A stretch of DNA of 64,000 nt, from assembly GCA_001417715.1 (NCBI GenBank), contig BBRT01000041.1, forward strand, positions 1-64,000, in the 5' to 3' direction. The position numbers and the translations under genes were made by a program. Every line of letters starts with the position of its first letter. The stretch's first letter is position 1. Under the pieces are notes generated by a model. The model was not told the DNA's origin. It did not search any database and saw only the letters and a program-made list of their open reading frames with translations. This document shows positions 1-64,000 of this stretch, piece by piece. This stretch comes from Candidatus Symbiothrix dinenymphae. GTDB lineage: Bacteria > Bacteroidota > Bacteroidia > Bacteroidales > Azobacteroidaceae.

Positions 1-92
1 ATTTTTTTGCGAATTTATGGATTTTTAACATATTGGGTGGGGTTGCAGAAATTTTTACCTCCTGCCGGCAACCCCGTAGTGGCATAGCCGTC

Positions 93-592
93 AGGTTAAG
101 GGTGAAGCCCTTCGAGCAATAGCGTAGGGCGATGCCCAGTCGTGGTCGGAAGATTGGGTTGATGTTGAATTTACGGGCTGAAAGCCCAGCATATCCCAGC
201 CCAACGCATCGCGTTGGGAAAATGATAATGATGAATAATGATGAATAATGATGAGATATGATGGGGCAACATAATGATATAATGCCCTTTCAGGGCGCAA
301 CACACACAACACACACAACACACACAAAACCCATTACCCCAACGCGATGCGTTGGGCTGGGATATGTTGCCCTTTCAGGGCGCAACACACGCAACACACA
401 CAAAACCCATTACCCCAACGCGATGCGTTGGGCTGGGATATGTTGCCCTTTCAGGGCGCAACACACGCAACACACACACAAAACCATTTCCCCAACGCTG
501 GGCTTTCAGCCCGTAAATTCAACATCTAACCAATCTCCCGACCACGACTGGGCGATGCCCTACGCTATTGCTACAAGGCTTTCAGCCTTAAC
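93..592. repeat. Composite repeat: about 95-bp inverted arms around 76-bp tandem units
   Basis: This element fills the gene-free left end of the window. Arms at about 93-190 and 497-592 are imperfect inverted copies of each other and share blocks such as CCCAGTCGTGGTCGG and GTTGAATTTACGGGCTGAAA. Between them lie about 2.5 tandem copies of a roughly 76-bp unit (copies starting near 330 and 406, with a degenerate copy from about 260). Each unit holds two palindromes, CCCAACGCGATGCGTTGGG and GCCCTTTCAGGGC, and a CACACAACAC-rich spacer. Weak ORFs across it are products of the repeat. I see no other gene in 1-680. Confidence 0.8.
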
Positions 593-680
593 ATAAAATT
601 CATCCTGTTAATCTTTTAATCCTGAAAATTCTGATTCAGACAAAAATGTTCTCTGCGGGATAGAACAAAATTATGAATTA

Positions 681-1238
681 TTATGCCGGTATTGCTTTCA
701 AATCAAAGTACATGGCACGGGTGTCCTCGTCTGTATCTTTGGTTGTGAGGTATCTAAATTGGGCTTTTTCGTAAAAAGGAAATGCAGTGCGATAGGCATC
801 TACGGTAATGAACCGGCAGGCGGCGTGGTGCTGCTCGTAGAGGTACATCATCGTAACAGTATCAATAATACGCCGTCCTATTCCGTATCCGGCATATTTT
901 TTCGCTACTGCCAAACGTCCGATTTTTACCGAAGGATACGTTTTGCGCCTTTTGCTGTTTGGGATTTTGCGCCCTACTTTGTTCCAAAGGGCTTTTTCTT
1001 CTTCAGTCAAAATCGCAGTTCTATTTAAGCCATCGTATGAAAGACAAAAATAAGCCGCTATTTCACTTTCAATTTTCACCAAATAGGTAACAGCAAGCAT
1101 TGCTTTTGAATAGTTTTTTGCATCATTGAGCAAAAAATCATTCAAATCAATGTCGCCACAATCAAAAGAGGAAATCGGGGTATCTTCTTCCAAGCGAACA
1201 ATGTCGATTTTATCTACAATTTCACTCATTTGGGGCAT
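681..1238 (-). CDS. GNAT-family acetyltransferase, toxin-like
   Basis: This 185-residue protein has the layout of GNAT toxins of toxin-antitoxin pairs. It has an N-terminal FDCGDIDLNDFL segment, a beta-4-like stretch VKIGRLAVAKKY, the acetyl-CoA pyrophosphate loop GYGIGRRI, and a C-terminal AFPFYEKAQFRYL segment. Family members acetylate aminoacyl-tRNA or small molecules; the substrate here is unknown. An in-frame ATG at 1229 overlaps the stop of the upstream 55-codon gene (ATGA), which suggests translational coupling and is a plausible real start. The two genes share a promoter upstream of 1393. It could also be an ordinary metabolic GNAT. Confidence 0.75.
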   Translation of the reverse strand: MPQMSEIVDKIDIVRLEEDTPISSFDCGDIDLNDFLLNDAKNYSKAMLAVTYLVKIESEIAAYFCLSYDGLNRTAILTEEEKALWNKVGRKIPNSKRRKTYPSVKIGRLAVAKKYAGYGIGRRIIDTVTMMYLYEQHHAACRFITVDAYRTAFPFYEKAQFRYLTTKDTDEDTRAMYFDLKAIPA

Positions 1239-1393
1239 ATCGGAAATCGCGCTGCTTTTTTATACCAGTCGTATGCTTCTTGCATTTCTTTTCGCCTTTC
1301 GGGCGAAATCTGCTGCACATTTTCCATCGCCTTTGCAAAGCGGATAGAATCCCTGCCGGTAAGAATCGGCGTAGGTTTAATTGGTGTTGCCAT
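1226..1393 (-). CDS. Small protein upstream of the GNAT gene, putative antitoxin
   Basis: A 55-residue ORF starts at ATG 1393 and ends at TGA 1226-1228, overlapping the downstream GNAT start. The protein begins MATPIKPTPILTGRDSIRF and continues with a charged helical segment (MENVQQISPERRKEMQEAY). Small basic partners with a PTPxLxGxD opening occur next to GNAT toxins, so I infer an antitoxin. It is preceded by a TACCTTTG promoter. The call rests on position and size, not on a recognised DNA-binding domain. Confidence 0.55.
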   Translation of the reverse strand: MATPIKPTPILTGRDSIRFAKAMENVQQISPERRKEMQEAYDWYKKAARFPICPK

Positions 1394-1418
1394 ATTGTTT
1401 TTTATTTATAATTTTGGG

Positions 1419-1460
1419 CAAAGGTAGTGAATAGTTTTGAGTTATGAGTTATGAGTTATG
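1419..1460 (-). promoter_or_regulatory. Promoter of the small protein-GNAT operon with the ACTCATAACT module
   Basis: On the minus strand, tandem CATAACT-type repeats (1432-1460) are followed by TACCTTTG (1419-1426), the Bacteroidota -7 box, about 25 bp before the ATG at 1393. The same repeat-to-box arrangement occurs before the ABC-F gene, lepA and glyS. Confidence 0.6.
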
Positions 1461-1555
1461 TTTTTTTGCGGATTTATGGATTTTTAACATAATGTTCGGA
1501 GTTGCCGAAAAAATTAATGACTATCCGCAATCATACCACTTGGCTTTCGTTCCTT

Positions 1556-1805
1556 GTCCCGCAGGGACAGCACTTTATTAACCGTATGCTTTAGCTTACG
1601 GTACGAGAATGACGACAACCTCATAGTCCCGCATGGGACGGCACTTGAGATGGGTGCAATTTTGCAGAATAACAATGTGTCGTCCCATGCGGGACTTTGG
1701 GGGGGCTCCATCACTCCCGTAGACTAAAGTCTACGGTTAATAAAGTGCTGTCCCTGCGGGACAAAACACCGTCTGCTAAAAATAGCATCTGAAAAAAAAA
1801 TTAGG
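1556..1805. repeat. MITE-like palindromic element, copy 1
   Basis: The intergenic stretch 1394-1810 is mostly this element. It contains GTCCCGCAGGGACAGCACTT at the left and its inverted form GTGCTGTCCCTGCGGGAC at the right. Internal dyads are GTCCCGCATGGGAC and TAGACTAAAGTCTA. The right end (AAAATAGCATCTGAAAAAAA) matches that of copy 2 at 13.3-13.7 kb, while the left end is degraded. No transposase is encoded. Confidence 0.75.
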
Positions 1806-1810
1806 TTGCC

Positions 1811-2299
1811 TTAGCGCTCTAATTCCACAAAGGTGAATGCGTAGGGATGCTTTTCGTCCGACAGATGGGATTCTTGGCTCAACACGCGCCATTCCGAGTA
1901 ATTAATTTTTGGGAAAAACACATCGGCATTGGGGAACGAGGCTTTGATTTTTGTCAAATACAGTTTGTTGGCACATGCGAGGGTCTGTTCATAAATTTGC
2001 GCGCCGCCAATGATAAACACCTCGTCAGTGTCCATCAGCTTGATAAAGGCGTGGTCTAATGATGGATACACCTCAACACCTTCTATTTGCAAATCCGCTT
2101 GGCGACTAACCACCACATTGCGCCGGTTAGGCAACGCCCCCTTGGGCAGCGAATCAAACGTCTTCCGCCCCATCACCACCGGATGACCGGTCGTAATCTC
2201 CTTAAAATGAGTCATATCGGCTGGCAAACGACAAAGCAGGTTGCCTCCACAACCTACCTCGTTCTTCTCCCCTATCGCTACAATCAGTGAAATTGTCAC
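1811..2299 (-). CDS. folA: Dihydrofolate reductase
   Basis: FolA reduces dihydrofolate to tetrahydrofolate with NADPH in the cytosol. The 162 residues carry the classic layout: ISLIVAIGEKNEVG, the catalytic-acid segment LLCRLPADM, the NADPH-binding GHPVVMGRKTFDSLP, and VFIIGGAQIYEQ. The length is normal. Cys occupies the place of the Trp usually found just before the catalytic acid. The gene follows the sialate O-acetylesterase by 11 bp on the same strand, so the two are probably co-transcribed. Confidence 0.95.
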   Translation of the reverse strand: MTISLIVAIGEKNEVGCGGNLLCRLPADMTHFKEITTGHPVVMGRKTFDSLPKGALPNRRNVVVSRQADLQIEGVEVYPSLDHAFIKLMDTDEVFIIGGAQIYEQTLACANKLYLTKIKASFPNADVFFPKINYSEWRVLSQESHLSDEKHPYAFTFVELER

Positions 2300-2310
2300 G
2301 TTTGTTCAGA

Positions 2311-4260
2311 CTATTTTGTCCTGAACGGCGACGCAGGCAACCCTGCACCATTATACAAGTTGCACTCCGGATTTTCTGCCCACGCATAGCGCGCCGCTAC
2401 CGGAAATTGCACTTCGGCGCACGACACCACCACCTCATCGCCTTCAATCTTAGCATCCGCCTTGTAGTACTTGTGGTCGGGTCCGGCAATCGTAAAACCC
2501 GAAAGAGGGGCGTTGTTTTTGCTTTTCAATCCCTGATTGGTATGATTGAACCGGATGCGAATCGTCTTCCCCACAATGCTATGCGACTGATAGATGGGAC
2601 CGGAGAAGGCAATATTTTCCTTATAGGTGTTTGCCCGCGCAGCCAATGCCAGGCGCAAACCCACATCCTGCTTGTTTTTCGGATGGATGTCTCTCGCCTC
2701 GCCAATATCAATTGTAACCGCCATACCGGTGTTTTCCAACGCTAAAGTCTGCGACTGTGCCTCTCGCAACAGGGGCCAAGCCTCGCCTAATGATGCCGCA
2801 AAGTTTGCCAACTGCACAAAGTAAAACGAGAAATTGTAGCCCCACAATTTGCGCCAATCTTGAATCATCAACGGGAAAAGTGTTCTATACTGCTCGGCGC
2901 GGCGCGCATTGCTCTCGCCCTGATACCAAATGGCACCCTGCACAGCATACGGAGCAAGGGGATGAAGCATCGCATTGTATAAAACAGTGGGTCGGTTGGG
3001 ATTGTTCGACACCCCGACAGGGGCGTTTCCCAACTTCGTTAAGTCCACAACGGCATTATATTTCCACTCGGTTGCCAATGCAAGTTTTTCTTGAGGCTTA
3101 GCGGTAAGCGACAGGGACATGTTTTGCGGCTCTCCGTAAATGCCGCCTCCGCCTCCGGTATCAGTCACGCGAACAGCTATAACAGCCTTACCTGCTTTCA
3201 CTTGGGATGCCGGTATTTTATAGCGGCGGTCGACATTATGACCGTTTGTTGCACCCACTTTCACACCATTGTAATAGGTGATGTCGCTGTCGTCAATCAT
3301 TGCCAAGTTGAGTTGCAGCTCTTTGCCTGCCCAAGCCGCAGGGATTTCTACGGTCTTACGAAACCACACGATGCCGTCGAAATTGGCTAATCCCTTGCTT
3401 TCCCATACGCCGGGGAGGGTCATGGTTTGCCAGGCATTGTCATCGAATTTGCTTTGCTCCCAATGGTTTGTACTGCCCAAATCGGCTTTGATGATTTTCT
3501 CGTTCCAGGCTTTAAGATTCTGCTCGTAAGTACGTTGCGCCTCTTCCTCAAACACTGCCCGTATCTCGCTCACGCCGGCTTTAAAATCCGGCATCAGTTC
3601 CAACGATTCGCCGCTTGTCCACGCTTCCGCAATGGTGCCGCCCCACGAGGTGTTGATTAACCCAATGGGCACTTTCAGATTTTGCAACAAATGGCGACCA
3701 AAGAAGAAGCCCACAGACGAAAATTCCGCAACAGTAGCCGGAGAACACTCTTGCCAGCCGTCACGCGTACTCTTCAAATCTTCCAGCGGCTGAGTGGAGG
3801 TCGTCCTGTTCACCTGCAACAGACGTATTTGCGGATAGTTGGCGGTGGCAACCTCCTGCTCATAATTTATCACTTTGCCCCAACCTGCCACCGGCATTTC
3901 CATATTCGACTGACCGGAGCATATCCACACTTCGCCAATGAGGATGTTGTTGAGCGTAACGGCTTTCCCATCGGAAATCGTAATCGAGTAGGGCGTGTTG
4001 CTCGCCACAGGAGTTTGCACGCTCACTTGCCACTTGCCCGTCGGGTCGGCATGCACCACATACGTCTTTTTGTCCCAGGAAGTGGTAACAGTAACCTCTT
4101 TCTTCGGCGTAGCGCGCCCCCAGACAGGAGCCTGAGTTTGCTGCTGCAAGACAAGATTGTCGGTAAATACTTTCGGAAGCTCAATACGAGCAAACGAGGA
4201 GAACGTCCCTGCAAACAGGAACGAAGATGCGAAAAGAATTTTACTAAAATTTGTTTTCAT
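2311..4260 (-). CDS. Sialate O-acetylesterase-like SGNH hydrolase, secreted
   Basis: This 649-residue enzyme is predicted to remove acetyl groups from sialic acid or related glycans outside the cytoplasm. A signal peptide starts at Met 4260 (MKTNFSKILFASSFLFAGTF); an in-frame extension further upstream runs through the promoter and is unlikely to be translated. The nucleophile block is CSGQSNMEMP, followed by WYQGESN and a C-terminal DIHPKNKQ block that should hold the Asp/His pair. A galactose-binding-like jelly roll is inserted between (around VWFRKTVEIP to GGGGIYGEP). This is the usual layout of Bacteroidota sialate O-acetylesterases. A TACCTTTG box lies near 4290, and folA follows directly. 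Confidence 0.9.
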   Translation of the reverse strand: MKTNFSKILFASSFLFAGTFSSFARIELPKVFTDNLVLQQQTQAPVWGRATPKKEVTVTTSWDKKTYVVHADPTGKWQVSVQTPVASNTPYSITISDGKAVTLNNILIGEVWICSGQSNMEMPVAGWGKVINYEQEVATANYPQIRLLQVNRTTSTQPLEDLKSTRDGWQECSPATVAEFSSVGFFFGRHLLQNLKVPIGLINTSWGGTIAEAWTSGESLELMPDFKAGVSEIRAVFEEEAQRTYEQNLKAWNEKIIKADLGSTNHWEQSKFDDNAWQTMTLPGVWESKGLANFDGIVWFRKTVEIPAAWAGKELQLNLAMIDDSDITYYNGVKVGATNGHNVDRRYKIPASQVKAGKAVIAVRVTDTGGGGGIYGEPQNMSLSLTAKPQEKLALATEWKYNAVVDLTKLGNAPVGVSNNPNRPTVLYNAMLHPLAPYAVQGAIWYQGESNARRAEQYRTLFPLMIQDWRKLWGYNFSFYFVQLANFAASLGEAWPLLREAQSQTLALENTGMAVTIDIGEARDIHPKNKQDVGLRLALAARANTYKENIAFSGPIYQSHSIVGKTIRIRFNHTNQGLKSKNNAPLSGFTIAGPDHKYYKADAKIEGDEVVVSCAEVQFPVAARYAWAENPECNLYNGAGLPASPFRTK

Positions 4261-4374
4261 ATTTATAATTGTTATTTTTTTTTCGGGCGCAAAGGTAGTA
4301 AATGTTTTGCTATTTAGCAAATATTTTTTCGATTTAGGGTGCAGGCCGCCTCACCCCCTCGCAAACTCAAGAAT

Positions 4375-4406
4375 TTGCGTAATCCAAAAAAAAGCCGTAC
4401 ATTTGC
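4375..4406 (+). promoter_or_regulatory. guaB promoter
   Basis: A TTG at 4375-4377 and TACATTTG at 4399-4406, 21 bp apart, match the Bacteroidota -33/-7 promoter. The start codon is 25 bp downstream. Confidence 0.7.
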
Positions 4407-4415
4407 GCGCAATAA

Positions 4416-5909
<1,494 letters not shown>

Positions 5910-5925
5910 GACAGACTAAAAATAG

Positions 5926-7591
<1,666 letters not shown>

Positions 7592-7604
7592 AAAACCTCT
7601 CAGT

Positions 7605-8885
7605 ATGCAAGAATTTATCAACACCCTATACACAGAAGATAATCTATTTATACTGACCGGATTAAATAGCAATTTAGTCGATTTGATATATTTAGACCCG
7701 CCGTTCAATTCCAAGCGGATTTATTCTGCGCCGATAGGCAGCAAGGCGGCCGGCTCAAGCTTCAAAGATATGTGGACGTGGGAGGATGTCAATGTGGCCT
7801 ATCTCAATACTTTGGCAGAAAATTACCCCGCATTGACGGATTTTATCGCTGCCACAGGTGTGATGCACAGCAAAGCGATGGCGGCATATTTAACTTATAT
7901 GGCGCAGCGCATCATCGAAATGCACCGCGTATTGAAAGACACAGGTTGTTTGTATTTGCATTGCGACCCTACGGCAAGCCATTATTTGAAAGTGGTGTTA
8001 GATGAAATTTTTGGCAAAGATAATTTTAGAAATGAAATTATATGGCATTATAAAACAACATTGAAAGCATCGTCAAGTCATTTGGGAAGAGACCACGATG
8101 TGATTTTGTGCTATGCAAAAAGTAATTTACATCAAATTCACCCCGACAGAACAGATTATCCGGCCAGTGAAAATACTTTGAAAAGATGGGGTAAATATGC
8201 TGATACAGAGGGTTTTGTGAGCAACAAACATTTTGCAGGCAGTAGTTCAACCATCATTGATACGAGTGATGACGAAAAAGGTTTCAACATTAATTACGGA
8301 ATACCGCGAGATGTGTGGTATATCCCACATTTAACAGGCAGCAGTAAAGAAAAAACAGGCTACCCGACCCAAAAGCCGCTTGCATTATTGCATCGCATTA
8401 TTAAAGCATCGTCAAACGAAGGCGATATTGTGCTTGACCCGTTTTGCGGCTGTGCCACCACTTGCGTGGCAGCCCAACAATTGGGTAGAAAATGGATTGG
8501 CATTGATATTGAAAAACAAGCCGCTGATATTTTGGTTGAAAGATTGAGTGATGATGCAGGGCTGTTTAAAAATTTTGTGCATACAGCGATTATACCTCAA
8601 CGAACTGATATACAAAAAGTTGAGCCGACAAAATCGGTTAAGGAGCGTCTCTACAAAGAGCAAAACGGCTTGTGCAATGCCTGCGGAACTGCATTTGACA
8701 TTTGGAATTTGGAGATAGACCACATCCGTCCGCGCTCGAAAGGCGGCGGTGACTGCTACGAAAATTATCAGTTATTGTGCAGCCATTGCAACAAAATGAA
8801 AAGCGCTAACCCAATGGAAAGTTTGCGGTTGAAAATCGAAACACGCAAAAAATTATTAAAGGAAAAAATAACTTTTGGAGAATAA
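7605..8885 (+). CDS. Adenine DNA methyltransferase fused to HNH nuclease, copy 1
   Basis: A 426-residue fusion, probably a self-contained restriction-modification enzyme. Motif IV DPPF lies at residues 31-34 and motif I DPFCGCATT near 278-286, with a motif X-like GYPTQKP between. This order is that of beta-class amino-methyltransferases, and DPPF favours N6-adenine. The C terminus (from about 357) is a zinc-type HNH domain: CNAC, then EIDHIRPRSKGGG, then LLCSHCNKMK. Start ATG 7605 is chosen because copy 3 begins with the same MQEFINTLYTED and copy 2 nearly so; an upstream extension would overlap the ABC-F gene. The central segment (about 145-265) differs from copies 2 and 3, as expected of a target-recognition domain. 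The HNH part is also the most divergent of the three. Confidence 0.88.
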   Translation: MQEFINTLYTEDNLFILTGLNSNLVDLIYLDPPFNSKRIYSAPIGSKAAGSSFKDMWTWEDVNVAYLNTLAENYPALTDFIAATGVMHSKAMAAYLTYMAQRIIEMHRVLKDTGCLYLHCDPTASHYLKVVLDEIFGKDNFRNEIIWHYKTTLKASSSHLGRDHDVILCYAKSNLHQIHPDRTDYPASENTLKRWGKYADTEGFVSNKHFAGSSSTIIDTSDDEKGFNINYGIPRDVWYIPHLTGSSKEKTGYPTQKPLALLHRIIKASSNEGDIVLDPFCGCATTCVAAQQLGRKWIGIDIEKQAADILVERLSDDAGLFKNFVHTAIIPQRTDIQKVEPTKSVKERLYKEQNGLCNACGTAFDIWNLEIDHIRPRSKGGGDCYENYQLLCSHCNKMKSANPMESLRLKIETRKKLLKEKITFGE

Positions 8886-8888
8886 AAT

Positions 8889-10124
8889 ATGGAAAACTTT
8901 ATCAACACCCTATACACAGAGGATAATCTATTTATACTGACCGGATTAAATAGCAATTTGGTTGATTTGATATATTTAGACCCGCCGTTTAACTCCAAGC
9001 GGATTTATTCGGCGCCGATAGGCAGCAAAGCGGCCGGCTCAAGCTTCAAAGATATGTGGACGTGGGAAGATGTGAATGTGGCCTATCTCAATACTTTGGC
9101 AAAAAAATATCCGGCATTGACAAAATACATTGCTGCGATAGGCGCGATACACAGCAAAGCGATGGCGGCGTATTTGACTTATATGGCGCAGCGCATCATC
9201 GAAATGCACCGCGTATTAAAAGACACAGGCAGTCTGTATCTGCATTGCGACCCTACCGCAAGCCATTTTTTGAAAGGGGTATTAGATGAAATTTTTGGCA
9301 AAAAAAATTTTAGAAATGAAATAATTTGGTGTTACAAACGACCGTCTGCACCGAAACAAAGACAGTTGCCACGCTTGCACGATGTGATATTTTGGTATTC
9401 AAAAGGTGAACAATGGACCTTTAATGGGGATGCAATTAGAGTGCCTTATGCTCAAAGCAGTCTCGACAGAGCAGGTTATGCGGCTAATGCGAGCAAAATG
9501 ACAGATGGCGGTGCTGTTGAATTGAAGGAAGATGGAAAATTGCCTGAAGACTGGTGGGATATTCCAATGTTAAAAGGAAATTCCAAAGAAGCCACGGGTT
9601 ACCCCACCCAAAAACCGCTTGCGCTGTTGCATCGCATCATTAGAGCATCGTCAAACGAGGGCGATATTGTATTTGACCCGTTTTGCGGCTGTGCCACCAC
9701 TTGCGTGGCTGCCCAACAATTGGGCAGAAAATGGATTGGCATTGATATTGAAAAACAAGCCGTCAGTATATTGATAGAGCGATTGAGCGATGATGCGGGA
9801 CTGTTTAAAAACTTTGTGAATACAACGCTCGTCCCGCAACGGACTGATATTCAGAGAATTGAGCCGATAAAATCGGTAAAAGAGCGTTTATACAAAGAGC
9901 AAAACGGTTTATGCACCGGTTGCAAACGACAATTTGAAATGCGAAATATGGAAATAGACCATATTATCCCCAAATCAAAAGGCGGCGGCAGTTATTACGA
10001 AAACTATCAGTTGCTGTGCGGGGCTTGCAACAAAAAGAAAAGCGACAAGCCAATGGAATACCTGCGTTCGTATATTGACAGCGAAGAGGAATTTTCAAAG
10101 AATAAAATAATTTTTGGAGAATAA
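8889..10124 (+). CDS. Adenine DNA methyltransferase fused to HNH nuclease, copy 2
   Basis: A 411-residue paralogue of copy 1, starting 3 bp after its stop. A GGAG ribosome-binding site lies inside the last codons of copy 1. Motif IV DPPF, motif X GYPTQKP and motif I DPFCGCATT are intact. The HNH domain has CTGC, MEIDHIIPKSKGGG and LLCGACNKKK. The first 80 or so residues are almost identical to copy 1, and the last 150 or so almost identical to copy 3. The middle (around RPSAPKQRQLPRLHD to DWWDIPMLKGNS) matches neither. Intact catalytic motifs argue against decay. Confidence 0.88.
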   Translation: MENFINTLYTEDNLFILTGLNSNLVDLIYLDPPFNSKRIYSAPIGSKAAGSSFKDMWTWEDVNVAYLNTLAKKYPALTKYIAAIGAIHSKAMAAYLTYMAQRIIEMHRVLKDTGSLYLHCDPTASHFLKGVLDEIFGKKNFRNEIIWCYKRPSAPKQRQLPRLHDVIFWYSKGEQWTFNGDAIRVPYAQSSLDRAGYAANASKMTDGGAVELKEDGKLPEDWWDIPMLKGNSKEATGYPTQKPLALLHRIIRASSNEGDIVFDPFCGCATTCVAAQQLGRKWIGIDIEKQAVSILIERLSDDAGLFKNFVNTTLVPQRTDIQRIEPIKSVKERLYKEQNGLCTGCKRQFEMRNMEIDHIIPKSKGGGSYYENYQLLCGACNKKKSDKPMEYLRSYIDSEEEFSKNKIIFGE

Positions 10125-10125
10125 T

Positions 10126-11367
10126 ATGCAAGAATTTATCAACACCCTATACACAGAGGATAATCTATTTATACTGACCGGACTAAATAGCAATTTGGTC
10201 GATTTGATATATTTAGACCCGCCGTTTAACTCCAAGCGGATTTATTCTGCGCCGATAGGCAGCAAGGCTGCCGGCTCAAGTTTCAAAGATATGTGGACGT
10301 GGGAGGATGTCAATGTGGCCTATCTCAATACTTTGGCAAAAAAATATCCGGCATTGACAAAATACATCGCTTCGGTCGGTGTGATACACAGCAAAGCGAT
10401 GGCGGCGTATTTGACTTACATGGCGCAACGCATCATCGAAATGCACCGCGTATTGAAAGACACCGGCAGTTTGTATCTGCATTGCGACCCTACGGCAAGC
10501 CATTATTTGAAAGTATTGTTGGACGAATTTTTTGGCAAAGAGAATTTTAGAAATGAGATTGTTTGGCATTACAGGCGTTGGACAGGCAAGGCAAAAAGAT
10601 TTCAGGCACTGCACGATATTATTTTTTTGTATTCAAAATCAGATAATTACACATTTAATCCGCTGTTTACCGAATATACGGAAGGTTCAAAAGAAAGAAA
10701 AGAACAGGGCGTTTTGCATCGATTTAAAAAAGGCGAAGAACCTGTTTTAGTCAGTGATAAAAATTTAGATGAAAAGGGCGTTAGAGAAAATGATGTATGG
10801 CAAATACCCTTTATCGCACCTTCTTCCAAAGAGCGCACAGGTTATCCCACCCAAAAACCGCTTGCGTTGTTGCATCGCATCATTAAAGCATCGTCAAACG
10901 AGGGCGATATTGTATTTGACCCGTTTTGCGGTTGTGCCACCACTTGCGTGGCAGCCCAACAATTGGGCAGGAAATGGATTGGCATTGATATTGAAAAACA
11001 AGCCGTCAGTATATTGATAGAGCGATTGAGCGATGATGCGGGACTGTTTAAAAACTTTGTGAATACAACGCTCGTCCCACAACGGACTGATATTCAAAGA
11101 ATTGAGCCGATAAAGCCGGTAAAAGAGCGTTTATACAAAGAGCAAAACGGCTTATGCACCGGTTGCAAACGACAATTTGAAATGCGAAATATGGAAATAG
11201 ACCATATTATCCCCAAATCAAAAGGCGGTGGCAGTTATTACGAAAATTATCAGTTGCTGTGCGGGGCTTGCAACAAAAAGAAAAGCGACAAGCCAATGGA
11301 ATATCTGCGTTCGTATATAGACAGCGAAGAGGAATTTTCAAAGAATAAAATAATTTTTGGAGAATAA
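10126..11367 (+). CDS. Adenine DNA methyltransferase fused to HNH nuclease, copy 3
   Basis: A 413-residue paralogue whose ATG (10126) is one base after the stop of copy 2, again with GGAG in the preceding gene's end. An in-frame ATG at 10114 would add four residues but overlaps copy 2. Motifs IV, X and I and the HNH residues match copy 2. From motif I to the C terminus only one residue appears to differ (KSVKE versus KPVKE), implying recent duplication or gene conversion. The central segment (RRWTGKAKRFQALHD to DVWQIPFIAPSS) is unique, so a different target site is expected. Confidence 0.88.
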   Translation: MQEFINTLYTEDNLFILTGLNSNLVDLIYLDPPFNSKRIYSAPIGSKAAGSSFKDMWTWEDVNVAYLNTLAKKYPALTKYIASVGVIHSKAMAAYLTYMAQRIIEMHRVLKDTGSLYLHCDPTASHYLKVLLDEFFGKENFRNEIVWHYRRWTGKAKRFQALHDIIFLYSKSDNYTFNPLFTEYTEGSKERKEQGVLHRFKKGEEPVLVSDKNLDEKGVRENDVWQIPFIAPSSKERTGYPTQKPLALLHRIIKASSNEGDIVFDPFCGCATTCVAAQQLGRKWIGIDIEKQAVSILIERLSDDAGLFKNFVNTTLVPQRTDIQRIEPIKPVKERLYKEQNGLCTGCKRQFEMRNMEIDHIIPKSKGGGSYYENYQLLCGACNKKKSDKPMEYLRSYIDSEEEFSKNKIIFGE

Positions 11368-11371
11368 AACG

Positions 11372-13174
11372 ATGAAACTGCTGCAAAGTAAAATTATGTT
11401 GCGCGCGGCACTCATTGGGTGTATGTGCTTCGCCTTGTTGGAAAATTGCAGTGCTCGGAGCAAAGAACCTTCATTCGATGACAAATTAGATGCATTGGCA
11501 GCGTATGTTTTTGCGCAGCAGGGTCTTGAGCAAACGGTTAGGGACGAACTCAAAGCGAGTTACGGGAGTGTCCCGCCATTCACCGTACTGTTTTCGATTT
11601 CGGACGGCGAAAAACGTGCCACAGTGCTAACAGGCACGGGTGCTTCCCTGCGAAAGGCTTGGGATGCCGGTGCGGACAAAGCCCGCAATTATGTGACCGC
11701 AAACAACTACAAGCCGGTTTATCTCAAAGCCGACATTGTGAACAATATGCAGGCTGTGAAGTCGGAGTTTATACCGACACTTGCCCAGGCGGAGTATTTT
11801 CATCATTTTTTCAGAAAAGGAATTGCCTTTGACCAACATTTTGAAACCGCATTTCTGGAAGCAGAAATAAACGGCAATGCGCTGATTTCCTATAAGGAGG
11901 GTCAATTTAGTTTAGAGAACATCAACAGCTATCTCAAAAATTCTAAGGGTGCCAAAAAGCTCAAGAGCATCCCCAAAGATGCCATCCTGTTTACCTGTCG
12001 CGGCTATATATATGACGGTGGCGAGTGTTTTCCGCTCTACTACGCGCAGGATTTAACTTACGGTCGCCGAATAATTGACACCGTGGATGCGGCTTACATT
12101 AACACGCTGATAGCAAACGCTTCCCAATTCCTGGTAAACAACCTTGATTCTGACGGGAAGTTTGTGTATGGCTATTATCCAAGATTTGACAGAGAACTTC
12201 CATCCTACAATATTATCCGCCATATCTCAGCAATCTGGAGCCTGCTCCATCATTACAGAACTTCCAAAGACCCTGATTTGGTACCAAAAATTGATGCCGC
12301 CATCAACTACTTTTTGGGCGCAGTGGTCTATAAAGACGCAAACACGGCTTTTATCGAGGATGCCCCGGCAAAAGAACTCAAACTGGGGGCAAATGCAGTT
12401 GCCATAATCGCGCTGACGGACTATATGAATGTACTCAAAAGCGATAAATACCGCGACCTCATCGAAAAATTGGGCAACGGCATCTTGTCGCTGCTCGACA
12501 CCAAAACCGGAAAGTATTATCATGTGTTGAATTACAAAAAAGAAGGGACGGCGGATTTTTCGCGCAAAGAGGAATTTCGCATCGTGTATTACGATGGCGA
12601 AGCAACCTTTGCCCTGATGCGCCTGTACGAAAACCTGCATGATGCGCAATGGCTGACTGCTGCAAAATCGGCGGTTGAAAATTTCATCGCCAACGATTAC
12701 ACCCAACATGTGGACCATTGGGTCGCCTATTCAATGAACGAAATCACCAAATACGTGTCCGATGAGCGGTATTTTGAATTTGCCCTGCGCAACGCCGATG
12801 TCAATCTCGAAACCATCTACAAGCGCGAAACATCGTTTCACACCTATCTGGAACTGTTGATGGGAGCTTTTGAGGTCTATGACCGCATCATAGAGCAAGG
12901 CATAGCCGTCAAATATCTTGACACTTTCGATGCAAAACGGCTGCTCGAAACCATCTTCCACCGCGCAGATTTCATGCTCAACGGCTATTTCTACCCCGAA
13001 TACGCCATCTACATGAAAAACCCCAACCGAATAATGAACACCTTTTTTGTGCGCCACCACGACTACCGCGTAAGAATAGATGATGTAGAGCACTTCGTGA
13101 GCGGGTATTACAACTATGCGCGGCTGTATGGGAAGCTTCGAGCGCATGAGGCAAGGTTAAAGAGGCAGTTATAG
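11372..13174 (+). CDS. Predicted exported protein with an alpha/alpha-barrel-like fold, function unknown
   Basis: This protein of about 600 residues starts at ATG 11372, just after the third MTase-HNH gene, using GGAG from that gene's end. The N terminus is hydrophobic (MLRAALIGCMCFALL) and followed by ENCSARS, which is not a canonical lipobox. The C-terminal half has helical pairs with aromatic/Asp motifs (VYYDGEATFALMRLYENL, HWVAYSMNEITKY) that resemble proteins with an (alpha/alpha) toroid, such as C5-epimerase-like or glycan-acting enzymes. I do not recognise a specific activity. It appears co-transcribed with the methyltransferases, but nothing shows a functional link. Confidence 0.65.
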   Translation: MKLLQSKIMLRAALIGCMCFALLENCSARSKEPSFDDKLDALAAYVFAQQGLEQTVRDELKASYGSVPPFTVLFSISDGEKRATVLTGTGASLRKAWDAGADKARNYVTANNYKPVYLKADIVNNMQAVKSEFIPTLAQAEYFHHFFRKGIAFDQHFETAFLEAEINGNALISYKEGQFSLENINSYLKNSKGAKKLKSIPKDAILFTCRGYIYDGGECFPLYYAQDLTYGRRIIDTVDAAYINTLIANASQFLVNNLDSDGKFVYGYYPRFDRELPSYNIIRHISAIWSLLHHYRTSKDPDLVPKIDAAINYFLGAVVYKDANTAFIEDAPAKELKLGANAVAIIALTDYMNVLKSDKYRDLIEKLGNGILSLLDTKTGKYYHVLNYKKEGTADFSRKEEFRIVYYDGEATFALMRLYENLHDAQWLTAAKSAVENFIANDYTQHVDHWVAYSMNEITKYVSDERYFEFALRNADVNLETIYKRETSFHTYLELLMGAFEVYDRIIEQGIAVKYLDTFDAKRLLETIFHRADFMLNGYFYPEYAIYMKNPNRIMNTFFVRHHDYRVRIDDVEHFVSGYYNYARLYGKLRAHEARLKRQL

Positions 13175-13186
13175 TTTTTATGGTAT

Positions 13187-13330
13187 ACATACCAATACGC
13201 TGTATGTACCCGCTACTCCATTGGATGCCTACAAAAAAAAGAGCGATTGGAAGATTTTTTTAGCGAAGTTATGGACGTTGAAAGCCGACCCGGCACCGCC
13301 ATCAGCACCACAAACAAAGGCGAAATTGCG
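13187..13330 (+). pseudogene. Relic of a BspA/leucine-rich-repeat-type surface protein
   Basis: Translating from about 13187 gives TLYVPATPLDAYKKKSDWK, which resembles the C-terminal cap of BspA-like LRR proteins. A one-base frameshift then leads to a plausible continuation (EDFFSEVMDVESRPG). The fragment ends at the left edge of a MITE-like element. It is too short for a firm assignment. Confidence 0.35.
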
Positions 13331-13665
13331 CTAAATCTTTTTTTTCAGGTGCTATTTTTTGCAAACGGTGTTTTGTCCCGCAGGGACAGCACAATGCGGC
13401 GTTCTGTGTCCCGCAGGGACAGCACTTTATTAACCGTAGACTTCAGTCTACGGGAGTGACGGAGCCACCGCCTCCCCCAAGTCCCGCATGGGACGACACA
13501 TTGCTATTCAGCAAAATTGCACCCAATCTCAAGTGTCGTCCCATGCGGGACTAATGGAATCTGAGCATTTTTATACCGTAGACTAAAGTCTACGGTTAAT
13601 AAAGTGCTGTCCCTGCGGGACAAAACACCGTTTGCAAAAAATAGCACCTGAAAAAAAGATTTAGC
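13330..13665. mobile_element. MITE-like element, copy 2, with about 62-bp terminal inverted repeats
   Basis: The ends 13330-13392 and 13604-13665 are inverted copies that appear identical except for one base in a T/A run. They begin GCTAAATC and include TTTTTTGCAAACGGTGTTTT and the GTCCCGCAGGGACAGCAC dyad. The roughly 336-bp interior has further dyads (GTCCCGCATGGGAC, TAGACTTCAGTCTA) and no credible gene. Related copies lie at 1556-1805 and 26614-26893. This is the best preserved one and sits between two gene relics. Confidence 0.8.
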
Positions 13666-14104
13666 CAACTTTTTGGGCAGTAAAATCAATGCACTCATTG
13701 CCCGAAGTTCGCCACGCGACCTTTACGATGTAAATAATATGTTGCAAAACAACATTTTCAACATAACAGAGCAAGAAATTTTAAGGAAAATTGTTACGTT
13801 TTATCTTGTTGTCGGCTCGGATTTTTCAAAAGTCGACTTTGAGTATAGCAAACTAAGACAAATAAATTATCCAAAAATCAGGGCTGCCTTAATCCCACTT
13901 TTGCGTAAAACCGAAAAATTTGATTTTGAGCAGGCTAAAACTATGGTAATGAGTTATTTGTCCGGTTTAATGATATTTACAGACAAAGAAAAGTTGTTCA
14001 TTGAAAATTTCAACAAGGGAATGTATCAACCCGAATTGCTGAGTTTCCCTGAAAAAAATTTGGCAATTAAAAAAATAATACCTACCTTTGCGCCCGAAAT
14101 TTAA
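13652..14104 (+). pseudogene. C-terminal fragment of an AbiEii-like nucleotidyltransferase toxin
   Basis: The reading frame opens only after a stop at 13649-13651, inside the right end of the MITE-like element, and runs about 150 codons. The text KINALIARSSPRDLYDVNNML is characteristic of the C-terminal half of AbiEii/AbiGii-type toxins, which normally carry an N-terminal nucleotidyltransferase domain of about 150 residues. That domain (GSxxxxxD catalytic block) is absent, and no AbiEi-like antitoxin lies upstream. I read it as a truncated, inactive relic of an abortive-infection system. Confidence 0.6.
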
Positions 14105-14491
14105 GAAAAAGAAAAGTTATGAACAAAGTTATCAACAGGTTATACCCCCCCCCCCCCCCTAACTCGCTCATTATCAGCGAGTTGTGAGGGCTTTTTCATT
14201 GATTTAAGACACATTTTTTTGATATTTAGCTGCATGAGGATGTTTTTTTATCCTTTTGCGGCTTTTTTGTTGTGCTATTTTGGACAATGCACTTATGCGG
14301 GTGACAGCCGCTACTATATATACCTTAACCGCTTGGTTAGGTCAGCAGAATCGCTACTGTTCTTAACAAATTGGCGAAGTGAAACTGCCGTTAACACTCA
14401 AAAAATAGCGCAGGGAGAGCAGAAACTCCTAATCACGGGCGGTTTATTTCCTACAAAAAGCCTTACGAGTAGAAGGAACAAAAAATTTTAG
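14084..14491 (+). other. Possible phase-variable small gene with a C15 tract
   Basis: A TACCTTTG box (about 14084) precedes an ATG at 14119. The ORF MNKVINRLY runs into 15 consecutive C residues (14145-14159) and stops at once. One extra C, or two fewer, would join it to a frame open from 14159 to 14491. That frame encodes a hydrophobic segment (MRMFFYPFAAFLLCYF) followed by about 65 residues I do not recognise. In this assembly the gene would be off. A hairpin (AACTCGCT/AGCGAGTT) follows the tract and could be a terminator instead. The tract length may also be a sequencing error. Confidence 0.35.
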
Positions 14492-14521
14492 TAAAAAATG
14501 TCTAATTTAAAAATTAAAAAA

Positions 14522-15163
14522 ATGACAAAATTTAAAAATGTATTTTTGCTGGCAGCTTTGGCTGTTTCAGCGGTAGCTTTCACAAGTTGTGACAAAGAAA
14601 GTGACAATGAGAATGAGAATGAGAACAACAACAACAACAACACTCAGACAGCTGATACTCTTGTTATCAGTGCGACTGAAGGCACTAATGATGTAACGGT
14701 TGAAACTGTAAAAGCGATTGGCTCTGGCAGCACCGGTGTAATCGCGACCGGGGCGTATGCAGCTGGTGGCTTCACGCTCACTTTGCCAAAGCCTACGGCT
14801 ACGCAATTAGAAACATTAACAGCAGGTATGCCTTCAACCTCAACCATAACGGTAACTCCTTCGGATACTAAGAGTGTGAGGGTTGCCGAAATTACGGCTT
14901 ATCGCGGTGAAACGGTAGTTGGTTCCTTCCATTATTATAAACGTGATGGGGGTGTTACGACCGTAGTCGCATTTTATTATCTTGACAAGGCTGCCATTGT
15001 GAACGGGACTGCTACCACCGGGGACGGCGGGACCCTGAAATTTGAGAATCTTTCTTTACCAAAGGGTTGGAGCGAAGTGTATCAAACACAAAACGGTACG
15101 ACAGTTGAGTTTACAACGACTAAACCGGCAGGATTGACCTGGGATTTTGATGCCGGCAATTGA
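14522..15163 (+). CDS. Surface lipoprotein, function unknown
   Basis: About 213 residues from ATG 14522; an in-frame ATG at 14498 is less likely. The signal sequence is FLLAALAVSAVAFTSC with the lipidated Cys, followed by an acidic/Asn stretch (DKESDNENENENNN). Such charged residues after Cys match the Bacteroidota export signal for surface display. The Asn/Glu stretch is encoded by GAGAAT and AAC microsatellites that could vary in length. The rest is Thr/Val-rich and beta-like, with no domain I recognise. A terminator-like hairpin and T-run follow. Confidence 0.7.
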   Translation: MTKFKNVFLLAALAVSAVAFTSCDKESDNENENENNNNNNTQTADTLVISATEGTNDVTVETVKAIGSGSTGVIATGAYAAGGFTLTLPKPTATQLETLTAGMPSTSTITVTPSDTKSVRVAEITAYRGETVVGSFHYYKRDGGVTTVVAFYYLDKAAIVNGTATTGDGGTLKFENLSLPKGWSEVYQTQNGTTVEFTTTKPAGLTWDFDAGN

Positions 15164-15185
15164 GCGTTTGAAACCCAATCTATGT

Positions 15186-15222
15186 CAAAAAAATCCCTGC
15201 CGCAAGGTGGAGATTTTTTTTT
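15186..15222 (+). terminator. Probable terminator after the lipoprotein gene
   Basis: ATCCCTGCC-GCAA-GGTGGAGAT forms an imperfect stem with G-U pairs and is followed by a run of T residues. It lies between the lipoprotein stop at 15163 and the clpC promoter. Confidence 0.5.
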
Positions 15223-15255
15223 GCAAAAAACAGTGTTATTTGGCATAATATTTGT

Positions 15256-15263
15256 TACCTTTG
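15256..15263 (+). promoter_or_regulatory. clpC promoter -7 box
   Basis: TACCTTTG followed by GCAGCG lies 37 bp before the clpC start. No convincing -33 TTG at standard spacing was seen. Confidence 0.5.
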
Positions 15264-15299
15264 CAGCGTGAAACAATATGGTAAAAAAAAGACAATATA

Positions 15300-17894
15300 A
15301 TGATGATGAAAAAGAAAATTTCAACTGAGGTGCGGGACATCTTGATGTTTGGTAAGGAAGAAGCCGGTCGCTTACATAACCCACAGGTGTCTATTGAGCA
15401 CATTTTGCTCGGTATGCTGCGTGACGAACAGAACACGGCGTCGTTGCTGATGCGCCGGTTGGGTGTGGATGCCAATGCCCTGAAACAGACATTAGACAAT
15501 GCGATGTATCAAGAAGGCAGCTATGTGGCTGAAAGTCAGTTGACGGTGGACAAAAGTGTAGATACGCTTCTGCGTGTGAGCGTGTTAGAGTCTATTCACA
15601 TGAACCGCGACGAGATGGATGCGGAACATTTGCTGCTGGCGATGTTGCGCAATCAGGACTCGCTGGCTTACCGCGTTTTGACTGAGTATAATGTTGATTA
15701 TCAACGTGTTTACGAAGCCATTGCAGCCCTTCACGGCGATGTGCCACAGGCAGCTGCTATAAATAGCGAAGATGGACATAGCACCGATGAGGCTCCGTCG
15801 AACAATAATAAGAAAACTGCTACAGCGACTGCCACCGCCACCGCTACCGCCAAAGATGCGGCGAAAACAGCCTCTATCCCCAAAAAATCGAGCACGCCCA
15901 CCATCGACCTGTTCAGCACCGACCTGACACACGAGGCGGCAGAGGGGCGTTTGGACATTGTGGTGGGACGTGAAACCGAGATTGAACGGCTGTCGCAAAT
16001 TCTCAGTCGCCGCAAGAAAAACAACCCCGTGCTGATTGGTGAGGCAGGCGTAGGCAAATCGGCTATCGTGGAAGGTCTGGCAATACGCATTGCCAAGCGG
16101 GAGGTGTCGCGGATGCTTTTTGACAAGCGCATCATCAATTTGGATATGACTGCCATAGTGGCAGGTACGAAATATCGCGGGCAGTTTGAGGAGCGCATAC
16201 AGGGTATTCTGATGGAGGCTTCGCGCAATCCGGATGTCATCCTTTTCATGGACGAAATTCATACGATGGTGGGCGCAGGCAGTGCCAGTGGTACGATGGA
16301 TGCGGCAAATATTCTCAAACCGGCGTTGGCAAGCGGTGCCATTCAGGTCATCGGCGCCACCACGATGGACGAATATCGCAAAAGCATCGAACGGGATGCC
16401 GCGCTCGAACGGCGTTTCCAAAAAATCATTGTAGAACCCACCACAGCAGCAGAAACGCGCAAAATTTTGGAAAATATCAAGCCGCAATACGAGGAGCACC
16501 ACAATGTGGAATACACTGAGGAGGCATTGGATTTGTGCGTCAAATTGACCGACCGCTATATCACCGACCGCAATTTCCCCGACAAAGCCATTGACGCGAT
16601 GGATGAGGCAGGCTCGCGCACCCACATTGCCAATATCGAGGTGCCCACCGAAATTGAAACGATGGAAAAGCAAATTAGCGAAATCCGGCAACGCAAAGTG
16701 GAGGCCGCCGAGGAGCAGAATTTCGAGCTGGCAGCAGGCTACAGGGATGCCGAACGCGATTTGACCGTGCGATTGGAAGAGGCACAAGCCAAGTGGAAAG
16801 ACGGTTTGCAAGTGAGCAAGCAGACAGTGGATGCTGACAAAATGGCAGAGATAGTGGCACAAATGTCAGGCATTCCCGTTTCGCGTATCGCCAAATCCGA
16901 AAGCAAGAAATTGCTCGACATGGAGAAAGAGCTGACAAGCAAAGTGGTGGGTCAGGCAGAAGCCGTCCGCCAGATGGTCAAAGCCATTCAGCGCAACCGT
17001 GTGGGCTTGAAAGCCACCGGCAAACCCATCGGCACGTTCCTTTTCTTAGGTCCAACGGGTGTCGGCAAAACCTATTTGGCAAAAAAAGTGGCAGAATATC
17101 TGTTTGATTCGGAAGACGCGCTTATCCGCATTGATATGTCGGAATACATGGAAAAAATGAGCGTGTCGCGCCTGATTGGAGCACCTCCGGGCTACGTCGG
17201 CTACGAAGAAGGCGGGCAACTGACCGAAAAAGTGCGCCGCAAACCATACGCTGTGGTGCTGCTGGACGAAATCGAAAAAGCACATTCGGATGTATTCAAC
17301 CTGCTGCTGCAAGTGATGGACGAAGGACGACTGACCGACAGTATGGGGCGCGTGATTGACTTCAAAAACACGATTCTCATCATGACTTCCAACGTAGGCA
17401 GTCGTCAGGTGAAGGAATTTGGAAAAGCCATCGGCTTCGCATCTGCCAGCCAAAAAGCATCCGAAGCGCAGGACAAAGCACAAATCGACAGCATCATAAA
17501 AAAGGCGTTGAACAAAACATTCACCCCCGAATTTCTGAACCGCGTGGACGACATCATCACGTTCGACCAGTTGAGCAAAGACAGCATCAACCAAATTATC
17601 GACATCGAATTAGACCATTTCTACAAGCGCGTGAAGGAGTTGGGCTACGACCTGACTATTTCGGACACTGCCAAAGAATTTATCACTTCCAAAAGTTACG
17701 ATGCGCAATATGGTGCACGACCGCTGAAACGTGCCATTCAAAAGTATCTGGAAGACGAACTCGCCGAGTTAATTCTCCAATCGGAATTGAAAAAAGGAGC
17801 ACATTTGGCAGTAGATATGGATGCCGAAAAGAAAAAAATCATTACCGCAAGCAAGCAATCCAAAAGCAGAAAAAAATGCAGTACATTGGCATAG
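15300..17894 (+). CDS. clpC: ClpC-type AAA+ chaperone, ClpP partner
   Basis: This 864-residue class I Clp/Hsp100 ATPase unfolds proteins for ClpP. Order: Clp N-domain (about 5-150); a linker with a Thr-Ala repeat coded by an ACY-GCY microsatellite (15826-15855); AAA1 with GEAGVGKSA and LFMDEIHTM; a UVR-like coiled coil (about 455-490); AAA2 with GPTGVGKTYLA and LLDEIEKAH; and a ClpB-D2 small domain. An IGF tripeptide (KAIGFASAS) marks the ClpP-docking loop and favours ClpC over ClpB. The start has three consecutive ATGs from 15300. The last 19 bp overlap the next small gene. Confidence 0.93.
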   Translation: MMMKKKISTEVRDILMFGKEEAGRLHNPQVSIEHILLGMLRDEQNTASLLMRRLGVDANALKQTLDNAMYQEGSYVAESQLTVDKSVDTLLRVSVLESIHMNRDEMDAEHLLLAMLRNQDSLAYRVLTEYNVDYQRVYEAIAALHGDVPQAAAINSEDGHSTDEAPSNNNKKTATATATATATAKDAAKTASIPKKSSTPTIDLFSTDLTHEAAEGRLDIVVGRETEIERLSQILSRRKKNNPVLIGEAGVGKSAIVEGLAIRIAKREVSRMLFDKRIINLDMTAIVAGTKYRGQFEERIQGILMEASRNPDVILFMDEIHTMVGAGSASGTMDAANILKPALASGAIQVIGATTMDEYRKSIERDAALERRFQKIIVEPTTAAETRKILENIKPQYEEHHNVEYTEEALDLCVKLTDRYITDRNFPDKAIDAMDEAGSRTHIANIEVPTEIETMEKQISEIRQRKVEAAEEQNFELAAGYRDAERDLTVRLEEAQAKWKDGLQVSKQTVDADKMAEIVAQMSGIPVSRIAKSESKKLLDMEKELTSKVVGQAEAVRQMVKAIQRNRVGLKATGKPIGTFLFLGPTGVGKTYLAKKVAEYLFDSEDALIRIDMSEYMEKMSVSRLIGAPPGYVGYEEGGQLTEKVRRKPYAVVLLDEIEKAHSDVFNLLLQVMDEGRLTDSMGRVIDFKNTILIMTSNVGSRQVKEFGKAIGFASASQKASEAQDKAQIDSIIKKALNKTFTPEFLNRVDDIITFDQLSKDSINQIIDIELDHFYKRVKELGYDLTISDTAKEFITSKSYDAQYGARPLKRAIQKYLEDELAELILQSELKKGAHLAVDMDAEKKKIITASKQSKSRKKCSTLA

Positions 17895-17998
17895 CAATCA
17901 TCGGCGCAGCGGCACTTGTTTATACCTTGCGGAAGTTGTTTCGCAAGGATAAAAACGCAGGATGCAGTTGTTGTGAGGGGTGTAAAGGGTGTTCGTGA
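17876..17998 (+). CDS. FeoB-associated-like Cys-rich membrane peptide
   Basis: A 40-residue ORF, ATG 17876 to TGA 17996-17998, overlaps the clpC end in another frame. It has one membrane segment (YIGIAIIGAAALVYTL), a basic RKLFRK stop-transfer, and a C-terminal CSCCEGCKGCS cluster. This is the shape of small Cys-rich proteins found next to FeoB ferrous-iron transporters and could bind iron. No feoB is present in the window, so the partner is unknown. Its stop is 3 bp from the convergent gldH stop. Confidence 0.7.
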   Translation: MQYIGIAIIGAAALVYTLRKLFRKDKNAGCSCCEGCKGCS

Positions 17999-18001
17999 CG
18001 G

Positions 18002-18463
18002 TTAATTTCGCACCACCAGCAATCCCACATCGGAGATGCCTTGCAACGGATTTTCAGCCATACCCTGACGGATGGTGTACACACAAACACCCGAGTCAGG
18101 GTATTGTATGTTCGTTTGATAGGGAATTTCAACATCGTATAGACTGATGCCGGTGCCATACCACCGCCCGTTGCTGTCGGCTAATTGGACGTGAAGGCTG
18201 TCCGTCTGCGTTGTGTGGTCCGTGTTGAGGATGTCCACAATCAATCGAATGCTGCTAAAATTGTACTTGTCGGTGTTGCGTACGATGATATAGACATTAT
18301 AATGCTCTGTGGTATCGTCTATGGACACTTCAAAGCGAATTTCCTCCTGCACATTCCATTCCGATTGCGGAAAAGAGCGAAATTGGTAATAGATTTCCGG
18401 CATCAGGTCACAAGCGACCGGCAGGAGCATCAAACCGATGATTAGCAAGTATTTATTACGCAT
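18002..18463 (-). CDS. gldH: Gliding motility/T9SS lipoprotein GldH
   Basis: A 153-residue lipoprotein with signal MRNKYLLIIGLMLLPVAC. GldH-like features are the early YYQFRSFPQSEWN, the central YNVYIIVRNTDKYNFS, LADSNGRWYGTGISLYD, and the C-terminal YTIRQGMAENPLQGISDVG. GldH is an accessory lipoprotein of the gliding/type IX secretion apparatus. It overlaps ricT by 8 bp, a pairing I recall from other Bacteroidota. The giant protein at 20.5-25.9 kb is a likely substrate of such a secretion system. Confidence 0.85.
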   Translation of the reverse strand: MRNKYLLIIGLMLLPVACDLMPEIYYQFRSFPQSEWNVQEEIRFEVSIDDTTEHYNVYIIVRNTDKYNFSSIRLIVDILNTDHTTQTDSLHVQLADSNGRWYGTGISLYDVEIPYQTNIQYPDSGVCVYTIRQGMAENPLQGISDVGLLVVRN

Positions 18464-19745
18464 TGGGAGATTTTTTTACGAGCACTTTGCGAGCCGGCGT
18501 AGCCGGTGGAGCCGGTGGAGTTGAAGCCGGTGGTGGAGTTGTCGCCGCTGATGGAGTCGCCGCTGATGGAGTTGCCGCCGCCGGAGGCGTAAACGACCTC
18601 TGAGGTGCTTGTGGTCGCCCGCCCGGGAATCTGTCTTGTCGCGATTGCCTGTTCTTCTTCTTTTTGGTTCGGTCAAAGCGGCTCACACTTCCTTCCAGGA
18701 TGTCCTGATATTCTTTTGGAGGCTCTCCGTACGCCTTTTTTTCGTTGAGTTTGTACGGTTTTTGCCCGTTTTTGTTCATCCGCATCACCTCATGAGCGCG
18801 TTCTGCGGTGATTGTTTCCAAATTTGCCACAAACTGTTTGCTCGTGGAATATTGCATCACGCCTTTGAACACGTCCGTTTTGAAATGAAAATAGGTTGCG
18901 TCCATCGTTTCCAACGGAATTTCGCGCGGAGGAAACTGCTTCAGAGCCTCCATATAGGCATCCACCTCAAAATTGAAGCAGCATTTCAACTTGGCACATT
19001 GCCCCGCCAATTTTTGCGGATTGAGAGAAATATCTTGAAAACGGGCAGCAGCGGTCGAAACGGAATTAAAATGATTCATCCAACCCGAACAGCAAAGTTC
19101 GCGACCACAGGGACCCATTCCGCCGATATGACCCGCCTCCTGACGCGCTCCGATTTGTTTCATCTCGATGCGCACCCCAAAAGCGACTGCCAAATCCTTA
19201 ATCAACTGGCGAAAATCGACCCGCCCGTCGGCAATGTAATAAAAAATCGCTTTCCCACCATCGCCCTGATACTCTACATCGCCGATTTTCATTTGCAGAC
19301 CCAGATGTTCGGCAATTTTGCGGGAACGAATCATCGTGTCCTGCTCCTTCGCTTTCGCCTCTTCATATTTTTCCATGTCCACGGGTTTTGCGATGCGATA
19401 CACCCGTTTGACCTCTGTACCGGGCTTGATGCGGTTTTTTTGCATCTGCAAAAGCACCAATTGTCCTGTCAGCGTGACCGTTCCAATGTCGTGTCCGGGC
19501 GAAGCCTCTACGGAAACCACATCGCCTTTTGTCAGTTCTAACTTATTGCTGTTCAGGAAATAACCCTTGCGCGTGTTTTTAAATTGCACCTCCACATAGT
19601 CGGTGGCGTTTTGAGCCTCGTCAATGTCGCCCAACCAGTCGAACGTGTCAAGCTTGCCGCATGCTTTGATGCAACTTCCCCCTCTTTTCGGGCATCTGGG
19701 ACAGTTTTGTCCGTTATATAGTCTATATTCCATGTATTTATCCAA
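18456..19745 (-). CDS. ricT: PSP1-domain protein, RicT/YaaT-like
   Basis: This 429-residue protein matches RicT, a cytosolic regulator that in Bacillus forms a complex with RicA and RicF and affects RNA processing; its role in Bacteroidota is uncertain. The PSP1 core contains GGMGPCGRELCCSGW and KLKCCFNFEVDAY, the conserved Cys clusters, and an extra N-terminal CPRCPKRGGSC. The last 60 or so residues are a Pro/Ala/Thr-rich repeat tail (ATPSAATPSAATTPPP), which may vary in length. An alternative start is ATG 19733. gldH follows with an 8-bp overlap. Confidence 0.88.
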   Translation of the reverse strand: MDKYMEYRLYNGQNCPRCPKRGGSCIKACGKLDTFDWLGDIDEAQNATDYVEVQFKNTRKGYFLNSNKLELTKGDVVSVEASPGHDIGTVTLTGQLVLLQMQKNRIKPGTEVKRVYRIAKPVDMEKYEEAKAKEQDTMIRSRKIAEHLGLQMKIGDVEYQGDGGKAIFYYIADGRVDFRQLIKDLAVAFGVRIEMKQIGARQEAGHIGGMGPCGRELCCSGWMNHFNSVSTAAARFQDISLNPQKLAGQCAKLKCCFNFEVDAYMEALKQFPPREIPLETMDATYFHFKTDVFKGVMQYSTSKQFVANLETITAERAHEVMRMNKNGQKPYKLNEKKAYGEPPKEYQDILEGSVSRFDRTKKKKNRQSRQDRFPGGRPQAPQRSFTPPAAATPSAATPSAATTPPPASTPPAPPATPARKVLVKKSPNA

Positions 19746-19792
19746 TTTTTGAACTTCGAGCGCAAAAGTACAAATTTTTTTTCAAATAATTC

Positions 19793-20347
19793 TCAACCGA
19801 CCACAATATGGCGAATATATTCTTGCAATTTGCGCGTTAATTCCGCATTATTAATATCGGTGATGCAAAGGGTATCCGCCTCCTGATTGAAGCCTAAGTG
19901 GTTCCAAATGAGAAGCGTGAAATAAACCATTTCTTCTATTTTTGTGTTGTCGAAATGGTTGGCAAGCAGCAATTCATTACGTTCAAAGCACACAATATCA
20001 ATGCCTTGCATGGTCGGATTCACCACCATTCGCTTGCCTGCCGGTGTGCTCAACGAATTGGAATAGGCATCAATGAGCTGCACCATAATGTGGGTAAATT
20101 CGCAACCGGGATATAGCTGTTTGACAGTGTCATATTCCTCTTTTGACACCGCATGAATCACCACAATATTCTGAGTAGCAAGCCTTTGATGCATCACAAC
20201 ACCCGTAGGAGCCACACGCGTTTTGCCATCGCCAAACAAAAACCGCATATAACTCAAACGGTTATCTTTGTCGAAGAACTCCGCAGGCACGCAAGTAAAT
20301 TCCTTGCTGTAATTGATATATTTCGGACGAGGCGAACTATTTTGCAT
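19793..20347 (-). CDS. DUF3822-like protein, shorter than usual
   Basis: A 184-residue protein resembling the DUF3822 family of Bacteroidota: FTCVPAEFFDKDNR near the start, QNIVVIHAVS in the middle, and TRKLQEYIRHIV at the end. As I recall, family members are about 250-270 residues, so the N-terminal third seems missing. It has its own TACCTTTG-type box near 20365, so it may be expressed in this form. Function is unknown. Confidence 0.5.
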   Translation of the reverse strand: MQNSSPRPKYINYSKEFTCVPAEFFDKDNRLSYMRFLFGDGKTRVAPTGVVMHQRLATQNIVVIHAVSKEEYDTVKQLYPGCEFTHIMVQLIDAYSNSLSTPAGKRMVVNPTMQGIDIVCFERNELLLANHFDNTKIEEMVYFTLLIWNHLGFNQEADTLCITDINNAELTRKLQEYIRHIVVG

Positions 20348-20421
20348 ACATATTTTTTGTGCAAAGGTATGATTTTTTTATCGTTTTACAAAAAAAATAT
20401 GCCAATTGTCAATAATTTAGT

Positions 20422-20483
20422 GTTTAGTTATTAGAGTTTAGAGTATAGTTTTTCTACTAAACTCTAAACTCTAATAACTAAAC
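20422..20483 (-). terminator. Long perfect hairpin after the giant surface gene
   Basis: A perfect 22-bp stem (20422-20443 and 20462-20483; GTTTAGTTATTAGAGTTTAG-type arms) with an 18-bp T-rich loop lies just after the stop of the giant gene. It probably acts as its terminator. It may also be a repeat element, since each arm contains an imperfect direct repeat of TAGTT/TAGAGTT. Confidence 0.6.
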
Positions 20484-20484
20484 T

Positions 20485-23400
20485 CTACTTTTTCACCACT
20501 TTCAAAGTCTGCCCTCCTATCTTCAACAGATAAACACCGTTAGGATATGCTGACAAATCTATGCGGCTTTCAGTGGTGCGGTGTTGTAATATCCCGATGT
20601 GGTTATATACCTGCACCTCTGCGCCGTTGGCGTTGCGGATGTTTACGATGCCGGTGGTGGGGTTGGGATAGACCGCCAACTGCTCTGCATCAATGCTTTC
20701 GATAGCAGTGCCTGCTGCGTTTACCGTTACCGTGCATGTAGCGGTATGGCTGCCGTCGGCGGTGGTTACGGTGATAGTGGCTGTGCCTGTGGCTTTTGCC
20801 GTTACCTTGCCCGTGCCATCCACTTCGGCAACGCCCGTGTTGCTGCTGCCCCACGTTACATTCTGGTTGGTAGCATTGCTCGGCGCAATGTTCGGCGTGA
20901 GAGTCTCCATGCCACCTACGACAAGCGTGGTTGTGCTCTTGTTGAGCGTTACGCCCGTTACCGCTACACTTGTTGCACTCACCGTTACCGTACAGGTTGC
21001 TGTCTTGTTGCCGTCTGCGGTGGTTACGGTAATAGTGGCTGTGCCTGCGGCTTTTGCCGTTACTACGCCATTGCTCACCGTTGCCACTGCCCCGTTGCTA
21101 CTGCTCCACGTTACATTCTGGTTGGTAGCATTGTTTGGCGCAATGTTCGGCGTGAGGGTCTCCTGACCGCCTATTACAAGCGTTGTTGAAGGTTTGTTGA
21201 GCGTTACGCCCGTTACCGCTACACTCGTTGCGCTCACCGTTACCTCACAGGTTGCTGTCTTGCTGCCGTCTGCGGTGGTTACGGTGATAGTGGCTGTGCC
21301 TGCGGTATGTGCCGTTACGACGCCATTGCTCACGCTGGCCACTGCCCCGTTGCTACTGCTCCACGTTACATTCTGGTTGGTAGCATTGTTTGGCGCAATG
21401 TTCGGCGTGAGGGTCTCCTGACCACCTATGACAAGCGTGGTTGTGGCCTTGTCGAGCGTTACGCCCGTTACCGCAACACTTGCTGCGCTCACCGTTACCG
21501 CACAGGTTGCTGTCTTGTTGCCGTCTGCGGTGGTTACGGTGATAGTGGCTGTGCCTGCGGTATGTGCCGTTACGACGCCATTGCTCACCGTTGCCACTGC
21601 CCCGTTGCTACTGCTCCACGTTACATTTTGGTTGGTGGCATTGTTCGGCGCAACGGTGGGCGTGAGGGTCTCCTGACCGCCGATAGCAAGCGTGGTTGAG
21701 GTCTTGTCGAGCGTTACGCCCGTTACCGCTATAGGTGTCACCGTTACGTCACAATTTGCTGTATAACTACCGTCGTCGGTGGTAACGGTGATAGTGGCTG
21801 TGCCTACGGCGACCGCCGTCACCTTGCCCGTGTTGTCCACGCTGGCCTTGCCATCGTCGCTGCTCACCCACGTTACACCCTGGTTAGTGGCATTGTTCGG
21901 CTCAACGGTGGCCGTGAGGGTTTCATCTGCACCCACTGCAAGCGAGAGCGTGCCCTTGTTGAGCGTTACGCCCGTTACATAAACGTCATACTTCGCATAG
22001 AGGGTGATGTTGGTGCTTACCACATCGGTGGCGAAGTTCCAAGCATTGGTTAAACCTGCCTCTTTGTACCAAGCCACAAAGGTGGAGCCGGACTTGGTAG
22101 GGGCGGCGGGGGCGGTGATGGTTGAGCCATCTACCACATCAGTGAATGCAGCAACCGCTGTGCCGCCATCGGTGTTGAAGGTGACCGTATAGTGGTTGAG
22201 CCATTTCGCATAGAGGGTGAGGTTGGCTGTTACCACATCGGTGGCGAAGTTCCACTGACTGGTGCAGCCTGCCTCTTTGTACCAGCCGCCAAAGGTGAAG
22301 CCGCCTTTGGTAGGTGGGGAGGGTGCGCTGATGTGTGCGCCATCTGCCACATTATCGAGCGAACTTACCGCTGTGCCGCCATCGGTGTCGAACGTTACCG
22401 TATAGGTGCTCACCGTCTCGATTTTGAGGTTGTCAAGGGCTATAAGGATGCCGGTCTCGGCGTGAAGATAATCCGTAAATAATATCAGCCGCTTCACTGT
22501 ACCGGCGTATTGGGCGGCGGATAAGTTGACGGTAGCCGTTTGCCAACTGCCTTTAACGTTGAATGCTCCAAGAATAACGCCGACAGGACTAGTCATCATA
22601 TTCGGTACTCTGCTCGTATCCGACAGATTACAAAATAGGGATGAGGAATAGTCAGCGGCGAGTTTATAGTCAAACGTCAATCGGAAGTTAGTGTTACTAC
22701 CGACAGTGGGGAACTCCACATCAAAAAAGAGGTGACAGTAGGGGTTTACTCCTTCAGGCGCGATAGTCTCTGGGTATCTTTCCAAAACGATACCTCCGCC
22801 CCCATCTTTACCCTCTGTGAAGCTAGTGTGCCAGACAGCTATGCCGTAAGAAAGCCTCCGCCATGTGTCAGGAAGAAAAGTATCCTCGGTGAACGGAACC
22901 GTCCGCTTGGGCACCGTTACTGCCGCACCGTCCACCACAAAGGTGTATATTGAGCCTATAGGATTGGCGAATGAGGAAAGGTCTTTTACTATTACCGTAT
23001 ATTCACCGGCAGTGTTAAAGGTAATGTTGGCTCTATTCCCATCCAATGTATAGTCGGTGCCGGGACTACATTCTTCGATATTGAGTAGCGGCTTGTAAAC
23101 GGTCACAGTAGAACCAGTGGTGGTAGCGCGGTCATCGAGCAATTGCGCCACGCTAGTGCTCACCCATTGCGTGGGCATCAGTTGGTAGTATGCGTAGAGA
23201 GAATAAGAACCTACCGGTTTGCTGTTCACCAAATCCAACTGCGCTTGCATGGACATCATACCCCCTGAAAAGTCAACATCACCGGTCAGGGATGTAAGGG
23301 AGGCAAAACCATTCACTGCCACAAGAGAGGCGTTGTTGCCAGCATTCAAGTTAGTTACACTTGAGCAATCAACGAACGTGAGCGTATCGGCATCCGTGTT

Positions 23401-25935
23401 TTGGATAGTTAACTCTGCCAATTGCGTCTCGCTGCTGCCATCAACGGTAATGCTCTTTGCCCTGCAATCTTGTATAATCACCTTCGTAAAGTGGTCGTTC
23501 ATATCGGTGGTGGTGCAGGTAATGGTGTAAGTGCCGGCGGCGGTGTAACTGATATTGTTGGTTATATCATAGATGTCTGTGCCAATGGCCGTGAAGGTGG
23601 CTGTTTGTATGTCGTCGCCGTAATCTACGGTGATACTTTTCCCTGCGGGGATGTCGACATACAACTTAGGCTTTTGCACCGTCGGGTCGGTGATGCGGAA
23701 GGTTACTTTCACGTTGGGGGAAGGCATATCGCCCACCTCAAAGGTCTGTTTCACCGACGCACCAGTCAGCGCCGCGTTTTCGAGCGTTACCTCGTACTGC
23801 CACTGGTCAGTGTTGAACTTAATCTTGCCGTCGCCTTGCGTCCAGGTGTAATCACCTCCCGCTGCCACGCTCCAATCGGCAAACCGCTTTTTCCGCACGC
23901 TGACGGTGGAGTTGTTGTATGTGTCGTCTATCACGTGCTCAACGTTTATATCCGTTACCACCTGCGGCAGGGTTTGCACCCCGTAGGTAACAGAGGCAGT
24001 TCCGCTTTGGTCTGTTATGTCTTTGAGTTGTGACAGCGTGAGGCGATTGTTGCTCACGTTGAGGGTTGTGAGCGTGGGCGTAGAGAGCGTGAGGCTTGTG
24101 AGTTCCTTGTTGCTGAGGTCAAGCGTATAGAAAGCGCAAGAACCATCCACAGCGGCAATGCTCACCGTGTAGTCGCCCGCAGCAGCGTAGGTGTGCGAGA
24201 GCGTGAGGGACGTACCCGTACCCTTGCCTGTGTAGGTTTCTGTGTTGCCATCGTCCCAATCGACGGTGAAGTCTCTATTGTTCGCCTCCAGCGTAAAGGA
24301 CTTGGCGGTGGTGGCGGCTGTCCAGTCAGAGGTGATGGACTGTACGCCCATGCCTACGTTGAAGTTGTATATCACCTTGCCGCCTGAAACGTCAGTACTG
24401 GTCAATTCCATTGTGTAGTAGCCCGCCGCATCAAAAGTAATGCCTGTGCCTTGTGTGTAGGTGAAGCCGCTGCCGCTGCTGAGGGTGGTGCCCGCGCTGT
24501 TCTTCACCGTTTCATTCGTGGCAACCATATCCACCAGGGGAATGGGCACGTTTGCCGCACCGCTGAACCACCTGTTTTGGTCACCAATGACGGCACCAAC
24601 CTGGGTCGTCTGCTTGATGTTGTACGCCCCTTGCAGGCTGATGGCGTTATTACTACAATTAATATCGTGCCGTGTGCCAATCTCTACGGTGTCTATGCGG
24701 TTGTTCTGACATTCCACCAGAATGCTGGCACTGCTGAAACGGTGGTAGCCGTTGGTGGCAGTGCTGAGTTGCAGCGTTGTGAGGCGGTTGTAGCCGCAGT
24801 TCAAGCGTCCGAGCCAGAGATTGTTGCGCACATCGAGGGTGGCGAGGTTGTGGCTCTCGCAAAGCAGCCGCTCCAAGGCGGGGGCTTTGGTTACATCTAA
24901 GGCAGTGAAGACGGAGTGACCGTCGTTGTGGTTGGCATTAAGTGCCGTGAGCAGTGTGCCAAAGGGGGCGGTGATGCTTACGTTTTTGCTGCCTGCGGTG
25001 GTATATTTGTGCACCAGAGTGAGGGGCGACATACCTGTGGTGACGTTGATGGGTGCTTTTTCGCCCGTGCCGTAGTAGGTTTCCGTAGTGCCATCACCCC
25101 AATCGACGTCAAAGGGCTGTCCGTAGGAGGCACTCAGGGAGAAGACGGTGGAGTCCGTGCTGCCCTTGGTGTCTAAGGTGATGTCTATCTGCTGGTCGGT
25201 GTAGCCGCTCACTACGGTGACGTAGTTGTTTACAGTGTGAGAGCCGCCGGACCCGATGTTCTCCACTACAACACGGTAGGCACCTTCGGTCAAAAAGGTG
25301 ATGTCGTTGCCGCTGATGGTGTAATTTGCGCCGTCATTGGCGATGACAGTGTTGTTTTTACTGATTAGCGTAGTATTGTAAGTGTTGCTGCCACCCTTGA
25401 GGGTTACAGGATTGCCCACAGTGGCAATAGAGGTAAAGGTTTGTGTGGTGATACCACTGACGGGCGAAAACTTGCTGCCCAGCGCGTTGAGTGCCGCCGC
25501 ACTCAGGTAGTTGTCGCCTACGTCCACGGTGAGTGAGCCGTTGGTGTTGAGTATTAGGTTGCCGTCGGTGATGAGGTTGTTATAGCACTTCAACGAGGTG
25601 AGGCTGTGTGCCTTGCTTAGGTCCACCGCCAGCACGCTTTGGTTGTTGATTTCTAACACGGTGAGGTTGTCGCCTGCAACGATGGCGGTGTAAGCACCTT
25701 GTTTGTCGTAAACAGAGGCATAAGGGTCAGGGTATGCCGAGCCGCTCGTGAAAGTTTCTACAGGGCTGCCATCGCCCCAATCCACCGTAATGTTACCACT
25801 CGCGGTGTAAGAGAAGTTTTTGGCACCGCTTGTCCACGCAATGCGGACAGTGTCTGCCGCCTGCACATTTTCTGCTGTGAGTAGCAAGGCAGCCGTAGCC
25901 GCCATCAAAAAGATTTTTTTTGTTTTCATTATCAT
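20485..25935 (-). CDS. Giant T9SS-exported surface protein with PKD-like/LRR, InlB-type and BIG2 repeats
   Basis: About 1,815 residues. A second ATG (25929) begins a signal peptide, MKTKKIFLMAATAALLL. The N-terminal 1,000 residues hold PKD-like units (DWGDGSPVETF, DWGDGTTETYY, DWDDGNTETYT, DYGDDIQTATF) alternating with short LRR-like stretches (LTSLTLSTPTLTTLNVSNN). A jelly-roll-like region follows, then two InlB/Listeria-Bacteroides repeats (TVTFDTDGGTAVSSL, TVTFNTDGGTAVAAF). Five BIG2 Ig-like domains starting VTGVTL come next. The end is a T9SS sorting domain (VYPNPTTGIVNIRN to LKIGGQTLKVVKK). It is likely displayed on or released from the cell surface as an adhesin or matrix protein. The start lies 6 bp after the stop of a SusC fragment. 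Confidence 0.9.
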   Translation of the reverse strand: MIMKTKKIFLMAATAALLLTAENVQAADTVRIAWTSGAKNFSYTASGNITVDWGDGSPVETFTSGSAYPDPYASVYDKQGAYTAIVAGDNLTVLEINNQSVLAVDLSKAHSLTSLKCYNNLITDGNLILNTNGSLTVDVGDNYLSAAALNALGSKFSPVSGITTQTFTSIATVGNPVTLKGGSNTYNTTLISKNNTVIANDGANYTISGNDITFLTEGAYRVVVENIGSGGSHTVNNYVTVVSGYTDQQIDITLDTKGSTDSTVFSLSASYGQPFDVDWGDGTTETYYGTGEKAPINVTTGMSPLTLVHKYTTAGSKNVSITAPFGTLLTALNANHNDGHSVFTALDVTKAPALERLLCESHNLATLDVRNNLWLGRLNCGYNRLTTLQLSTATNGYHRFSSASILVECQNNRIDTVEIGTRHDINCSNNAISLQGAYNIKQTTQVGAVIGDQNRWFSGAANVPIPLVDMVATNETVKNSAGTTLSSGSGFTYTQGTGITFDAAGYYTMELTSTDVSGGKVIYNFNVGMGVQSITSDWTAATTAKSFTLEANNRDFTVDWDDGNTETYTGKGTGTSLTLSHTYAAAGDYTVSIAAVDGSCAFYTLDLSNKELTSLTLSTPTLTTLNVSNNRLTLSQLKDITDQSGTASVTYGVQTLPQVVTDINVEHVIDDTYNNSTVSVRKKRFADWSVAAGGDYTWTQGDGKIKFNTDQWQYEVTLENAALTGASVKQTFEVGDMPSPNVKVTFRITDPTVQKPKLYVDIPAGKSITVDYGDDIQTATFTAIGTDIYDITNNISYTAAGTYTITCTTTDMNDHFTKVIIQDCRAKSITVDGSSETQLAELTIQNTDADTLTFVDCSSVTNLNAGNNASLVAVNGFASLTSLTGDVDFSGGMMSMQAQLDLVNSKPVGSYSLYAYYQLMPTQWVSTSVAQLLDDRATTTGSTVTVYKPLLNIEECSPGTDYTLDGNRANITFNTAGEYTVIVKDLSSFANPIGSIYTFVVDGAAVTVPKRTVPFTEDTFLPDTWRRLSYGIAVWHTSFTEGKDGGGGIVLERYPETIAPEGVNPYCHLFFDVEFPTVGSNTNFRLTFDYKLAADYSSSLFCNLSDTSRVPNMMTSPVGVILGAFNVKGSWQTATVNLSAAQYAGTVKRLILFTDYLHAETGILIALDNLKIETVSTYTVTFDTDGGTAVSSLDNVADGAHISAPSPPTKGGFTFGGWYKEAGCTSQWNFATDVVTANLTLYAKWLNHYTVTFNTDGGTAVAAFTDVVDGSTITAPAAPTKSGSTFVAWYKEAGLTNAWNFATDVVSTNITLYAKYDVYVTGVTLNKGTLSLAVGADETLTATVEPNNATNQGVTWVSSDDGKASVDNTGKVTAVAVGTATITVTTDDGSYTANCDVTVTPIAVTGVTLDKTSTTLAIGGQETLTPTVAPNNATNQNVTWSSSNGAVATVSNGVVTAHTAGTATITVTTADGNKTATCAVTVSAASVAVTGVTLDKATTTLVIGGQETLTPNIAPNNATNQNVTWSSSNGAVASVSNGVVTAHTAGTATITVTTADGSKTATCEVTVSATSVAVTGVTLNKPSTTLVIGGQETLTPNIAPNNATNQNVTWSSSNGAVATVSNGVVTAKAAGTATITVTTADGNKTATCTVTVSATSVAVTGVTLNKSTTTLVVGGMETLTPNIAPSNATNQNVTWGSSNTGVAEVDGTGKVTAKATGTATITVTTADGSHTATCTVTVNAAGTAIESIDAEQLAVYPNPTTGIVNIRNANGAEVQVYNHIGILQHRTTESRIDLSAYPNGVYLLKIGGQTLKVVKK
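20700..21970. repeat. Tandem BIG2-coding repeats of about 255 bp
   Basis: Five direct repeats code for the BIG2 domains of the giant protein. The middle three are nearly identical at DNA level, for example the recurring CTCCACGTTACATTCTGGTT. Such repeats favour recombination that changes domain number. Confidence 0.8.
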
Positions 25936-25941
25936 AAATAT

Positions 25942-26298
25942 TTAAATTAATACATTTTTGAGCATGCCGTAGCCGACCACCACGACCTGATCGAGGTTCG
26001 CGTCATCTTCCGACAAAGTAAAATTGATTGTTGAATTCGCCACCGCGATGGTGGCACTTGGCGATACTTGGGGAGAGTATTTTCCGGCGATGTCGGTTGC
26101 GACACCATTGCCCGGAATGCCTTTTTTGGTAACACCGGCTCCGATGCCGGGACTATCCGCATCGGACACCACGCCTGTGACGGCGATTTTAGCTTCTTGG
26201 AGAGCTTCCGCTCTTAGCGAAGTTTGCCCCCCCCCCCCTGCAAAGATAATGCTATTTAATAGCAAAGTTTGCGCAATGTTTTTGAATGTTCTTCGCAT
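25942..26298 (-). pseudogene. N-terminal fragment of a SusC/RagA-type TonB-dependent receptor with a G12 tract
   Basis: The 118-residue ORF has a signal-like start (MRRTFKNIAQTLLLNSIIFA), a carboxypeptidase-regulatory-like domain (VTGVVSDADSPGIGAGV to INFTLSEDDANLDQ), and the plug-entry motif VVVVGYGMLK. It then stops; the plug and barrel (about 900 residues) are missing. Four Gly codons after the signal region are a run of 12 G (C on the plus strand, 26227-26238). A TACCTTTG box lies at 26383-26390. The stop is 6 bp before the first ATG of the giant surface gene. It may be a pure relic, or a leader that couples translation of that gene. Confidence 0.65.
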
Positions 26299-26480
26299 AA
26301 AATCTACTTTTAATTGTCAATAAATTTGTTGTCGCGAGGGCTTGCGGGTCAAGCCCGCAAAGACGATTCGTGATAACGGCGGCAAAGGTAGTAAATGTTT
26401 TTAAATATTCAATGCTTTCGTTGAAAATTTAACATTTTTTTTGCGTTTATTTTTTTTTGTCATTACGGGCATGCCTCGAA

Positions 26481-26578
26481 AAACCTGTTAGGTCTCGAAG
26501 ACCTAACAGGTTTAACATCCGGATGTTGAACAACAGAGCAATGCAGAACAGGGGATTGCGGGTCAAGCCCGCAATGAC
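26481..26578. repeat. Two short palindromic repeats, AACCTGTTAGGTC and TTGCGGGTCAAGCCCGCAA types
   Basis: The dyad AAACCTGTTAGGTC...GACCTAACAGGTTT spans 26481-26513. A TTGCGGGTCAAGCCCGCAA-type repeat spans 26550-26578, with the linker GTTGAACAACAGAGCAATG. Both types recur between genes (33787-33816, 59314-59342) and inside coding sequences (30715-30812, 60222-60248, 62326-62358, 62758-62784). Confidence 0.8.
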
Positions 26579-26613
26579 AGAACGGGCTGAACGCCCGAAC
26601 ACGAGGAGAAATA

Positions 26614-26893
26614 CCGTTTTGTCCCGCAGGGACAGCACTTTATTAACCGTAGACTTTAGTCTACGGTATAAAAATGCTAAGATTCCATTAGTCCCGCATG
26701 GGACGGCACTTTATTAACCGTAGACTTCAGTCTACGGTATACACAATGTGTCGTCCCATGCGGGACTTTGGGGTGTGGGTTCGTCACTCCCGTAGACTGA
26801 AGTCTACGGTTAATAAAGTGCTGTCCCTGCGGGACATAGATAGCCGCATTGTGCTGTCCCTGCGGGACAAAACACCGTTTGCGAAAAATTTGC
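26614..26893. repeat. MITE-like palindromic element, copy 3
   Basis: Contains the GTCCCGCAGGGACAGCACTT end, paired TAGACTTTAGTCTA and TAGACTTCAGTCTA dyads, GTCCCGCATGGGAC twice in opposite orientation, and a right end with a duplicated GTGCTGTCCCTGCGGGAC unit. The terminal repeats are less complete than in copy 2. With the shorter palindromes it occupies most of the gene-free stretch 26299-27079, whose remainder holds the galM promoter (TACCTTTG at 26926-26933) and a leader of about 145 bp. Confidence 0.75.
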
Positions 26894-27079
26894 CGATTTT
26901 TCTTTCATTTTTGAAATTTTTATTGTACCTTTGTCGCGTCGCATTTTATTCAGGTTTTGTCTTTATGGCACAAAGTTACTGATTTTTGGTGGCTTTTCCA
27001 GATGCGATGCTGCGTTTTTTTTGCTCTGTTTCAAAGAGTTATGGGTTTGCGAAAGTTTAATTATTAAAAATATATAAAA

Positions 27080-28213
27080 ATGAAATTTACAAGAAAAATG
27101 GTGAGTTTGGTGCTGTTTGGCACCTTGTTCTCTTGTTCTCAGAAACAAGAGTTGCAGTTGTTTAATGCAGCTGATTTTGACACAACAGTTGATGGCGAAA
27201 AGGTATCGCTTTATACCTTGTCGTCGGGCACCGGTATCACGATGCAAGTAACTAATTATGGTGCGCGGGTGGTTGCGCTCTGGGTTCCCGATAAAAACGG
27301 GAAGGCGGCAGATGTCGTTTTGGGGTATGAAAACATTGACCGGTACATCAACAACACCGGCGAGCGCTTTCTCGGCGCGGTAGTGGGAACTTATGCCAAT
27401 CGAATTGCCAAAGGGCAGTTCAGTATTGACGGCACAAGTTATCAACTCCCACTTAACAACAACGGACAAACCCTGCACGGAGGTCTCAAAGGCATTGACC
27501 GTGTGGTATGGAAGGTCGAAAATGTGACGGCAAATGAGTTGCTCCTGTCGTACACTTCGCCGGACGGACAGGATGGTTTTCCGGGCGCGTTGGCTATCAA
27601 GATGTGCTATGCGCTCACGCCTGAAAATGAGTTTAAGGTGACCTACGAAGCCGTTACGGATAAGCCGACGGTCGTCAATCTGTCGCATCATTCGTTCTTT
27701 AATTTGAAGGGCGAAGGCAATGGCACTATCCTCGACCATGTGTTGGCAATCAATGCCTCTCGAACCACTCCGGTGGATAATCTTTTGATTCCGACCGGCG
27801 AAATTGATTCCGTAGAGGGAACGCCTTTCGATTTCAGAACGCCTACCGCCATCGGAGAGCGCATCGAAGACGAAAACATTCAATTAAAAAATGGGAGCGG
27901 GTATGACCACAATTGGGTAATCGACCGCCGGACGGAAAAAGAAGTCGAATTTGCGGCATCCTTATACGAGCCGGAGAGCGGACGATTTATGGAAGTGTTT
28001 ACCGACCAGCCCGCTATACAATTTTATTGCGGCAATTTCTTTGACGGAACGAGCACCGGAAAATACGGCAAACCGCTGAATTTCAGAGAGTCGGTAGCCT
28101 TGGAAACACAAAAATATCCGGACAGCCCCAACCATGCCAATTTCCCGTCCACCCGTTTGAACCCGGGCGAAGTTTATACGCAAACTTGCATTTATAAGTT
28201 TTCGGTGAAATAA
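27080..28213 (+). CDS. galM: Aldose 1-epimerase (mutarotase), lipoprotein
   Basis: The 377-residue enzyme interconverts alpha and beta anomers of aldoses such as galactose. A lipoprotein signal (VLFGTLFSC) places it in the envelope, common for Bacteroidota copies. Core motifs: QVTNYGARVVALWVPD, substrate-binding RFLGAVVGTYANRI, the first catalytic His in TLHGG, NLSHHSFFNL, and the catalytic Glu in ALETQKYPDSPN. It is followed after 23 bp by a GH127-like gene, so the pair may act on arabinose- or galactose-containing glycans. Confidence 0.92.
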   Translation: MKFTRKMVSLVLFGTLFSCSQKQELQLFNAADFDTTVDGEKVSLYTLSSGTGITMQVTNYGARVVALWVPDKNGKAADVVLGYENIDRYINNTGERFLGAVVGTYANRIAKGQFSIDGTSYQLPLNNNGQTLHGGLKGIDRVVWKVENVTANELLLSYTSPDGQDGFPGALAIKMCYALTPENEFKVTYEAVTDKPTVVNLSHHSFFNLKGEGNGTILDHVLAINASRTTPVDNLLIPTGEIDSVEGTPFDFRTPTAIGERIEDENIQLKNGSGYDHNWVIDRRTEKEVEFAASLYEPESGRFMEVFTDQPAIQFYCGNFFDGTSTGKYGKPLNFRESVALETQKYPDSPNHANFPSTRLNPGEVYTQTCIYKFSVK

Positions 28214-28236
28214 AATTTAAATAAATTAGAAAATTT

Positions 28237-30300
28237 ATGAACACAACAATAAAAAAAACAGGCTATTTTCTGACCGGTTTGCTATTAGCGGTCGTTGGGT
28301 TTAGCGGCTGTACTGCCAACGAAGTTACTATAGTTGACAGACCGTCCGTAGAAGCAACAAACAGTTACTACAAAGGCAATCTGCAACCGCTCCTGCCCGA
28401 CCATTTCATCAAACTGCCGGTCGGAAAAGTGAAGCCGACCGGTTGGCTGAAGCGTTATTTGGAATTGCAGCGCGACGGCTTGACAGGGCAACTCGGCGAA
28501 ATCAGCGCATGGTTGCAAAAAGACAAAAATGCCTGGCTAAGTCCGGATGGAAAAGGCGAATACGGGTGGGAAGAAGTGCCTTACTGGCTGAAAGGTTTCG
28601 CCAATCTGGGGTATATCCTCAACGACCCGAAAATCATTGCCGAATCCAAGATTTGGATAGAAGGCGTGTTGAACAGCCAGCGTGAAGACGGTTATTTCGG
28701 TCCGTGGATTGAAAAAAGAGGCAGACCCGACCTCTGGGGCAATATGATTATGCTCTGGTGCCTGCAGTCGTACTACGAATATTCCGGCGATGCACGTGTC
28801 CTCCCTTTTATGACCAAATATTTCGAGTGGGAATTGGCTTTGCCCGACGAACTTTTTCTGAAAGATTATTGGGAAAACAGTCGCGGAGGCGACAATTTAT
28901 ACAGCGTTTACTGGCTTTACAACCGTACAGGCGATGCGCGGCTGCTTCAGTTAGCCGAAAAAGTACACCGCAATACGGCTAATTGGCGACAAAGCGCTCG
29001 ATTGCCCAACTGGCACAATGTGAATATCGCACAATGCTTCCGCGAACCGGCGACCTGGTGGTTGCAAAGCAAAGACTCGGCAGATTTACGAGCCACGTAC
29101 AACGACTTCTGGCTGGTTCGCCGCGCCTTCGGACAGGCATCCGGCGGAATGTTCGGAGCAGATGAAAACGCACGGCAGGGGCACATCGACCCGCATCAGG
29201 GAACGGAAACCTGCGGCTTCGTGGAACAAATGTCGTCAGACGAAATGCTGCTGCGCTACACCGGCGACCCGATGTGGGCGGAACATTGCGAAAATGTGGC
29301 GTTCAACTCCTATCCGGCGGCCGTGATGCCCGATTTCAAGTCATTGCGTTATATCACCAGCCCCAATCACGTCATCAGCGATTCGGAAAACCATCGTCCG
29401 GGTATTGACAACAGCGGTCCTTTTTTGGCGATGAATCCGTTTAGCAGCCGTTGCTGTCAGCACAATCACACGCAGGGCTGGCCTTATTTCGTCGAAAACT
29501 TGGTATTGGCAACGCCCGACAATGGCATTGCTGCAGCCATTTACGGTGCTTGCGAGGCAATCGTGAAAGTGGGCAACGGCGCAGAGATAGCGGTTATCGA
29601 AGATACGCACTATCCGTTTGACGACCAGATACGATTTACGGTTAATACGTCTGCACCCGTTCAATTCCCGTTCTACCTGCGCATCCCGTCGTGGACAAAA
29701 AAAGCTCAATTGAAAATCAATGGGAAAGCAATATCAGCTACCTTGGAAGCCGGAAAATATGCCTGCATTCAACGGGAATGGGCAAACGGCGATGTGGTAA
29801 CGCTTACAGTCCCGATGGATTTCTCCATGCAAACATGGCAGGTCAATCAAAATAGCGTGAGCGTGAATTACGGACCGCTGACATTATCCCTGAACATTAA
29901 GGAAGAATACAAAAAAATTGATAGCAAAAAATCTGCTATCGGGGATTCCAAATGGCAGGAAACCGCCGACCCGGAGAAATGGCCTTCGTATGAAATTTAT
30001 CCGACAAGCGCATGGAATTACGCCTTAGTATTGAACGAAAAGCAGCCGTTTCAGCATTTGAAGGTAGAAAAAAGGGCATGGCCCGCAGATGATTTTCCGT
30101 TCACGCAGCAAAATTCGCCACTCGTGGTACACGCCAAAGGACGGCAAGTGCCTTCCTGGACGATAGATGAGCACGGATTATGCGGCGTTTTGCCAACGCC
30201 CGATTGTGTGAAGTCGTCAAAGGTTGAAGATATTGAGCTTGTGCCGATGGGGACAGCCCGACTGCGCATTACGTCTTTTCCGGTGGCGTATAAGAAATAA
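28237..30300 (+). CDS. GH127-like glycoside hydrolase (beta-L-arabinofuranosidase type), lipoprotein
   Basis: The 687-residue protein has a lipoprotein signal ending GFSGC, then the (alpha/alpha)6 catalytic domain of the DUF1680/GH127 group. Visible landmarks are EVPYWLKGFANLGY, EDGYFGPW, the ETCGFVEQMSSDEML block with a Glu, and a Cys pair in SSRCCQHNHTQGW. GH127 enzymes use a Cys nucleophile held by zinc-binding Cys residues. Beta-sandwich domains follow. The activity is inferred; related families (GH146, GH142) look similar. It is probably co-transcribed with galM. Confidence 0.8.
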   Translation: MNTTIKKTGYFLTGLLLAVVGFSGCTANEVTIVDRPSVEATNSYYKGNLQPLLPDHFIKLPVGKVKPTGWLKRYLELQRDGLTGQLGEISAWLQKDKNAWLSPDGKGEYGWEEVPYWLKGFANLGYILNDPKIIAESKIWIEGVLNSQREDGYFGPWIEKRGRPDLWGNMIMLWCLQSYYEYSGDARVLPFMTKYFEWELALPDELFLKDYWENSRGGDNLYSVYWLYNRTGDARLLQLAEKVHRNTANWRQSARLPNWHNVNIAQCFREPATWWLQSKDSADLRATYNDFWLVRRAFGQASGGMFGADENARQGHIDPHQGTETCGFVEQMSSDEMLLRYTGDPMWAEHCENVAFNSYPAAVMPDFKSLRYITSPNHVISDSENHRPGIDNSGPFLAMNPFSSRCCQHNHTQGWPYFVENLVLATPDNGIAAAIYGACEAIVKVGNGAEIAVIEDTHYPFDDQIRFTVNTSAPVQFPFYLRIPSWTKKAQLKINGKAISATLEAGKYACIQREWANGDVVTLTVPMDFSMQTWQVNQNSVSVNYGPLTLSLNIKEEYKKIDSKKSAIGDSKWQETADPEKWPSYEIYPTSAWNYALVLNEKQPFQHLKVEKRAWPADDFPFTQQNSPLVVHAKGRQVPSWTIDEHGLCGVLPTPDCVKSSKVEDIELVPMGTARLRITSFPVAYKK

Positions 30301-30311
30301 AATTTGTGTGT

Positions 30312-32861
30312 ATGGCAAGTTTTAAGGACAGAACATCCGAATTTGACCTTCGCTCGAAGGTTAAAGATGCCTATTTCAGCAAATTTAAGGTTGAAATAGA
30401 CTCTGACAGGATTGATTTTCTTGTTCATTCGCCTAAGAGTCTGTTTGCCGAAACTTTCCTATGGGCAGAATCCAAAAAAGACATTGCCGAAATCAATAAG
30501 ACTTTTGCGCAACTCATACTGACCATTAAGCGGCAGTATGACAACGATGTGATGCCGCCAAAGTATCTCGGTATTTTCGATAAGGAGAAAATTGCTTTTA
30601 TCGAGTTTCATCACATTGTGCCGATTTTTTGCACCAATGATTTTAATTGGAACGAAACACCGTCAAGTGTTTCAAAGAAGACGGAACTTATTGTAGCAAA
30701 ATATCTTGTACCTTGTCATTGCGGGCTTGACCCGCAATCCCCTGAAAAGGAGCCGAATGTTGGGCAACAGAGCGATGTAGGGCAGGGGATTGCGGGTCAA
30801 GCCCGCAATGACGGTGGTAGTGGGATGGTGGTTTTTAATTTTGCCACTGATGAAAAAGAGTTGCGCGAATTTATTGCTGAAAATTTTGTTGCCGGACAGG
30901 AAAATACCAACAAAATACAAATCACAAAAAACAATTTTGTCATCATTTACAACAAATGGCTCAAAGAGGTTTGGAACACCATTCAACTGTCGGTGGAAGA
31001 CCAAAAAGATTTGTATATTCGCAATGTGAACGAAGCCGATTTTTTTCGCGCCGATGTGCTCAGCGTAAACAACAAGACGCTCGAAGAAAAACTGCAAATC
31101 ATCCTTCAAGACACTTTTTACAAGTCGAAAGTGCATATCGAGGGCAGGATTAGAGCACTCACGGACGAAATCCGGTTTAAAGACGGCGGCAAGGCACATA
31201 CCCGATTTTGGAATAAATATGAGCGACCGCCGCGCGGCGAGTATTACCAATTTATTTTTGACCGCCGCGATTTGCTGATTCCGCAAAATATTCGTGAACG
31301 AAAAGGCGCATTTTTTACGCCGCAAATCTGGGTACGCAAGTCGCAGGAATATCTGGCAAAAACGTTTGGCAACGATTGGCAAAGCGAGTATTATGTTTGG
31401 GATTGTTGCGCCGGAACGGGCAATTTGGAAGTGGGGCTGACCAACACTTACAATGTGTGGGCATCCACGCTCGACCACGCCGATGTAGCAATTATGCAAT
31501 CCGATGGCAATCTGCTGCCCGAACATGTGTTTCAATTCGATTTTTTGAATGACAGTTTCGACAAATTGCCCGAAAGTTTGCGCGATGTGATTACTGACCC
31601 GGAAAAACAGCGGAGACTTTTGATTTACATAAACCCACCTATCGCAGAGGCATCGGCAGGCATCGGCAGGGGTGCAAACAAAAAAGATGTAGCAAAAACA
31701 AAAGCGGCAGCCCGATACGGCAGGGAATTAGGCAAGGCGAAAAACGAACTTTTCGCACAATTTCTGATTAGAATTTACCGAGAACTGCCGCACGCAAGTT
31801 TGGGGATGTTCAGCACGCTAAAATATCTAAATTCTACCAATTTTGTTAATTTTAGGAGTATCTTTAATGCCGATTTTTTGACCGGTTTTATTGTTCCTGC
31901 CGACACATTTGACAATGTAGCCGGACAATTTCCGTATGCTTTTCTTGTTTGGCGGTTTTCCAACAGACCAATACCACAAGAGTTTGAGATAGAAGTGTTT
32001 GATAAAAAAGATAATTTTATAAAGCGAAAAAAATATTTTACAAACCAAGGAAAATATATCACCGATTGGATAAAAACCTACACTTCAATTGAGAAAAAAA
32101 ACATTGGCTATTTGTGTTATTCAAGTACTGACTTTCAGCATAATAACGAATTACGAATAAGTCCGTTTATCCCAACGAGCCATATTTCTACGCTTGCATT
32201 GGACAAAGATAATTTGTTGACGGCTTGTGTCTATTTTGCAGTTCGTCATTGTATCGAGGCAACATGGCTTAACGACCGCGACCAATTTTTATATCCGAAT
32301 GACGGTTACAAAACCGATACTGAATTTCAAAATGATTGTTTAATTTATACATTGTTTCATAATCAAAACAAAATAGTATCTGTTGGTTATGTCAATCATT
32401 GGCTCCCATTTGGGCCGCAGGATGTGAAGGCAAAGGACAATTTCAAATCCACATTTATGGCAGATTTTTTGGCGGGAAAGAAAACAACTTTTGGCGGCGG
32501 TGGCAGTGGTGGTTATGCAAAACAAGTGGACGTGTTTATGGTGTGCGAACCGGAACCCCAATTTGAATACGGCAGAAAACCGAGAGAATTTTCCCCCGTC
32601 GCGCAAGCCGTTTTCGATGCAGGAAAAGCATTGTGGGCATACTACCACGAAACGCTCAAAAGCGATGCCGCCGGCAATGTCAATGCCTCGCTGTACGAAA
32701 TTCGCGAATATTTCAAAGGCAGAAACGGAGCCGGCAGAATGAACAGCAGCTCGACCGACGAACAATTCGCGGCATTAGACACCAATTTGAAAAACGAACT
32801 GAAAAAATTGGGCCTGAAAATACAGCCTAAAGTGTATGAATATGGGTTTTTGAAAGAGTAG
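30312..32861 (+). CDS. Type IIG-like restriction-modification protein, motif IV reads NPPI
   Basis: About 849 residues from ATG 30312. The N terminus resembles a PD-(D/E)xK nuclease (D35 and E53-S54-K55 in LWAESKK). A gamma-type methyltransferase follows: motif X-like GAFFTPQIWV, motif I WDCCAGTGNL, and motif IV at residues 441-444. There the expected NPPY is NPPI, which would remove the aromatic residue that stacks on the flipped base. The C-terminal third is probably the recognition domain. It is homologous along its length to the genes at 60.0-64.0 kb. An in-frame palindrome (30715-30812) adds about 35 residues near 135-168. Whether it is active is doubtful. Confidence 0.8.
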   Translation: MASFKDRTSEFDLRSKVKDAYFSKFKVEIDSDRIDFLVHSPKSLFAETFLWAESKKDIAEINKTFAQLILTIKRQYDNDVMPPKYLGIFDKEKIAFIEFHHIVPIFCTNDFNWNETPSSVSKKTELIVAKYLVPCHCGLDPQSPEKEPNVGQQSDVGQGIAGQARNDGGSGMVVFNFATDEKELREFIAENFVAGQENTNKIQITKNNFVIIYNKWLKEVWNTIQLSVEDQKDLYIRNVNEADFFRADVLSVNNKTLEEKLQIILQDTFYKSKVHIEGRIRALTDEIRFKDGGKAHTRFWNKYERPPRGEYYQFIFDRRDLLIPQNIRERKGAFFTPQIWVRKSQEYLAKTFGNDWQSEYYVWDCCAGTGNLEVGLTNTYNVWASTLDHADVAIMQSDGNLLPEHVFQFDFLNDSFDKLPESLRDVITDPEKQRRLLIYINPPIAEASAGIGRGANKKDVAKTKAAARYGRELGKAKNELFAQFLIRIYRELPHASLGMFSTLKYLNSTNFVNFRSIFNADFLTGFIVPADTFDNVAGQFPYAFLVWRFSNRPIPQEFEIEVFDKKDNFIKRKKYFTNQGKYITDWIKTYTSIEKKNIGYLCYSSTDFQHNNELRISPFIPTSHISTLALDKDNLLTACVYFAVRHCIEATWLNDRDQFLYPNDGYKTDTEFQNDCLIYTLFHNQNKIVSVGYVNHWLPFGPQDVKAKDNFKSTFMADFLAGKKTTFGGGGSGGYAKQVDVFMVCEPEPQFEYGRKPREFSPVAQAVFDAGKALWAYYHETLKSDAAGNVNASLYEIREYFKGRNGAGRMNSSSTDEQFAALDTNLKNELKKLGLKIQPKVYEYGFLKE
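30715..30812. repeat. Palindromic repeat inserted in frame in the type IIG-like gene
   Basis: The arms 30715-30743 and 30784-30812 are perfect 29-bp inverted copies, each itself palindromic (TTGCGGGCTTGACCCGCAA). Translation through it gives HCGLDPQSPEK ... GIAGQARNDG with no stop. The paralogue at 60.0-62.5 kb lacks residues at this place. Confidence 0.85.
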
Positions 32862-32881
32862 GAACAAAAATTTATAAAAAG

Positions 32882-33748
32882 ATGAAAAAGAACGCATTAT
32901 TGTTAGGCTTTTTAGGATTGGGGCTTCCTTTGGGTAAGACGGAGTTTCACATTAGACGAAGCCTTGCAGGGGAAAAAAGTCTATCTGGAATATGCCAACG
33001 ATGACGATGCGGCAGTTTCAGGTAGCCGGTGGAAGAGGCAAGCAACGTGCTCGCCCTGATTGCCGCCATTGCCACGGTGGAGGGCAACGCCAAGTATGCC
33101 GGAAAGCACTGGGAGGTATTGACGACTTGGACGAATTACCTCGCGGAATATGGCTTAGACCCCGAAAATCAGTTGTGCACCGACGACTTTGCCGGTCACT
33201 TTGCGCACAACACCAACTTGTCGATAAAAGCCATCATCGGCGTTGCATCGTATGGACGACTGGCAGAAATGTTAGGAAAACAGGATGTGGCAGCGCAATA
33301 CACCGCCAAAGCCAAAGAAATGGCAGCAGAATGGGTGAAAATGGCAGACGACGGCGACCACTACCGCCTCACGTTCGACAAATCCAACACGTGGAGCCAA
33401 AAATACAACCTCGTGTGGGATAAACTCCTGAAAATGAACATCTTCCCAAAAGACGTAGCGCAAAAAGAAATAGCCTACTATCTCGGCAAACAAAACAAAT
33501 ACGGCTTACCGCTCGACAACAGGAAAACCTACACAAAAACCGACTGGATAATGTGGACAGCCACATTAGCAGACGACAAAGCCACCTTCGAGCAGTTCAT
33601 CGACCCGCTATATCTGTTCCAAAACGAAACAATAGACCGCATGCCAATGTCCGACTGGGTATTCACCGACAAACCCACCCATACCGGATTTAAAGCCCGC
33701 GCGGTGGTTGGTGGGTATTTTATTGAGATGTTGGAGGTGCTCTTGTGA
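32882..33748 (+). pseudogene. Decayed glutaminase-family (DUF4965-like) gene
   Basis: The last 225 or so codons (from about 33030) read like the C-terminal domain of Bacteroidota glutaminase-family lipoproteins: DDFAGHFAHNTNLSIKAI, TWSQKYNLVWDKLL, KQNKYGLPLDNRKTY, KTDWIMW. Upstream, a signal peptide start (ATG 32882, MKKNALLLGFLGLGLPLG) jumps in another frame to an internal fragment (LDEALQGKKVYLEYANDDD) and then to the C-terminal part. Family members are about 800 residues, so two internal deletions seem to have removed most of the gene. Confidence 0.7.
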
Positions 33749-33786
33749 GAAAAGGCTTTGTCATTGCGGGCTGAAAATTCTCAAAG

Positions 33787-33816
33787 ACCTGTTAGGTCTT
33801 CGAAGACCTAACAGGT
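33787..33816. repeat. Palindrome ACCTGTTAGGTC type
   Basis: A perfect 30-bp dyad, ACCTGTTAGGTCTTC and its complement, just after the decayed glutaminase gene. It may serve as a terminator. The same element occurs at 26481-26513 and, diverged, inside the gene at 60.0-62.5 kb. Confidence 0.7.
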
Positions 33817-33990
33817 TTAACTACAAATTCGGTAATAATGAAAGTAATAAAACTCACTTTTGTGCTTGTGTTTATTGTCAAGTATAAGTTATGTGATTGT
33901 TAAACATTGCATAAGACAAAAGGGGATTCTATATAGCTTTGAGACGAATAGAGAGCGGCATCAACAATTTGTGTGTTTCTCTAAATCAAG

Positions 33991-35274
33991 TTAATTATCA
34001 ATACGATTGGAAATCTTATCAACTATTTCTTCTATTCTTGCCTCAAATTCATCTTGTTTTTTGTATTTTATGATTTCATATTCCAACAATTTATCACCAT
34101 AATAATTTTTATTAAACAAAGCATGGATTGTTGAATGCAGTTTTTGCCTCTGTTTTATATCAAGTACACTTGTGGCTTTATACATTGACTTGGAGGCACT
34201 TTGTTTTGTAGGAAATAACAATGCTATTAAATCAAAAGAATCAATAAATGCTTTTATTTCATTCTTTAAAGTTTGAATATAAGCATCAAGTTTGGTATCT
34301 CTCTTATAAATATCCACAAATGCAAAATTATCTATTGGGGTTCTATCAAATATGAATATATCATCACTATTACTTGTTAATCGCATTCTGTTAAATATCA
34401 TTATTTGATTTAATAAACAATATAAAGCTACCTCTAATGAACTTTCTTTAATAGAACCAATAAAAGTATCTTCTATTATTTTGACTCTGTCTCCAAATTT
34501 TTGTTTTAATTTTCTGCATAATGTAGATTTTCCCATATTATTTAATCCCGCAATTCCAATTAACATTGTTTTTTTATCAACATTTTTACTAATATTATGT
34601 TTTATATAATCATTGCTTTTTTCAACATATTCTATAAATGCTTTGGCATAAGAAAACTCAATATCATTTTGATAATAATGTCGGCATTCTATATTGTCTG
34701 TGTCTTTGATTTTATTAAACGAATAAAATTTTGCATTCTCTTGGTCTGTGTCAATAAATAATCCTTTCAGATAGTATGTCTGTATATCAAAAGGATAAGG
34801 AATCATTTCTATTCCCAATGCTTCAAATTCACTTATTAGAGATTTAGTAGTTTCATCTGTAATATTTTCTTTACAATAATAAATTTTAATTCTAATACCG
34901 TTTTCTTTTACTTGTTGATACAAATCTTTTTGTTTTTGTAACCAAGATAAATCACCTGATATATTTTGTATTACAGTTGTTGCTTTTCCAATTTCAGAGC
35001 TAATATATTCAAAAAAAATCGTATTTTTATCAACTGTAATTGACGACCATTTTAATGTTTTTTTTATTTTATAAATAAATACAACAATCATTAGAATACT
35101 GAAAGCAAGAATCAACCAATCCCCCCAAAAATCAAAATATGGTATATTTTTCTCATTAAAATAAACTGCACAAATAGTAACAATGGAACCAATGTAGGTA
35201 AGTAAATCTAATAATATCATACCTATGTGTTGTTGTATGATATTTGTCCATATTTTACATTTTAATCTTCCCAT
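33991..35274 (-). CDS. Two-TM protein with PLD-like and P-loop kinase-like domains, function unknown
   Basis: A 427-residue protein in an AT-rich island. Two predicted membrane helices (about 17-38 and 51-68) are followed by a domain about 75-225 that resembles a degenerate phospholipase-D-like fold (IRIKIYYCKE, IEMIPYPFDIQTYYLKGLFID) without a clear HxKxxxxD. The C-terminal half is a P-loop domain with GIAGLNNMGKSTLCRKL and a Walker B-like DDIFIFDRTPIDNFAF, similar in layout to nucleoside/nucleotide kinases or AAA_28-type ATPases. I do not know this combination. Membrane anchor, sensor-like middle and ATPase suggest a signalling or defence role, but that is inference. Confidence 0.6.
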   Translation of the reverse strand: MGRLKCKIWTNIIQQHIGMILLDLLTYIGSIVTICAVYFNEKNIPYFDFWGDWLILAFSILMIVVFIYKIKKTLKWSSITVDKNTIFFEYISSEIGKATTVIQNISGDLSWLQKQKDLYQQVKENGIRIKIYYCKENITDETTKSLISEFEALGIEMIPYPFDIQTYYLKGLFIDTDQENAKFYSFNKIKDTDNIECRHYYQNDIEFSYAKAFIEYVEKSNDYIKHNISKNVDKKTMLIGIAGLNNMGKSTLCRKLKQKFGDRVKIIEDTFIGSIKESSLEVALYCLLNQIMIFNRMRLTSNSDDIFIFDRTPIDNFAFVDIYKRDTKLDAYIQTLKNEIKAFIDSFDLIALLFPTKQSASKSMYKATSVLDIKQRQKLHSTIHALFNKNYYGDKLLEYEIIKYKKQDEFEARIEEIVDKISNRIDN

Positions 35275-35355
35275 TATTTATTTAGAGATATTATTTTGAG
35301 CACAAAACTACATATACATTTTTACAAAAAAGTATATACCTTGTTAAATAAACGA

Positions 35356-35712
35356 TTATGCCCTTTCATATTTCAGATTATTCTGTATTTCTTTAAGGAC
35401 TATTTCCGGTCGGAAAACTACCTTGCCGCCTTTAATCTGCGCGGCGTTGAACTTTGCTTCTGTTTCTGCACCTTCGCTGCTTACATTTACCTGAAATGCT
35501 CCAAAATTGCCCCAACGGACAATTTTATCTTCGGTAAGTGCCACAAGTACCGTCTGCGTGTCGGCAGGGTTTACGGTGCTGCGTTGTGCATTTTTTTTGC
35601 CTAATGCACGCAGAGCTACATTGCCTGTGCTTTTTGCATTAGCGTACCATTTCTTTGGTTGCGAGGGATTTAACAGACTTCCCCTTTCGCTTACGGTGTA
35701 TTCTACAGCCAT
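35356..35712 (-). CDS. HU-family DNA-binding protein of the Bacteroidota long form
   Basis: A 118-residue HU-like protein: N-terminal VEYTVSERGSLLNPSQPKKWYANAKSTG, followed by a helix and beta-arm region (VRWGNFGAFQVNVSSEG, GKVVFRPEIVLKE). This opening is typical of Bacteroidota HU-like proteins rather than the 90-residue HU. Its promoter box TACCTTTG is at 35757-35764 on the minus strand. Confidence 0.85.
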   Translation of the reverse strand: MAVEYTVSERGSLLNPSQPKKWYANAKSTGNVALRALGKKNAQRSTVNPADTQTVLVALTEDKIVRWGNFGAFQVNVSSEGAETEAKFNAAQIKGGKVVFRPEIVLKEIQNNLKYERA

Positions 35713-35956
35713 AATTTCGAGTTTTTAAGAATGAAACATTTATGTGAATCGCGGTGCAAAGGTACAACTTTTTTTGATATAGCACTAATTTTTCAAAAGA
35801 TATGATAAAGTAGCAACAAACAGAAAAAAAATAGTGGCTTAACTTATTGAAAATGAAAGAAATAATGGAATAAGGGCGAGGTGTAGGGAGAGGTACCATT
35901 GGCTACTAAGGTGGGGATGGTTGCTCAACAAGACACACACCAACAGACAAAAAAAA

Positions 35957-35986
35957 CTCATAACTCATAACTATTTCGTATCTTTG
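35957..35986 (+). promoter_or_regulatory. lepA promoter with the ACTCATAACT module
   Basis: CTCATAACTCATAACT (35957-35972), 6 bp, then TATCTTTG (35979-35986) and GCACC. The 30-bp core looks the same as the one before the ABC-F gene. Confidence 0.65.
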
Positions 35987-36006
35987 CACCTCAAAATTTT
36001 CAAACA

Positions 36007-37794
36007 ATGAAACATATTCGCAACTTTTGTATTATCGCGCACATCGACCACGGCAAGAGCACGCTGGCTGACCGCTTGCTGGAGTATACGCATGTGGTGG
36101 AGGGCAAAGACATGCAAGCGCAGGTGCTCGACGACATGGAGTTGGAACGCGAGCGCGGCATCACTATTAAGAGCCACGCCATTCAGATGAAGTATGCTTA
36201 CAAAGGCGAAGAATATACGCTCAACCTGATTGACACGCCGGGGCACGTCGATTTTTCGTACGAAGTGTCGCGTTCCATCGCCGCCTGTGAGGGTGCGCTG
36301 TTGATTGTGGATGCTGCGCAGGGCATTCAGGCGCAGACGATTTCCAACCTCTACATGGCGTTGGAAAATGACTTGGAAATTATCCCCGTATTAAATAAGG
36401 TGGACCTCGCCAACGCGATGCCCGAAGAGGTGGAAGACCAGATTGTGGAGTTGCTCGGTTGCAAGCGCGAAGACATCATCCGCGCCAGCGGCAAGACGGG
36501 AGAAGGCGTTTACACCATTCTGGACACGATTATCGAAAAGGTGCCCCCGCCCACAGGCGACCCCGATGCACCGTTGCAAGCCCTGATTTTCGACTCGGTT
36601 TTTAACTCCTTCCGCGGCATCATCGCCTATTTCAAGATTGTGAACGGCAGCATCCGGAAGGGCGATTTGGTGAAATTCGTGGCTACGGGCAAGGAATATG
36701 AGGCGGACGAGGTGGGCATCCTGAAACTCGAAATGTCGCCGCAGGAAGAGGTGAGTTGCGGCAATGTGGGCTACATCATTTCCGGCATCAAGGTGTCGAA
36801 AGAGGTGAAGGTGGGCGACACAATTACGCACGTCAAAAACCCGTGCAAGGCAGCCATCGCGGGCTTCGAGGAAGTGAAGCCGATGGTCTTTGCCGGCGTG
36901 TATCCCATTGAAACAGACGAGTTTGAGAACTTGCGGGCTTCGCTCGAAAAGTTGCAATTGAACGATGCCTCGCTGACGTTTCAGCCCGAATCGTCGGTGG
37001 CGTTGGGCTTCGGTTTTCGCTGCGGCTTTTTGGGGTTGCTGCACATGGAAATCATTCAGGAGCGGCTCGACAGGGAGTTTAATATGGAGGTCATCACAAC
37101 TGTCCCCAACGTGTCGTACAAGGTGTATGACAAGCATGGCGGCTACAAGGACGTGCACAATCCGGCGGGTCTTCCCGACCCCACGCAGATTGAGTGCATC
37201 GAGGAGCCTTTCATTCGCTCGTCGGTCATCACGAGTACGACCTACATTGGTCCGATTATGACGCTCTGCCTCGGCAAGCGCGGCATTTTGGTGAAGCAGG
37301 ACTACATCTCCGGCGACCGCGTGGAAATCATTTTTGACCTGCCGCTGGGCGAAATCGTGATTGATTTTTACGACAAACTGAAAAGCATTTCCAAAGGCTA
37401 TGCCTCGTTTGACTACCACCTGCACGACTATCGCCCCTCAAAATTGGTCAAGATGGACATCCTGCTCAACAGCGAGCCGGTGGACGCGCTCTCCACGCTG
37501 ACCCATATCGACAATGCGGTAACGTTTGGTCGCAAGATGTGCGAAAAACTGAAAGAACTCATCCCACGTCAGCAGTATGACGTGGCAATTCAAGCCGCCA
37601 TCGGCGCAAAAATCATCGCCCGCGAAACCATCAAAGCCGTCCGCAAAGACGTAACCGCCAAATGCTACGGCGGCGACATCTCCCGCAAGCGCAAACTCCT
37701 CGAAAAGCAAAAGGAAGGCAAAAAGCGCATGAAACAGGTCGGCAATGTGGAAGTGCCGCAAAAAGCTTTCCTCGCAGTGCTGAAATTGGATTAA
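36007..37794 (+). CDS. lepA: Elongation factor 4 (LepA)
   Basis: A 595-residue ribosomal GTPase that can back-translocate or remodel stalled ribosomes. G1 is [17 protein letters not shown]3 is DTPGHVDF and G4 is NKVD. LepA-specific features are the C-terminal [19 protein letters not shown] segment, [11 protein letters not shown] and the lack of EF-G domain IV. Start ATG 36007 gives the usual [16 protein letters not shown]. An acetyltransferase gene follows within 40 bp. Confidence 0.97.
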
Positions 37795-37833
37795 GTGCTT
37801 AAAACCGAATTAATAATTGAGCATAACACGCAG

Positions 37834-38343
37834 ATGGACATACAATTACGCGCATTAGAGCCGGAAGATTTGGACACGCTGTATCGTTGGGAAAACGACA
37901 CGGAATTGTGGCGTCACGGCTCCACACTAACCCCTTTCTCCAAATTCACCCTGCGAAAATACCTCGCCAAACAGCATCAAAGCATCTTCCAAACCGCCCA
38001 ACTCCGCCTGATGATTGTAGAACAGCAGTCAAACACCCCCGCAGGCATGATTGACCTGTACGATTTCGACCCGCTGAACGGACGGGCAGGCATCGGCATC
38101 TTGCTCGATAAGCCGTTTCGGAGAAAAGGCTACGGCAGCCAAGCCCTCACACTGATGGCAAAACAGGCGTTTGAAACACTACATTTGCAACAGATTTATG
38201 CTTTCGTGCCGCTGACCAATCAGCCAAGCCTTCAATTGTTCCAAAAGTCCGGCTATGAACAAAATGGGGTGTTAAAAAACTGGCTGAAAACTCCACAGGG
38301 GTATGTGGATGTGGCGGTGATGCAGCTGATTCTGACTGTTTAA
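37834..38343 (+). CDS. GNAT acetyltransferase, RimJ/RimL-like
   Basis: A 169-residue protein with the N-terminal LRALEPEDLDTLYRWEND motif typical of RimJ/RimL-like GNATs, a beta-4 stretch GRAGIGILLD, the acetyl-CoA loop RRKGYGSQAL, and FVPLTNQPSLQLFQKSGYE. Likely substrates are protein N termini, amino sugars or small amines. The start ATG 37834 is preferred over an upstream GTG at the lepA stop. It lies downstream of lepA and converges on dnaA. Confidence 0.85.
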   Translation: MDIQLRALEPEDLDTLYRWENDTELWRHGSTLTPFSKFTLRKYLAKQHQSIFQTAQLRLMIVEQQSNTPAGMIDLYDFDPLNGRAGIGILLDKPFRRKGYGSQALTLMAKQAFETLHLQQIYAFVPLTNQPSLQLFQKSGYEQNGVLKNWLKTPQGYVDVAVMQLILTV

Positions 38344-38354
38344 GAGATTTCGCC

Positions 38355-39737
38355 TTAATTTTTGAGGAGTGCTTCCAGGTCTTGCACTCGTGCTTTGAAG
38401 CCCTTGTTGGTGGCGAGGTCGTTTTGCACTGATTTGCAGGCGTGCGTTACTGTGGCGTGGTCGCGCTTGCCAATCACGCTGCCAATGTGCGAAAATGAGT
38501 ATTCTGTGTGCATTTTTGCCAAAAACATCGCCACTTGACGCGCTTGAACGATTTCGCGTTTGCGCGACCGGGAATGAATATCGCTGATGTTCACTTTGAA
38601 GTAGTTGCTCACCACATCTTGAATTTTTTCCAAGGTGATTTGCTTCTTTTGCACATTATTTGTTTGCTCCACAATGCGTTTCGCTAATTCCAAATCCACT
38701 TTGCACTGATAAACCAGCGAATGAGCGACTAATGAAGTGATGATACCTTCCAAATTGCGGACGTGGTCGGTCACATTTTTGGCGATGTAGTCAATAGTGT
38801 CATCCGAAATGCTCAATCCGTCCTGCTTAATTTTATTGCAGAGAATTTTCTTGCGAAGTTCCAAATCCGGTTTTTGAAGTTCGAGCGTTAGCCCCGAAGA
38901 CAAACGGGTCAGCAAACGTTCTTCCAAGCCTTGAATTTGTGCCGGAGCCTTGTCGCCGGTAAAAATAATTTGTTTTCCAATCAACGTCAGGTGGTTAAAA
39001 ATGTGAAAAAAAGCGTCTTGTGTCTTGGGTTTGCCCGCCAATTCGTGAATATCATCCAAAATCAGCACATCAACACCTTGATAGAAATGCACAAAATCGT
39101 TGCTGGTATTTTTGAGTTTAGCATCAGAAAATTGTACCTGAAACAAGTGTGCCGAAATATACAGCACCTTCTTCTGCGGTTGCGATTCCAATATCTGATT
39201 GCCTATCGCGTGACATAAATGCGTCTTGCCAACACCGCACGCCCCAAATATAAAATAAGGATTGAAGTCTTTAGCCGGTGCCTGAGCCACTTTGAGCGCG
39301 ATGGTGCGGGCTGCTTTGTTGCTCGAGCCTTCAAAATAGTTGTTAAACCTCAGATGTGGATTGATATTTGGTTCCCATGCCGCAAAATCATCAGGCGATT
39401 GATTGAGATGTTTTGCCATCTTTCGAGGGTCCGGCCTCTCCAAACGTTCACTCGGAAGTGTCACACGCGATCTCGGACTGGAACTATCCACGACCGCCCG
39501 ATAAACCAAGTTGATATTGGGATTTTCGGACACACGTGCCAATGCCCTGTAAATAATATCGGCATAGTGTTCTTCCAAAAATTCGTAGAAAAACTGACTG
39601 GGTACCTGGATGGTAAAATTGTCATCCTCATACTTGTACGGAGTGATGGGGATAAACCATGTGTCAAAAACATTCTCAGAAACATTATCTCTGATAATCT
39701 TCAAGCATTGATTCCATATACTTACATGCGACTTCAT
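38355..39737 (-). CDS. dnaA: Chromosomal replication initiator DnaA
   Basis: The 460 residues have all four DnaA domains: N-terminal protein-interaction domain (SIWNQCLKIIRDNVSENVFDTWF), AAA+ core with GACGVGKTHLCHAIGN and VLILDDIHELAGK, sensor-II-containing lid, and DNA-binding domain with GKRDHATVTHACKSV. The ATG at 39737 has a TACCTTTG box at 39786-39793. No cluster of TTATNCACA boxes is visible around the gene, and gyrB or dnaN are not adjacent, so oriC does not seem to be here. Confidence 0.96.
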   Translation of the reverse strand: MKSHVSIWNQCLKIIRDNVSENVFDTWFIPITPYKYEDDNFTIQVPSQFFYEFLEEHYADIIYRALARVSENPNINLVYRAVVDSSSPRSRVTLPSERLERPDPRKMAKHLNQSPDDFAAWEPNINPHLRFNNYFEGSSNKAARTIALKVAQAPAKDFNPYFIFGACGVGKTHLCHAIGNQILESQPQKKVLYISAHLFQVQFSDAKLKNTSNDFVHFYQGVDVLILDDIHELAGKPKTQDAFFHIFNHLTLIGKQIIFTGDKAPAQIQGLEERLLTRLSSGLTLELQKPDLELRKKILCNKIKQDGLSISDDTIDYIAKNVTDHVRNLEGIITSLVAHSLVYQCKVDLELAKRIVEQTNNVQKKQITLEKIQDVVSNYFKVNISDIHSRSRKREIVQARQVAMFLAKMHTEYSFSHIGSVIGKRDHATVTHACKSVQNDLATNKGFKARVQDLEALLKN

Positions 39738-39832
39738 TATAACTTTATATCTTTTTTAAATTATCTTTTCTCTCTAAAAGCGGGACAAAGGTAGATAAAA
39801 AAATTGAAACATCCAAAATCCAACTATCCGTT

Positions 39833-39923
39833 TGGCGGAGAAGAAGGGATTCGAACCCCCGGTGCAGTTTTGCCGCACATACGCTTTCCAAGCGTACCTC
39901 TTAAACCACTCGAGCACCTCTCC
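39833..39923 (-). tRNA. tRNA-Ser(GGA)
   Basis: The 91-nt gene on the minus strand begins GGAGAGGTGCTCGAGTGG. It has an anticodon stem TACGC/GCGTA around loop TTGGAAA (anticodon GGA), a long class II variable arm, the T loop GGTTCGAATCC, and an encoded 3' CCA. A TATCTTTG box lies at 39941-39948, about 18 bp before the mature 5' end. Confidence 0.95.
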
Positions 39924-40012
39924 TTTCTGTTTTGGGGCGACAAAGATACGAAAAATTTTGTTACAAAAACTTTTTTCGCACCAAATTTAAAAATATTTTT
40001 ATCGCTCAATTT

Positions 40013-40666
40013 TCATTTCCGGAGACTGCGGATATATTCCTTCATATCTGCATCCAGATGCTCCCAATCGTCCGCCATTTGAAAAATGGTCATGCCTTCG
40101 CCGTTTTTTATGTGAATATCAGCACCCTGCTTCACCAATAATTTTACTAATGGGAGATTGTTTTTTTCTGCTGCATAATGTAGCGGAACGCAATTATAGT
40201 TGCCGTCAAAATTAGGCACTGCTTGTACGCTTGCCCCTGCCTTAATCAGGAGTTCAGCCATTTTGAGAGCCACCGCCTTGTCGTCATTCAGGCAGGCCAT
40301 AGAAAGGAGAGTGGTGCCGCTTTCGCCATAAACCGTTTTTACGTCTTCGCCTTGTTGAATCAGATATTCCACAACTTTAGGTTTCCCGAACCAGACGGAC
40401 ACACATAAAGCACCGTACTCAAATGTATCATCGCCCATACAACCGGTTGTGCAGGCTCCCTTCTGCATCAATTCCTTCACTTTATCCAAATTTCCGTTGC
40501 GGCAAGCCAAGCCCAATGCGGTAAACTGATGGTCATCAATTGTTTTGATAAATTCATCGTGACATTCCTGAGCATCTGCGGTGTTCGCACCGCCTTTTTT
40601 GTTGTTGCATCCGGCGAGCATCAGCAGGCTCGCGGCGGATAACAGTAAAATTTTTGTTGTTTTCAT
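40013..40666 (-). CDS. Ankyrin-repeat lipoprotein
   Basis: A 217-residue lipoprotein with signal KILLLSAASLLMLAGC and about four ankyrin repeats (TALGLACRNGNLDKVKELM, PKVVEYLIQQGEDV, LLSMACLNDDKAVAL, PLHYAAEKNNLPLVKLL). It probably sits in the periplasm or on the surface and mediates protein contacts. Its signal-peptide DNA is nearly the same as that of the next lipoprotein at 41.5 kb, suggesting duplication or gene conversion. Confidence 0.85.
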   Translation of the reverse strand: MKTTKILLLSAASLLMLAGCNNKKGGANTADAQECHDEFIKTIDDHQFTALGLACRNGNLDKVKELMQKGACTTGCMGDDTFEYGALCVSVWFGKPKVVEYLIQQGEDVKTVYGESGTTLLSMACLNDDKAVALKMAELLIKAGASVQAVPNFDGNYNCVPLHYAAEKNNLPLVKLLVKQGADIHIKNGEGMTIFQMADDWEHLDADMKEYIRSLRK

Positions 40667-40688
40667 TTTTATTTCAATTATTTAATTT

Positions 40689-41819
40689 TTAATCCTCCCC
40701 CAACTGAAAGTCAATCAACAGCCACTTGCCTTCGATGTTTTCGAAAGTGAGCACATAGATAAGGCGGTCGCCATTATAAAAGTTATAGATATATCGGACA
40801 CCATAATATTCTTCAAAAGTACCGCGATAGGTGATGTTGCCAACTTCTATCTCTCCGTCAAGAACATGCCCCCAGCCTATCGAACACCAATCTTCCCGCT
40901 TTAAATCAACATCACTCGCATTGGAAGGCAATGGAAATTGAATGTGCGAAAGTTGATAGTCGCCTTTATTTATGAAAAATTTCTTTATGAAATCTTGAAA
41001 GTCGGGAGACCTGAATTGACGGTTAAGTGCCTCTTCACGAGCTATTAATTCTCCCTCAAGACCGCCGTAATTTTCATAAAAAAACACCCGCCAACCTTTC
41101 CTTTCTGCAAGGTACGCATCACACATGTCATCCTTACCCGGATTTCCTGCCAAATCAATCCTGCCGCAAAGATTTGTAGGTAAAGCCTTAAATATGGCAT
41201 TGATAGCTTTTGCCGATAACTCATTGTTGCCGCAAGACAATGTTTTTAATTTTGGGCTTTTGCTCACATCCAAACCGGTGAGCTGATTGCCGCTACAATC
41301 CAGGTAAGTTAAATTTTCTGCTATTGCGGTAATAGTATGGGATTCGGACTTTTTATAGGTGTGCTTAATATTGCGCTTGTTGCAAGGCGCAAATGTTTCG
41401 CTTGTGCCGTCTCCCCAATCTATGGTAAGACTTTGGGCAGTTATATTAGACGAAAATACCTTACCGGTAATGGTCATTGTAAACCCTTCACGAGCATCAT
41501 TGCTGCTTTTCTTTCCGCATCCGGCAAGCATCAACAGGCTCGCGGCGGATAATAGCAAAACGTAAACACCACTTACATGCGATTTCATTGTTTTCACACC
41601 TTTTTCAATCCGTGACACATAAGATTTGTCCGCACCTTTCCGTCGGGCAAGTTCATTCTGCTTTAGACGTGCGTTTTTTCGTGCATCTAACAAAACCTGA
41701 CCGGCATAAAATGCATAAGCATCTTCATCAAATTTTGCCCTTTCAGGTGTTCCGTGTGCGCCGTATTGCGCCGCCAACACATCACTGTAATTTCTAACCT
41801 TGTGGTCGTTTGTCTGCAT
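40689..41819 (-). CDS. HigA-like antitoxin HTH fused in frame to an LRR/PKD-like lipoprotein
   Basis: One ORF of 376 residues joins two unrelated parts. Residues 1-77 form an XRE-type antitoxin N terminus with HTH (ARLKQNELARRKGADKSYVS RIEKG, space added), cut before its last helices. From Met78 (ATG 41588) a complete lipoprotein begins: VLLLSAASLLMLAGC, a PKD-like DWGDGTSETF unit, an LRR-like LDCSGNQLTGLDVSKSPKL, and a C-terminal domain of unknown function. The lipoprotein probably uses ATG 41588. The antitoxin start overlaps the HigB-like gene by 26 bp, so the toxin's partner is truncated or tethered to a signal peptide. Confidence 0.75.
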   Translation of the reverse strand: MQTNDHKVRNYSDVLAAQYGAHGTPERAKFDEDAYAFYAGQVLLDARKNARLKQNELARRKGADKSYVSRIEKGVKTMKSHVSGVYVLLLSAASLLMLAGCGKKSSNDAREGFTMTITGKVFSSNITAQSLTIDWGDGTSETFAPCNKRNIKHTYKKSESHTITAIAENLTYLDCSGNQLTGLDVSKSPKLKTLSCGNNELSAKAINAIFKALPTNLCGRIDLAGNPGKDDMCDAYLAERKGWRVFFYENYGGLEGELIAREEALNRQFRSPDFQDFIKKFFINKGDYQLSHIQFPLPSNASDVDLKREDWCSIGWGHVLDGEIEVGNITYRGTFEEYYGVRYIYNFYNGDRLIYVLTFENIEGKWLLIDFQLGED

Positions 41820-42132
41820 AATATGCCTCCTTTATTTTAATTGCTTTTTCTATTTCGCCTACGGGCGTTTGTTGCGTTTTCTTTTGAAAACCATTGAATA
41901 ATACAACTACATTGCCCTCATCAAAGATAAAAAACACTCGGTAGATATTGCTTTCGTATTCCAATCGTAATTCATACAAACCATCACGAATATGCTTGAT
42001 AAATTTTGTTGGTAGCCTATCCTGTGTTTCAAGCAACGAAATGAGATAATTCATTTTGATAAGTTCCTTTGGCGACAAAGTTTCTATAAACTGCTCAAAA
42101 TAATTGCCGTATGTCGTTATTATCCGTTTCAC
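41794..42132 (-). CDS. higB: HigB/RelE-like toxin (Gp49 type)
   Basis: A 112-residue mRNA-interferase-like toxin. Features: YGNYFEQFIETLSPKELIKM, the strand LYELRLEYESNIYRVFFIFD, and the family-typical VVLFNGFQKKTQQTPVGEI. HigB-type toxins cut mRNA on the ribosome. The family start matches a GTG at 42132, only 4 bp after the TACCTTTG box (42137-42144), which implies a leaderless mRNA. The antitoxin downstream is part of a fusion, so neutralisation is uncertain. Confidence 0.85.
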   Translation of the reverse strand: MKRIITTYGNYFEQFIETLSPKELIKMNYLISLLETQDRLPTKFIKHIRDGLYELRLEYESNIYRVFFIFDEGNVVVLFNGFQKKTQQTPVGEIEKAIKIKEAYYADKRPQG

Positions 42133-42136
42133 GGTG

Positions 42137-42144
42137 CAAAGGTA
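42137..42144 (-). promoter_or_regulatory. higB promoter -7 box, apparently leaderless
   Basis: TACCTTTG on the minus strand, preceded by AAAGTTG and followed by CACC and the GTG start. Transcription initiating about 7 bp downstream would give an mRNA with little or no leader. Confidence 0.55.
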
Positions 42145-42252
42145 CAACTTTTTTTGAATTATCAAACATCCAACATCGAAATTTTTCCATAGTGGGGCGG
42201 TTTTTTTTTCGCATCAAATTTATGATGACAAAGAAGACCGAAGGTCTTCAAT

Positions 42253-42414
42253 CTACCCCGTATGGGGTACAATTTCGATAACCCCGTACAAGCGAAGCGC
42301 AGTGCGGGGTAGGGTGGTATCCTCCCCAAAATTTGATATATCCTCCCGATATTGCTCTTCCAAGGAACCTTGGCTTGCATTTTGAGCAAGCACTTTCGGC
42401 TTCATGTAATTCAT
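42253..42414 (-). CDS. Small peptide with KPKVLAQNASQGS motif, possible RiPP-type precursor
   Basis: A 53-residue ORF starts at ATG 42414 behind a strong AAAGGAGG site, rare in this window. The peptide begins MNYMKPKVLAQNASQGS, which resembles leader parts of short modified-peptide precursors in Bacteroidota. An acidic stretch (LEEQYREDISNFGED) follows. The C terminus reads into a TACCCCGTATGGGGTA-type palindrome. No radical-SAM or other maturase gene is nearby and no Cys is present, so the role is a guess. Confidence 0.4.
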   Translation of the reverse strand: MNYMKPKVLAQNASQGSLEEQYREDISNFGEDTTLPRTALRLYGVIEIVPHTG

Positions 42415-42623
42415 AATTACCTCCTTTTTAGTTGTTATGCCTCCACTTTCTCGGCTATTGGCATCTCCGTTGCAGGTCTTTTTTAGTTCATCCTGCAATA
42501 TGAATTTTGCGTTTTTTGCACATAAAAATAGCGTGGAATCAACCTATCTGGTTATCTGGTTTCCACGCCTATCTCTCCGACAAGCTGTTCCACGCCGCAA
42601 GGGTACGAAAAATTAATTAATTT

Positions 42624-42743
42624 CTATTCCATCATGTTCAACCGTTCATCGCCACGCGCCTGTGAGCCGAACAAAATCAATTTGTCGTTTGGCATTATTT
42701 GCCGCTTCAATGCCTGAATTTCTTTGAATATCTGCTGATTCAT
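42624..42743 (-). pseudogene. Internally deleted copy of the MNT nucleotidyltransferase gene
   Basis: This 39-codon remnant repeats the first 34 codons of the MNT gene at 43162-43473 (MNQQIFKEIQALKRQ to GSQARGDER) with at most a few base changes. It then jumps out of frame to a copy of that gene's last 25 bp. It lies 5 bp after the HEPN stop, so an MNT-HEPN-MNT tandem probably existed. The DxD of the catalytic site is lost. Confidence 0.75.
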
Positions 42744-42748
42744 AGCGT

Positions 42749-43165
42749 CTAATCTATTTTTATTTTTTTTTGCATAATCAACTGTTCGAGAAAACAAATG
42801 TACTCCTCCGCTGGTGCAATCAACGGTAGCACATCTGCCTCTTCAATCGTTATCCAATCATCATAATCGCCTGTTTGTCGCAATTCAAAAAGCTTTTTGT
42901 AGAATTTTCCTTGTTCGATGCTAACAATACCTTGTTTGACAAAAGATAAACCTAACATACTTATAACTCCAGCGTGTGATTGTGCCGAATGTCCGTACTT
43001 AATAAGTAAAGCACTTGTTACATAGTAGCAAGCATAATACAACCGATTTGCAACTACCCGCCAATGTCCCAATTTGACAATATCTTTTGCCTCTAATAAT
43101 GTATCCTTCGCCTTTTGCACACGAAGGGTTACGATTAATTTTCTTTCTTTTTCGTTCAAATTCAT
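42749..43165 (-). CDS. HEPN-domain protein of a HEPN-MNT toxin-antitoxin pair
   Basis: A 138-residue all-helical protein with the HEPN signature ANRLYYACYYVTSALL, then HSAQSHAGVISMLGLSFVKQG and a C-terminal EEADVLPLIAPAEEYI. In HEPN-MNT modules the HEPN protein is usually the toxin (RNase) and is AMPylated by the MNT partner. A strict Rx4-6H motif is not obvious, so nuclease activity is uncertain. Its ATG overlaps the MNT stop by 4 bp. Confidence 0.82.
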   Translation of the reverse strand: MNLNEKERKLIVTLRVQKAKDTLLEAKDIVKLGHWRVVANRLYYACYYVTSALLIKYGHSAQSHAGVISMLGLSFVKQGIVSIEQGKFYKKLFELRQTGDYDDWITIEEADVLPLIAPAEEYICFLEQLIMQKKIKID

Positions 43166-43473
43166 ACTATTTCTATTCCTTCATGTTCGACATTTTTGTA
43201 AAAAGGGGAAGGTTTTCGTTTTTCCCATTCCGAGGTGGTGTAAATCTTGGTGCTTAGATACACTCCATACCCCCAACCTAAATCTGTGAAAGGATAACCG
43301 TACTTGTCCTCGTCATCGGCTTCTTTGAGAGGCTTATCCAAAAGCACAAGCAAATCCCAATCTGATTCCGGACGCTCATCGCCACGCGCCTGTGAGCCGA
43401 ACAAAATCAATTTGTCGTTTGGCATTATTTGCCGTTTCAATGCCTGAATTTCTTTGAATATCTGCTGATTCAT
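43162..43473 (-). CDS. MNT-type minimal nucleotidyltransferase, HEPN partner
   Basis: A 103-residue nucleotidyltransferase with the catalytic block LFGSQARGDERPESDWDLLV (GS and DxD). MNT antitoxins inactivate the HEPN toxin by adding AMP to it. Start ATG 43473 matches the deleted duplicate's start; a TAACTTTG box lies about 20 bp upstream. The gene is coupled to HEPN by an ATGA overlap. Confidence 0.85.
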   Translation of the reverse strand: MNQQIFKEIQALKRQIMPNDKLILFGSQARGDERPESDWDLLVLLDKPLKEADDEDKYGYPFTDLGWGYGVYLSTKIYTTSEWEKRKPSPFYKNVEHEGIEIV

Positions 43474-43598
43474 ATTGTCTAATATTTTATGCAAAGTTAC
43501 AACAATTTTTGTTACACCGCCCTGCTTCTCGGTATTAAATTTATCTCTATTCAAAAAATAATGCTAACTTTGCGGGCAATTTTGTCACAAAAAAGATT

Positions 43599-44552
43599 AT
43601 GAGTGTCATTGATTTGTTGAATAAAACGGGGAAGACGGCGTTTTCGTTTGAGATTTTGCCGCCGCTGAAGGGTAATAATTTTTCCAAAGTGTGTGCGATT
43701 ATTGATAAGTTGAAGGAATTTGACCCGAAATATATCAATATCACAACCCACCACAGCGAAAATGTCTTTAAGGAGAATGCGGACGGCTCGCTCACGAAGG
43801 TGAATGTGAGCAAACGCCCCGGCACTGTGGCGATTGCATCCGCCATTCAGAGCAAATATCACATTCCGGCAGTGCCTCATGTGGTCTGCAAGGGCTTCAC
43901 GAAGGAGGAGACGGAATACGCGCTGATTGATTTGCAATACCTCGGCGTGACGGAGTTATTGCTCTTGCGAGGCGACATTAAAACTTTGGATTCCAACAAG
44001 ATAGATGCTTCAAAAACCCACGAACATGCCAGCGGTTTAATCCAGCAGGTGGTGGATTTCAACAACGGCAAGGATGTGGACGGCAATGTGTTTGACAAGC
44101 CTGAAACGCCGTTCTCGTTTGGCGTGGCGTGCTACCCCGAAAAGCACGAGGAGGCACCCAATATGGAGTCGGACATCGCGTTTTTGAAGCAAAAAATCGC
44201 CATGGGCGCCGAATATGCGGTAACACAGATGTTTTTTGACAACCAAAAATACTTCGATTTTGTTGCCCGTGTCCGCCAAGAGGGTATCACGGTGCCGATT
44301 ATACCGGGCATCAAGCCTATTGTGCTGTTGAGCCAATTGACTGTGCTGCCAAAGATTTTTCGCTCAGAGTTGCCGTCCGACCTGGTGCGCGAGCTAACCC
44401 GTTGCCGGACAGACGATGAGGCAAAGCAAGTGGGCGTAGAATGGAGTATTGCGCAATGCCGGGAATTGCTCAAAGCGGGTGTGCCAAGCCTGCATTTTTA
44501 CACGCTGATGGCAACGGAGAGCGTGCGGCAAATTGCAAAAACTATTTATTGA
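43599..44552 (+). CDS. metF: Methylenetetrahydrofolate reductase
   Basis: The 317-residue flavoenzyme makes 5-methyl-THF for methionine synthesis. The N-terminal FSFEILPPLKG carries the catalytic Glu. Others are YINITTHHSE, VPHVVCKGFT, LLLRGD (folate/FAD site), and PIIPGIKPI. It is full length and has a TAACTTTG box upstream. Its stop overlaps the next start (TGATG), so it is co-translated with holB. Confidence 0.95.
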   Translation: MSVIDLLNKTGKTAFSFEILPPLKGNNFSKVCAIIDKLKEFDPKYINITTHHSENVFKENADGSLTKVNVSKRPGTVAIASAIQSKYHIPAVPHVVCKGFTKEETEYALIDLQYLGVTELLLLRGDIKTLDSNKIDASKTHEHASGLIQQVVDFNNGKDVDGNVFDKPETPFSFGVACYPEKHEEAPNMESDIAFLKQKIAMGAEYAVTQMFFDNQKYFDFVARVRQEGITVPIIPGIKPIVLLSQLTVLPKIFRSELPSDLVRELTRCRTDDEAKQVGVEWSIAQCRELLKAGVPSLHFYTLMATESVRQIAKTIY

Positions 44553-45583
44553 TGCTGAATTTCAAAGACATAAAAGGACATGCAGACCTCAAGGAGCGGC
44601 TCGTCAAATCCGTTCAGGAGGGCGTGATTCCCCATGCGCGGATATTTTCCGGGCAGGAGGGCGCGGGTGCGTTGCCTTTGGCGGTGGCTTATGCGCGTTA
44701 TTTGCTGTGCACCAATCGGCAGGCGGATGATGCTTGCGGCGTGTGCCCCGGTTGTCAGAAAGTCAACAAGTTAGCGCATCCCGATTTGCATTTCGTGTTT
44801 CCAATCATCAATAAAAAAGGCAGCAAAGATGCTTTTTCGGACGATTTTTTACCTGATTGGCGCGAATTTTTGACGAAAACGCCCCATTCAAGTCTCAGTA
44901 ATTGGCTGGCAAAAATTGATGCCGGCAATTCACAAGGCACGATTTACGCCCGCGAAAGCAACGATATCGTGCGCAAACTGAATTTCAAAAGCTACGAATC
45001 GGACTACAAAGTGATGATTATTTGGCTGCCCGAAAAAATGCAGGAGGCGGCTGCCAATAAATTGTTGAAATTGCTGGAAGAACCGCCCGAAAAAACGGTC
45101 TTTTTGTTGGTGTCCGAAGACCCCGACAGGATTATCACGACCATTCGTTCGCGCTGTCAGCAGTTGATTGTACCGTTAGTTTCGGACGAAAACGTGCGCC
45201 AGACGACCGATGAAACAGATATGTTTTTGGAACTGTTCAAATCCATTATGCGCAATTCGTGGAAACGCGACATTCGCGGGATGAAAACAAAGTCAGAAGA
45301 GTTTCACGCCTTGGGTCGCGACCGCCAAAAATCCTTTCTGACATACGCACAAAGGCAAGTAAGAGAGAATTTCCTCAACATTTTGAACCTCCCCGAAATC
45401 AATTACATGAACGAAAATGAGGCGAATTTTGCGGTCAATTTCCACAAATTTGTCAACGAACGCAACATATTCGACTTCATGGGCGAACTCGAATTGGCCG
45501 AACGACACATCGAATCAAACGTCAACGCCAAGATGGTTTTTTTCGATTTATCAATGAAAATCGCCGTAATGCTGAAAAAATAA
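44552..45583 (+). CDS. holB: DNA polymerase III delta' subunit
   Basis: The 343 residues form a clamp-loader subunit. It has the clamp-loader zinc module (CGVCPGCQKV), an AAA+ fold whose P-loop is degenerate (GQEGAGALPLA), NKLLKLLEEPPEKTVFLLVS, and the SRC motif in IRSRCQQL. Loss of ATP binding is normal for delta'. Start ATG 44552 overlaps the metF stop. In other Bacteroidota I recall holB next to ricT/gldH; here it is 25 kb away. Confidence 0.9.
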   Translation: MLNFKDIKGHADLKERLVKSVQEGVIPHARIFSGQEGAGALPLAVAYARYLLCTNRQADDACGVCPGCQKVNKLAHPDLHFVFPIINKKGSKDAFSDDFLPDWREFLTKTPHSSLSNWLAKIDAGNSQGTIYARESNDIVRKLNFKSYESDYKVMIIWLPEKMQEAAANKLLKLLEEPPEKTVFLLVSEDPDRIITTIRSRCQQLIVPLVSDENVRQTTDETDMFLELFKSIMRNSWKRDIRGMKTKSEEFHALGRDRQKSFLTYAQRQVRENFLNILNLPEINYMNENEANFAVNFHKFVNERNIFDFMGELELAERHIESNVNAKMVFFDLSMKIAVMLKK

Positions 45584-45604
45584 ATTCTAATTAAATATAA
45601 TTTT

Positions 45605-46327
45605 ATGAACAAAAAAATCTTTTTTCCGGTTGCGTTTTTATTTCTAAACGTGCTATTTGCGCAGGCTGCACCGTCAGGCAATGATTCGTTGACTGTGCTT
45701 CAAAAAGTGGAACGATGGTATGAACATAATACCAATTATTACAGCATCACTGCACTGATGGCAGTTGAAAGCTCGTTTATCCCCTTTCCGTCCGAAATCG
45801 TTGTCCCGCCTGCCGCTTATATTGCGAGCAAGCCCGACAGCCCGTTGAATATCCCCCTCATCGTGCTGTTTGCCACATTAGGGTCGATTATTGGCGCGTT
45901 CATCAATTATTTTTTGGCACTGTGGCTGGGGCGTCCGTTTATTTACAAATTTGCCGACAGCCGACTCGGTCATTTGTGCTTGTTGAGCAAGGAAAAAATA
46001 CAACAAGCCGAAGATTATTTTAACGAACACGGCACCATGGCGACTTTCATTGGGCGGTTGATTCCGGGCATCCGGCAGTTAATATCCCTCCCGGCAGGTT
46101 TGGCGCGCATGAATTTGATGAGTTTTGCACTTTATACCACCCTGGGTGCCGGCATCTGGAATATCGTGCTGGCATCTCTCGGCTATGCAGCGCAAGGACA
46201 AGCCGATGTGATTAACGCGTATAGCCATGAAATTGGCTTGGGTGTTGCAGGCTTGATTGTTGCGGTGGCACTTTATTTGGCAGTCAGGAAAATTTGGTTT
46301 AAAAAGCGGGCAGGGTCTGAAAGTTGA
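45605..46327 (+). CDS. DedA-family membrane protein
   Basis: A 240-residue integral membrane protein. A cleavable-looking N terminus (MNKKIFFPVAFLFLNVLFAQA) precedes the DedA core: ESSFIPFPSEIVVPPAAYI, GSIIGAFINYFLALWLGRP, and GRLIPGIRQLISLPAGLARM. DedA proteins are implicated in lipid-carrier (undecaprenyl phosphate) flipping and envelope homeostasis. It may be co-transcribed with holB (21-bp gap). Confidence 0.9.
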   Translation: MNKKIFFPVAFLFLNVLFAQAAPSGNDSLTVLQKVERWYEHNTNYYSITALMAVESSFIPFPSEIVVPPAAYIASKPDSPLNIPLIVLFATLGSIIGAFINYFLALWLGRPFIYKFADSRLGHLCLLSKEKIQQAEDYFNEHGTMATFIGRLIPGIRQLISLPAGLARMNLMSFALYTTLGAGIWNIVLASLGYAAQGQADVINAYSHEIGLGVAGLIVAVALYLAVRKIWFKKRAGSES

Positions 46328-46437
46328 TTTTTTCAAAAAATAATCTTTGTCCTGAATGAAACGGACGAGATAATGAAAGAGATAGATTTAATTTTGTAAT
46401 TTATGTTTATAACTAACAATGCCGCATTTTTTATCTC

Positions 46438-49335
46438 TTAATGCGCCACCAGCCAATTATCCCCAACCCCACATTCGGCAATGAGCGGCACTTTCAACTC
46501 AACAGCGTGCTCCATTTCATCAACCACAATCTTCTTAACAATGTCCAATTCATCAGCTAAGACATTGAAATTCAACTCATCGTGCACCTGCATAATCATT
46601 TGCGAGCGGATGTTTTCTTCCTTGAAACGCTTGTGGATGCGCACCATTGCCACCTTGATGATGTCCGCCGCAGAGCCTTGGATGGGGGCGTTGATGGCGA
46701 AGCGTTCGGCATAGCCGCGCACCACCGAATTGGCGGAATGGATGTCGGGGAGGTTGCTTTTGCGGTGCAGGAGCGTTTCCACATAGCCTTTTTCGCGCGC
46801 CATCGCGATGCTTTTGTCCATATATTCCTTGACGCCTGGGAAGGTTGCGAAGTAGCCGTCAATCAATTCTTTAGCTTCCGTGCGCGGGATGTTTAGTTGG
46901 GTGCTTAGCCCGAATGCGGAGATGCCGTATATGATGCCGAAATTCGCCGTCTTGGCTTTGCGGCGCATCTCCTTACTCACCTCATTGATAGGCACTTTGT
47001 AGATTTTTGCTGCCGTTGCCGCGTGGATGTCCTGACCGTCGCGAAATGCCTCCAGCATATTGGCATCCTCGCTCAGGTGTGCCATAATGCGCAACTCAAT
47101 TTGCGAATAGTCGGCGGAGAGGAACACGCAGCCGTCGTCGGGGATAAATGCCCGCCGGATTTCACGCCCTTCGGCATCGCGCACGGGGATATTTTGCATA
47201 TTCGGGTTGTTGGAACTGAGCCGCCCCGTGGAGGTGGTCGCCTGATTGTAGGTGGTGTGAATTTTGCCGTCCTGCGGGCTAATCAACTGTGGCAGAGCGT
47301 CCACATAAGTAGAAAGCAGTTTTTTGATTTTCCTAAATTCCAAGATTTTGCTCACTGCGGGGTGCTTGTCGGTCAGTTTTTCCAACACCTCCTCGCCGGT
47401 GGAATATTGCCCGCCGCCCTTCGTTTTTTTTGTTTTTTCGACCAATTTCAGTTCGTCGAACAGCACTTCGCCCACCACTTTGGGCGAACTCACATTGAAC
47501 GGATGCCCCACCAGACTGAAAATTTCCTCCTCAATATGCCGCAAATGCTCAGTCAGCAGCACCGACGAATCTTTGAGTGCCAACCCGTCCACACGCACGC
47601 CAACAGCCTCCATATCCGCCAAAACAGGCATCAGAGGCATTTCAATATCATAAAACAGGCTGTCTAACTGCACGTTTTCCAACTGTTTTTCGAGCACGTA
47701 TTTCAATTTCAACGCCACATCCGCATCTTCTGCCGCATAATCGACCAGAGCCTCCACCGGCACCTGCCTCATATTCAACTGATTAGCACCATTTTCGCCA
47801 ATCAATTCCTCAATGTGAATGGTCTGATACTGCAAATACGTTTCCGCCAAATAGTTGAGATTGTGTCGAAATTCGGGATTGATGAGGTAGTGCGCGAGCA
47901 TCGTGTCAAACATCGGTCCATCCATCCTGATGCCATATTTCCGCATCACGTTGAGGTCATATTTCAAATTTTGCCCAATTTTCAAAATGCCCGGATTTTC
48001 CAAAACACCTTTGAAAAAATCCGCCGTCTTTTGAGCCTCCTCCCATTTCGCCGAAGCAGGCACAAAATACGCCTCACCCGCTTGCAAGGCAAACGACATC
48101 CCCACCAATTCGGCAGTCAAAGGGTCGAGCCCGGTCGTTTCCGTATCAAACGCAAAAAACTTCTGCGCCTCAATTTTTGCGATTAAATCGGCGATTTTCG
48201 CCTCATCATCAACCAAAAAATAGGTGTGAGGCACACCGTGAAGGGTAGTAAGGTTGGAGGTGTAGGGTCGTGGCGCACTGCGACTATACCCGGTTTCCCC
48301 ACCTGTCGCCGGGGCATCATCGTAGAGGCGTGGCGTGCCACGACTATATCCGGTTTCCCCACCTGTCGCTGGTTCATCAAAAAGCGAGAGTTGGATGGAA
48401 GGTGAAGGGTAGAGGGTGGAATGTCCCTTTGACCCTTGACCTTTGACCTTTGACCCGCTATCGCCAAACACGCGATTAGACAACTGCCGAAACTCCAAGT
48501 CCTCAAACAATCGCCGCAGTTCCGGCTCGTTTATTTCTTTCCTTAGCAGTTCTTCGGGATTGAAATTGATGGGCACATCCGTCTTTATCGTTGCCAAAAA
48601 TTTGGAAAAAACAATCATCTCCCTGTTTTTTTCAACATTGTCTTTCAGTGCGCCTTTCAGTTGGTCGGTGTGTGCCAGCAGATTTTCGATGGTGCCGAAT
48701 TGCGCGATGAGTTTTTTTGCTGTTACTTCGCCCACGCCCGGGCAGCCCGGAATATTGTCGGACGAGTCGCCCATTAGCCCCAAATAATCAATCATTTGCA
48801 GTGGGTTTGTTAAAGCATATTTTAGCAGCACTTCCGGCACGCCCATAATGTCAAATTCATTGCCAATGTGTTTTGGCTTGTAAATGAAGATGTTAGGCTC
48901 CACCAACTGCGCATAATCCTTGTCGGGAGTCATCATAAATACTTGATACTTGGCCTGAAAATCCGCCGCCGCTTTCTTGGCGAGCGTCCCAATCACATCG
49001 TCCGCCTCAAAGCCGGGAATTTCCAGAATGGGAATGTTGTAGGCACGAATAATGTCCTTGATGATGGGCACCGACTGCCTGATGACTTCCGGCGTTTCCT
49101 CGCGCTGCGCCTTGTAGGCGGCAAAAACCTCGTGGCGAAAGGTCGGTCCCGACGGGTCAAACGCCACCCCGATATGCGTCGGCTTTTCCTTCGTGAGCAC
49201 ATCTTGCAGCGTGTTCACAAACCCCATCACCGCCGACGTGTTAAACCCCTTGGAATTGACACGCGGCATCTTAATCAGCGCATAATAAGCCCGATAAATC
49301 AGCGCATAAGCATCCAGCAAAAATAATTTGTTCAT
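46438..49335 (-). CDS. polA: DNA polymerase I with repeat-derived linker
   Basis: PolA removes primers and fills gaps. The 965 residues hold a 5'-3' exonuclease domain (about 1-290; IPGFEADDVIG), a 3'-5' exonuclease with an intact DTETTGLD motif, and the polymerase with DYSQIELRIMAHLS, KTANFGIIYGIS and QVHDELN. Between the exonuclease domains a linker of about 80 residues is built from repeats: SKVKGQGSK from a GGTCAAA-type repeat and two ATGGETGYSR units from a 60-bp direct repeat (48269-48372). This makes it slightly longer than usual; the catalytic parts are untouched. Confidence 0.96.
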   Translation of the reverse strand: MNKLFLLDAYALIYRAYYALIKMPRVNSKGFNTSAVMGFVNTLQDVLTKEKPTHIGVAFDPSGPTFRHEVFAAYKAQREETPEVIRQSVPIIKDIIRAYNIPILEIPGFEADDVIGTLAKKAAADFQAKYQVFMMTPDKDYAQLVEPNIFIYKPKHIGNEFDIMGVPEVLLKYALTNPLQMIDYLGLMGDSSDNIPGCPGVGEVTAKKLIAQFGTIENLLAHTDQLKGALKDNVEKNREMIVFSKFLATIKTDVPINFNPEELLRKEINEPELRRLFEDLEFRQLSNRVFGDSGSKVKGQGSKGHSTLYPSPSIQLSLFDEPATGGETGYSRGTPRLYDDAPATGGETGYSRSAPRPYTSNLTTLHGVPHTYFLVDDEAKIADLIAKIEAQKFFAFDTETTGLDPLTAELVGMSFALQAGEAYFVPASAKWEEAQKTADFFKGVLENPGILKIGQNLKYDLNVMRKYGIRMDGPMFDTMLAHYLINPEFRHNLNYLAETYLQYQTIHIEELIGENGANQLNMRQVPVEALVDYAAEDADVALKLKYVLEKQLENVQLDSLFYDIEMPLMPVLADMEAVGVRVDGLALKDSSVLLTEHLRHIEEEIFSLVGHPFNVSSPKVVGEVLFDELKLVEKTKKTKGGGQYSTGEEVLEKLTDKHPAVSKILEFRKIKKLLSTYVDALPQLISPQDGKIHTTYNQATTSTGRLSSNNPNMQNIPVRDAEGREIRRAFIPDDGCVFLSADYSQIELRIMAHLSEDANMLEAFRDGQDIHAATAAKIYKVPINEVSKEMRRKAKTANFGIIYGISAFGLSTQLNIPRTEAKELIDGYFATFPGVKEYMDKSIAMAREKGYVETLLHRKSNLPDIHSANSVVRGYAERFAINAPIQGSAADIIKVAMVRIHKRFKEENIRSQMIMQVHDELNFNVLADELDIVKKIVVDEMEHAVELKVPLIAECGVGDNWLVAH
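48269..48455. repeat. Repeats inside the polA linker
   Basis: Two direct copies of a 44-bp unit (48269-48312 and 48329-48372, period 60 bp) share ACTATACCCGGTTTCCCCAC-type sequence, differing at a few positions. A separate GACCTTTGACCTTTGACC tract lies at about 48424-48455. All are in frame and code for the linker. Confidence 0.8.
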
Positions 49336-49357
49336 AAAATTTTACAATTTTTCATCA

Positions 49358-50485
49358 CTAATTTGTACAAAGGTATGATTTTTTTTTGAATATCGGTTGT
49401 TCTTCTGTATTGTCGTTTTGTTGATTGATTACATACACCATTCCTTTTCCTTGCCCAACAGTACTTACAACTTGTTCGGTTTTTAAGTATTGCAAGTCTT
49501 TTTTTAGGGTGTGTTGAGAAATATCAGGAAAAGCAACTACTACATCAGAGATTTTTACGGTCTTTTGTTTTATTATAAATCCTTTTATGAGTTTTTGTCT
49601 TTCGTTCAAATAACCGCCTTTTTGCTTGAAAACATCATATTTTTTGTCTAATTTTTCGGTTAATGATTTCAAACTTTCCAAAAAGAATATCAGCCATTTA
49701 TCTATAATATATTCTTGCTTTATTCGCTTCCGCTGTGCGGTAATTAAGGCATCGTAATACACTTTTTTGTGTGTTTCAATGTGATTTTCAAACGAAATAT
49801 ACTGCATAAATTTGTAACCGAGTTGCAAAAGAAAAAGCGTTGTAAGCAAACGGCTTAACCTGCCGTTTCCGTCTTGAAAAGGGTGTATGCTCAAAAATTC
49901 GTAAATGAAAACAGACAACACTATGAGCGGGTGTATTGTTTTGTCCTGCCACTGACGGTTTGTCCATCTGATTAGTTCAAACATTTCGCCCTCAACAAAT
50001 GCCGGTTCTGTGGTGGAAAAAATCACTTTTTGCTCGCCTGTCGGGTAAGTGGCAACCACTTTGTTAGACAAATGTTTGTAACCGCCACGATGTCGCTCGT
50101 CTTTATTGCTGTGTTTGAGCAAAAGTTGGTGAAGTTGTTTAATGTAACTTTCCGAAAGTTTTATTTCTGAATAATTGTCAAAAATTAGCTCCAAAACATC
50201 GTAGTAACCTATTACTTCCTGTTCGTCTCGTGTTTGGAATTTGGTGATTTTTATGTCTTTGAGCAACTGCTTTACTTCTTCGTCCGTCATTGTAGAACCC
50301 TCAATACGAGTAGAAGACCCGATACTTTCGATTGTGGCAATTTTTCTCAATTCTTTCAGGTAACGATTTTCGCGTTTTTCAACCACATTCCACTTGCCGC
50401 GATATTCGTCAATAGCGGCAATCAGCTGCATTACACGCTGATTCGTAAGAAAATCAAAGTTTAATTTTTGAATATATTTATCCAT
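49358..50485 (-). CDS. Fic-domain protein with C-terminal winged helix
   Basis: About 375 residues from ATG 50485. Fic proteins transfer AMP or another nucleotide moiety to hydroxyl side chains. An N-terminal helix carries the inhibitory motif in SSTRIEGS ([S/T]xxxE[G/N]), and the active loop is HPFQDGNGRLSR, both intact. The C-terminal 90 residues form a winged-helix-like domain (VKISDVVVAFPDISQHTLKKD), which could bind its own promoter. The last residues (KKKSYLCTN) read into promoter-like sequence, so the tail is probably not conserved. Confidence 0.9.
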   Translation of the reverse strand: MDKYIQKLNFDFLTNQRVMQLIAAIDEYRGKWNVVEKRENRYLKELRKIATIESIGSSTRIEGSTMTDEEVKQLLKDIKITKFQTRDEQEVIGYYDVLELIFDNYSEIKLSESYIKQLHQLLLKHSNKDERHRGGYKHLSNKVVATYPTGEQKVIFSTTEPAFVEGEMFELIRWTNRQWQDKTIHPLIVLSVFIYEFLSIHPFQDGNGRLSRLLTTLFLLQLGYKFMQYISFENHIETHKKVYYDALITAQRKRIKQEYIIDKWLIFFLESLKSLTEKLDKKYDVFKQKGGYLNERQKLIKGFIIKQKTVKISDVVVAFPDISQHTLKKDLQYLKTEQVVSTVGQGKGMVYVINQQNDNTEEQPIFKKKSYLCTN

Positions 50486-50486
50486 A

Positions 50487-50560
50487 TTGTATCTATATTT
50501 TATCTGTAATTTCGACTGCAAAGATACAAAATATATTTATATTATACCCATATTGTATCT
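50487..50560 (-). promoter_or_regulatory. fic promoter region with three TTGTATCT half-sites
   Basis: TTGTATCT occurs at 50487-50494 and 50553-50560, and its complement AGATACAA at 50522-50529, with AT-rich dyad extensions. The -7 box TATCTTTG on the minus strand overlaps the middle site. The layout suggests an operator, possibly for the winged helix of the Fic protein itself. The rest of the gene-free stretch up to 50873 shows only AT-rich sequence, an unassigned 40-codon ORF (ATG about 50751), and the TACCTTTG box (50848-50855) of the next gene. Confidence 0.45.
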
Positions 50561-50873
50561 GAAAAAAAATCTGATAGAACTAAGAGTTTTGTCTGCGTTT
50601 TTTTTATGTGCGTTTGGAACTAAGGTTTCCGAAGGGCAAAACAGGATGGGAAATTGCAAAGCCATTGAAAATAAAGGAGCAAAAAAAAATAATTAAAAAA
50701 AAAGTATTTATTTTTTGTCTGTTTAAGGAACGGACGTTAAACATTAGTAAAATGAAAAAGTTATTTAAAAACATCCTATGCGGCACCCGGCGTAAGCCCG
50801 GCAACGGGCGTAGCCCAAGAGGTACTGTTCCTATGGAACTTTTTTCGTACCTTTGCCAAAAAATTGCGATGAT

Positions 50874-51545
50874 ATGCACAACGTGAAAATTAGAAATTAT
50901 CAGGCTGACGACTCGATGAGCCGATTGGTGAACGAAAATCAGGACGCGTTGCTCGTGATGAGCCGTTTTAAAATTGCATTGGGCTTTGGCGATAAAACTA
51001 TTGGCGAGGTGTGTCGCGACAATCATGTGGACACTAACACCTTTTTGGCGGTCATCAATATGTCGGATACGGGGTTTTCGCTGGTGGCTGTGATGGAATA
51101 TCTGCATCGGTCGCACGACTATTTTCTCAATTATCGCCTGCCGGAGATACGCCAAAAATTGGTGCGCGTCCTGAATCCGGGGCAAGATGAGTTGAATAAA
51201 GCAGTGTTGGGCTATTTCGACAAGTTTGAGGCAGCGGTGCGCAAACACATGAATTATGAGAGCAAAAAGGTGTTTCCCTACATTCAGGCGCTGCTGAGCC
51301 ACGAAAAAACGGAAAAATGCCCGCTCATTTTTTGTAAGCAGCACGAACAAATCGAAAGTCGGCTGACGGAGTTTAAAAACATCCTTATCAAGTATTATCC
51401 CGCCCAAAGCACCAATGAAATGAGTAGCGTGTTGTTCGATATTTTCAGTTGCGAACGCGATTTGGAGTCGCACAATGCGGTGGAAGACCAACTCTATCTG
51501 CCTGCTATTCAAGAATTGGAACGCAAAAACGGACAACCGAAATGA
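50874..51545 (+). CDS. Hemerythrin-domain protein
   Basis: A 223-residue protein with a diiron hemerythrin-like four-helix bundle: MEYLHRSHDYFLNYRLPEI, RKHMNYESKKVFPYI, CKQHEQIESRL and ESHNAVEDQLYLPAI supply His/Glu ligands. An N-terminal segment (SRLVNENQDALLVMSRFKIALGF) resembles the ScdA/YtfE-type preceding domain. Such proteins sense or repair oxidative or nitrosative damage. It overlaps the LuxR-type regulator by ATGA, so the pair probably forms a sensor-regulator unit. Confidence 0.82.
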   Translation: MHNVKIRNYQADDSMSRLVNENQDALLVMSRFKIALGFGDKTIGEVCRDNHVDTNTFLAVINMSDTGFSLVAVMEYLHRSHDYFLNYRLPEIRQKLVRVLNPGQDELNKAVLGYFDKFEAAVRKHMNYESKKVFPYIQALLSHEKTEKCPLIFCKQHEQIESRLTEFKNILIKYYPAQSTNEMSSVLFDIFSCERDLESHNAVEDQLYLPAIQELERKNGQPK

Positions 51546-52117
51546 GCCGCCCCATCAAAATTACAATCGTTGAGCCATCGCTCATTCTTCGGAGTGGTGT
51601 CATTGCCGTGTTGCAAAGTCTGAAAGGGCAGTCGGTGGAAGTGTTCGACGTGCGCGACCTTGACCAACTGAAAACTTCACCGAGTTGGCAAAGACCCGAT
51701 TTGCTGATTGTCAATCCCATTTTTTCGTTGCCACAAATCAAAAAAGAAGTTGGTAATCCGGACGTGAAATGCCTTGCTTTGCTCAATAGCCTGCTCGACC
51801 GGACGTTGCTCAAAGCATTTGATGAGGTGATTTCGATTTACGACACGTCCGAGCAAATCCAGGAAAAATTGACGAAACTGCTTAGCAAACCACTCGAAGA
51901 GAAGCATCAGGAATCGCTCTCACAACGCGAAAAAGAAATCATCGCCTGCGTGATTAAAGGCATGACTAACAAGCAGATAGCAGACGAATTGCACCTCTCG
52001 TCGCACACCGTCATCAGCCATCGCAAAAACATAGCCGGCAAACTGCAAATTCACAGCACAGCCGGCTTAACAATTTACGCGATTGTCAATAAATTGGTGG
52101 ATTTGCCGGCTGAATAA
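51542..52117 (+). CDS. LuxR/NarL-type regulator with receiver-like N terminus
   Basis: A 191-residue protein. The C-terminal HTH is typical: SQREKEIIACVIKGMTNKQI, ADELHLSSHTVISHRKNIAGKL. The N-terminal 120 residues have a receiver-like fold (KITIVEPSLILRSGVIAVL), but the strand that should carry the phosphorylated Asp reads DLLIVNPIF, with Asn in that place. The upstream hemerythrin protein may supply the signal instead of a kinase. Start ATG 51542 overlaps the hemerythrin stop. Confidence 0.85.
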   Translation: MSRPIKITIVEPSLILRSGVIAVLQSLKGQSVEVFDVRDLDQLKTSPSWQRPDLLIVNPIFSLPQIKKEVGNPDVKCLALLNSLLDRTLLKAFDEVISIYDTSEQIQEKLTKLLSKPLEEKHQESLSQREKEIIACVIKGMTNKQIADELHLSSHTVISHRKNIAGKLQIHSTAGLTIYAIVNKLVDLPAE

Positions 52118-52166
52118 AAAAAACCGAAAATTTGATTACCTTTGCAGCACTATTTTTATTTTGATT

Positions 52167-52874
52167 ATGAAATACAAGCGTATCTTATTGAAACTCAGCG
52201 GAGAGTCGCTGATGGGAGCGAAGCAATACGGCATCGATGAAAATCGGCTGGCAGATTATGCCAAGCAAATCAAGGAAATCGCGGCTACCGGCATTCAGGT
52301 GGCTATCGTGATTGGTGGCGGCAATATTTTTCGCGGGTTGAGCGGTGCCGCCAAGGGGTTCGACCGCGTGAAAGGCGACCAGATGGGGATGTTGGCAACG
52401 GTTATCAACAGCCTTGCTTTGAGTTCGGCTTTGGAAAATGAAAACGTTGCAGTTCAAGTGTTTACTGCAACCAATATGGCACCCATCGGGCGATTGTATG
52501 CCAAGCCGGAAGCGGTGGAGGCTCTAAATCAGGGCAAGGTAGCCATCGTTTCGGGCGGCACGGGCAATCCGTTTTTTACGACCGACACCGCGTCGGTACT
52601 GCGTGCGGTGGAGTTGGAGGCAGATGTGATGCTGAAAGGCACGCGCGTGGACGGCATTTACACGGCAGACCCCGAAAAAGACAAGTCGGCAACAAAATTT
52701 GACACCATCACTTACGCTGAAATTTACAAGCGCGGACTGAAAATTATGGATTTAACAGCAACAACACTGGCGCAGGACAATCATTTGCCGATTATAGTGT
52801 TCGATATGGACACGGCAGGGAATTTGAAAAAAGTGCTGGCGGATGAAAAAATCGGCACTTTGGTGCATAATTAG
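52167..52874 (+). CDS. pyrH: UMP kinase
   Basis: A 235-residue hexameric UMP kinase (UMP + ATP to UDP). Features: YKRILLKLSGESLMG, IGGGNIFRG, GDQMGMLATVINSLAL, SGGTGNPFFTTDTA, and TRVDGIYTADPEKD. A TACCTTTG box lies about 25 bp before ATG 52167. Normal length, apparently monocistronic. Confidence 0.96.
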   Translation: MKYKRILLKLSGESLMGAKQYGIDENRLADYAKQIKEIAATGIQVAIVIGGGNIFRGLSGAAKGFDRVKGDQMGMLATVINSLALSSALENENVAVQVFTATNMAPIGRLYAKPEAVEALNQGKVAIVSGGTGNPFFTTDTASVLRAVELEADVMLKGTRVDGIYTADPEKDKSATKFDTITYAEIYKRGLKIMDLTATTLAQDNHLPIIVFDMDTAGNLKKVLADEKIGTLVHN

Positions 52875-52905
52875 GTCAGGTAATTTCAGGGCAACCACAT
52901 AGACA

Positions 52906-53008
52906 TTATTGCAATTCAACGGCAATGCCCACATCTTCAAAAGCTTTTGCTTGTTTTTTGTCGTAAGTGATAGCAAAAGCGAACCAACGCGGATGTATCC
53001 AGATACAT
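52906..53008 (-). pseudogene. VapC-type PIN toxin relic with a large internal deletion
   Basis: ATG 53008 begins MYLDTSALVR, a PIN-domain N terminus with the first catalytic Asp. It then jumps out of frame to a typical VapC C terminus (AITYDKKQAKAFEDVGIAV) ending at TAA 52906. About 100 codons with the other acidic residues are missing. It follows the antitoxin-like gene by 2 bp. Confidence 0.65.
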
Positions 53009-53010
53009 TT

Positions 53011-53232
53011 TCACAACCTGTCCTCCCGTAATTCTTCCAACACTTCAAGAGCCGGTCGTGAAACCTTATAGAGCGGCAAATCTGAAAAACGACGGCGAGA
53101 ACGCTTGGGCGCGATAGAAATTATAACATCTTGCCCCAAAAATTGCACAGGAATATCTATTATGCCGGCCAAAACATCAGCGCGAACAGTTTGTTCAATC
53201 ACTGCACCTCGTTCCATTACTGCTGTTCTCAT
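53011..53232 (-). CDS. Antitoxin-like protein of a decayed VapBC pair
   Basis: A 73-residue protein with an N-terminal segment VIEQTVRADVLAGIIDIPVQ and a central strand QDVIISIAPK, followed by a basic and acidic tail. Proteins of this type precede VapC/PIN toxins, and a PIN relic follows directly. As the toxin is deleted, this would be an orphan antitoxin. Confidence 0.65.
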   Translation of the reverse strand: MRTAVMERGAVIEQTVRADVLAGIIDIPVQFLGQDVIISIAPKRSRRRFSDLPLYKVSRPALEVLEELREDRL

Positions 53233-53381
53233 AACTTTTCACTAAAATTAATTGTTTATTTCGCCACAAAGTTACGCCTTTTTATCTTTATAAGCAAATG
53301 TACTTCACGCCAAAAATAAAATTCCCCCGCGGGTGCACGACAAATTTCCCTTTTTTACTCAGAGTCAATTCGCATTAAAAA

Positions 53382-53568
53382 ATTACGGAGACCAACTACC
53401 CCGGATGGGGTAGCAGGCGGGAGCAACATTGTAGAATATCGCTAAATTTTGTTGCTCTGAAAACATAGAAAGGGCAACCGCACCAAAATTCAGCAATATC
53501 TGCAATTTTGCCTCCGTCTGCTACCCCATACGGGGTAGTTGGGCACCGTAAATTTGATGCGGTTGCCC
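53382..53568. repeat. Nested palindromic element, ACCCCGTATGGGGT type
   Basis: Arms of about 43 bp at 53382-53424 and 53510-53552 are imperfect inverted copies (share CCAACTACCCC and GGGGTAGCAG). A second pair, GGGCAACCGCA and TGCGGTTGCCC (ending near 53568), partly interlocks with them. Related TACCCCGTATGGGGTA sequence occurs at about 42250-42310. The rest of 53233-53625 holds the glyS promoter and no gene. Confidence 0.75.
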
Positions 53569-53573
53569 TAATA

Positions 53574-53604
53574 ACTCATAACTCATAACTTTTTCCTAAC
53601 TTTG
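53574..53604 (+). promoter_or_regulatory. glyS promoter with the ACTCATAACT module
   Basis: ACTCATAACTCATAACT (53574-53590), 6 bp, then TAACTTTG (53597-53604) and GCACCC. It directly abuts the palindromic element ending near 53568. Confidence 0.65.
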
Positions 53605-53625
53605 CACCCAAAATTTAGAATAATT

Positions 53626-55221
53626 ATGGCACAGCAGGAAGAAGTTTTCAAAAAATTGGTTTCCCATTGCAAGGAATATGGGTTTGTTTTTCCGTCTTCG
53701 GAGATTTATGACGGGCTGGGAGCCGTGTATGACTATGGTCAGAACGGCGTGGAGTTGAAAAATAACATCAAACGGTATTGGTGGGACAGTATGACGCTCC
53801 TCAACGACAATGTGGTGGGCATCGACTCCGCCATTTTTATGCACCCGACCATTTGGAAGGCTTCGGGGCATGTGGATGCGTTCAACGACCCGTTGATTGA
53901 CAATAAAGACTCGAAAAAACGCTATCGCGCCGATGTGTTGATTGAAGAACAGTTGGCGAAATACGACGACAAAATCGACAAGGAGGTCGAAAAAGCCGCG
54001 AAAAAGTTCGGCGATGCGTTTGATGAAGCGAAATTTCGCGAAACGAATCCGCGCGTGCTCGAAAATGAGGCGAAAAAGACGGAACTGCACACCCGTTTTG
54101 CCAAAGCGTTGAACGACAACAACCTCGACGAACTGCGCCAAATCATTGTGGATTACGAGATTGTGTGCCCCATTTCCGGCACGCGCAACTGGACGGAGGT
54201 GCGGCAGTTCAACCTGATGTTCGCCACCGAAATGGGTTCGACAGCCGATGGCGCACTGAAAATCTACCTGCGTCCGGAGACCGCACAGGGCATATTTGTG
54301 AATTTCCTCAACGTCCAAAAAAGCGGGCGGATGAAAATCCCGTTCGGCATCGCCCAAATCGGAAAAGCCTTCCGCAACGAGATTGTGGCGCGCCAATTCA
54401 TCTTCCGAATGCGCGAATTTGAGCAGATGGAGATGCAATTTTTCGTGCGACCGGGCGAAGAACTCGAATGGTTTGAAAAATGGAAGCAAACGCGCATCCA
54501 ATGGCACAAGGCTCTGGGCTTGGGCGACAAAAAATACCGCTTTCACGACCACGACAAACTCGCGCACTATGCCAACGCCGCCACCGACATCGAGTTTGAG
54601 ATGCCGTTCGGCTTCAAGGAGGTGGAAGGCATCCACTCGCGCACCGATTTTGACCTTGGCAGCCACGAGAAATATTCCGGCAAAAAGATGCAGTATTTCG
54701 ACCCCGAACTCAACAAATCATACACGCCATACGTGATTGAAACGTCGATTGGCGTGGACAGAATGTTCCTGAGCGTGCTGGCTGCCTCCTACCACGAGGA
54801 GGCATTGGAAGGCGGCGACACCCGCGTGGTGCTGCAACTGCCGCCCGCGCTGGCTCCCGTCAAACTGGGTATTTTGCCGTTAGTGAAAAAGGACGGCTTG
54901 CCCGAAAAGGCGTTAGAGATAATGAACAACCTGAAATTTGAATTTCAATGCCAATACGACGAAAAAGACTCGATTGGCAAGCGTTATCGCCGTCAGGACG
55001 CGATTGGGACGCCCTTTTGCATCACCATCGACCACGACACGCTCGTGGACAATCAGGTTACGATTCGCCACCGCGACACGATGCAGCAGGAGCGCGTGCC
55101 AATTGCCGATGTGGAGGCGATTATTCGCGAAAAAGTGAGTTTGAAAGCGTTGCTAAAGAAAAATCCCTCCCTAAACAACCGTTGCAGGTGTTTTAGGGAG
55201 GGATTACTAATGCAGAAGTGA
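53626..55221 (+). CDS. glyS: Glycyl-tRNA synthetase, single-chain (alpha2) type
   Basis: A 531-residue class II synthetase that charges tRNA-Gly. Motifs: YDYGQNGVELKNNIKRYWW, GTRNWTEVRQFNLMF, RPETAQGIFVNF, FRNEIVARQFIFRMREFEQM (motif 2) and the anticodon-binding domain (KLGILPLVKKDGLPEKA). The conserved C terminus seems to end at VSLKALLKK. A 14-bp hairpin (55162-55205) is then read as about 21 extra residues before the stop. Confidence 0.95.
   Translation: MAQQEEVFKKLVSHCKEYGFVFPSSEIYDGLGAVYDYGQNGVELKNNIKRYWWDSMTLLNDNVVGIDSAIFMHPTIWKASGHVDAFNDPLIDNKDSKKRYRADVLIEEQLAKYDDKIDKEVEKAAKKFGDAFDEAKFRETNPRVLENEAKKTELHTRFAKALNDNNLDELRQIIVDYEIVCPISGTRNWTEVRQFNLMFATEMGSTADGALKIYLRPETAQGIFVNFLNVQKSGRMKIPFGIAQIGKAFRNEIVARQFIFRMREFEQMEMQFFVRPGEELEWFEKWKQTRIQWHKALGLGDKKYRFHDHDKLAHYANAATDIEFEMPFGFKEVEGIHSRTDFDLGSHEKYSGKKMQYFDPELNKSYTPYVIETSIGVDRMFLSVLAASYHEEALEGGDTRVVLQLPPALAPVKLGILPLVKKDGLPEKALEIMNNLKFEFQCQYDEKDSIGKRYRRQDAIGTPFCITIDHDTLVDNQVTIRHRDTMQQERVPIADVEAIIREKVSLKALLKKNPSLNNRCRCFREGLLMQK
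55162..55205 (+). terminator. Hairpin overlapping the glyS 3' end
   Basis: The perfect 14-bp arms AATCCCTCCCTAAA (55162-55175) and TTTAGGGAGGGATT (55192-55205) flank a 16-bp loop. It lies inside the last codons of glyS and just before the convergent rpsA stop (55225), so it could terminate both genes. No long T-run follows. Confidence 0.5.
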
Positions 55222-55224
55222 ATT

Positions 55225-57060
55225 TTATTTGCCTTCCTCTTCCTCCATCTTGGCTTTTAAGCCTGCCAAGCCGGAGATGTCGCCGAGTGTGGTTTTTTCC
55301 ATTGGGGCTTGAGCCAGCAATTCTTCTTCTTCTTTGCCTCTCTTTGAGGGACGCTTTTTAGCGGTCTTCTTTCCTGTCGTCTGTGCATCACTTTCGCCTT
55401 CCGTTGCGGCGGCTTGACCGGCACGCTGGATGTCTTCAAAGATGCGGCTGTGCGAGAGAATGATGCGCTTGGCATCTTTGTTGAACTCAATCACTTTGAA
55501 ATTCAACTTTTCCTCTATCCTGCACGGCTTTCCGTCTTCCTTCACCAAATGCTTTGGCGTTGCAAAACCTTCAACACCGTAGGGCAACATAATCACGGCA
55601 CCTTTGTCCATCAAATCGACAATCGTACCCTCGTGGATGGAGCCAACGAGGAAGATGGTTTCAAACACATCCCAAGGATTTTCTTCCAACTGCTTGTGAC
55701 CCAGGCTCAAACGCCGGTTTTCCGTGTCAATTTCCAACACTTGCACCGCAATTTCTGCGCCCACGCTGGTAAATTCTGCCGGATGTCTCACTTTCTTTGT
55801 CCAACTCAGGTCGGAGATGTGAATTAAGCCCTCTACACCCTCTTCAATTTCCACGAATACGCCAAAATTGGTGAAGTTGCGCACTTTGGCTTTATGTTGA
55901 CTGCCAACCGGGAATTTATCGAGAATGCCTTCCCATGGGTCTGCTTTCAACTGCTTGATACCCAACGACATCTTGCGCTCTTCGCGGTCTAATGTCAAAA
56001 TAGCGGCGTCGACTTCATCACCCACTTTCAGAAAGTCCTGTGCACTGCGCAAATGCTGTGTCCAGCTCATTTCCGACACATGAATCAAGCCCTCAACACC
56101 CGGAGCAATCTCAACGAAAGCACCATAGTCAGCCATCACAACGACTCTGCCCTTCACTACATCGCCCACTTTCATCGCTTCGGACAAAGAATCCCAAGGA
56201 TGAGGCGTCAACTGCTTCAAACCGAGTGCGATACGTTTTTTCTCGTTGTCGAAATCCAAAATAACCACGTTGATTTTCGAGTCCAACTCAACAATTCCTT
56301 CGGGATGTGTTACGCGACCCCAACTCAAGTCGGTGATGTGAATCAGACCGTCCACACCGCCCAAGTCGATAAATACGCCGTAGCTGGTGATGTTTTTAAC
56401 CACACCTTCCAAAATCTGACCTTTTTCAAGTCCGGCAATAATCACCTGTTTTTGTGCCTCTAACTCTGCTTCAATGAGTGCTTTATGTGAAACAACCACG
56501 TTTTTAAACTCGTGATTGATTTTAACCACTCTAAATTCCATCGTTTTGTCAACGAACACATCATAGTCGCGAATGGGCTTCACATCAATTTGCGAACCCG
56601 GCAAAAATGCCTCGAGACCGAACACATCAACAATCATACCGCCCTTTGTGCGGCATTTGACATACCCTTTCACGATTTCCTGATTTTCAAGTGCCTCGTT
56701 CACACGGTTCCAAGAGCGGGCTGCACGTGCCTGTCGATGCGAAAGGATAAGTTGCCCTTTTTTGTCTTCCTGACTTTCGATGTACACTTCCACCTCATCG
56801 CCCACCTTCAAGTCGGGGTTGTAGCGAAATTCATTCAAAGACACCACACCATCGGATTTGTAGCCGATGTTCACGACCACTTCCCGTTTGTTCATCGCAG
56901 TAACTCTGCCCACCACCACCTCGCGGTCGTTGACATTGCTCAGAGACTGCTCGTAAGTTTCCGCCAGCTGCTCTTTGCTGACGTCGCGATTTGTTTCGCC
57001 TTTTTCATACGATTCCCAATCAAAATCTGCACTGGGAATACTTAACTGCTGTTCACTCAT
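55225..57060 (-). CDS. rpsA: 30S ribosomal protein S1
   Basis: The 611 residues contain six S1 (OB-fold) repeats, with the four canonical RNA-binding copies clear (GVFIDLGGVDGLIHITDLSW, GAFVEIAPGVEGLIHVSEMS, GVFVEIEEGVEGLIHISDLS and a more divergent last). The C-terminal tail is basic and acidic (TGKKTAKKRPSKRGKEEE). Full length for Bacteroidota S1. Its TACCTTTG box is at 57117-57124 on the minus strand. Divergent from the DUF5686-like gene. Confidence 0.96.
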   Translation of the reverse strand: MSEQQLSIPSADFDWESYEKGETNRDVSKEQLAETYEQSLSNVNDREVVVGRVTAMNKREVVVNIGYKSDGVVSLNEFRYNPDLKVGDEVEVYIESQEDKKGQLILSHRQARAARSWNRVNEALENQEIVKGYVKCRTKGGMIVDVFGLEAFLPGSQIDVKPIRDYDVFVDKTMEFRVVKINHEFKNVVVSHKALIEAELEAQKQVIIAGLEKGQILEGVVKNITSYGVFIDLGGVDGLIHITDLSWGRVTHPEGIVELDSKINVVILDFDNEKKRIALGLKQLTPHPWDSLSEAMKVGDVVKGRVVVMADYGAFVEIAPGVEGLIHVSEMSWTQHLRSAQDFLKVGDEVDAAILTLDREERKMSLGIKQLKADPWEGILDKFPVGSQHKAKVRNFTNFGVFVEIEEGVEGLIHISDLSWTKKVRHPAEFTSVGAEIAVQVLEIDTENRRLSLGHKQLEENPWDVFETIFLVGSIHEGTIVDLMDKGAVIMLPYGVEGFATPKHLVKEDGKPCRIEEKLNFKVIEFNKDAKRIILSHSRIFEDIQRAGQAAATEGESDAQTTGKKTAKKRPSKRGKEEEELLAQAPMEKTTLGDISGLAGLKAKMEEEEGK

Positions 57061-57182
57061 TACGTTGTACTGTTTTTTTTTAAATTGTTAGACATTATAT
57101 TATACAAAATCGGGCGCAAAGGTAAGAAAAAATTATGTATTCTCCTAAAAAATCGCTATATTTGTATTCTTTTTGAGTGAAT

Positions 57183-59300
57183 ATGACAGTCAGTAAACGA
57201 ATTTTAGTCCTCTTCTTCTGCGTTTCGGGTGCCTTACAGGTGCCTGTATCGCCTGTTTATGCTCAAAATTTGGTTTCAAAAGCTGATTCTATCATTTTCA
57301 ATACGATTGATTTGCGAGACAATTATAAAAATTTGATTCGAAATTACCAATCGGAGGTGTATATCAAGGGCAGCACGCTGATAAAAAAGCAAAATGCGCT
57401 GTACAAATATGCGCCAAATATGCTGTATTTAGACCACAGCGGAAATAATCAATTGGTGGAGTGCTTGATTGATATTGATTACCGGTCGCCCAACATTTTT
57501 TCGCACGAACTGAAGGCGATTCGCGGCGGGCGAACGGCTGCAAATGACATTCAAAACCGCATTTTGCTTTTTTTGAACGTCAATATCTACAATTCGAGTA
57601 TCATCAACGACCAAATGCTCATCCCTGAAACCAAGCAACTGTTTAAGTATTACGATTTTAAATACATTCAAGAGACTTCCATGGGCGATGCCCTCATCCA
57701 CCAAATAGAACTCATCCCGAAGGCGCAGAGTCAGCGGTTGATGACGGGCTATTTCTACATTGTGGATGGCTCGTGGAATATCTACCGCACCGATATTCGG
57801 GGGCGATGGGAATTTTATAACTTTCGCGTGCAGACGACCTACGGCATTGACACGACTGATTTTTTGCTGCCTTTGCAGGCAGAGATTTCGCTTGATTTTA
57901 AGATGCCGGGCAACCATACGGAGAGCCGTTATGCGGCATATTACAAGTATGAATCGGTGGAATATGGCGATGTCGGCGTTGCGGGTAGAGTCGGCAAAGA
58001 CGGGTACAACCTCACCACGCGGGCAGATACCGTTGCGGCGACTGTGCCATACATCACAGATTCGTTGTTTTGGGCAAAAAAACGCCCCTTGCCACTCTCT
58101 GCCGATGAGCAATTGTTGTTGGAGAAGCCGGATTCGTTCAGCACCAAAGCGGTACCCGCATTTTGGAAATATGCCGTCAATCTTGTTGTGCCACAGAGTT
58201 TTAGCAGCGAAGAAACGGAAGTGGCGTACTCCGGTTTTCTCAATCCGCTCAAAGTGAGCTATTCACACAGTACCGGGTTCATTTATTGGCAAAACTTTCG
58301 CCTGTTGTGGCACCTCCCCAAAGACCAGGAACTGCTTTTTGAGCCGAGCGTGGGCTATATGTTTCGTGAGGAGAAATTCTATTTTACAACGCCCCTGCAA
58401 TGGCTGTTTCTGCCGAAGCGGATGGGACGGTTTTCTGTCACGTTTGGCAACAGTGAGCAGTCCTACAACTCCACTTTTCTCGAACAGTTGGAGCAAAAGA
58501 CCGACATGCCGGTCAATCTCGACAGTCTGAATTTGGAATACTATCAGCACTATTACAGTTCAATAGGTGCGCGGTGCGAACTCGCCAACGGGCTGTTGCT
58601 CAGTGCCGGAATAAACTACGACCTGTACACACCGACGAAAAAAAACATCCGAATAGGTGCCACAGAAAACATTGTGATTAACAATTATTACAGTTTTGCC
58701 CCTGAAATCCGCCTGCAATGGACTCCGGGGCAGTATTATCGCATGAACGGCACCGGCAAGGAATATCTGAACTCCCGATACCCGACCGTGCAGTTGGAAT
58801 ATGCGCAAAGTATTGAGGGCGTGCTCAATGGCGACAACCACTACCGGCGTTTGGAGGGGGCGGTGCAACAAAAACTGCCGATGGGTTTGCGGAGTTATTT
58901 GCATTATTACATAGGTGCCGGACTTTTTTCGGATATGGAGAAAACGTATTTTGCTGACTTTCAACTGTTTCAGCGGCAAAACATCCCGCAGTCGTGGAAC
59001 GACCCCATTGGCGGCACTTTTCATGAACTGAGAAGCGAGTGGTATCGCGCCGCCAATTCCTACGCGCAAGCCCATTTCATGTACGAAACGCCGTTGCTGT
59101 TTTTGTATCTGTTCAAATTTTCCCCCAGAGACATCCTCACCGAACGCCTCTATCTCAGCCAGTTATATACTCCGGCTTTGCGCAGTTACACCGAAATAGG
59201 CTACGGCATAGGTAACTTCTTTTGCAACGCCGGTTTGTTTGTTGCTTTCGACCACTTGAGAATTAACACCATCGGCGGCAAGTTTGTGTTGAATTTCTAA
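57183..59300 (+). CDS. DUF5686-like outer-membrane protein lacking the usual N-terminal domain
   Basis: About 705 residues from ATG 57183, with a signal peptide ending VSPVYAQ. The body matches the DUF5686 group of Bacteroidota proteins: ADSIIFNTIDLRDNYKNLI, SEVYIKGS, then a beta-strand-rich C-terminal half ending DHLRINTIGGKFVLNF, which resembles an outer-membrane barrel. As I recall, most members carry an N-terminal carboxypeptidase-regulatory-like domain; here it is missing. The TATATTTG box is at 57157-57164. Function unknown. Confidence 0.7.
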   Translation: MTVSKRILVLFFCVSGALQVPVSPVYAQNLVSKADSIIFNTIDLRDNYKNLIRNYQSEVYIKGSTLIKKQNALYKYAPNMLYLDHSGNNQLVECLIDIDYRSPNIFSHELKAIRGGRTAANDIQNRILLFLNVNIYNSSIINDQMLIPETKQLFKYYDFKYIQETSMGDALIHQIELIPKAQSQRLMTGYFYIVDGSWNIYRTDIRGRWEFYNFRVQTTYGIDTTDFLLPLQAEISLDFKMPGNHTESRYAAYYKYESVEYGDVGVAGRVGKDGYNLTTRADTVAATVPYITDSLFWAKKRPLPLSADEQLLLEKPDSFSTKAVPAFWKYAVNLVVPQSFSSEETEVAYSGFLNPLKVSYSHSTGFIYWQNFRLLWHLPKDQELLFEPSVGYMFREEKFYFTTPLQWLFLPKRMGRFSVTFGNSEQSYNSTFLEQLEQKTDMPVNLDSLNLEYYQHYYSSIGARCELANGLLLSAGINYDLYTPTKKNIRIGATENIVINNYYSFAPEIRLQWTPGQYYRMNGTGKEYLNSRYPTVQLEYAQSIEGVLNGDNHYRRLEGAVQQKLPMGLRSYLHYYIGAGLFSDMEKTYFADFQLFQRQNIPQSWNDPIGGTFHELRSEWYRAANSYAQAHFMYETPLLFLYLFKFSPRDILTERLYLSQLYTPALRSYTEIGYGIGNFFCNAGLFVAFDHLRINTIGGKFVLNF

Positions 59301-59353
59301 AGGCGCAACCGACAGGGGATTGCAGGTCAAGCCCGCAATGACGAGGACATTTT

Positions 59354-60022
59354 TTACAGCGAAAAGAAAAGCGGCAGATAGCACTTCACCCGCACCGGCA
59401 CTCCTCGCTCCGAGCCGCAAACCCACTTGGGCATCGTTTGAAGCACGCGCTCAGCCTCTTGGTCTAAGTCAGGAAACACACCCTTTTCAACTTTAACATT
59501 GGTAATAGCACCGTCTTTTTCCACAATAAACGAGCACCAAACACGCCCCTGCTGATTTTGAGCAACAGCCGAAGCCGGATAGTTGGTGTTGGCAAACAAA
59601 AATTTAGTGAGTTGAGCCACCCCACCCGGAAAAGAAGGCATCACCTCCGCCTCAGTAAAAACCGCCGGCTCCACAACAGGCTCCGGCTCCACAACAACGG
59701 GCAATTGCTCATTGCTCATTGGTAATTGCTCTTCGGGTACTTCCTTCACCACCTCATAATCCTCAAAAGCAGTTTTCGGCGGCGTCACCTCTTTCTCAGG
59801 CTTCGGTTCGGGTGTTGCGGGAGTATTGGGTTCAACAACAGGCGCAATCAATTCCGACTCAATGTAAACAGCAGACAAGTCGAAATCGTCAAACGAAAGT
59901 TCTGTCTCAAAGTTCCACTCCAACGCCACAAACAGCGTGGACAAGGCAAAAATAAGCCCCAGCAGCCAAAACATGCCGCGTTCCTGCTCCAAATCCACTT
60001 GTGCTGCCTTTTTTATGTCCAT
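59354..60022 (-). CDS. tonB: TonB-like energy transducer
   Basis: A 222-residue protein with an N-terminal membrane helix (MFWLLGLIFALSTLFVAL), a Pro/Glu/Val-rich periplasmic linker (TPEPKPEKEVTPPK), and a C-terminal TonB domain (FPGGVAQLTKFLFANTNYP, GRVWCSFIVEKDGAI). It would pass proton-motive force to TonB-dependent receptors. The linker contains EQLPMSNEQLP, coded by a short CAATTGCTCATTG-type repeat (59701-59730). It begins 1 bp after the type IIG-like stop, so it is probably co-transcribed with that gene. Confidence 0.9.
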   Translation of the reverse strand: MDIKKAAQVDLEQERGMFWLLGLIFALSTLFVALEWNFETELSFDDFDLSAVYIESELIAPVVEPNTPATPEPKPEKEVTPPKTAFEDYEVVKEVPEEQLPMSNEQLPVVVEPEPVVEPAVFTEAEVMPSFPGGVAQLTKFLFANTNYPASAVAQNQQGRVWCSFIVEKDGAITNVKVEKGVFPDLDQEAERVLQTMPKWVCGSERGVPVRVKCYLPLFFSL

Positions 60023-60023
60023 G

Positions 60024-62489
60024 TTAAGCCTTCAAAAATTCGTATTCATACACTTTGGGTTCAATTTTTTTTGCAAGGATGCTTAATTTGTCGCGCAAAG
60101 TGCCGATGAGTTTGGTATATTGCGCATCGGTGCTGGTGTTGTTCATTTTGCCTTTGTCGTTGCGCTCTTGAAAATGCTCGCGAATGTCGTATAGTGAGGC
60201 ATTTACATTGTATAGCCCTCTGTCATTGCGGGCTTGACCCGCAATCCCATGATAGTATTTCCAAAGTTCGCGACCGGCATCGAAGACGGCGGTTGCGGCC
60301 GGTGAAAATTCGCGTTTGACGTATTCTTTTTTCTCCAATTGCTCGAAAAGAGTGGCGTAGCCGTTTGGCACCACTTTCCCATTTAAAAAACTCAACAAAA
60401 CGTGGCTCTCAAATTTATCGCGTGCATTGACTTCCTGTTCCGAAAAAGGAATCCAATGATTAACCCCGTATTTTGATTGTATGTTATTGTTGAAAAGCGC
60501 ATAGGCGAGACAATCGTTTTGAAACTCAAGGTCTTTCTCCCATTTTTTGACAGGATAAAGAAATTGGTCGCGGTCGTTCAGCCAAGTGGCGAGAATGACT
60601 TTGCGCACAGAGAAGTAAATGCACATTGCTATCAAATTATTCACTGTGATGGGTGTCGTATGGTCTTTTATATCATCGGTGGTAATGCGAACCTGCCCAT
60701 TGTGTTGGAAATCATTCTTATTGTTATGAAGAATGCCGATAGGATAATCTTTTTTATCGTGAAATTTGCGAAGCCAATCATTTATATAGGCATTTTCTTC
60801 GCTATAAGCATGGAATGTTTTTGTGCCGATAGCCTTCCCTTTGCTGTCAAAAACAGCCAATTCTTCTTTTTCAAATAGTTTCTTTTCCGATAAATTCCAA
60901 ATCATAAAGCCAATAGGAAACTCACCTTTCACATTGTCAAACGTTTTAGCGGGCACAACAAAACCTTTCAAAAATTCTGCACAAAAAAATTCGCGAAATT
61001 TTGAAAAATTCGGTGCTTGCAGAATTTTCAAAGTTGAAAATTCTGCAAGCACCGAATAGGGAATTTTGTCTTTTATTCTGGCGAAAAATTGCGCAAAAAG
61101 TTCATTAGAAGCATTGCCAATCTTCTTATTATAGTCGTGAGTGGCATGTTCAAGCGCAACTTTTGTTTTAAATCCCCGCCCTAATCCCGTCCCGGCTTCT
61201 GCATACGGCGGATTGATATAAACCACCAATTTTTTACGTTTTTCGGGGTCATTGATAATATTCTGCAATCCTTGCGGCAGTTTAGAAAAATCATCATTGA
61301 GAAAATCAAATTGAAAAACATGGTCGTGCAGCAGATTTGCACCGTTTTCTATGCGGTCGTGCATCACATCTACATCTTGTTTATCGAGTGTAGAAGCCCA
61401 AATATTGTATTTATTGGTTAGTCCCGCGAGCAAATTTCCGGTTCCTGCGGCACAATCCCAGACATAATACTCATCCTGCCAATCTTCGCCCAGCACATCG
61501 GCAAGGTATCGCTGCGAAAGTTCCACCCAAATTTGCGGGGTAAAAAAACTGCCTTTGCGTTCGCGCACATCTTGCGGAACCAGCAAATCGCGCCGCTCCA
61601 CAATGTAATCCCAATATTCCTCGCGTGGCGGACGTTCGTATTTGTTCCAAAAAAGTGTGTGCGCTTTTTGTTTGTCTGAGAAATATACCTGGCTCGAAGC
61701 AAACATGCCGCTTTCGTCAATCCGGCGGTTTGCCTCGTAATAATTGGATTTTAGCAATATGAACAATTTCTCTTTCAAAGTTTTGTTTTCCTGCGAAAGC
61801 AAATCGGCAAGATAAAAATCGCCGTCAATAATGCCATTGCGTTTGGCTGCATCCCAATCAACCACAATGGTGGGCTTGACAGTTTGCAACCATTTGTTAT
61901 AAATGATGATGAAATTGTTTTTGTCGATTTTAATTTTTGAAACATCCGATTTTCCAACAATGAAATTTTCGCGGATAAATCGTTTCAAATCCTGTGCATC
62001 GCGCTCAAAATCAAAGATATAAGTTTCCCAAGGGGTATCGTTATTTAATATCTTGCTAATTTGCTCGTAGACCTGTTGAAACTCTTTTGTTTCAGTATTT
62101 GATGGCGTAATTTTCCAATTAAAATCATTTTGATAGAAAATGTGTTGAATTTCGGAATAGGGCACGAAAGCGATTTTTTCGCAGTCGAAACAGCCGAGAA
62201 AGGGTGGGGGCATCATCTTGTCAAATGTGCGGGCTTTGCCAATGGTGAGCACCAATTGCGTGAGCATTGCCACTATATCGGTGGGAGCGGCTTTGGCTTC
62301 TGCCCACAGCAAATATTCGTCATTGAAACCTGTTAAGTCTTCAAGACTTGACAGGTTTGAACTTTTACGTTTCACTTTAACCGCAAAATCAATGAAGCCG
62401 ACAATCTTGTCGCAATCGAACCCCTCAAAGAAATCGGATGCCACACTATTTTTCAGTTCTTCCTCTCTAATATTGAAATATTTCATCAT
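60024..62489 (-). CDS. Type IIG-like restriction-modification protein, tandem copy B
   Basis: An 821-residue protein. The N-terminal region resembles a PD-(D/E)xK nuclease (D34 and E64-A65-K66 in LLWAEAK). The methyltransferase follows: KGSFFTPQIWVE, motif I WDCAAGTGNLLAG (about 343) and motif IV NPPYAEAG (about 425), all intact. The C-terminal third (WLNDRDQFLYPVKKWEKD) is probably the recognition domain. Two palindromic repeats are read in frame: SNLSSLEDLTGF at about 44-55, nine residues before the ExK, and GIAGQARND near the C terminus. It is nearly identical to the copy upstream. tonB follows. Confidence 0.85.
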   Translation of the reverse strand: MMKYFNIREEELKNSVASDFFEGFDCDKIVGFIDFAVKVKRKSSNLSSLEDLTGFNDEYLLWAEAKAAPTDIVAMLTQLVLTIGKARTFDKMMPPPFLGCFDCEKIAFVPYSEIQHIFYQNDFNWKITPSNTETKEFQQVYEQISKILNNDTPWETYIFDFERDAQDLKRFIRENFIVGKSDVSKIKIDKNNFIIIYNKWLQTVKPTIVVDWDAAKRNGIIDGDFYLADLLSQENKTLKEKLFILLKSNYYEANRRIDESGMFASSQVYFSDKQKAHTLFWNKYERPPREEYWDYIVERRDLLVPQDVRERKGSFFTPQIWVELSQRYLADVLGEDWQDEYYVWDCAAGTGNLLAGLTNKYNIWASTLDKQDVDVMHDRIENGANLLHDHVFQFDFLNDDFSKLPQGLQNIINDPEKRKKLVVYINPPYAEAGTGLGRGFKTKVALEHATHDYNKKIGNASNELFAQFFARIKDKIPYSVLAEFSTLKILQAPNFSKFREFFCAEFLKGFVVPAKTFDNVKGEFPIGFMIWNLSEKKLFEKEELAVFDSKGKAIGTKTFHAYSEENAYINDWLRKFHDKKDYPIGILHNNKNDFQHNGQVRITTDDIKDHTTPITVNNLIAMCIYFSVRKVILATWLNDRDQFLYPVKKWEKDLEFQNDCLAYALFNNNIQSKYGVNHWIPFSEQEVNARDKFESHVLLSFLNGKVVPNGYATLFEQLEKKEYVKREFSPAATAVFDAGRELWKYYHGIAGQARNDRGLYNVNASLYDIREHFQERNDKGKMNNTSTDAQYTKLIGTLRDKLSILAKKIEPKVYEYEFLKA
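60222..60248. repeat. Palindrome read in frame in type IIG copy B
   Basis: GTCATTGCGGGCTTGACCCG and the following 7 bases form the TTGCGGGCTTGACCCGCAA-type repeat. It encodes GIAGQARND. The paralogue at 30.3-32.9 kb has different sequence here. Confidence 0.8.
62326..62358. repeat. AACCTGTTAAGTC palindrome read in frame in type IIG copy B
   Basis: A 33-bp dyad with one mismatch, of the same type as at 26481-26513 and 33787-33816. It encodes SNLSSLEDLTGF just before the putative nuclease ExK motif. The paralogue at 30.3 kb is shorter here. Confidence 0.8.
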
Positions 62490-62559
62490 GCCAATAGCTT
62501 ATTTTTTCGCAAAGTTAGCCTTTTTTTTTGAATAATTTGCTTTGCCCTGATTCCCATAT

Positions 62560-64000
62560 TTAATTTATTAAAAATCCAAATTCATACACTTTTGGTTCAA
62601 TTTTTTTTGCAAGGATGTTTAATTTGTCGCGCAAATTGCTAATTAATTCGGTATATTGCGCATCGGTGCTGGTGTTGTTCATTTTGCCTTTGTCGTTGCG
62701 TTCTTGAAAATGCTCGCGAATGTCATATAGTGAGGCATTTACATTGTATGTCCCTCTGTCATTGCGGGCTTGACCCGCAATCCCATGATAGTATTTCCAA
62801 AGTTCGCGTCCTGCATCGAAGACGGCGGTTGCGGTGGGTGAAAATTCGCGTTTGACGTATTCTTTTTTCTCTAATTGCTCGAAAAGAGTGGCGTAGCCGT
62901 TTGGCACCACTTTCCCATTTAAGAAACTCAACAAAACGTGACTCTCAAATTTATCTCGTGCATCGACTTCCTGTTCCGAAAAAGGAATCCAATGATTAAC
63001 CCCGTATTTTGATTGTATGTTATTGTTGAAAAGCGCATAGGCGAGACAATCGTTTTGAAACTCAAGGTCTTTCTCCCATTTTTTGACAGGATAAAGAAAT
63101 TGGTCGCGGTCGTTCAGCCAAGTGGCAGGAATGACTTTGCGCACAGCAAAGTAAGTGCACATTTCTATCAAATTATTCACTGTGATGGGTGTCGTGTGGT
63201 CTTTTATGTCATCGGTGGTAATACGAACCTGAATGTTGTGCTGAAAATCATTCTTATTGTTATGAAGAATGCCGATAGGATAATCTTTTTTATCGTGAAA
63301 TTTGCGAAGCCAATCATTTATATAGGCATTTTCTTCACTGTAAGCATGGAATGTTTTTGTGCCGATAGCGTTCCCTTTGCTGTCAAAAACAGCCAATTCT
63401 TCTTTTTCAAATAGTTTCTTTTTTGATAAATTCCAAATCATAAAGCCAATGGGAAACTCACCTTTCACATTGTCAAACGTTTTAGCGGGCACAACAAAAC
63501 CTTTCAAAAACTCTGCACAAAAAAAATCGCGGAATTTTGAAAAATTCGGTGCCTGCAGAATTTTTAACTTTGAAAATTCTGCAAGCACCGAATAGGGAAT
63601 TTTGTCTTTTATTCTGGCGAAAAATTGCGCAAAAAGCTCATTAGAAGCATTGCCAATCTTCTTATTGTAGTCGTGAGTGGCATGTTCAAGCGCAACTTTT
63701 GTTTTAAATCCACGCCCTAATCCCGTTCCGGCTTCCGCATACGGCGGATTGATATAAACTACCAATTTTCTTTGTTTCTTGGGGTCATTGATGATATTCT
63801 GCAAGCCTTGCGGCAGTTTAGAAAAATCATCGTTTAGAAAATCGAACTGAAAAACATGGTCGTGCAAAAGATTTGCGCCGTTCGCAATGCGGTCGTGCAT
63901 TATATCTACATCGGCTTTATCAAGCGTCGATGCCCAAATGTTGTATTTGTTGGTCAGTCCCGCAAGCAAATTGCCCGTTCCGGCGGCACAATCCCAAATG
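62560..64000 (-). CDS. Type IIG-like restriction-modification protein, tandem copy C, partial
   Basis: The C-terminal 480 or so residues of a second copy; its start lies beyond the window. The frame is open to base 64000 and begins there inside motif I (WDCAAGTGNLLAG). Motif IV NPPYAEAG is intact. It is nearly identical to copy B, with scattered substitutions and the same GIAGQARND insertion (62758-62784), so that insertion predates the duplication. The recognition region differs little, so both copies probably share one target. The last residues (EFGFLIN) differ from copy B. Confidence 0.85.
   Translation of the reverse strand, partial: IWDCAAGTGNLLAGLTNKYNIWASTLDKADVDIMHDRIANGANLLHDHVFQFDFLNDDFSKLPQGLQNIINDPKKQRKLVVYINPPYAEAGTGLGRGFKTKVALEHATHDYNKKIGNASNELFAQFFARIKDKIPYSVLAEFSKLKILQAPNFSKFRDFFCAEFLKGFVVPAKTFDNVKGEFPIGFMIWNLSKKKLFEKEELAVFDSKGNAIGTKTFHAYSEENAYINDWLRKFHDKKDYPIGILHNNKNDFQHNIQVRITTDDIKDHTTPITVNNLIEMCTYFAVRKVIPATWLNDRDQFLYPVKKWEKDLEFQNDCLAYALFNNNIQSKYGVNHWIPFSEQEVDARDKFESHVLLSFLNGKVVPNGYATLFEQLEKKEYVKREFSPTATAVFDAGRELWKYYHGIAGQARNDRGTYNVNASLYDIREHFQERNDKGKMNNTSTDAQYTELISNLRDKLNILAKKIEPKVYEFGFLIN

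Follow-up and report, generated by a model that had tools for sequence, protein, structure and literature searches.

In-frame insertions of palindromic DNA into protein-coding genes have so far been best known from Rickettsia. The closest described relatives of the element considered here form the CGTC superfamily of REPs, defined by Di Nocera et al. (2013, PMC3733652), whose members have a CGTC or TGTC head, a stem of 8–9 bp that starts from AT and a loop of 4–5 bases, occur as head-to-head dimers and have no dedicated transposase. The Rickettsia palindromic elements RPE-6 and RPE-4 were assigned to CGTC-1 and CGTC-4, respectively, Bacteroidetes were listed among the host phyla, and most of these REPs are intergenic, with copies inside genes, including those for tRNA synthetases and DNA repair, already reported (PMC3733652). 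As that study places RPEs in the superfamily, names Bacteroidetes hosts and finds REPs inside genes, we count the kind of event described below as known. Another set of short palindromes, the GTAG REPs with their RAYT transposases (REPtrons, BIMEs), likewise forms dimers and reaches high copy number.

The window, i.e. the whole 64-kb stretch of DNA that was analysed, lies in a genome (G000; 3.52 Mb, 91% complete) of a probable termite-gut member of the Bacteroidales, the genus of which includes bacteria of that habitat as well as the genomes G009 and G031, the latter being the near relative or sister genome used in most comparisons. One of its type IIG restriction-modification genes is interrupted, in the N-terminal part, by a palindromic dimer that leaves the frame open (Table 1). 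The earlier note had described a perfect 29-bp inverted pair read through as about 35 residues without a stop; both the perfect pairing and the stop-free frame hold, while the arms are 30 bp long and the reading covers 33 codons.

Table 1. Positions in the window of the insert, its host gene and the other REP units
Feature	Positions	Strand	Remarks
Type IIG restriction-modification gene with insert	30306..32861	+	851 aa, GTG start, intact frame; family from fold match
Putative PD-(D/E)xK nuclease residues D37 ... E55-A-K57	30414..30476	+	Invariant family columns of the alignment
98-bp head-to-head REP dimer, read in frame as CHCGLDPQSPEKEPNVGQQSDVGQGIAGQARND	30715..30812	+	Perfect arms, 33 codons, stop-free
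Left 30-bp arm, first REP unit	30715..30744	+	Head TGTC (T at 30714), stem ATTGCGGG/CCCGCAAT, loop CTTGA
Spacer between arms	30745..30782	+	38 bp, conserved among dimers genome-wide
Right 30-bp arm, second REP unit	30783..30812	-	Inverted
Methyltransferase motif IV, NPPI	31632..31643	+	Host gene and G031 orthologue; NPPY in every other homologue aligned at the site
REP unit, 3 mismatches	26337..26364	-	Outside listed genes
REP unit, exact	26551..26578	-	Outside listed genes; flanking spacer resembles 30745-30782
REP unit, 1 mismatch	59315..59342	-	Between genes ending at 59300 and 59354
REP unit in frame (GIAGQARND)	60222..60249	+	Near C terminus of type IIG paralogue 60024-62489 (-)
REP insertion at the identical site (GIAGQARND)	62758..62785	+	Tandem type IIG paralogue 62560-63999+ (-)

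Judged by its head, stem and loop, the insert consists of two CGTC-tagged REP units joined head to head. The consensus of the unit is [C/T]GTC, followed by an 8-bp stem (ATTGCGGG/CCCGCAAT) around the 5-base loop CTTGA and by the tail CCC; the base preceding GTC is C or T in 110/111 units, about half each, and the 8-bp stem starting from AT with a 5-base loop makes CGTC-2 the structurally nearest family. With the superfamily it shares these features together with the short tail, the predominance of head-to-head dimers among paired units and the in-gene copies; as to an associated transposase, a search of G000 for the Y1_Tnp class found no gene. It differs in its Bacteroidales host, in the high proportion of sampled units that lie in ORFs (about 38%) and in its tail, which is CCC rather than CCA: most units end in CCC and 13/111 have A at the third base, whereas most, though not all, of the published tails fit CCA. 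The likeness to the Rickettsia palindromic elements that had been noticed earlier is borne out by the head, stem and loop, which are those of the superfamily that includes RPE-4 and RPE-6 (PMC3733652). As with RPE-4 and RPE-6 (and RPE-1), palindromic repeats lie in frame within many protein genes, although the lineage is different, the sequence family presumably so, and the genome has 3.5 Mb, unlike the reduced genomes of the intracellular Rickettsia. The GTAG REP/RAYT systems are set apart by their head, GTAG instead of YGTC, and by their transposase, no Y1_Tnp gene having been found in G000.

The insert is present in G000 and G031 only and is missing from about 55 other homologues, which were drawn from the genus, the order, Bacteroidota and other phyla. 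In the closest empty homologue (L135) the site reads AKFLYPKNKSQDNSIVIYEFYF, whereas the gene of G000 has AKYLV-insert-GGSGMVVFNF at the same place. The claim that the repeat can enter a gene without breaking its frame is thus upheld by the open frame and by the repeat-free homologues. The observation that, according to the earlier note, would have pointed to an ancestral protein sequence merely resembling the repeat, namely the same residues in distant orthologues, was made in none of these homologues; together with the nucleotide identity to intergenic copies, which extends to the spacer, and with no point found in its favour, this leaves that origin with almost no credence. According to the AlphaFold model, residues 137-171, which correspond to the insert, have pLDDT < 50 and lie between a helix (124-134) and a strand (174-178), and so the model makes the insert a disordered loop of the host protein.

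The family of the host protein was assigned from a fold search, because scans against Pfam, NCBIfam and PADLOC and a sequence search of the PDB gave nothing significant. Its best PDB fold match is the type IIG enzyme BpuSI (probability 1.00, TM about 0.2), followed by DrdV and MmeI; with so low a TM, the type IIG arrangement of fused nuclease, N6-adenine methylase and recognition domains is putative. Methylase motif I and an NPP motif IV are present, and residues D37, E55 and K57 fit a PD-(D/E)xK nuclease, as far as the invariant columns of the alignment suggest. The protein has the fold match, the methylase motifs and the putative nuclease motif in common with BpuSI, DrdV and MmeI; it stands apart from them by its lack of Pfam, NCBIfam and significant PDB sequence matches and by NPPI in motif IV, a change that may mean loss or alteration of activity. 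Two other regions of the window were also recorded: a tandem array of three genes for DNA methyltransferases with a fused, HNH-like C terminus (7491-11367), genes that are near-identical at their ends and different in the middle, as if recognition domains were being swapped; and a gene on the minus strand (20485-25935) with internal tandem repeats of 255 bp, the product of which has 1816 aa, probably with Ig-like (Big_2) domains, and a sorting-like C-terminal region. An Rfam scan of the window found only a tRNA.

Downstream of the insert, dN is 0.017 and dS 0.142 between G000 and G031 (682 codons), and the resulting dN/dS of about 0.12 indicates that the frame beyond the insert is under purifying selection; within the insert the two genomes differ at three positions, all nonsynonymous, which are too few for a separate test. 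These values bear on the possibility that the insert silences its host, i.e. that expression or activity is blocked by the hairpin or by the extra loop and that the gene is dying, its frame still intact by coincidence. The predicted mRNA hairpin at the insert is strong (30 bp, -71 kcal/mol, z = -11.6) and, if it forms, could impede translation or draw RNase III to the transcript; NPPI as motif IV is confined to the gene with the insert and its orthologue in G031, and other paralogues could cover the function of the enzyme. Neither species has nonetheless lost the frame since the two diverged, dN/dS is as given above, and similar inserts occur in IleRS, AlaRS, SecDF, DnaX and further presumably essential genes, so that we regard silencing as unlikely.

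The earlier note had also stated that the repeat family occurs elsewhere between genes and that both type IIG copies at 60-64 kb carry it as GIAGQARND. The first statement agrees with the three minus-strand copies of Table 1 that are taken as intergenic, being outside listed genes. As for the second, the in-frame reading is correct, both paralogues having GIAGQARND some 70 residues before their C terminus, but the two copies do not count as separate evidence. The same insertion is found in a further G000 paralogue (L086, contig C96) and in a paralogue of G031 (L050) and is absent from most homologues; because the site is the same in each paralogue, the 60-64 kb copies and the C96 copy are best counted as a single event, with the duplication of the gene probably following the insertion. 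Another interspersed repeat family, with the palindromic motifs TGTCCCGCAGGGACAGCAC and CCGTAGACTTTAGTCTACGG, was seen between genes at 1548-1802, 13400-13661 and 26613-26875.

Searching the 3.52-Mb genome with a 23-bp core and up to 3 mismatches gave 186 forward and 184 reverse matches, compared with 0 for a reversed control pattern. There are 40 perfect head-to-head dimers, mostly of exactly 98 bp and with the conserved spacer. Among 395 Bacteroidota scanned, G000 had 344 matches and the next genome (G427) 24, with a handful elsewhere, and a search for a related element in plasmids and phages found none. Counts of in-gene copies rest on a 653-kb sample made up of the window and 40 further G000 stretches around exact copies, which holds 135 units in 98 clusters, 32 of them pairs. 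The collecting and counting of copies proposed at the outset revealed a pattern much larger than the window had displayed: 51/135 units (about 38%) are in frame inside 37 long ORFs that have coding signal to either side, and a Pfam domain lies on the same strand in all 30 of the in-frame ORFs scanned. The genes concerned include those for IleRS, AlaRS, SecDF, YidC, a MurG-like glycosyltransferase, a Mur ligase and DnaX, as well as NuoB, NuoCD, MetH, GltB, UvrD/PcrA, QueA, LpxB and ThrA, and the insert sits inside a domain in some and in linkers or near the ends in others. A simple classifier placed 29 clusters in frame within coding sequence; in 5 others the flanks are coding on the same strand but the frame is broken, and gene boundaries may account for some of these. 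The frame is kept, then, in 29/34 clusters with same-strand coding signal on both sides. Random positions scored as in-frame in 43% of cases and clusters in 30%, so genes are only mildly avoided.

Several of these insertions can be resolved by comparison with relatives. In IleRS, G000 and G031 have an 11-aa insertion, RHCGLDPQSPA, in a loop that is empty in G008 (96% identical), in G006 (90%) and in all other relatives aligned. For AlaRS, the unit stands in place of a similarly long loop in G000, G008 and G031 (mutated to HCWLDPQ); G007 has a similar unit in the same loop and the other relatives an unrelated one. QueA (L069:7447-8823, -) has two tandem units in G000 versus one in G031, a 36-bp in-frame difference. 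A MetH-like gene (L097:15411-19085, -) has five in-frame units, one full dimer among them.

Considering which peptides the insertions encode, the 42 in-gene clusters are divided unevenly among four readings, HCGLDPQSP (20), GIAGQARND (16), VIAGLTRNP (3) and GLRVKPAMT (3). The first two account for 36/42 clusters, or 34/40 when two paralogue duplicates are removed; against an even expectation the bias has p = 3e-6 (before that removal), and against 2/3, the expectation for a whole dimer, it is moderate, with p about 0.005-0.008. In mean hydropathy the preferred peptides range from -0.6 to -1.3 and the avoided ones from +0.1 to +0.6. G031 gives 34/40 in the preferred readings, a sample that is not independent of G000, and in a third species, G012, with 10/65 units in ORFs, the bias was not seen (3/8 clusters); as a general pattern across species it is not established. 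The inserted residues themselves are free to change: for 14 in-gene units compared between G000 and G031, pN/pS is 1.2 within the units and 0.18 in the flanking codons (Fisher p = 0.002), and the residues are thus unconstrained. Low pS in the units (0.03 versus 0.13 in the flanks) was considered as a sign of gene conversion, which we do not claim, detection by similarity to the consensus biasing pS. Units within genes are shared with G031 in 18/20 cases and other units in 6/18 (p = 0.0005); paralogues may be involved in three of the comparisons for units within genes, and a tandem difference in copy number accounts for one of the two absences there.

The frame preference could also stem from the insertion site, through the codon phase of the target or through descent of in-gene copies from one another, instead of from selection on the peptide. 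The result for G012 is in line with this, as is the fact that a full dimer offers two open HCGL-type readings per VIAGL-type one, so that the neutral expectation may be 2/3 and not 1/2; the hydrophilic nature of the preferred peptides, which the avoided ones lack, and the same proportion in G031, albeit in a dependent sample, argue against it, and on balance we hold it to be improbable, though with an appreciable chance of being right. Removal or skipping of the element after transcription, by RNA processing or ribosome bypass, such that it never appears in protein, might be suspected from its structure, strong hairpins being a trait of known bypassed segments. Copies within genes nevertheless remain free of stops in their frame and shun the hydrophobic readings, which skipping would make needless, and we judge such skipping to be very improbable.

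How the element moves can be approached through two occupied/empty pairs, L067 and L081, at which G000 has 136 and 126 bp more than G031, bases beyond the dimer included and the direction of change unpolarised; at L067, where the difference is intergenic, this is so because the matches of G008 and G006 stop short of the site. A target-site duplication was found at neither in comparison with G031. The dimer at L067:9932-10067 has an inverted extension on its flanks (AAAAAGTCT ... AGACTTTTT), the right half of which matches the T run of the target, and this might hint at hairpin-templated copying. Mobilisation by a RAYT was rejected: among transposases only the Y1_Tnp class was searched for in the 91% complete genome of G000, with none found, and among relatives within the genus the presence of Y1_Tnp does not follow the number of repeats.

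Our preferred reading, to which we give a probability of about 85%, is that of a non-autonomous palindromic DNA whose insertions are filtered by selection for those that are frame-neutral and harmless. It builds on the presence/absence pattern, the open frame, the selection downstream and the lack of constraint on the inserted residues, all of which are demonstrated by comparison of the sequences. The element, presumably moved by an enzyme, would have entered the N-terminal part of the type IIG gene in the common ancestor of G000 and G031, in the sole reading frame of that strand without a stop anywhere in the dimer. If translated, as we infer, it would add a 33-residue hydrophilic, disordered linker from helix 124-134 to strand 174-178, and it would persist because it is harmless. 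Genome-wide, frame-preserving insertions that add a hydrophilic loop would survive and those that break the frame or are hydrophobic would mostly be lost, the frame bias probably being due to selection rather than to insertion preference. Beyond this, the element may be a standing source of new protein segments, in that insertions into essential enzymes are kept if their peptide is one of the two hydrophilic ones, copies within genes last longer than those between genes and selection on the peptide shapes the persistence of copies; this extension is tentative, and we think it somewhat more probably wrong than right.

The kind of event is known, and G000 is unusually rich in it. What the genome offers is a Bacteroidales genus with in-frame insertions in many genes expected to be essential and with sister genomes that have empty sites. 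The encoded peptides, HCGLDPQSP, GIAGQARND and alike, can mislead the annotation of proteins. With occupied and empty sites both available, one can measure which kinds of insertion are retained, what importance the peptide has and by what mode the element enters a site.
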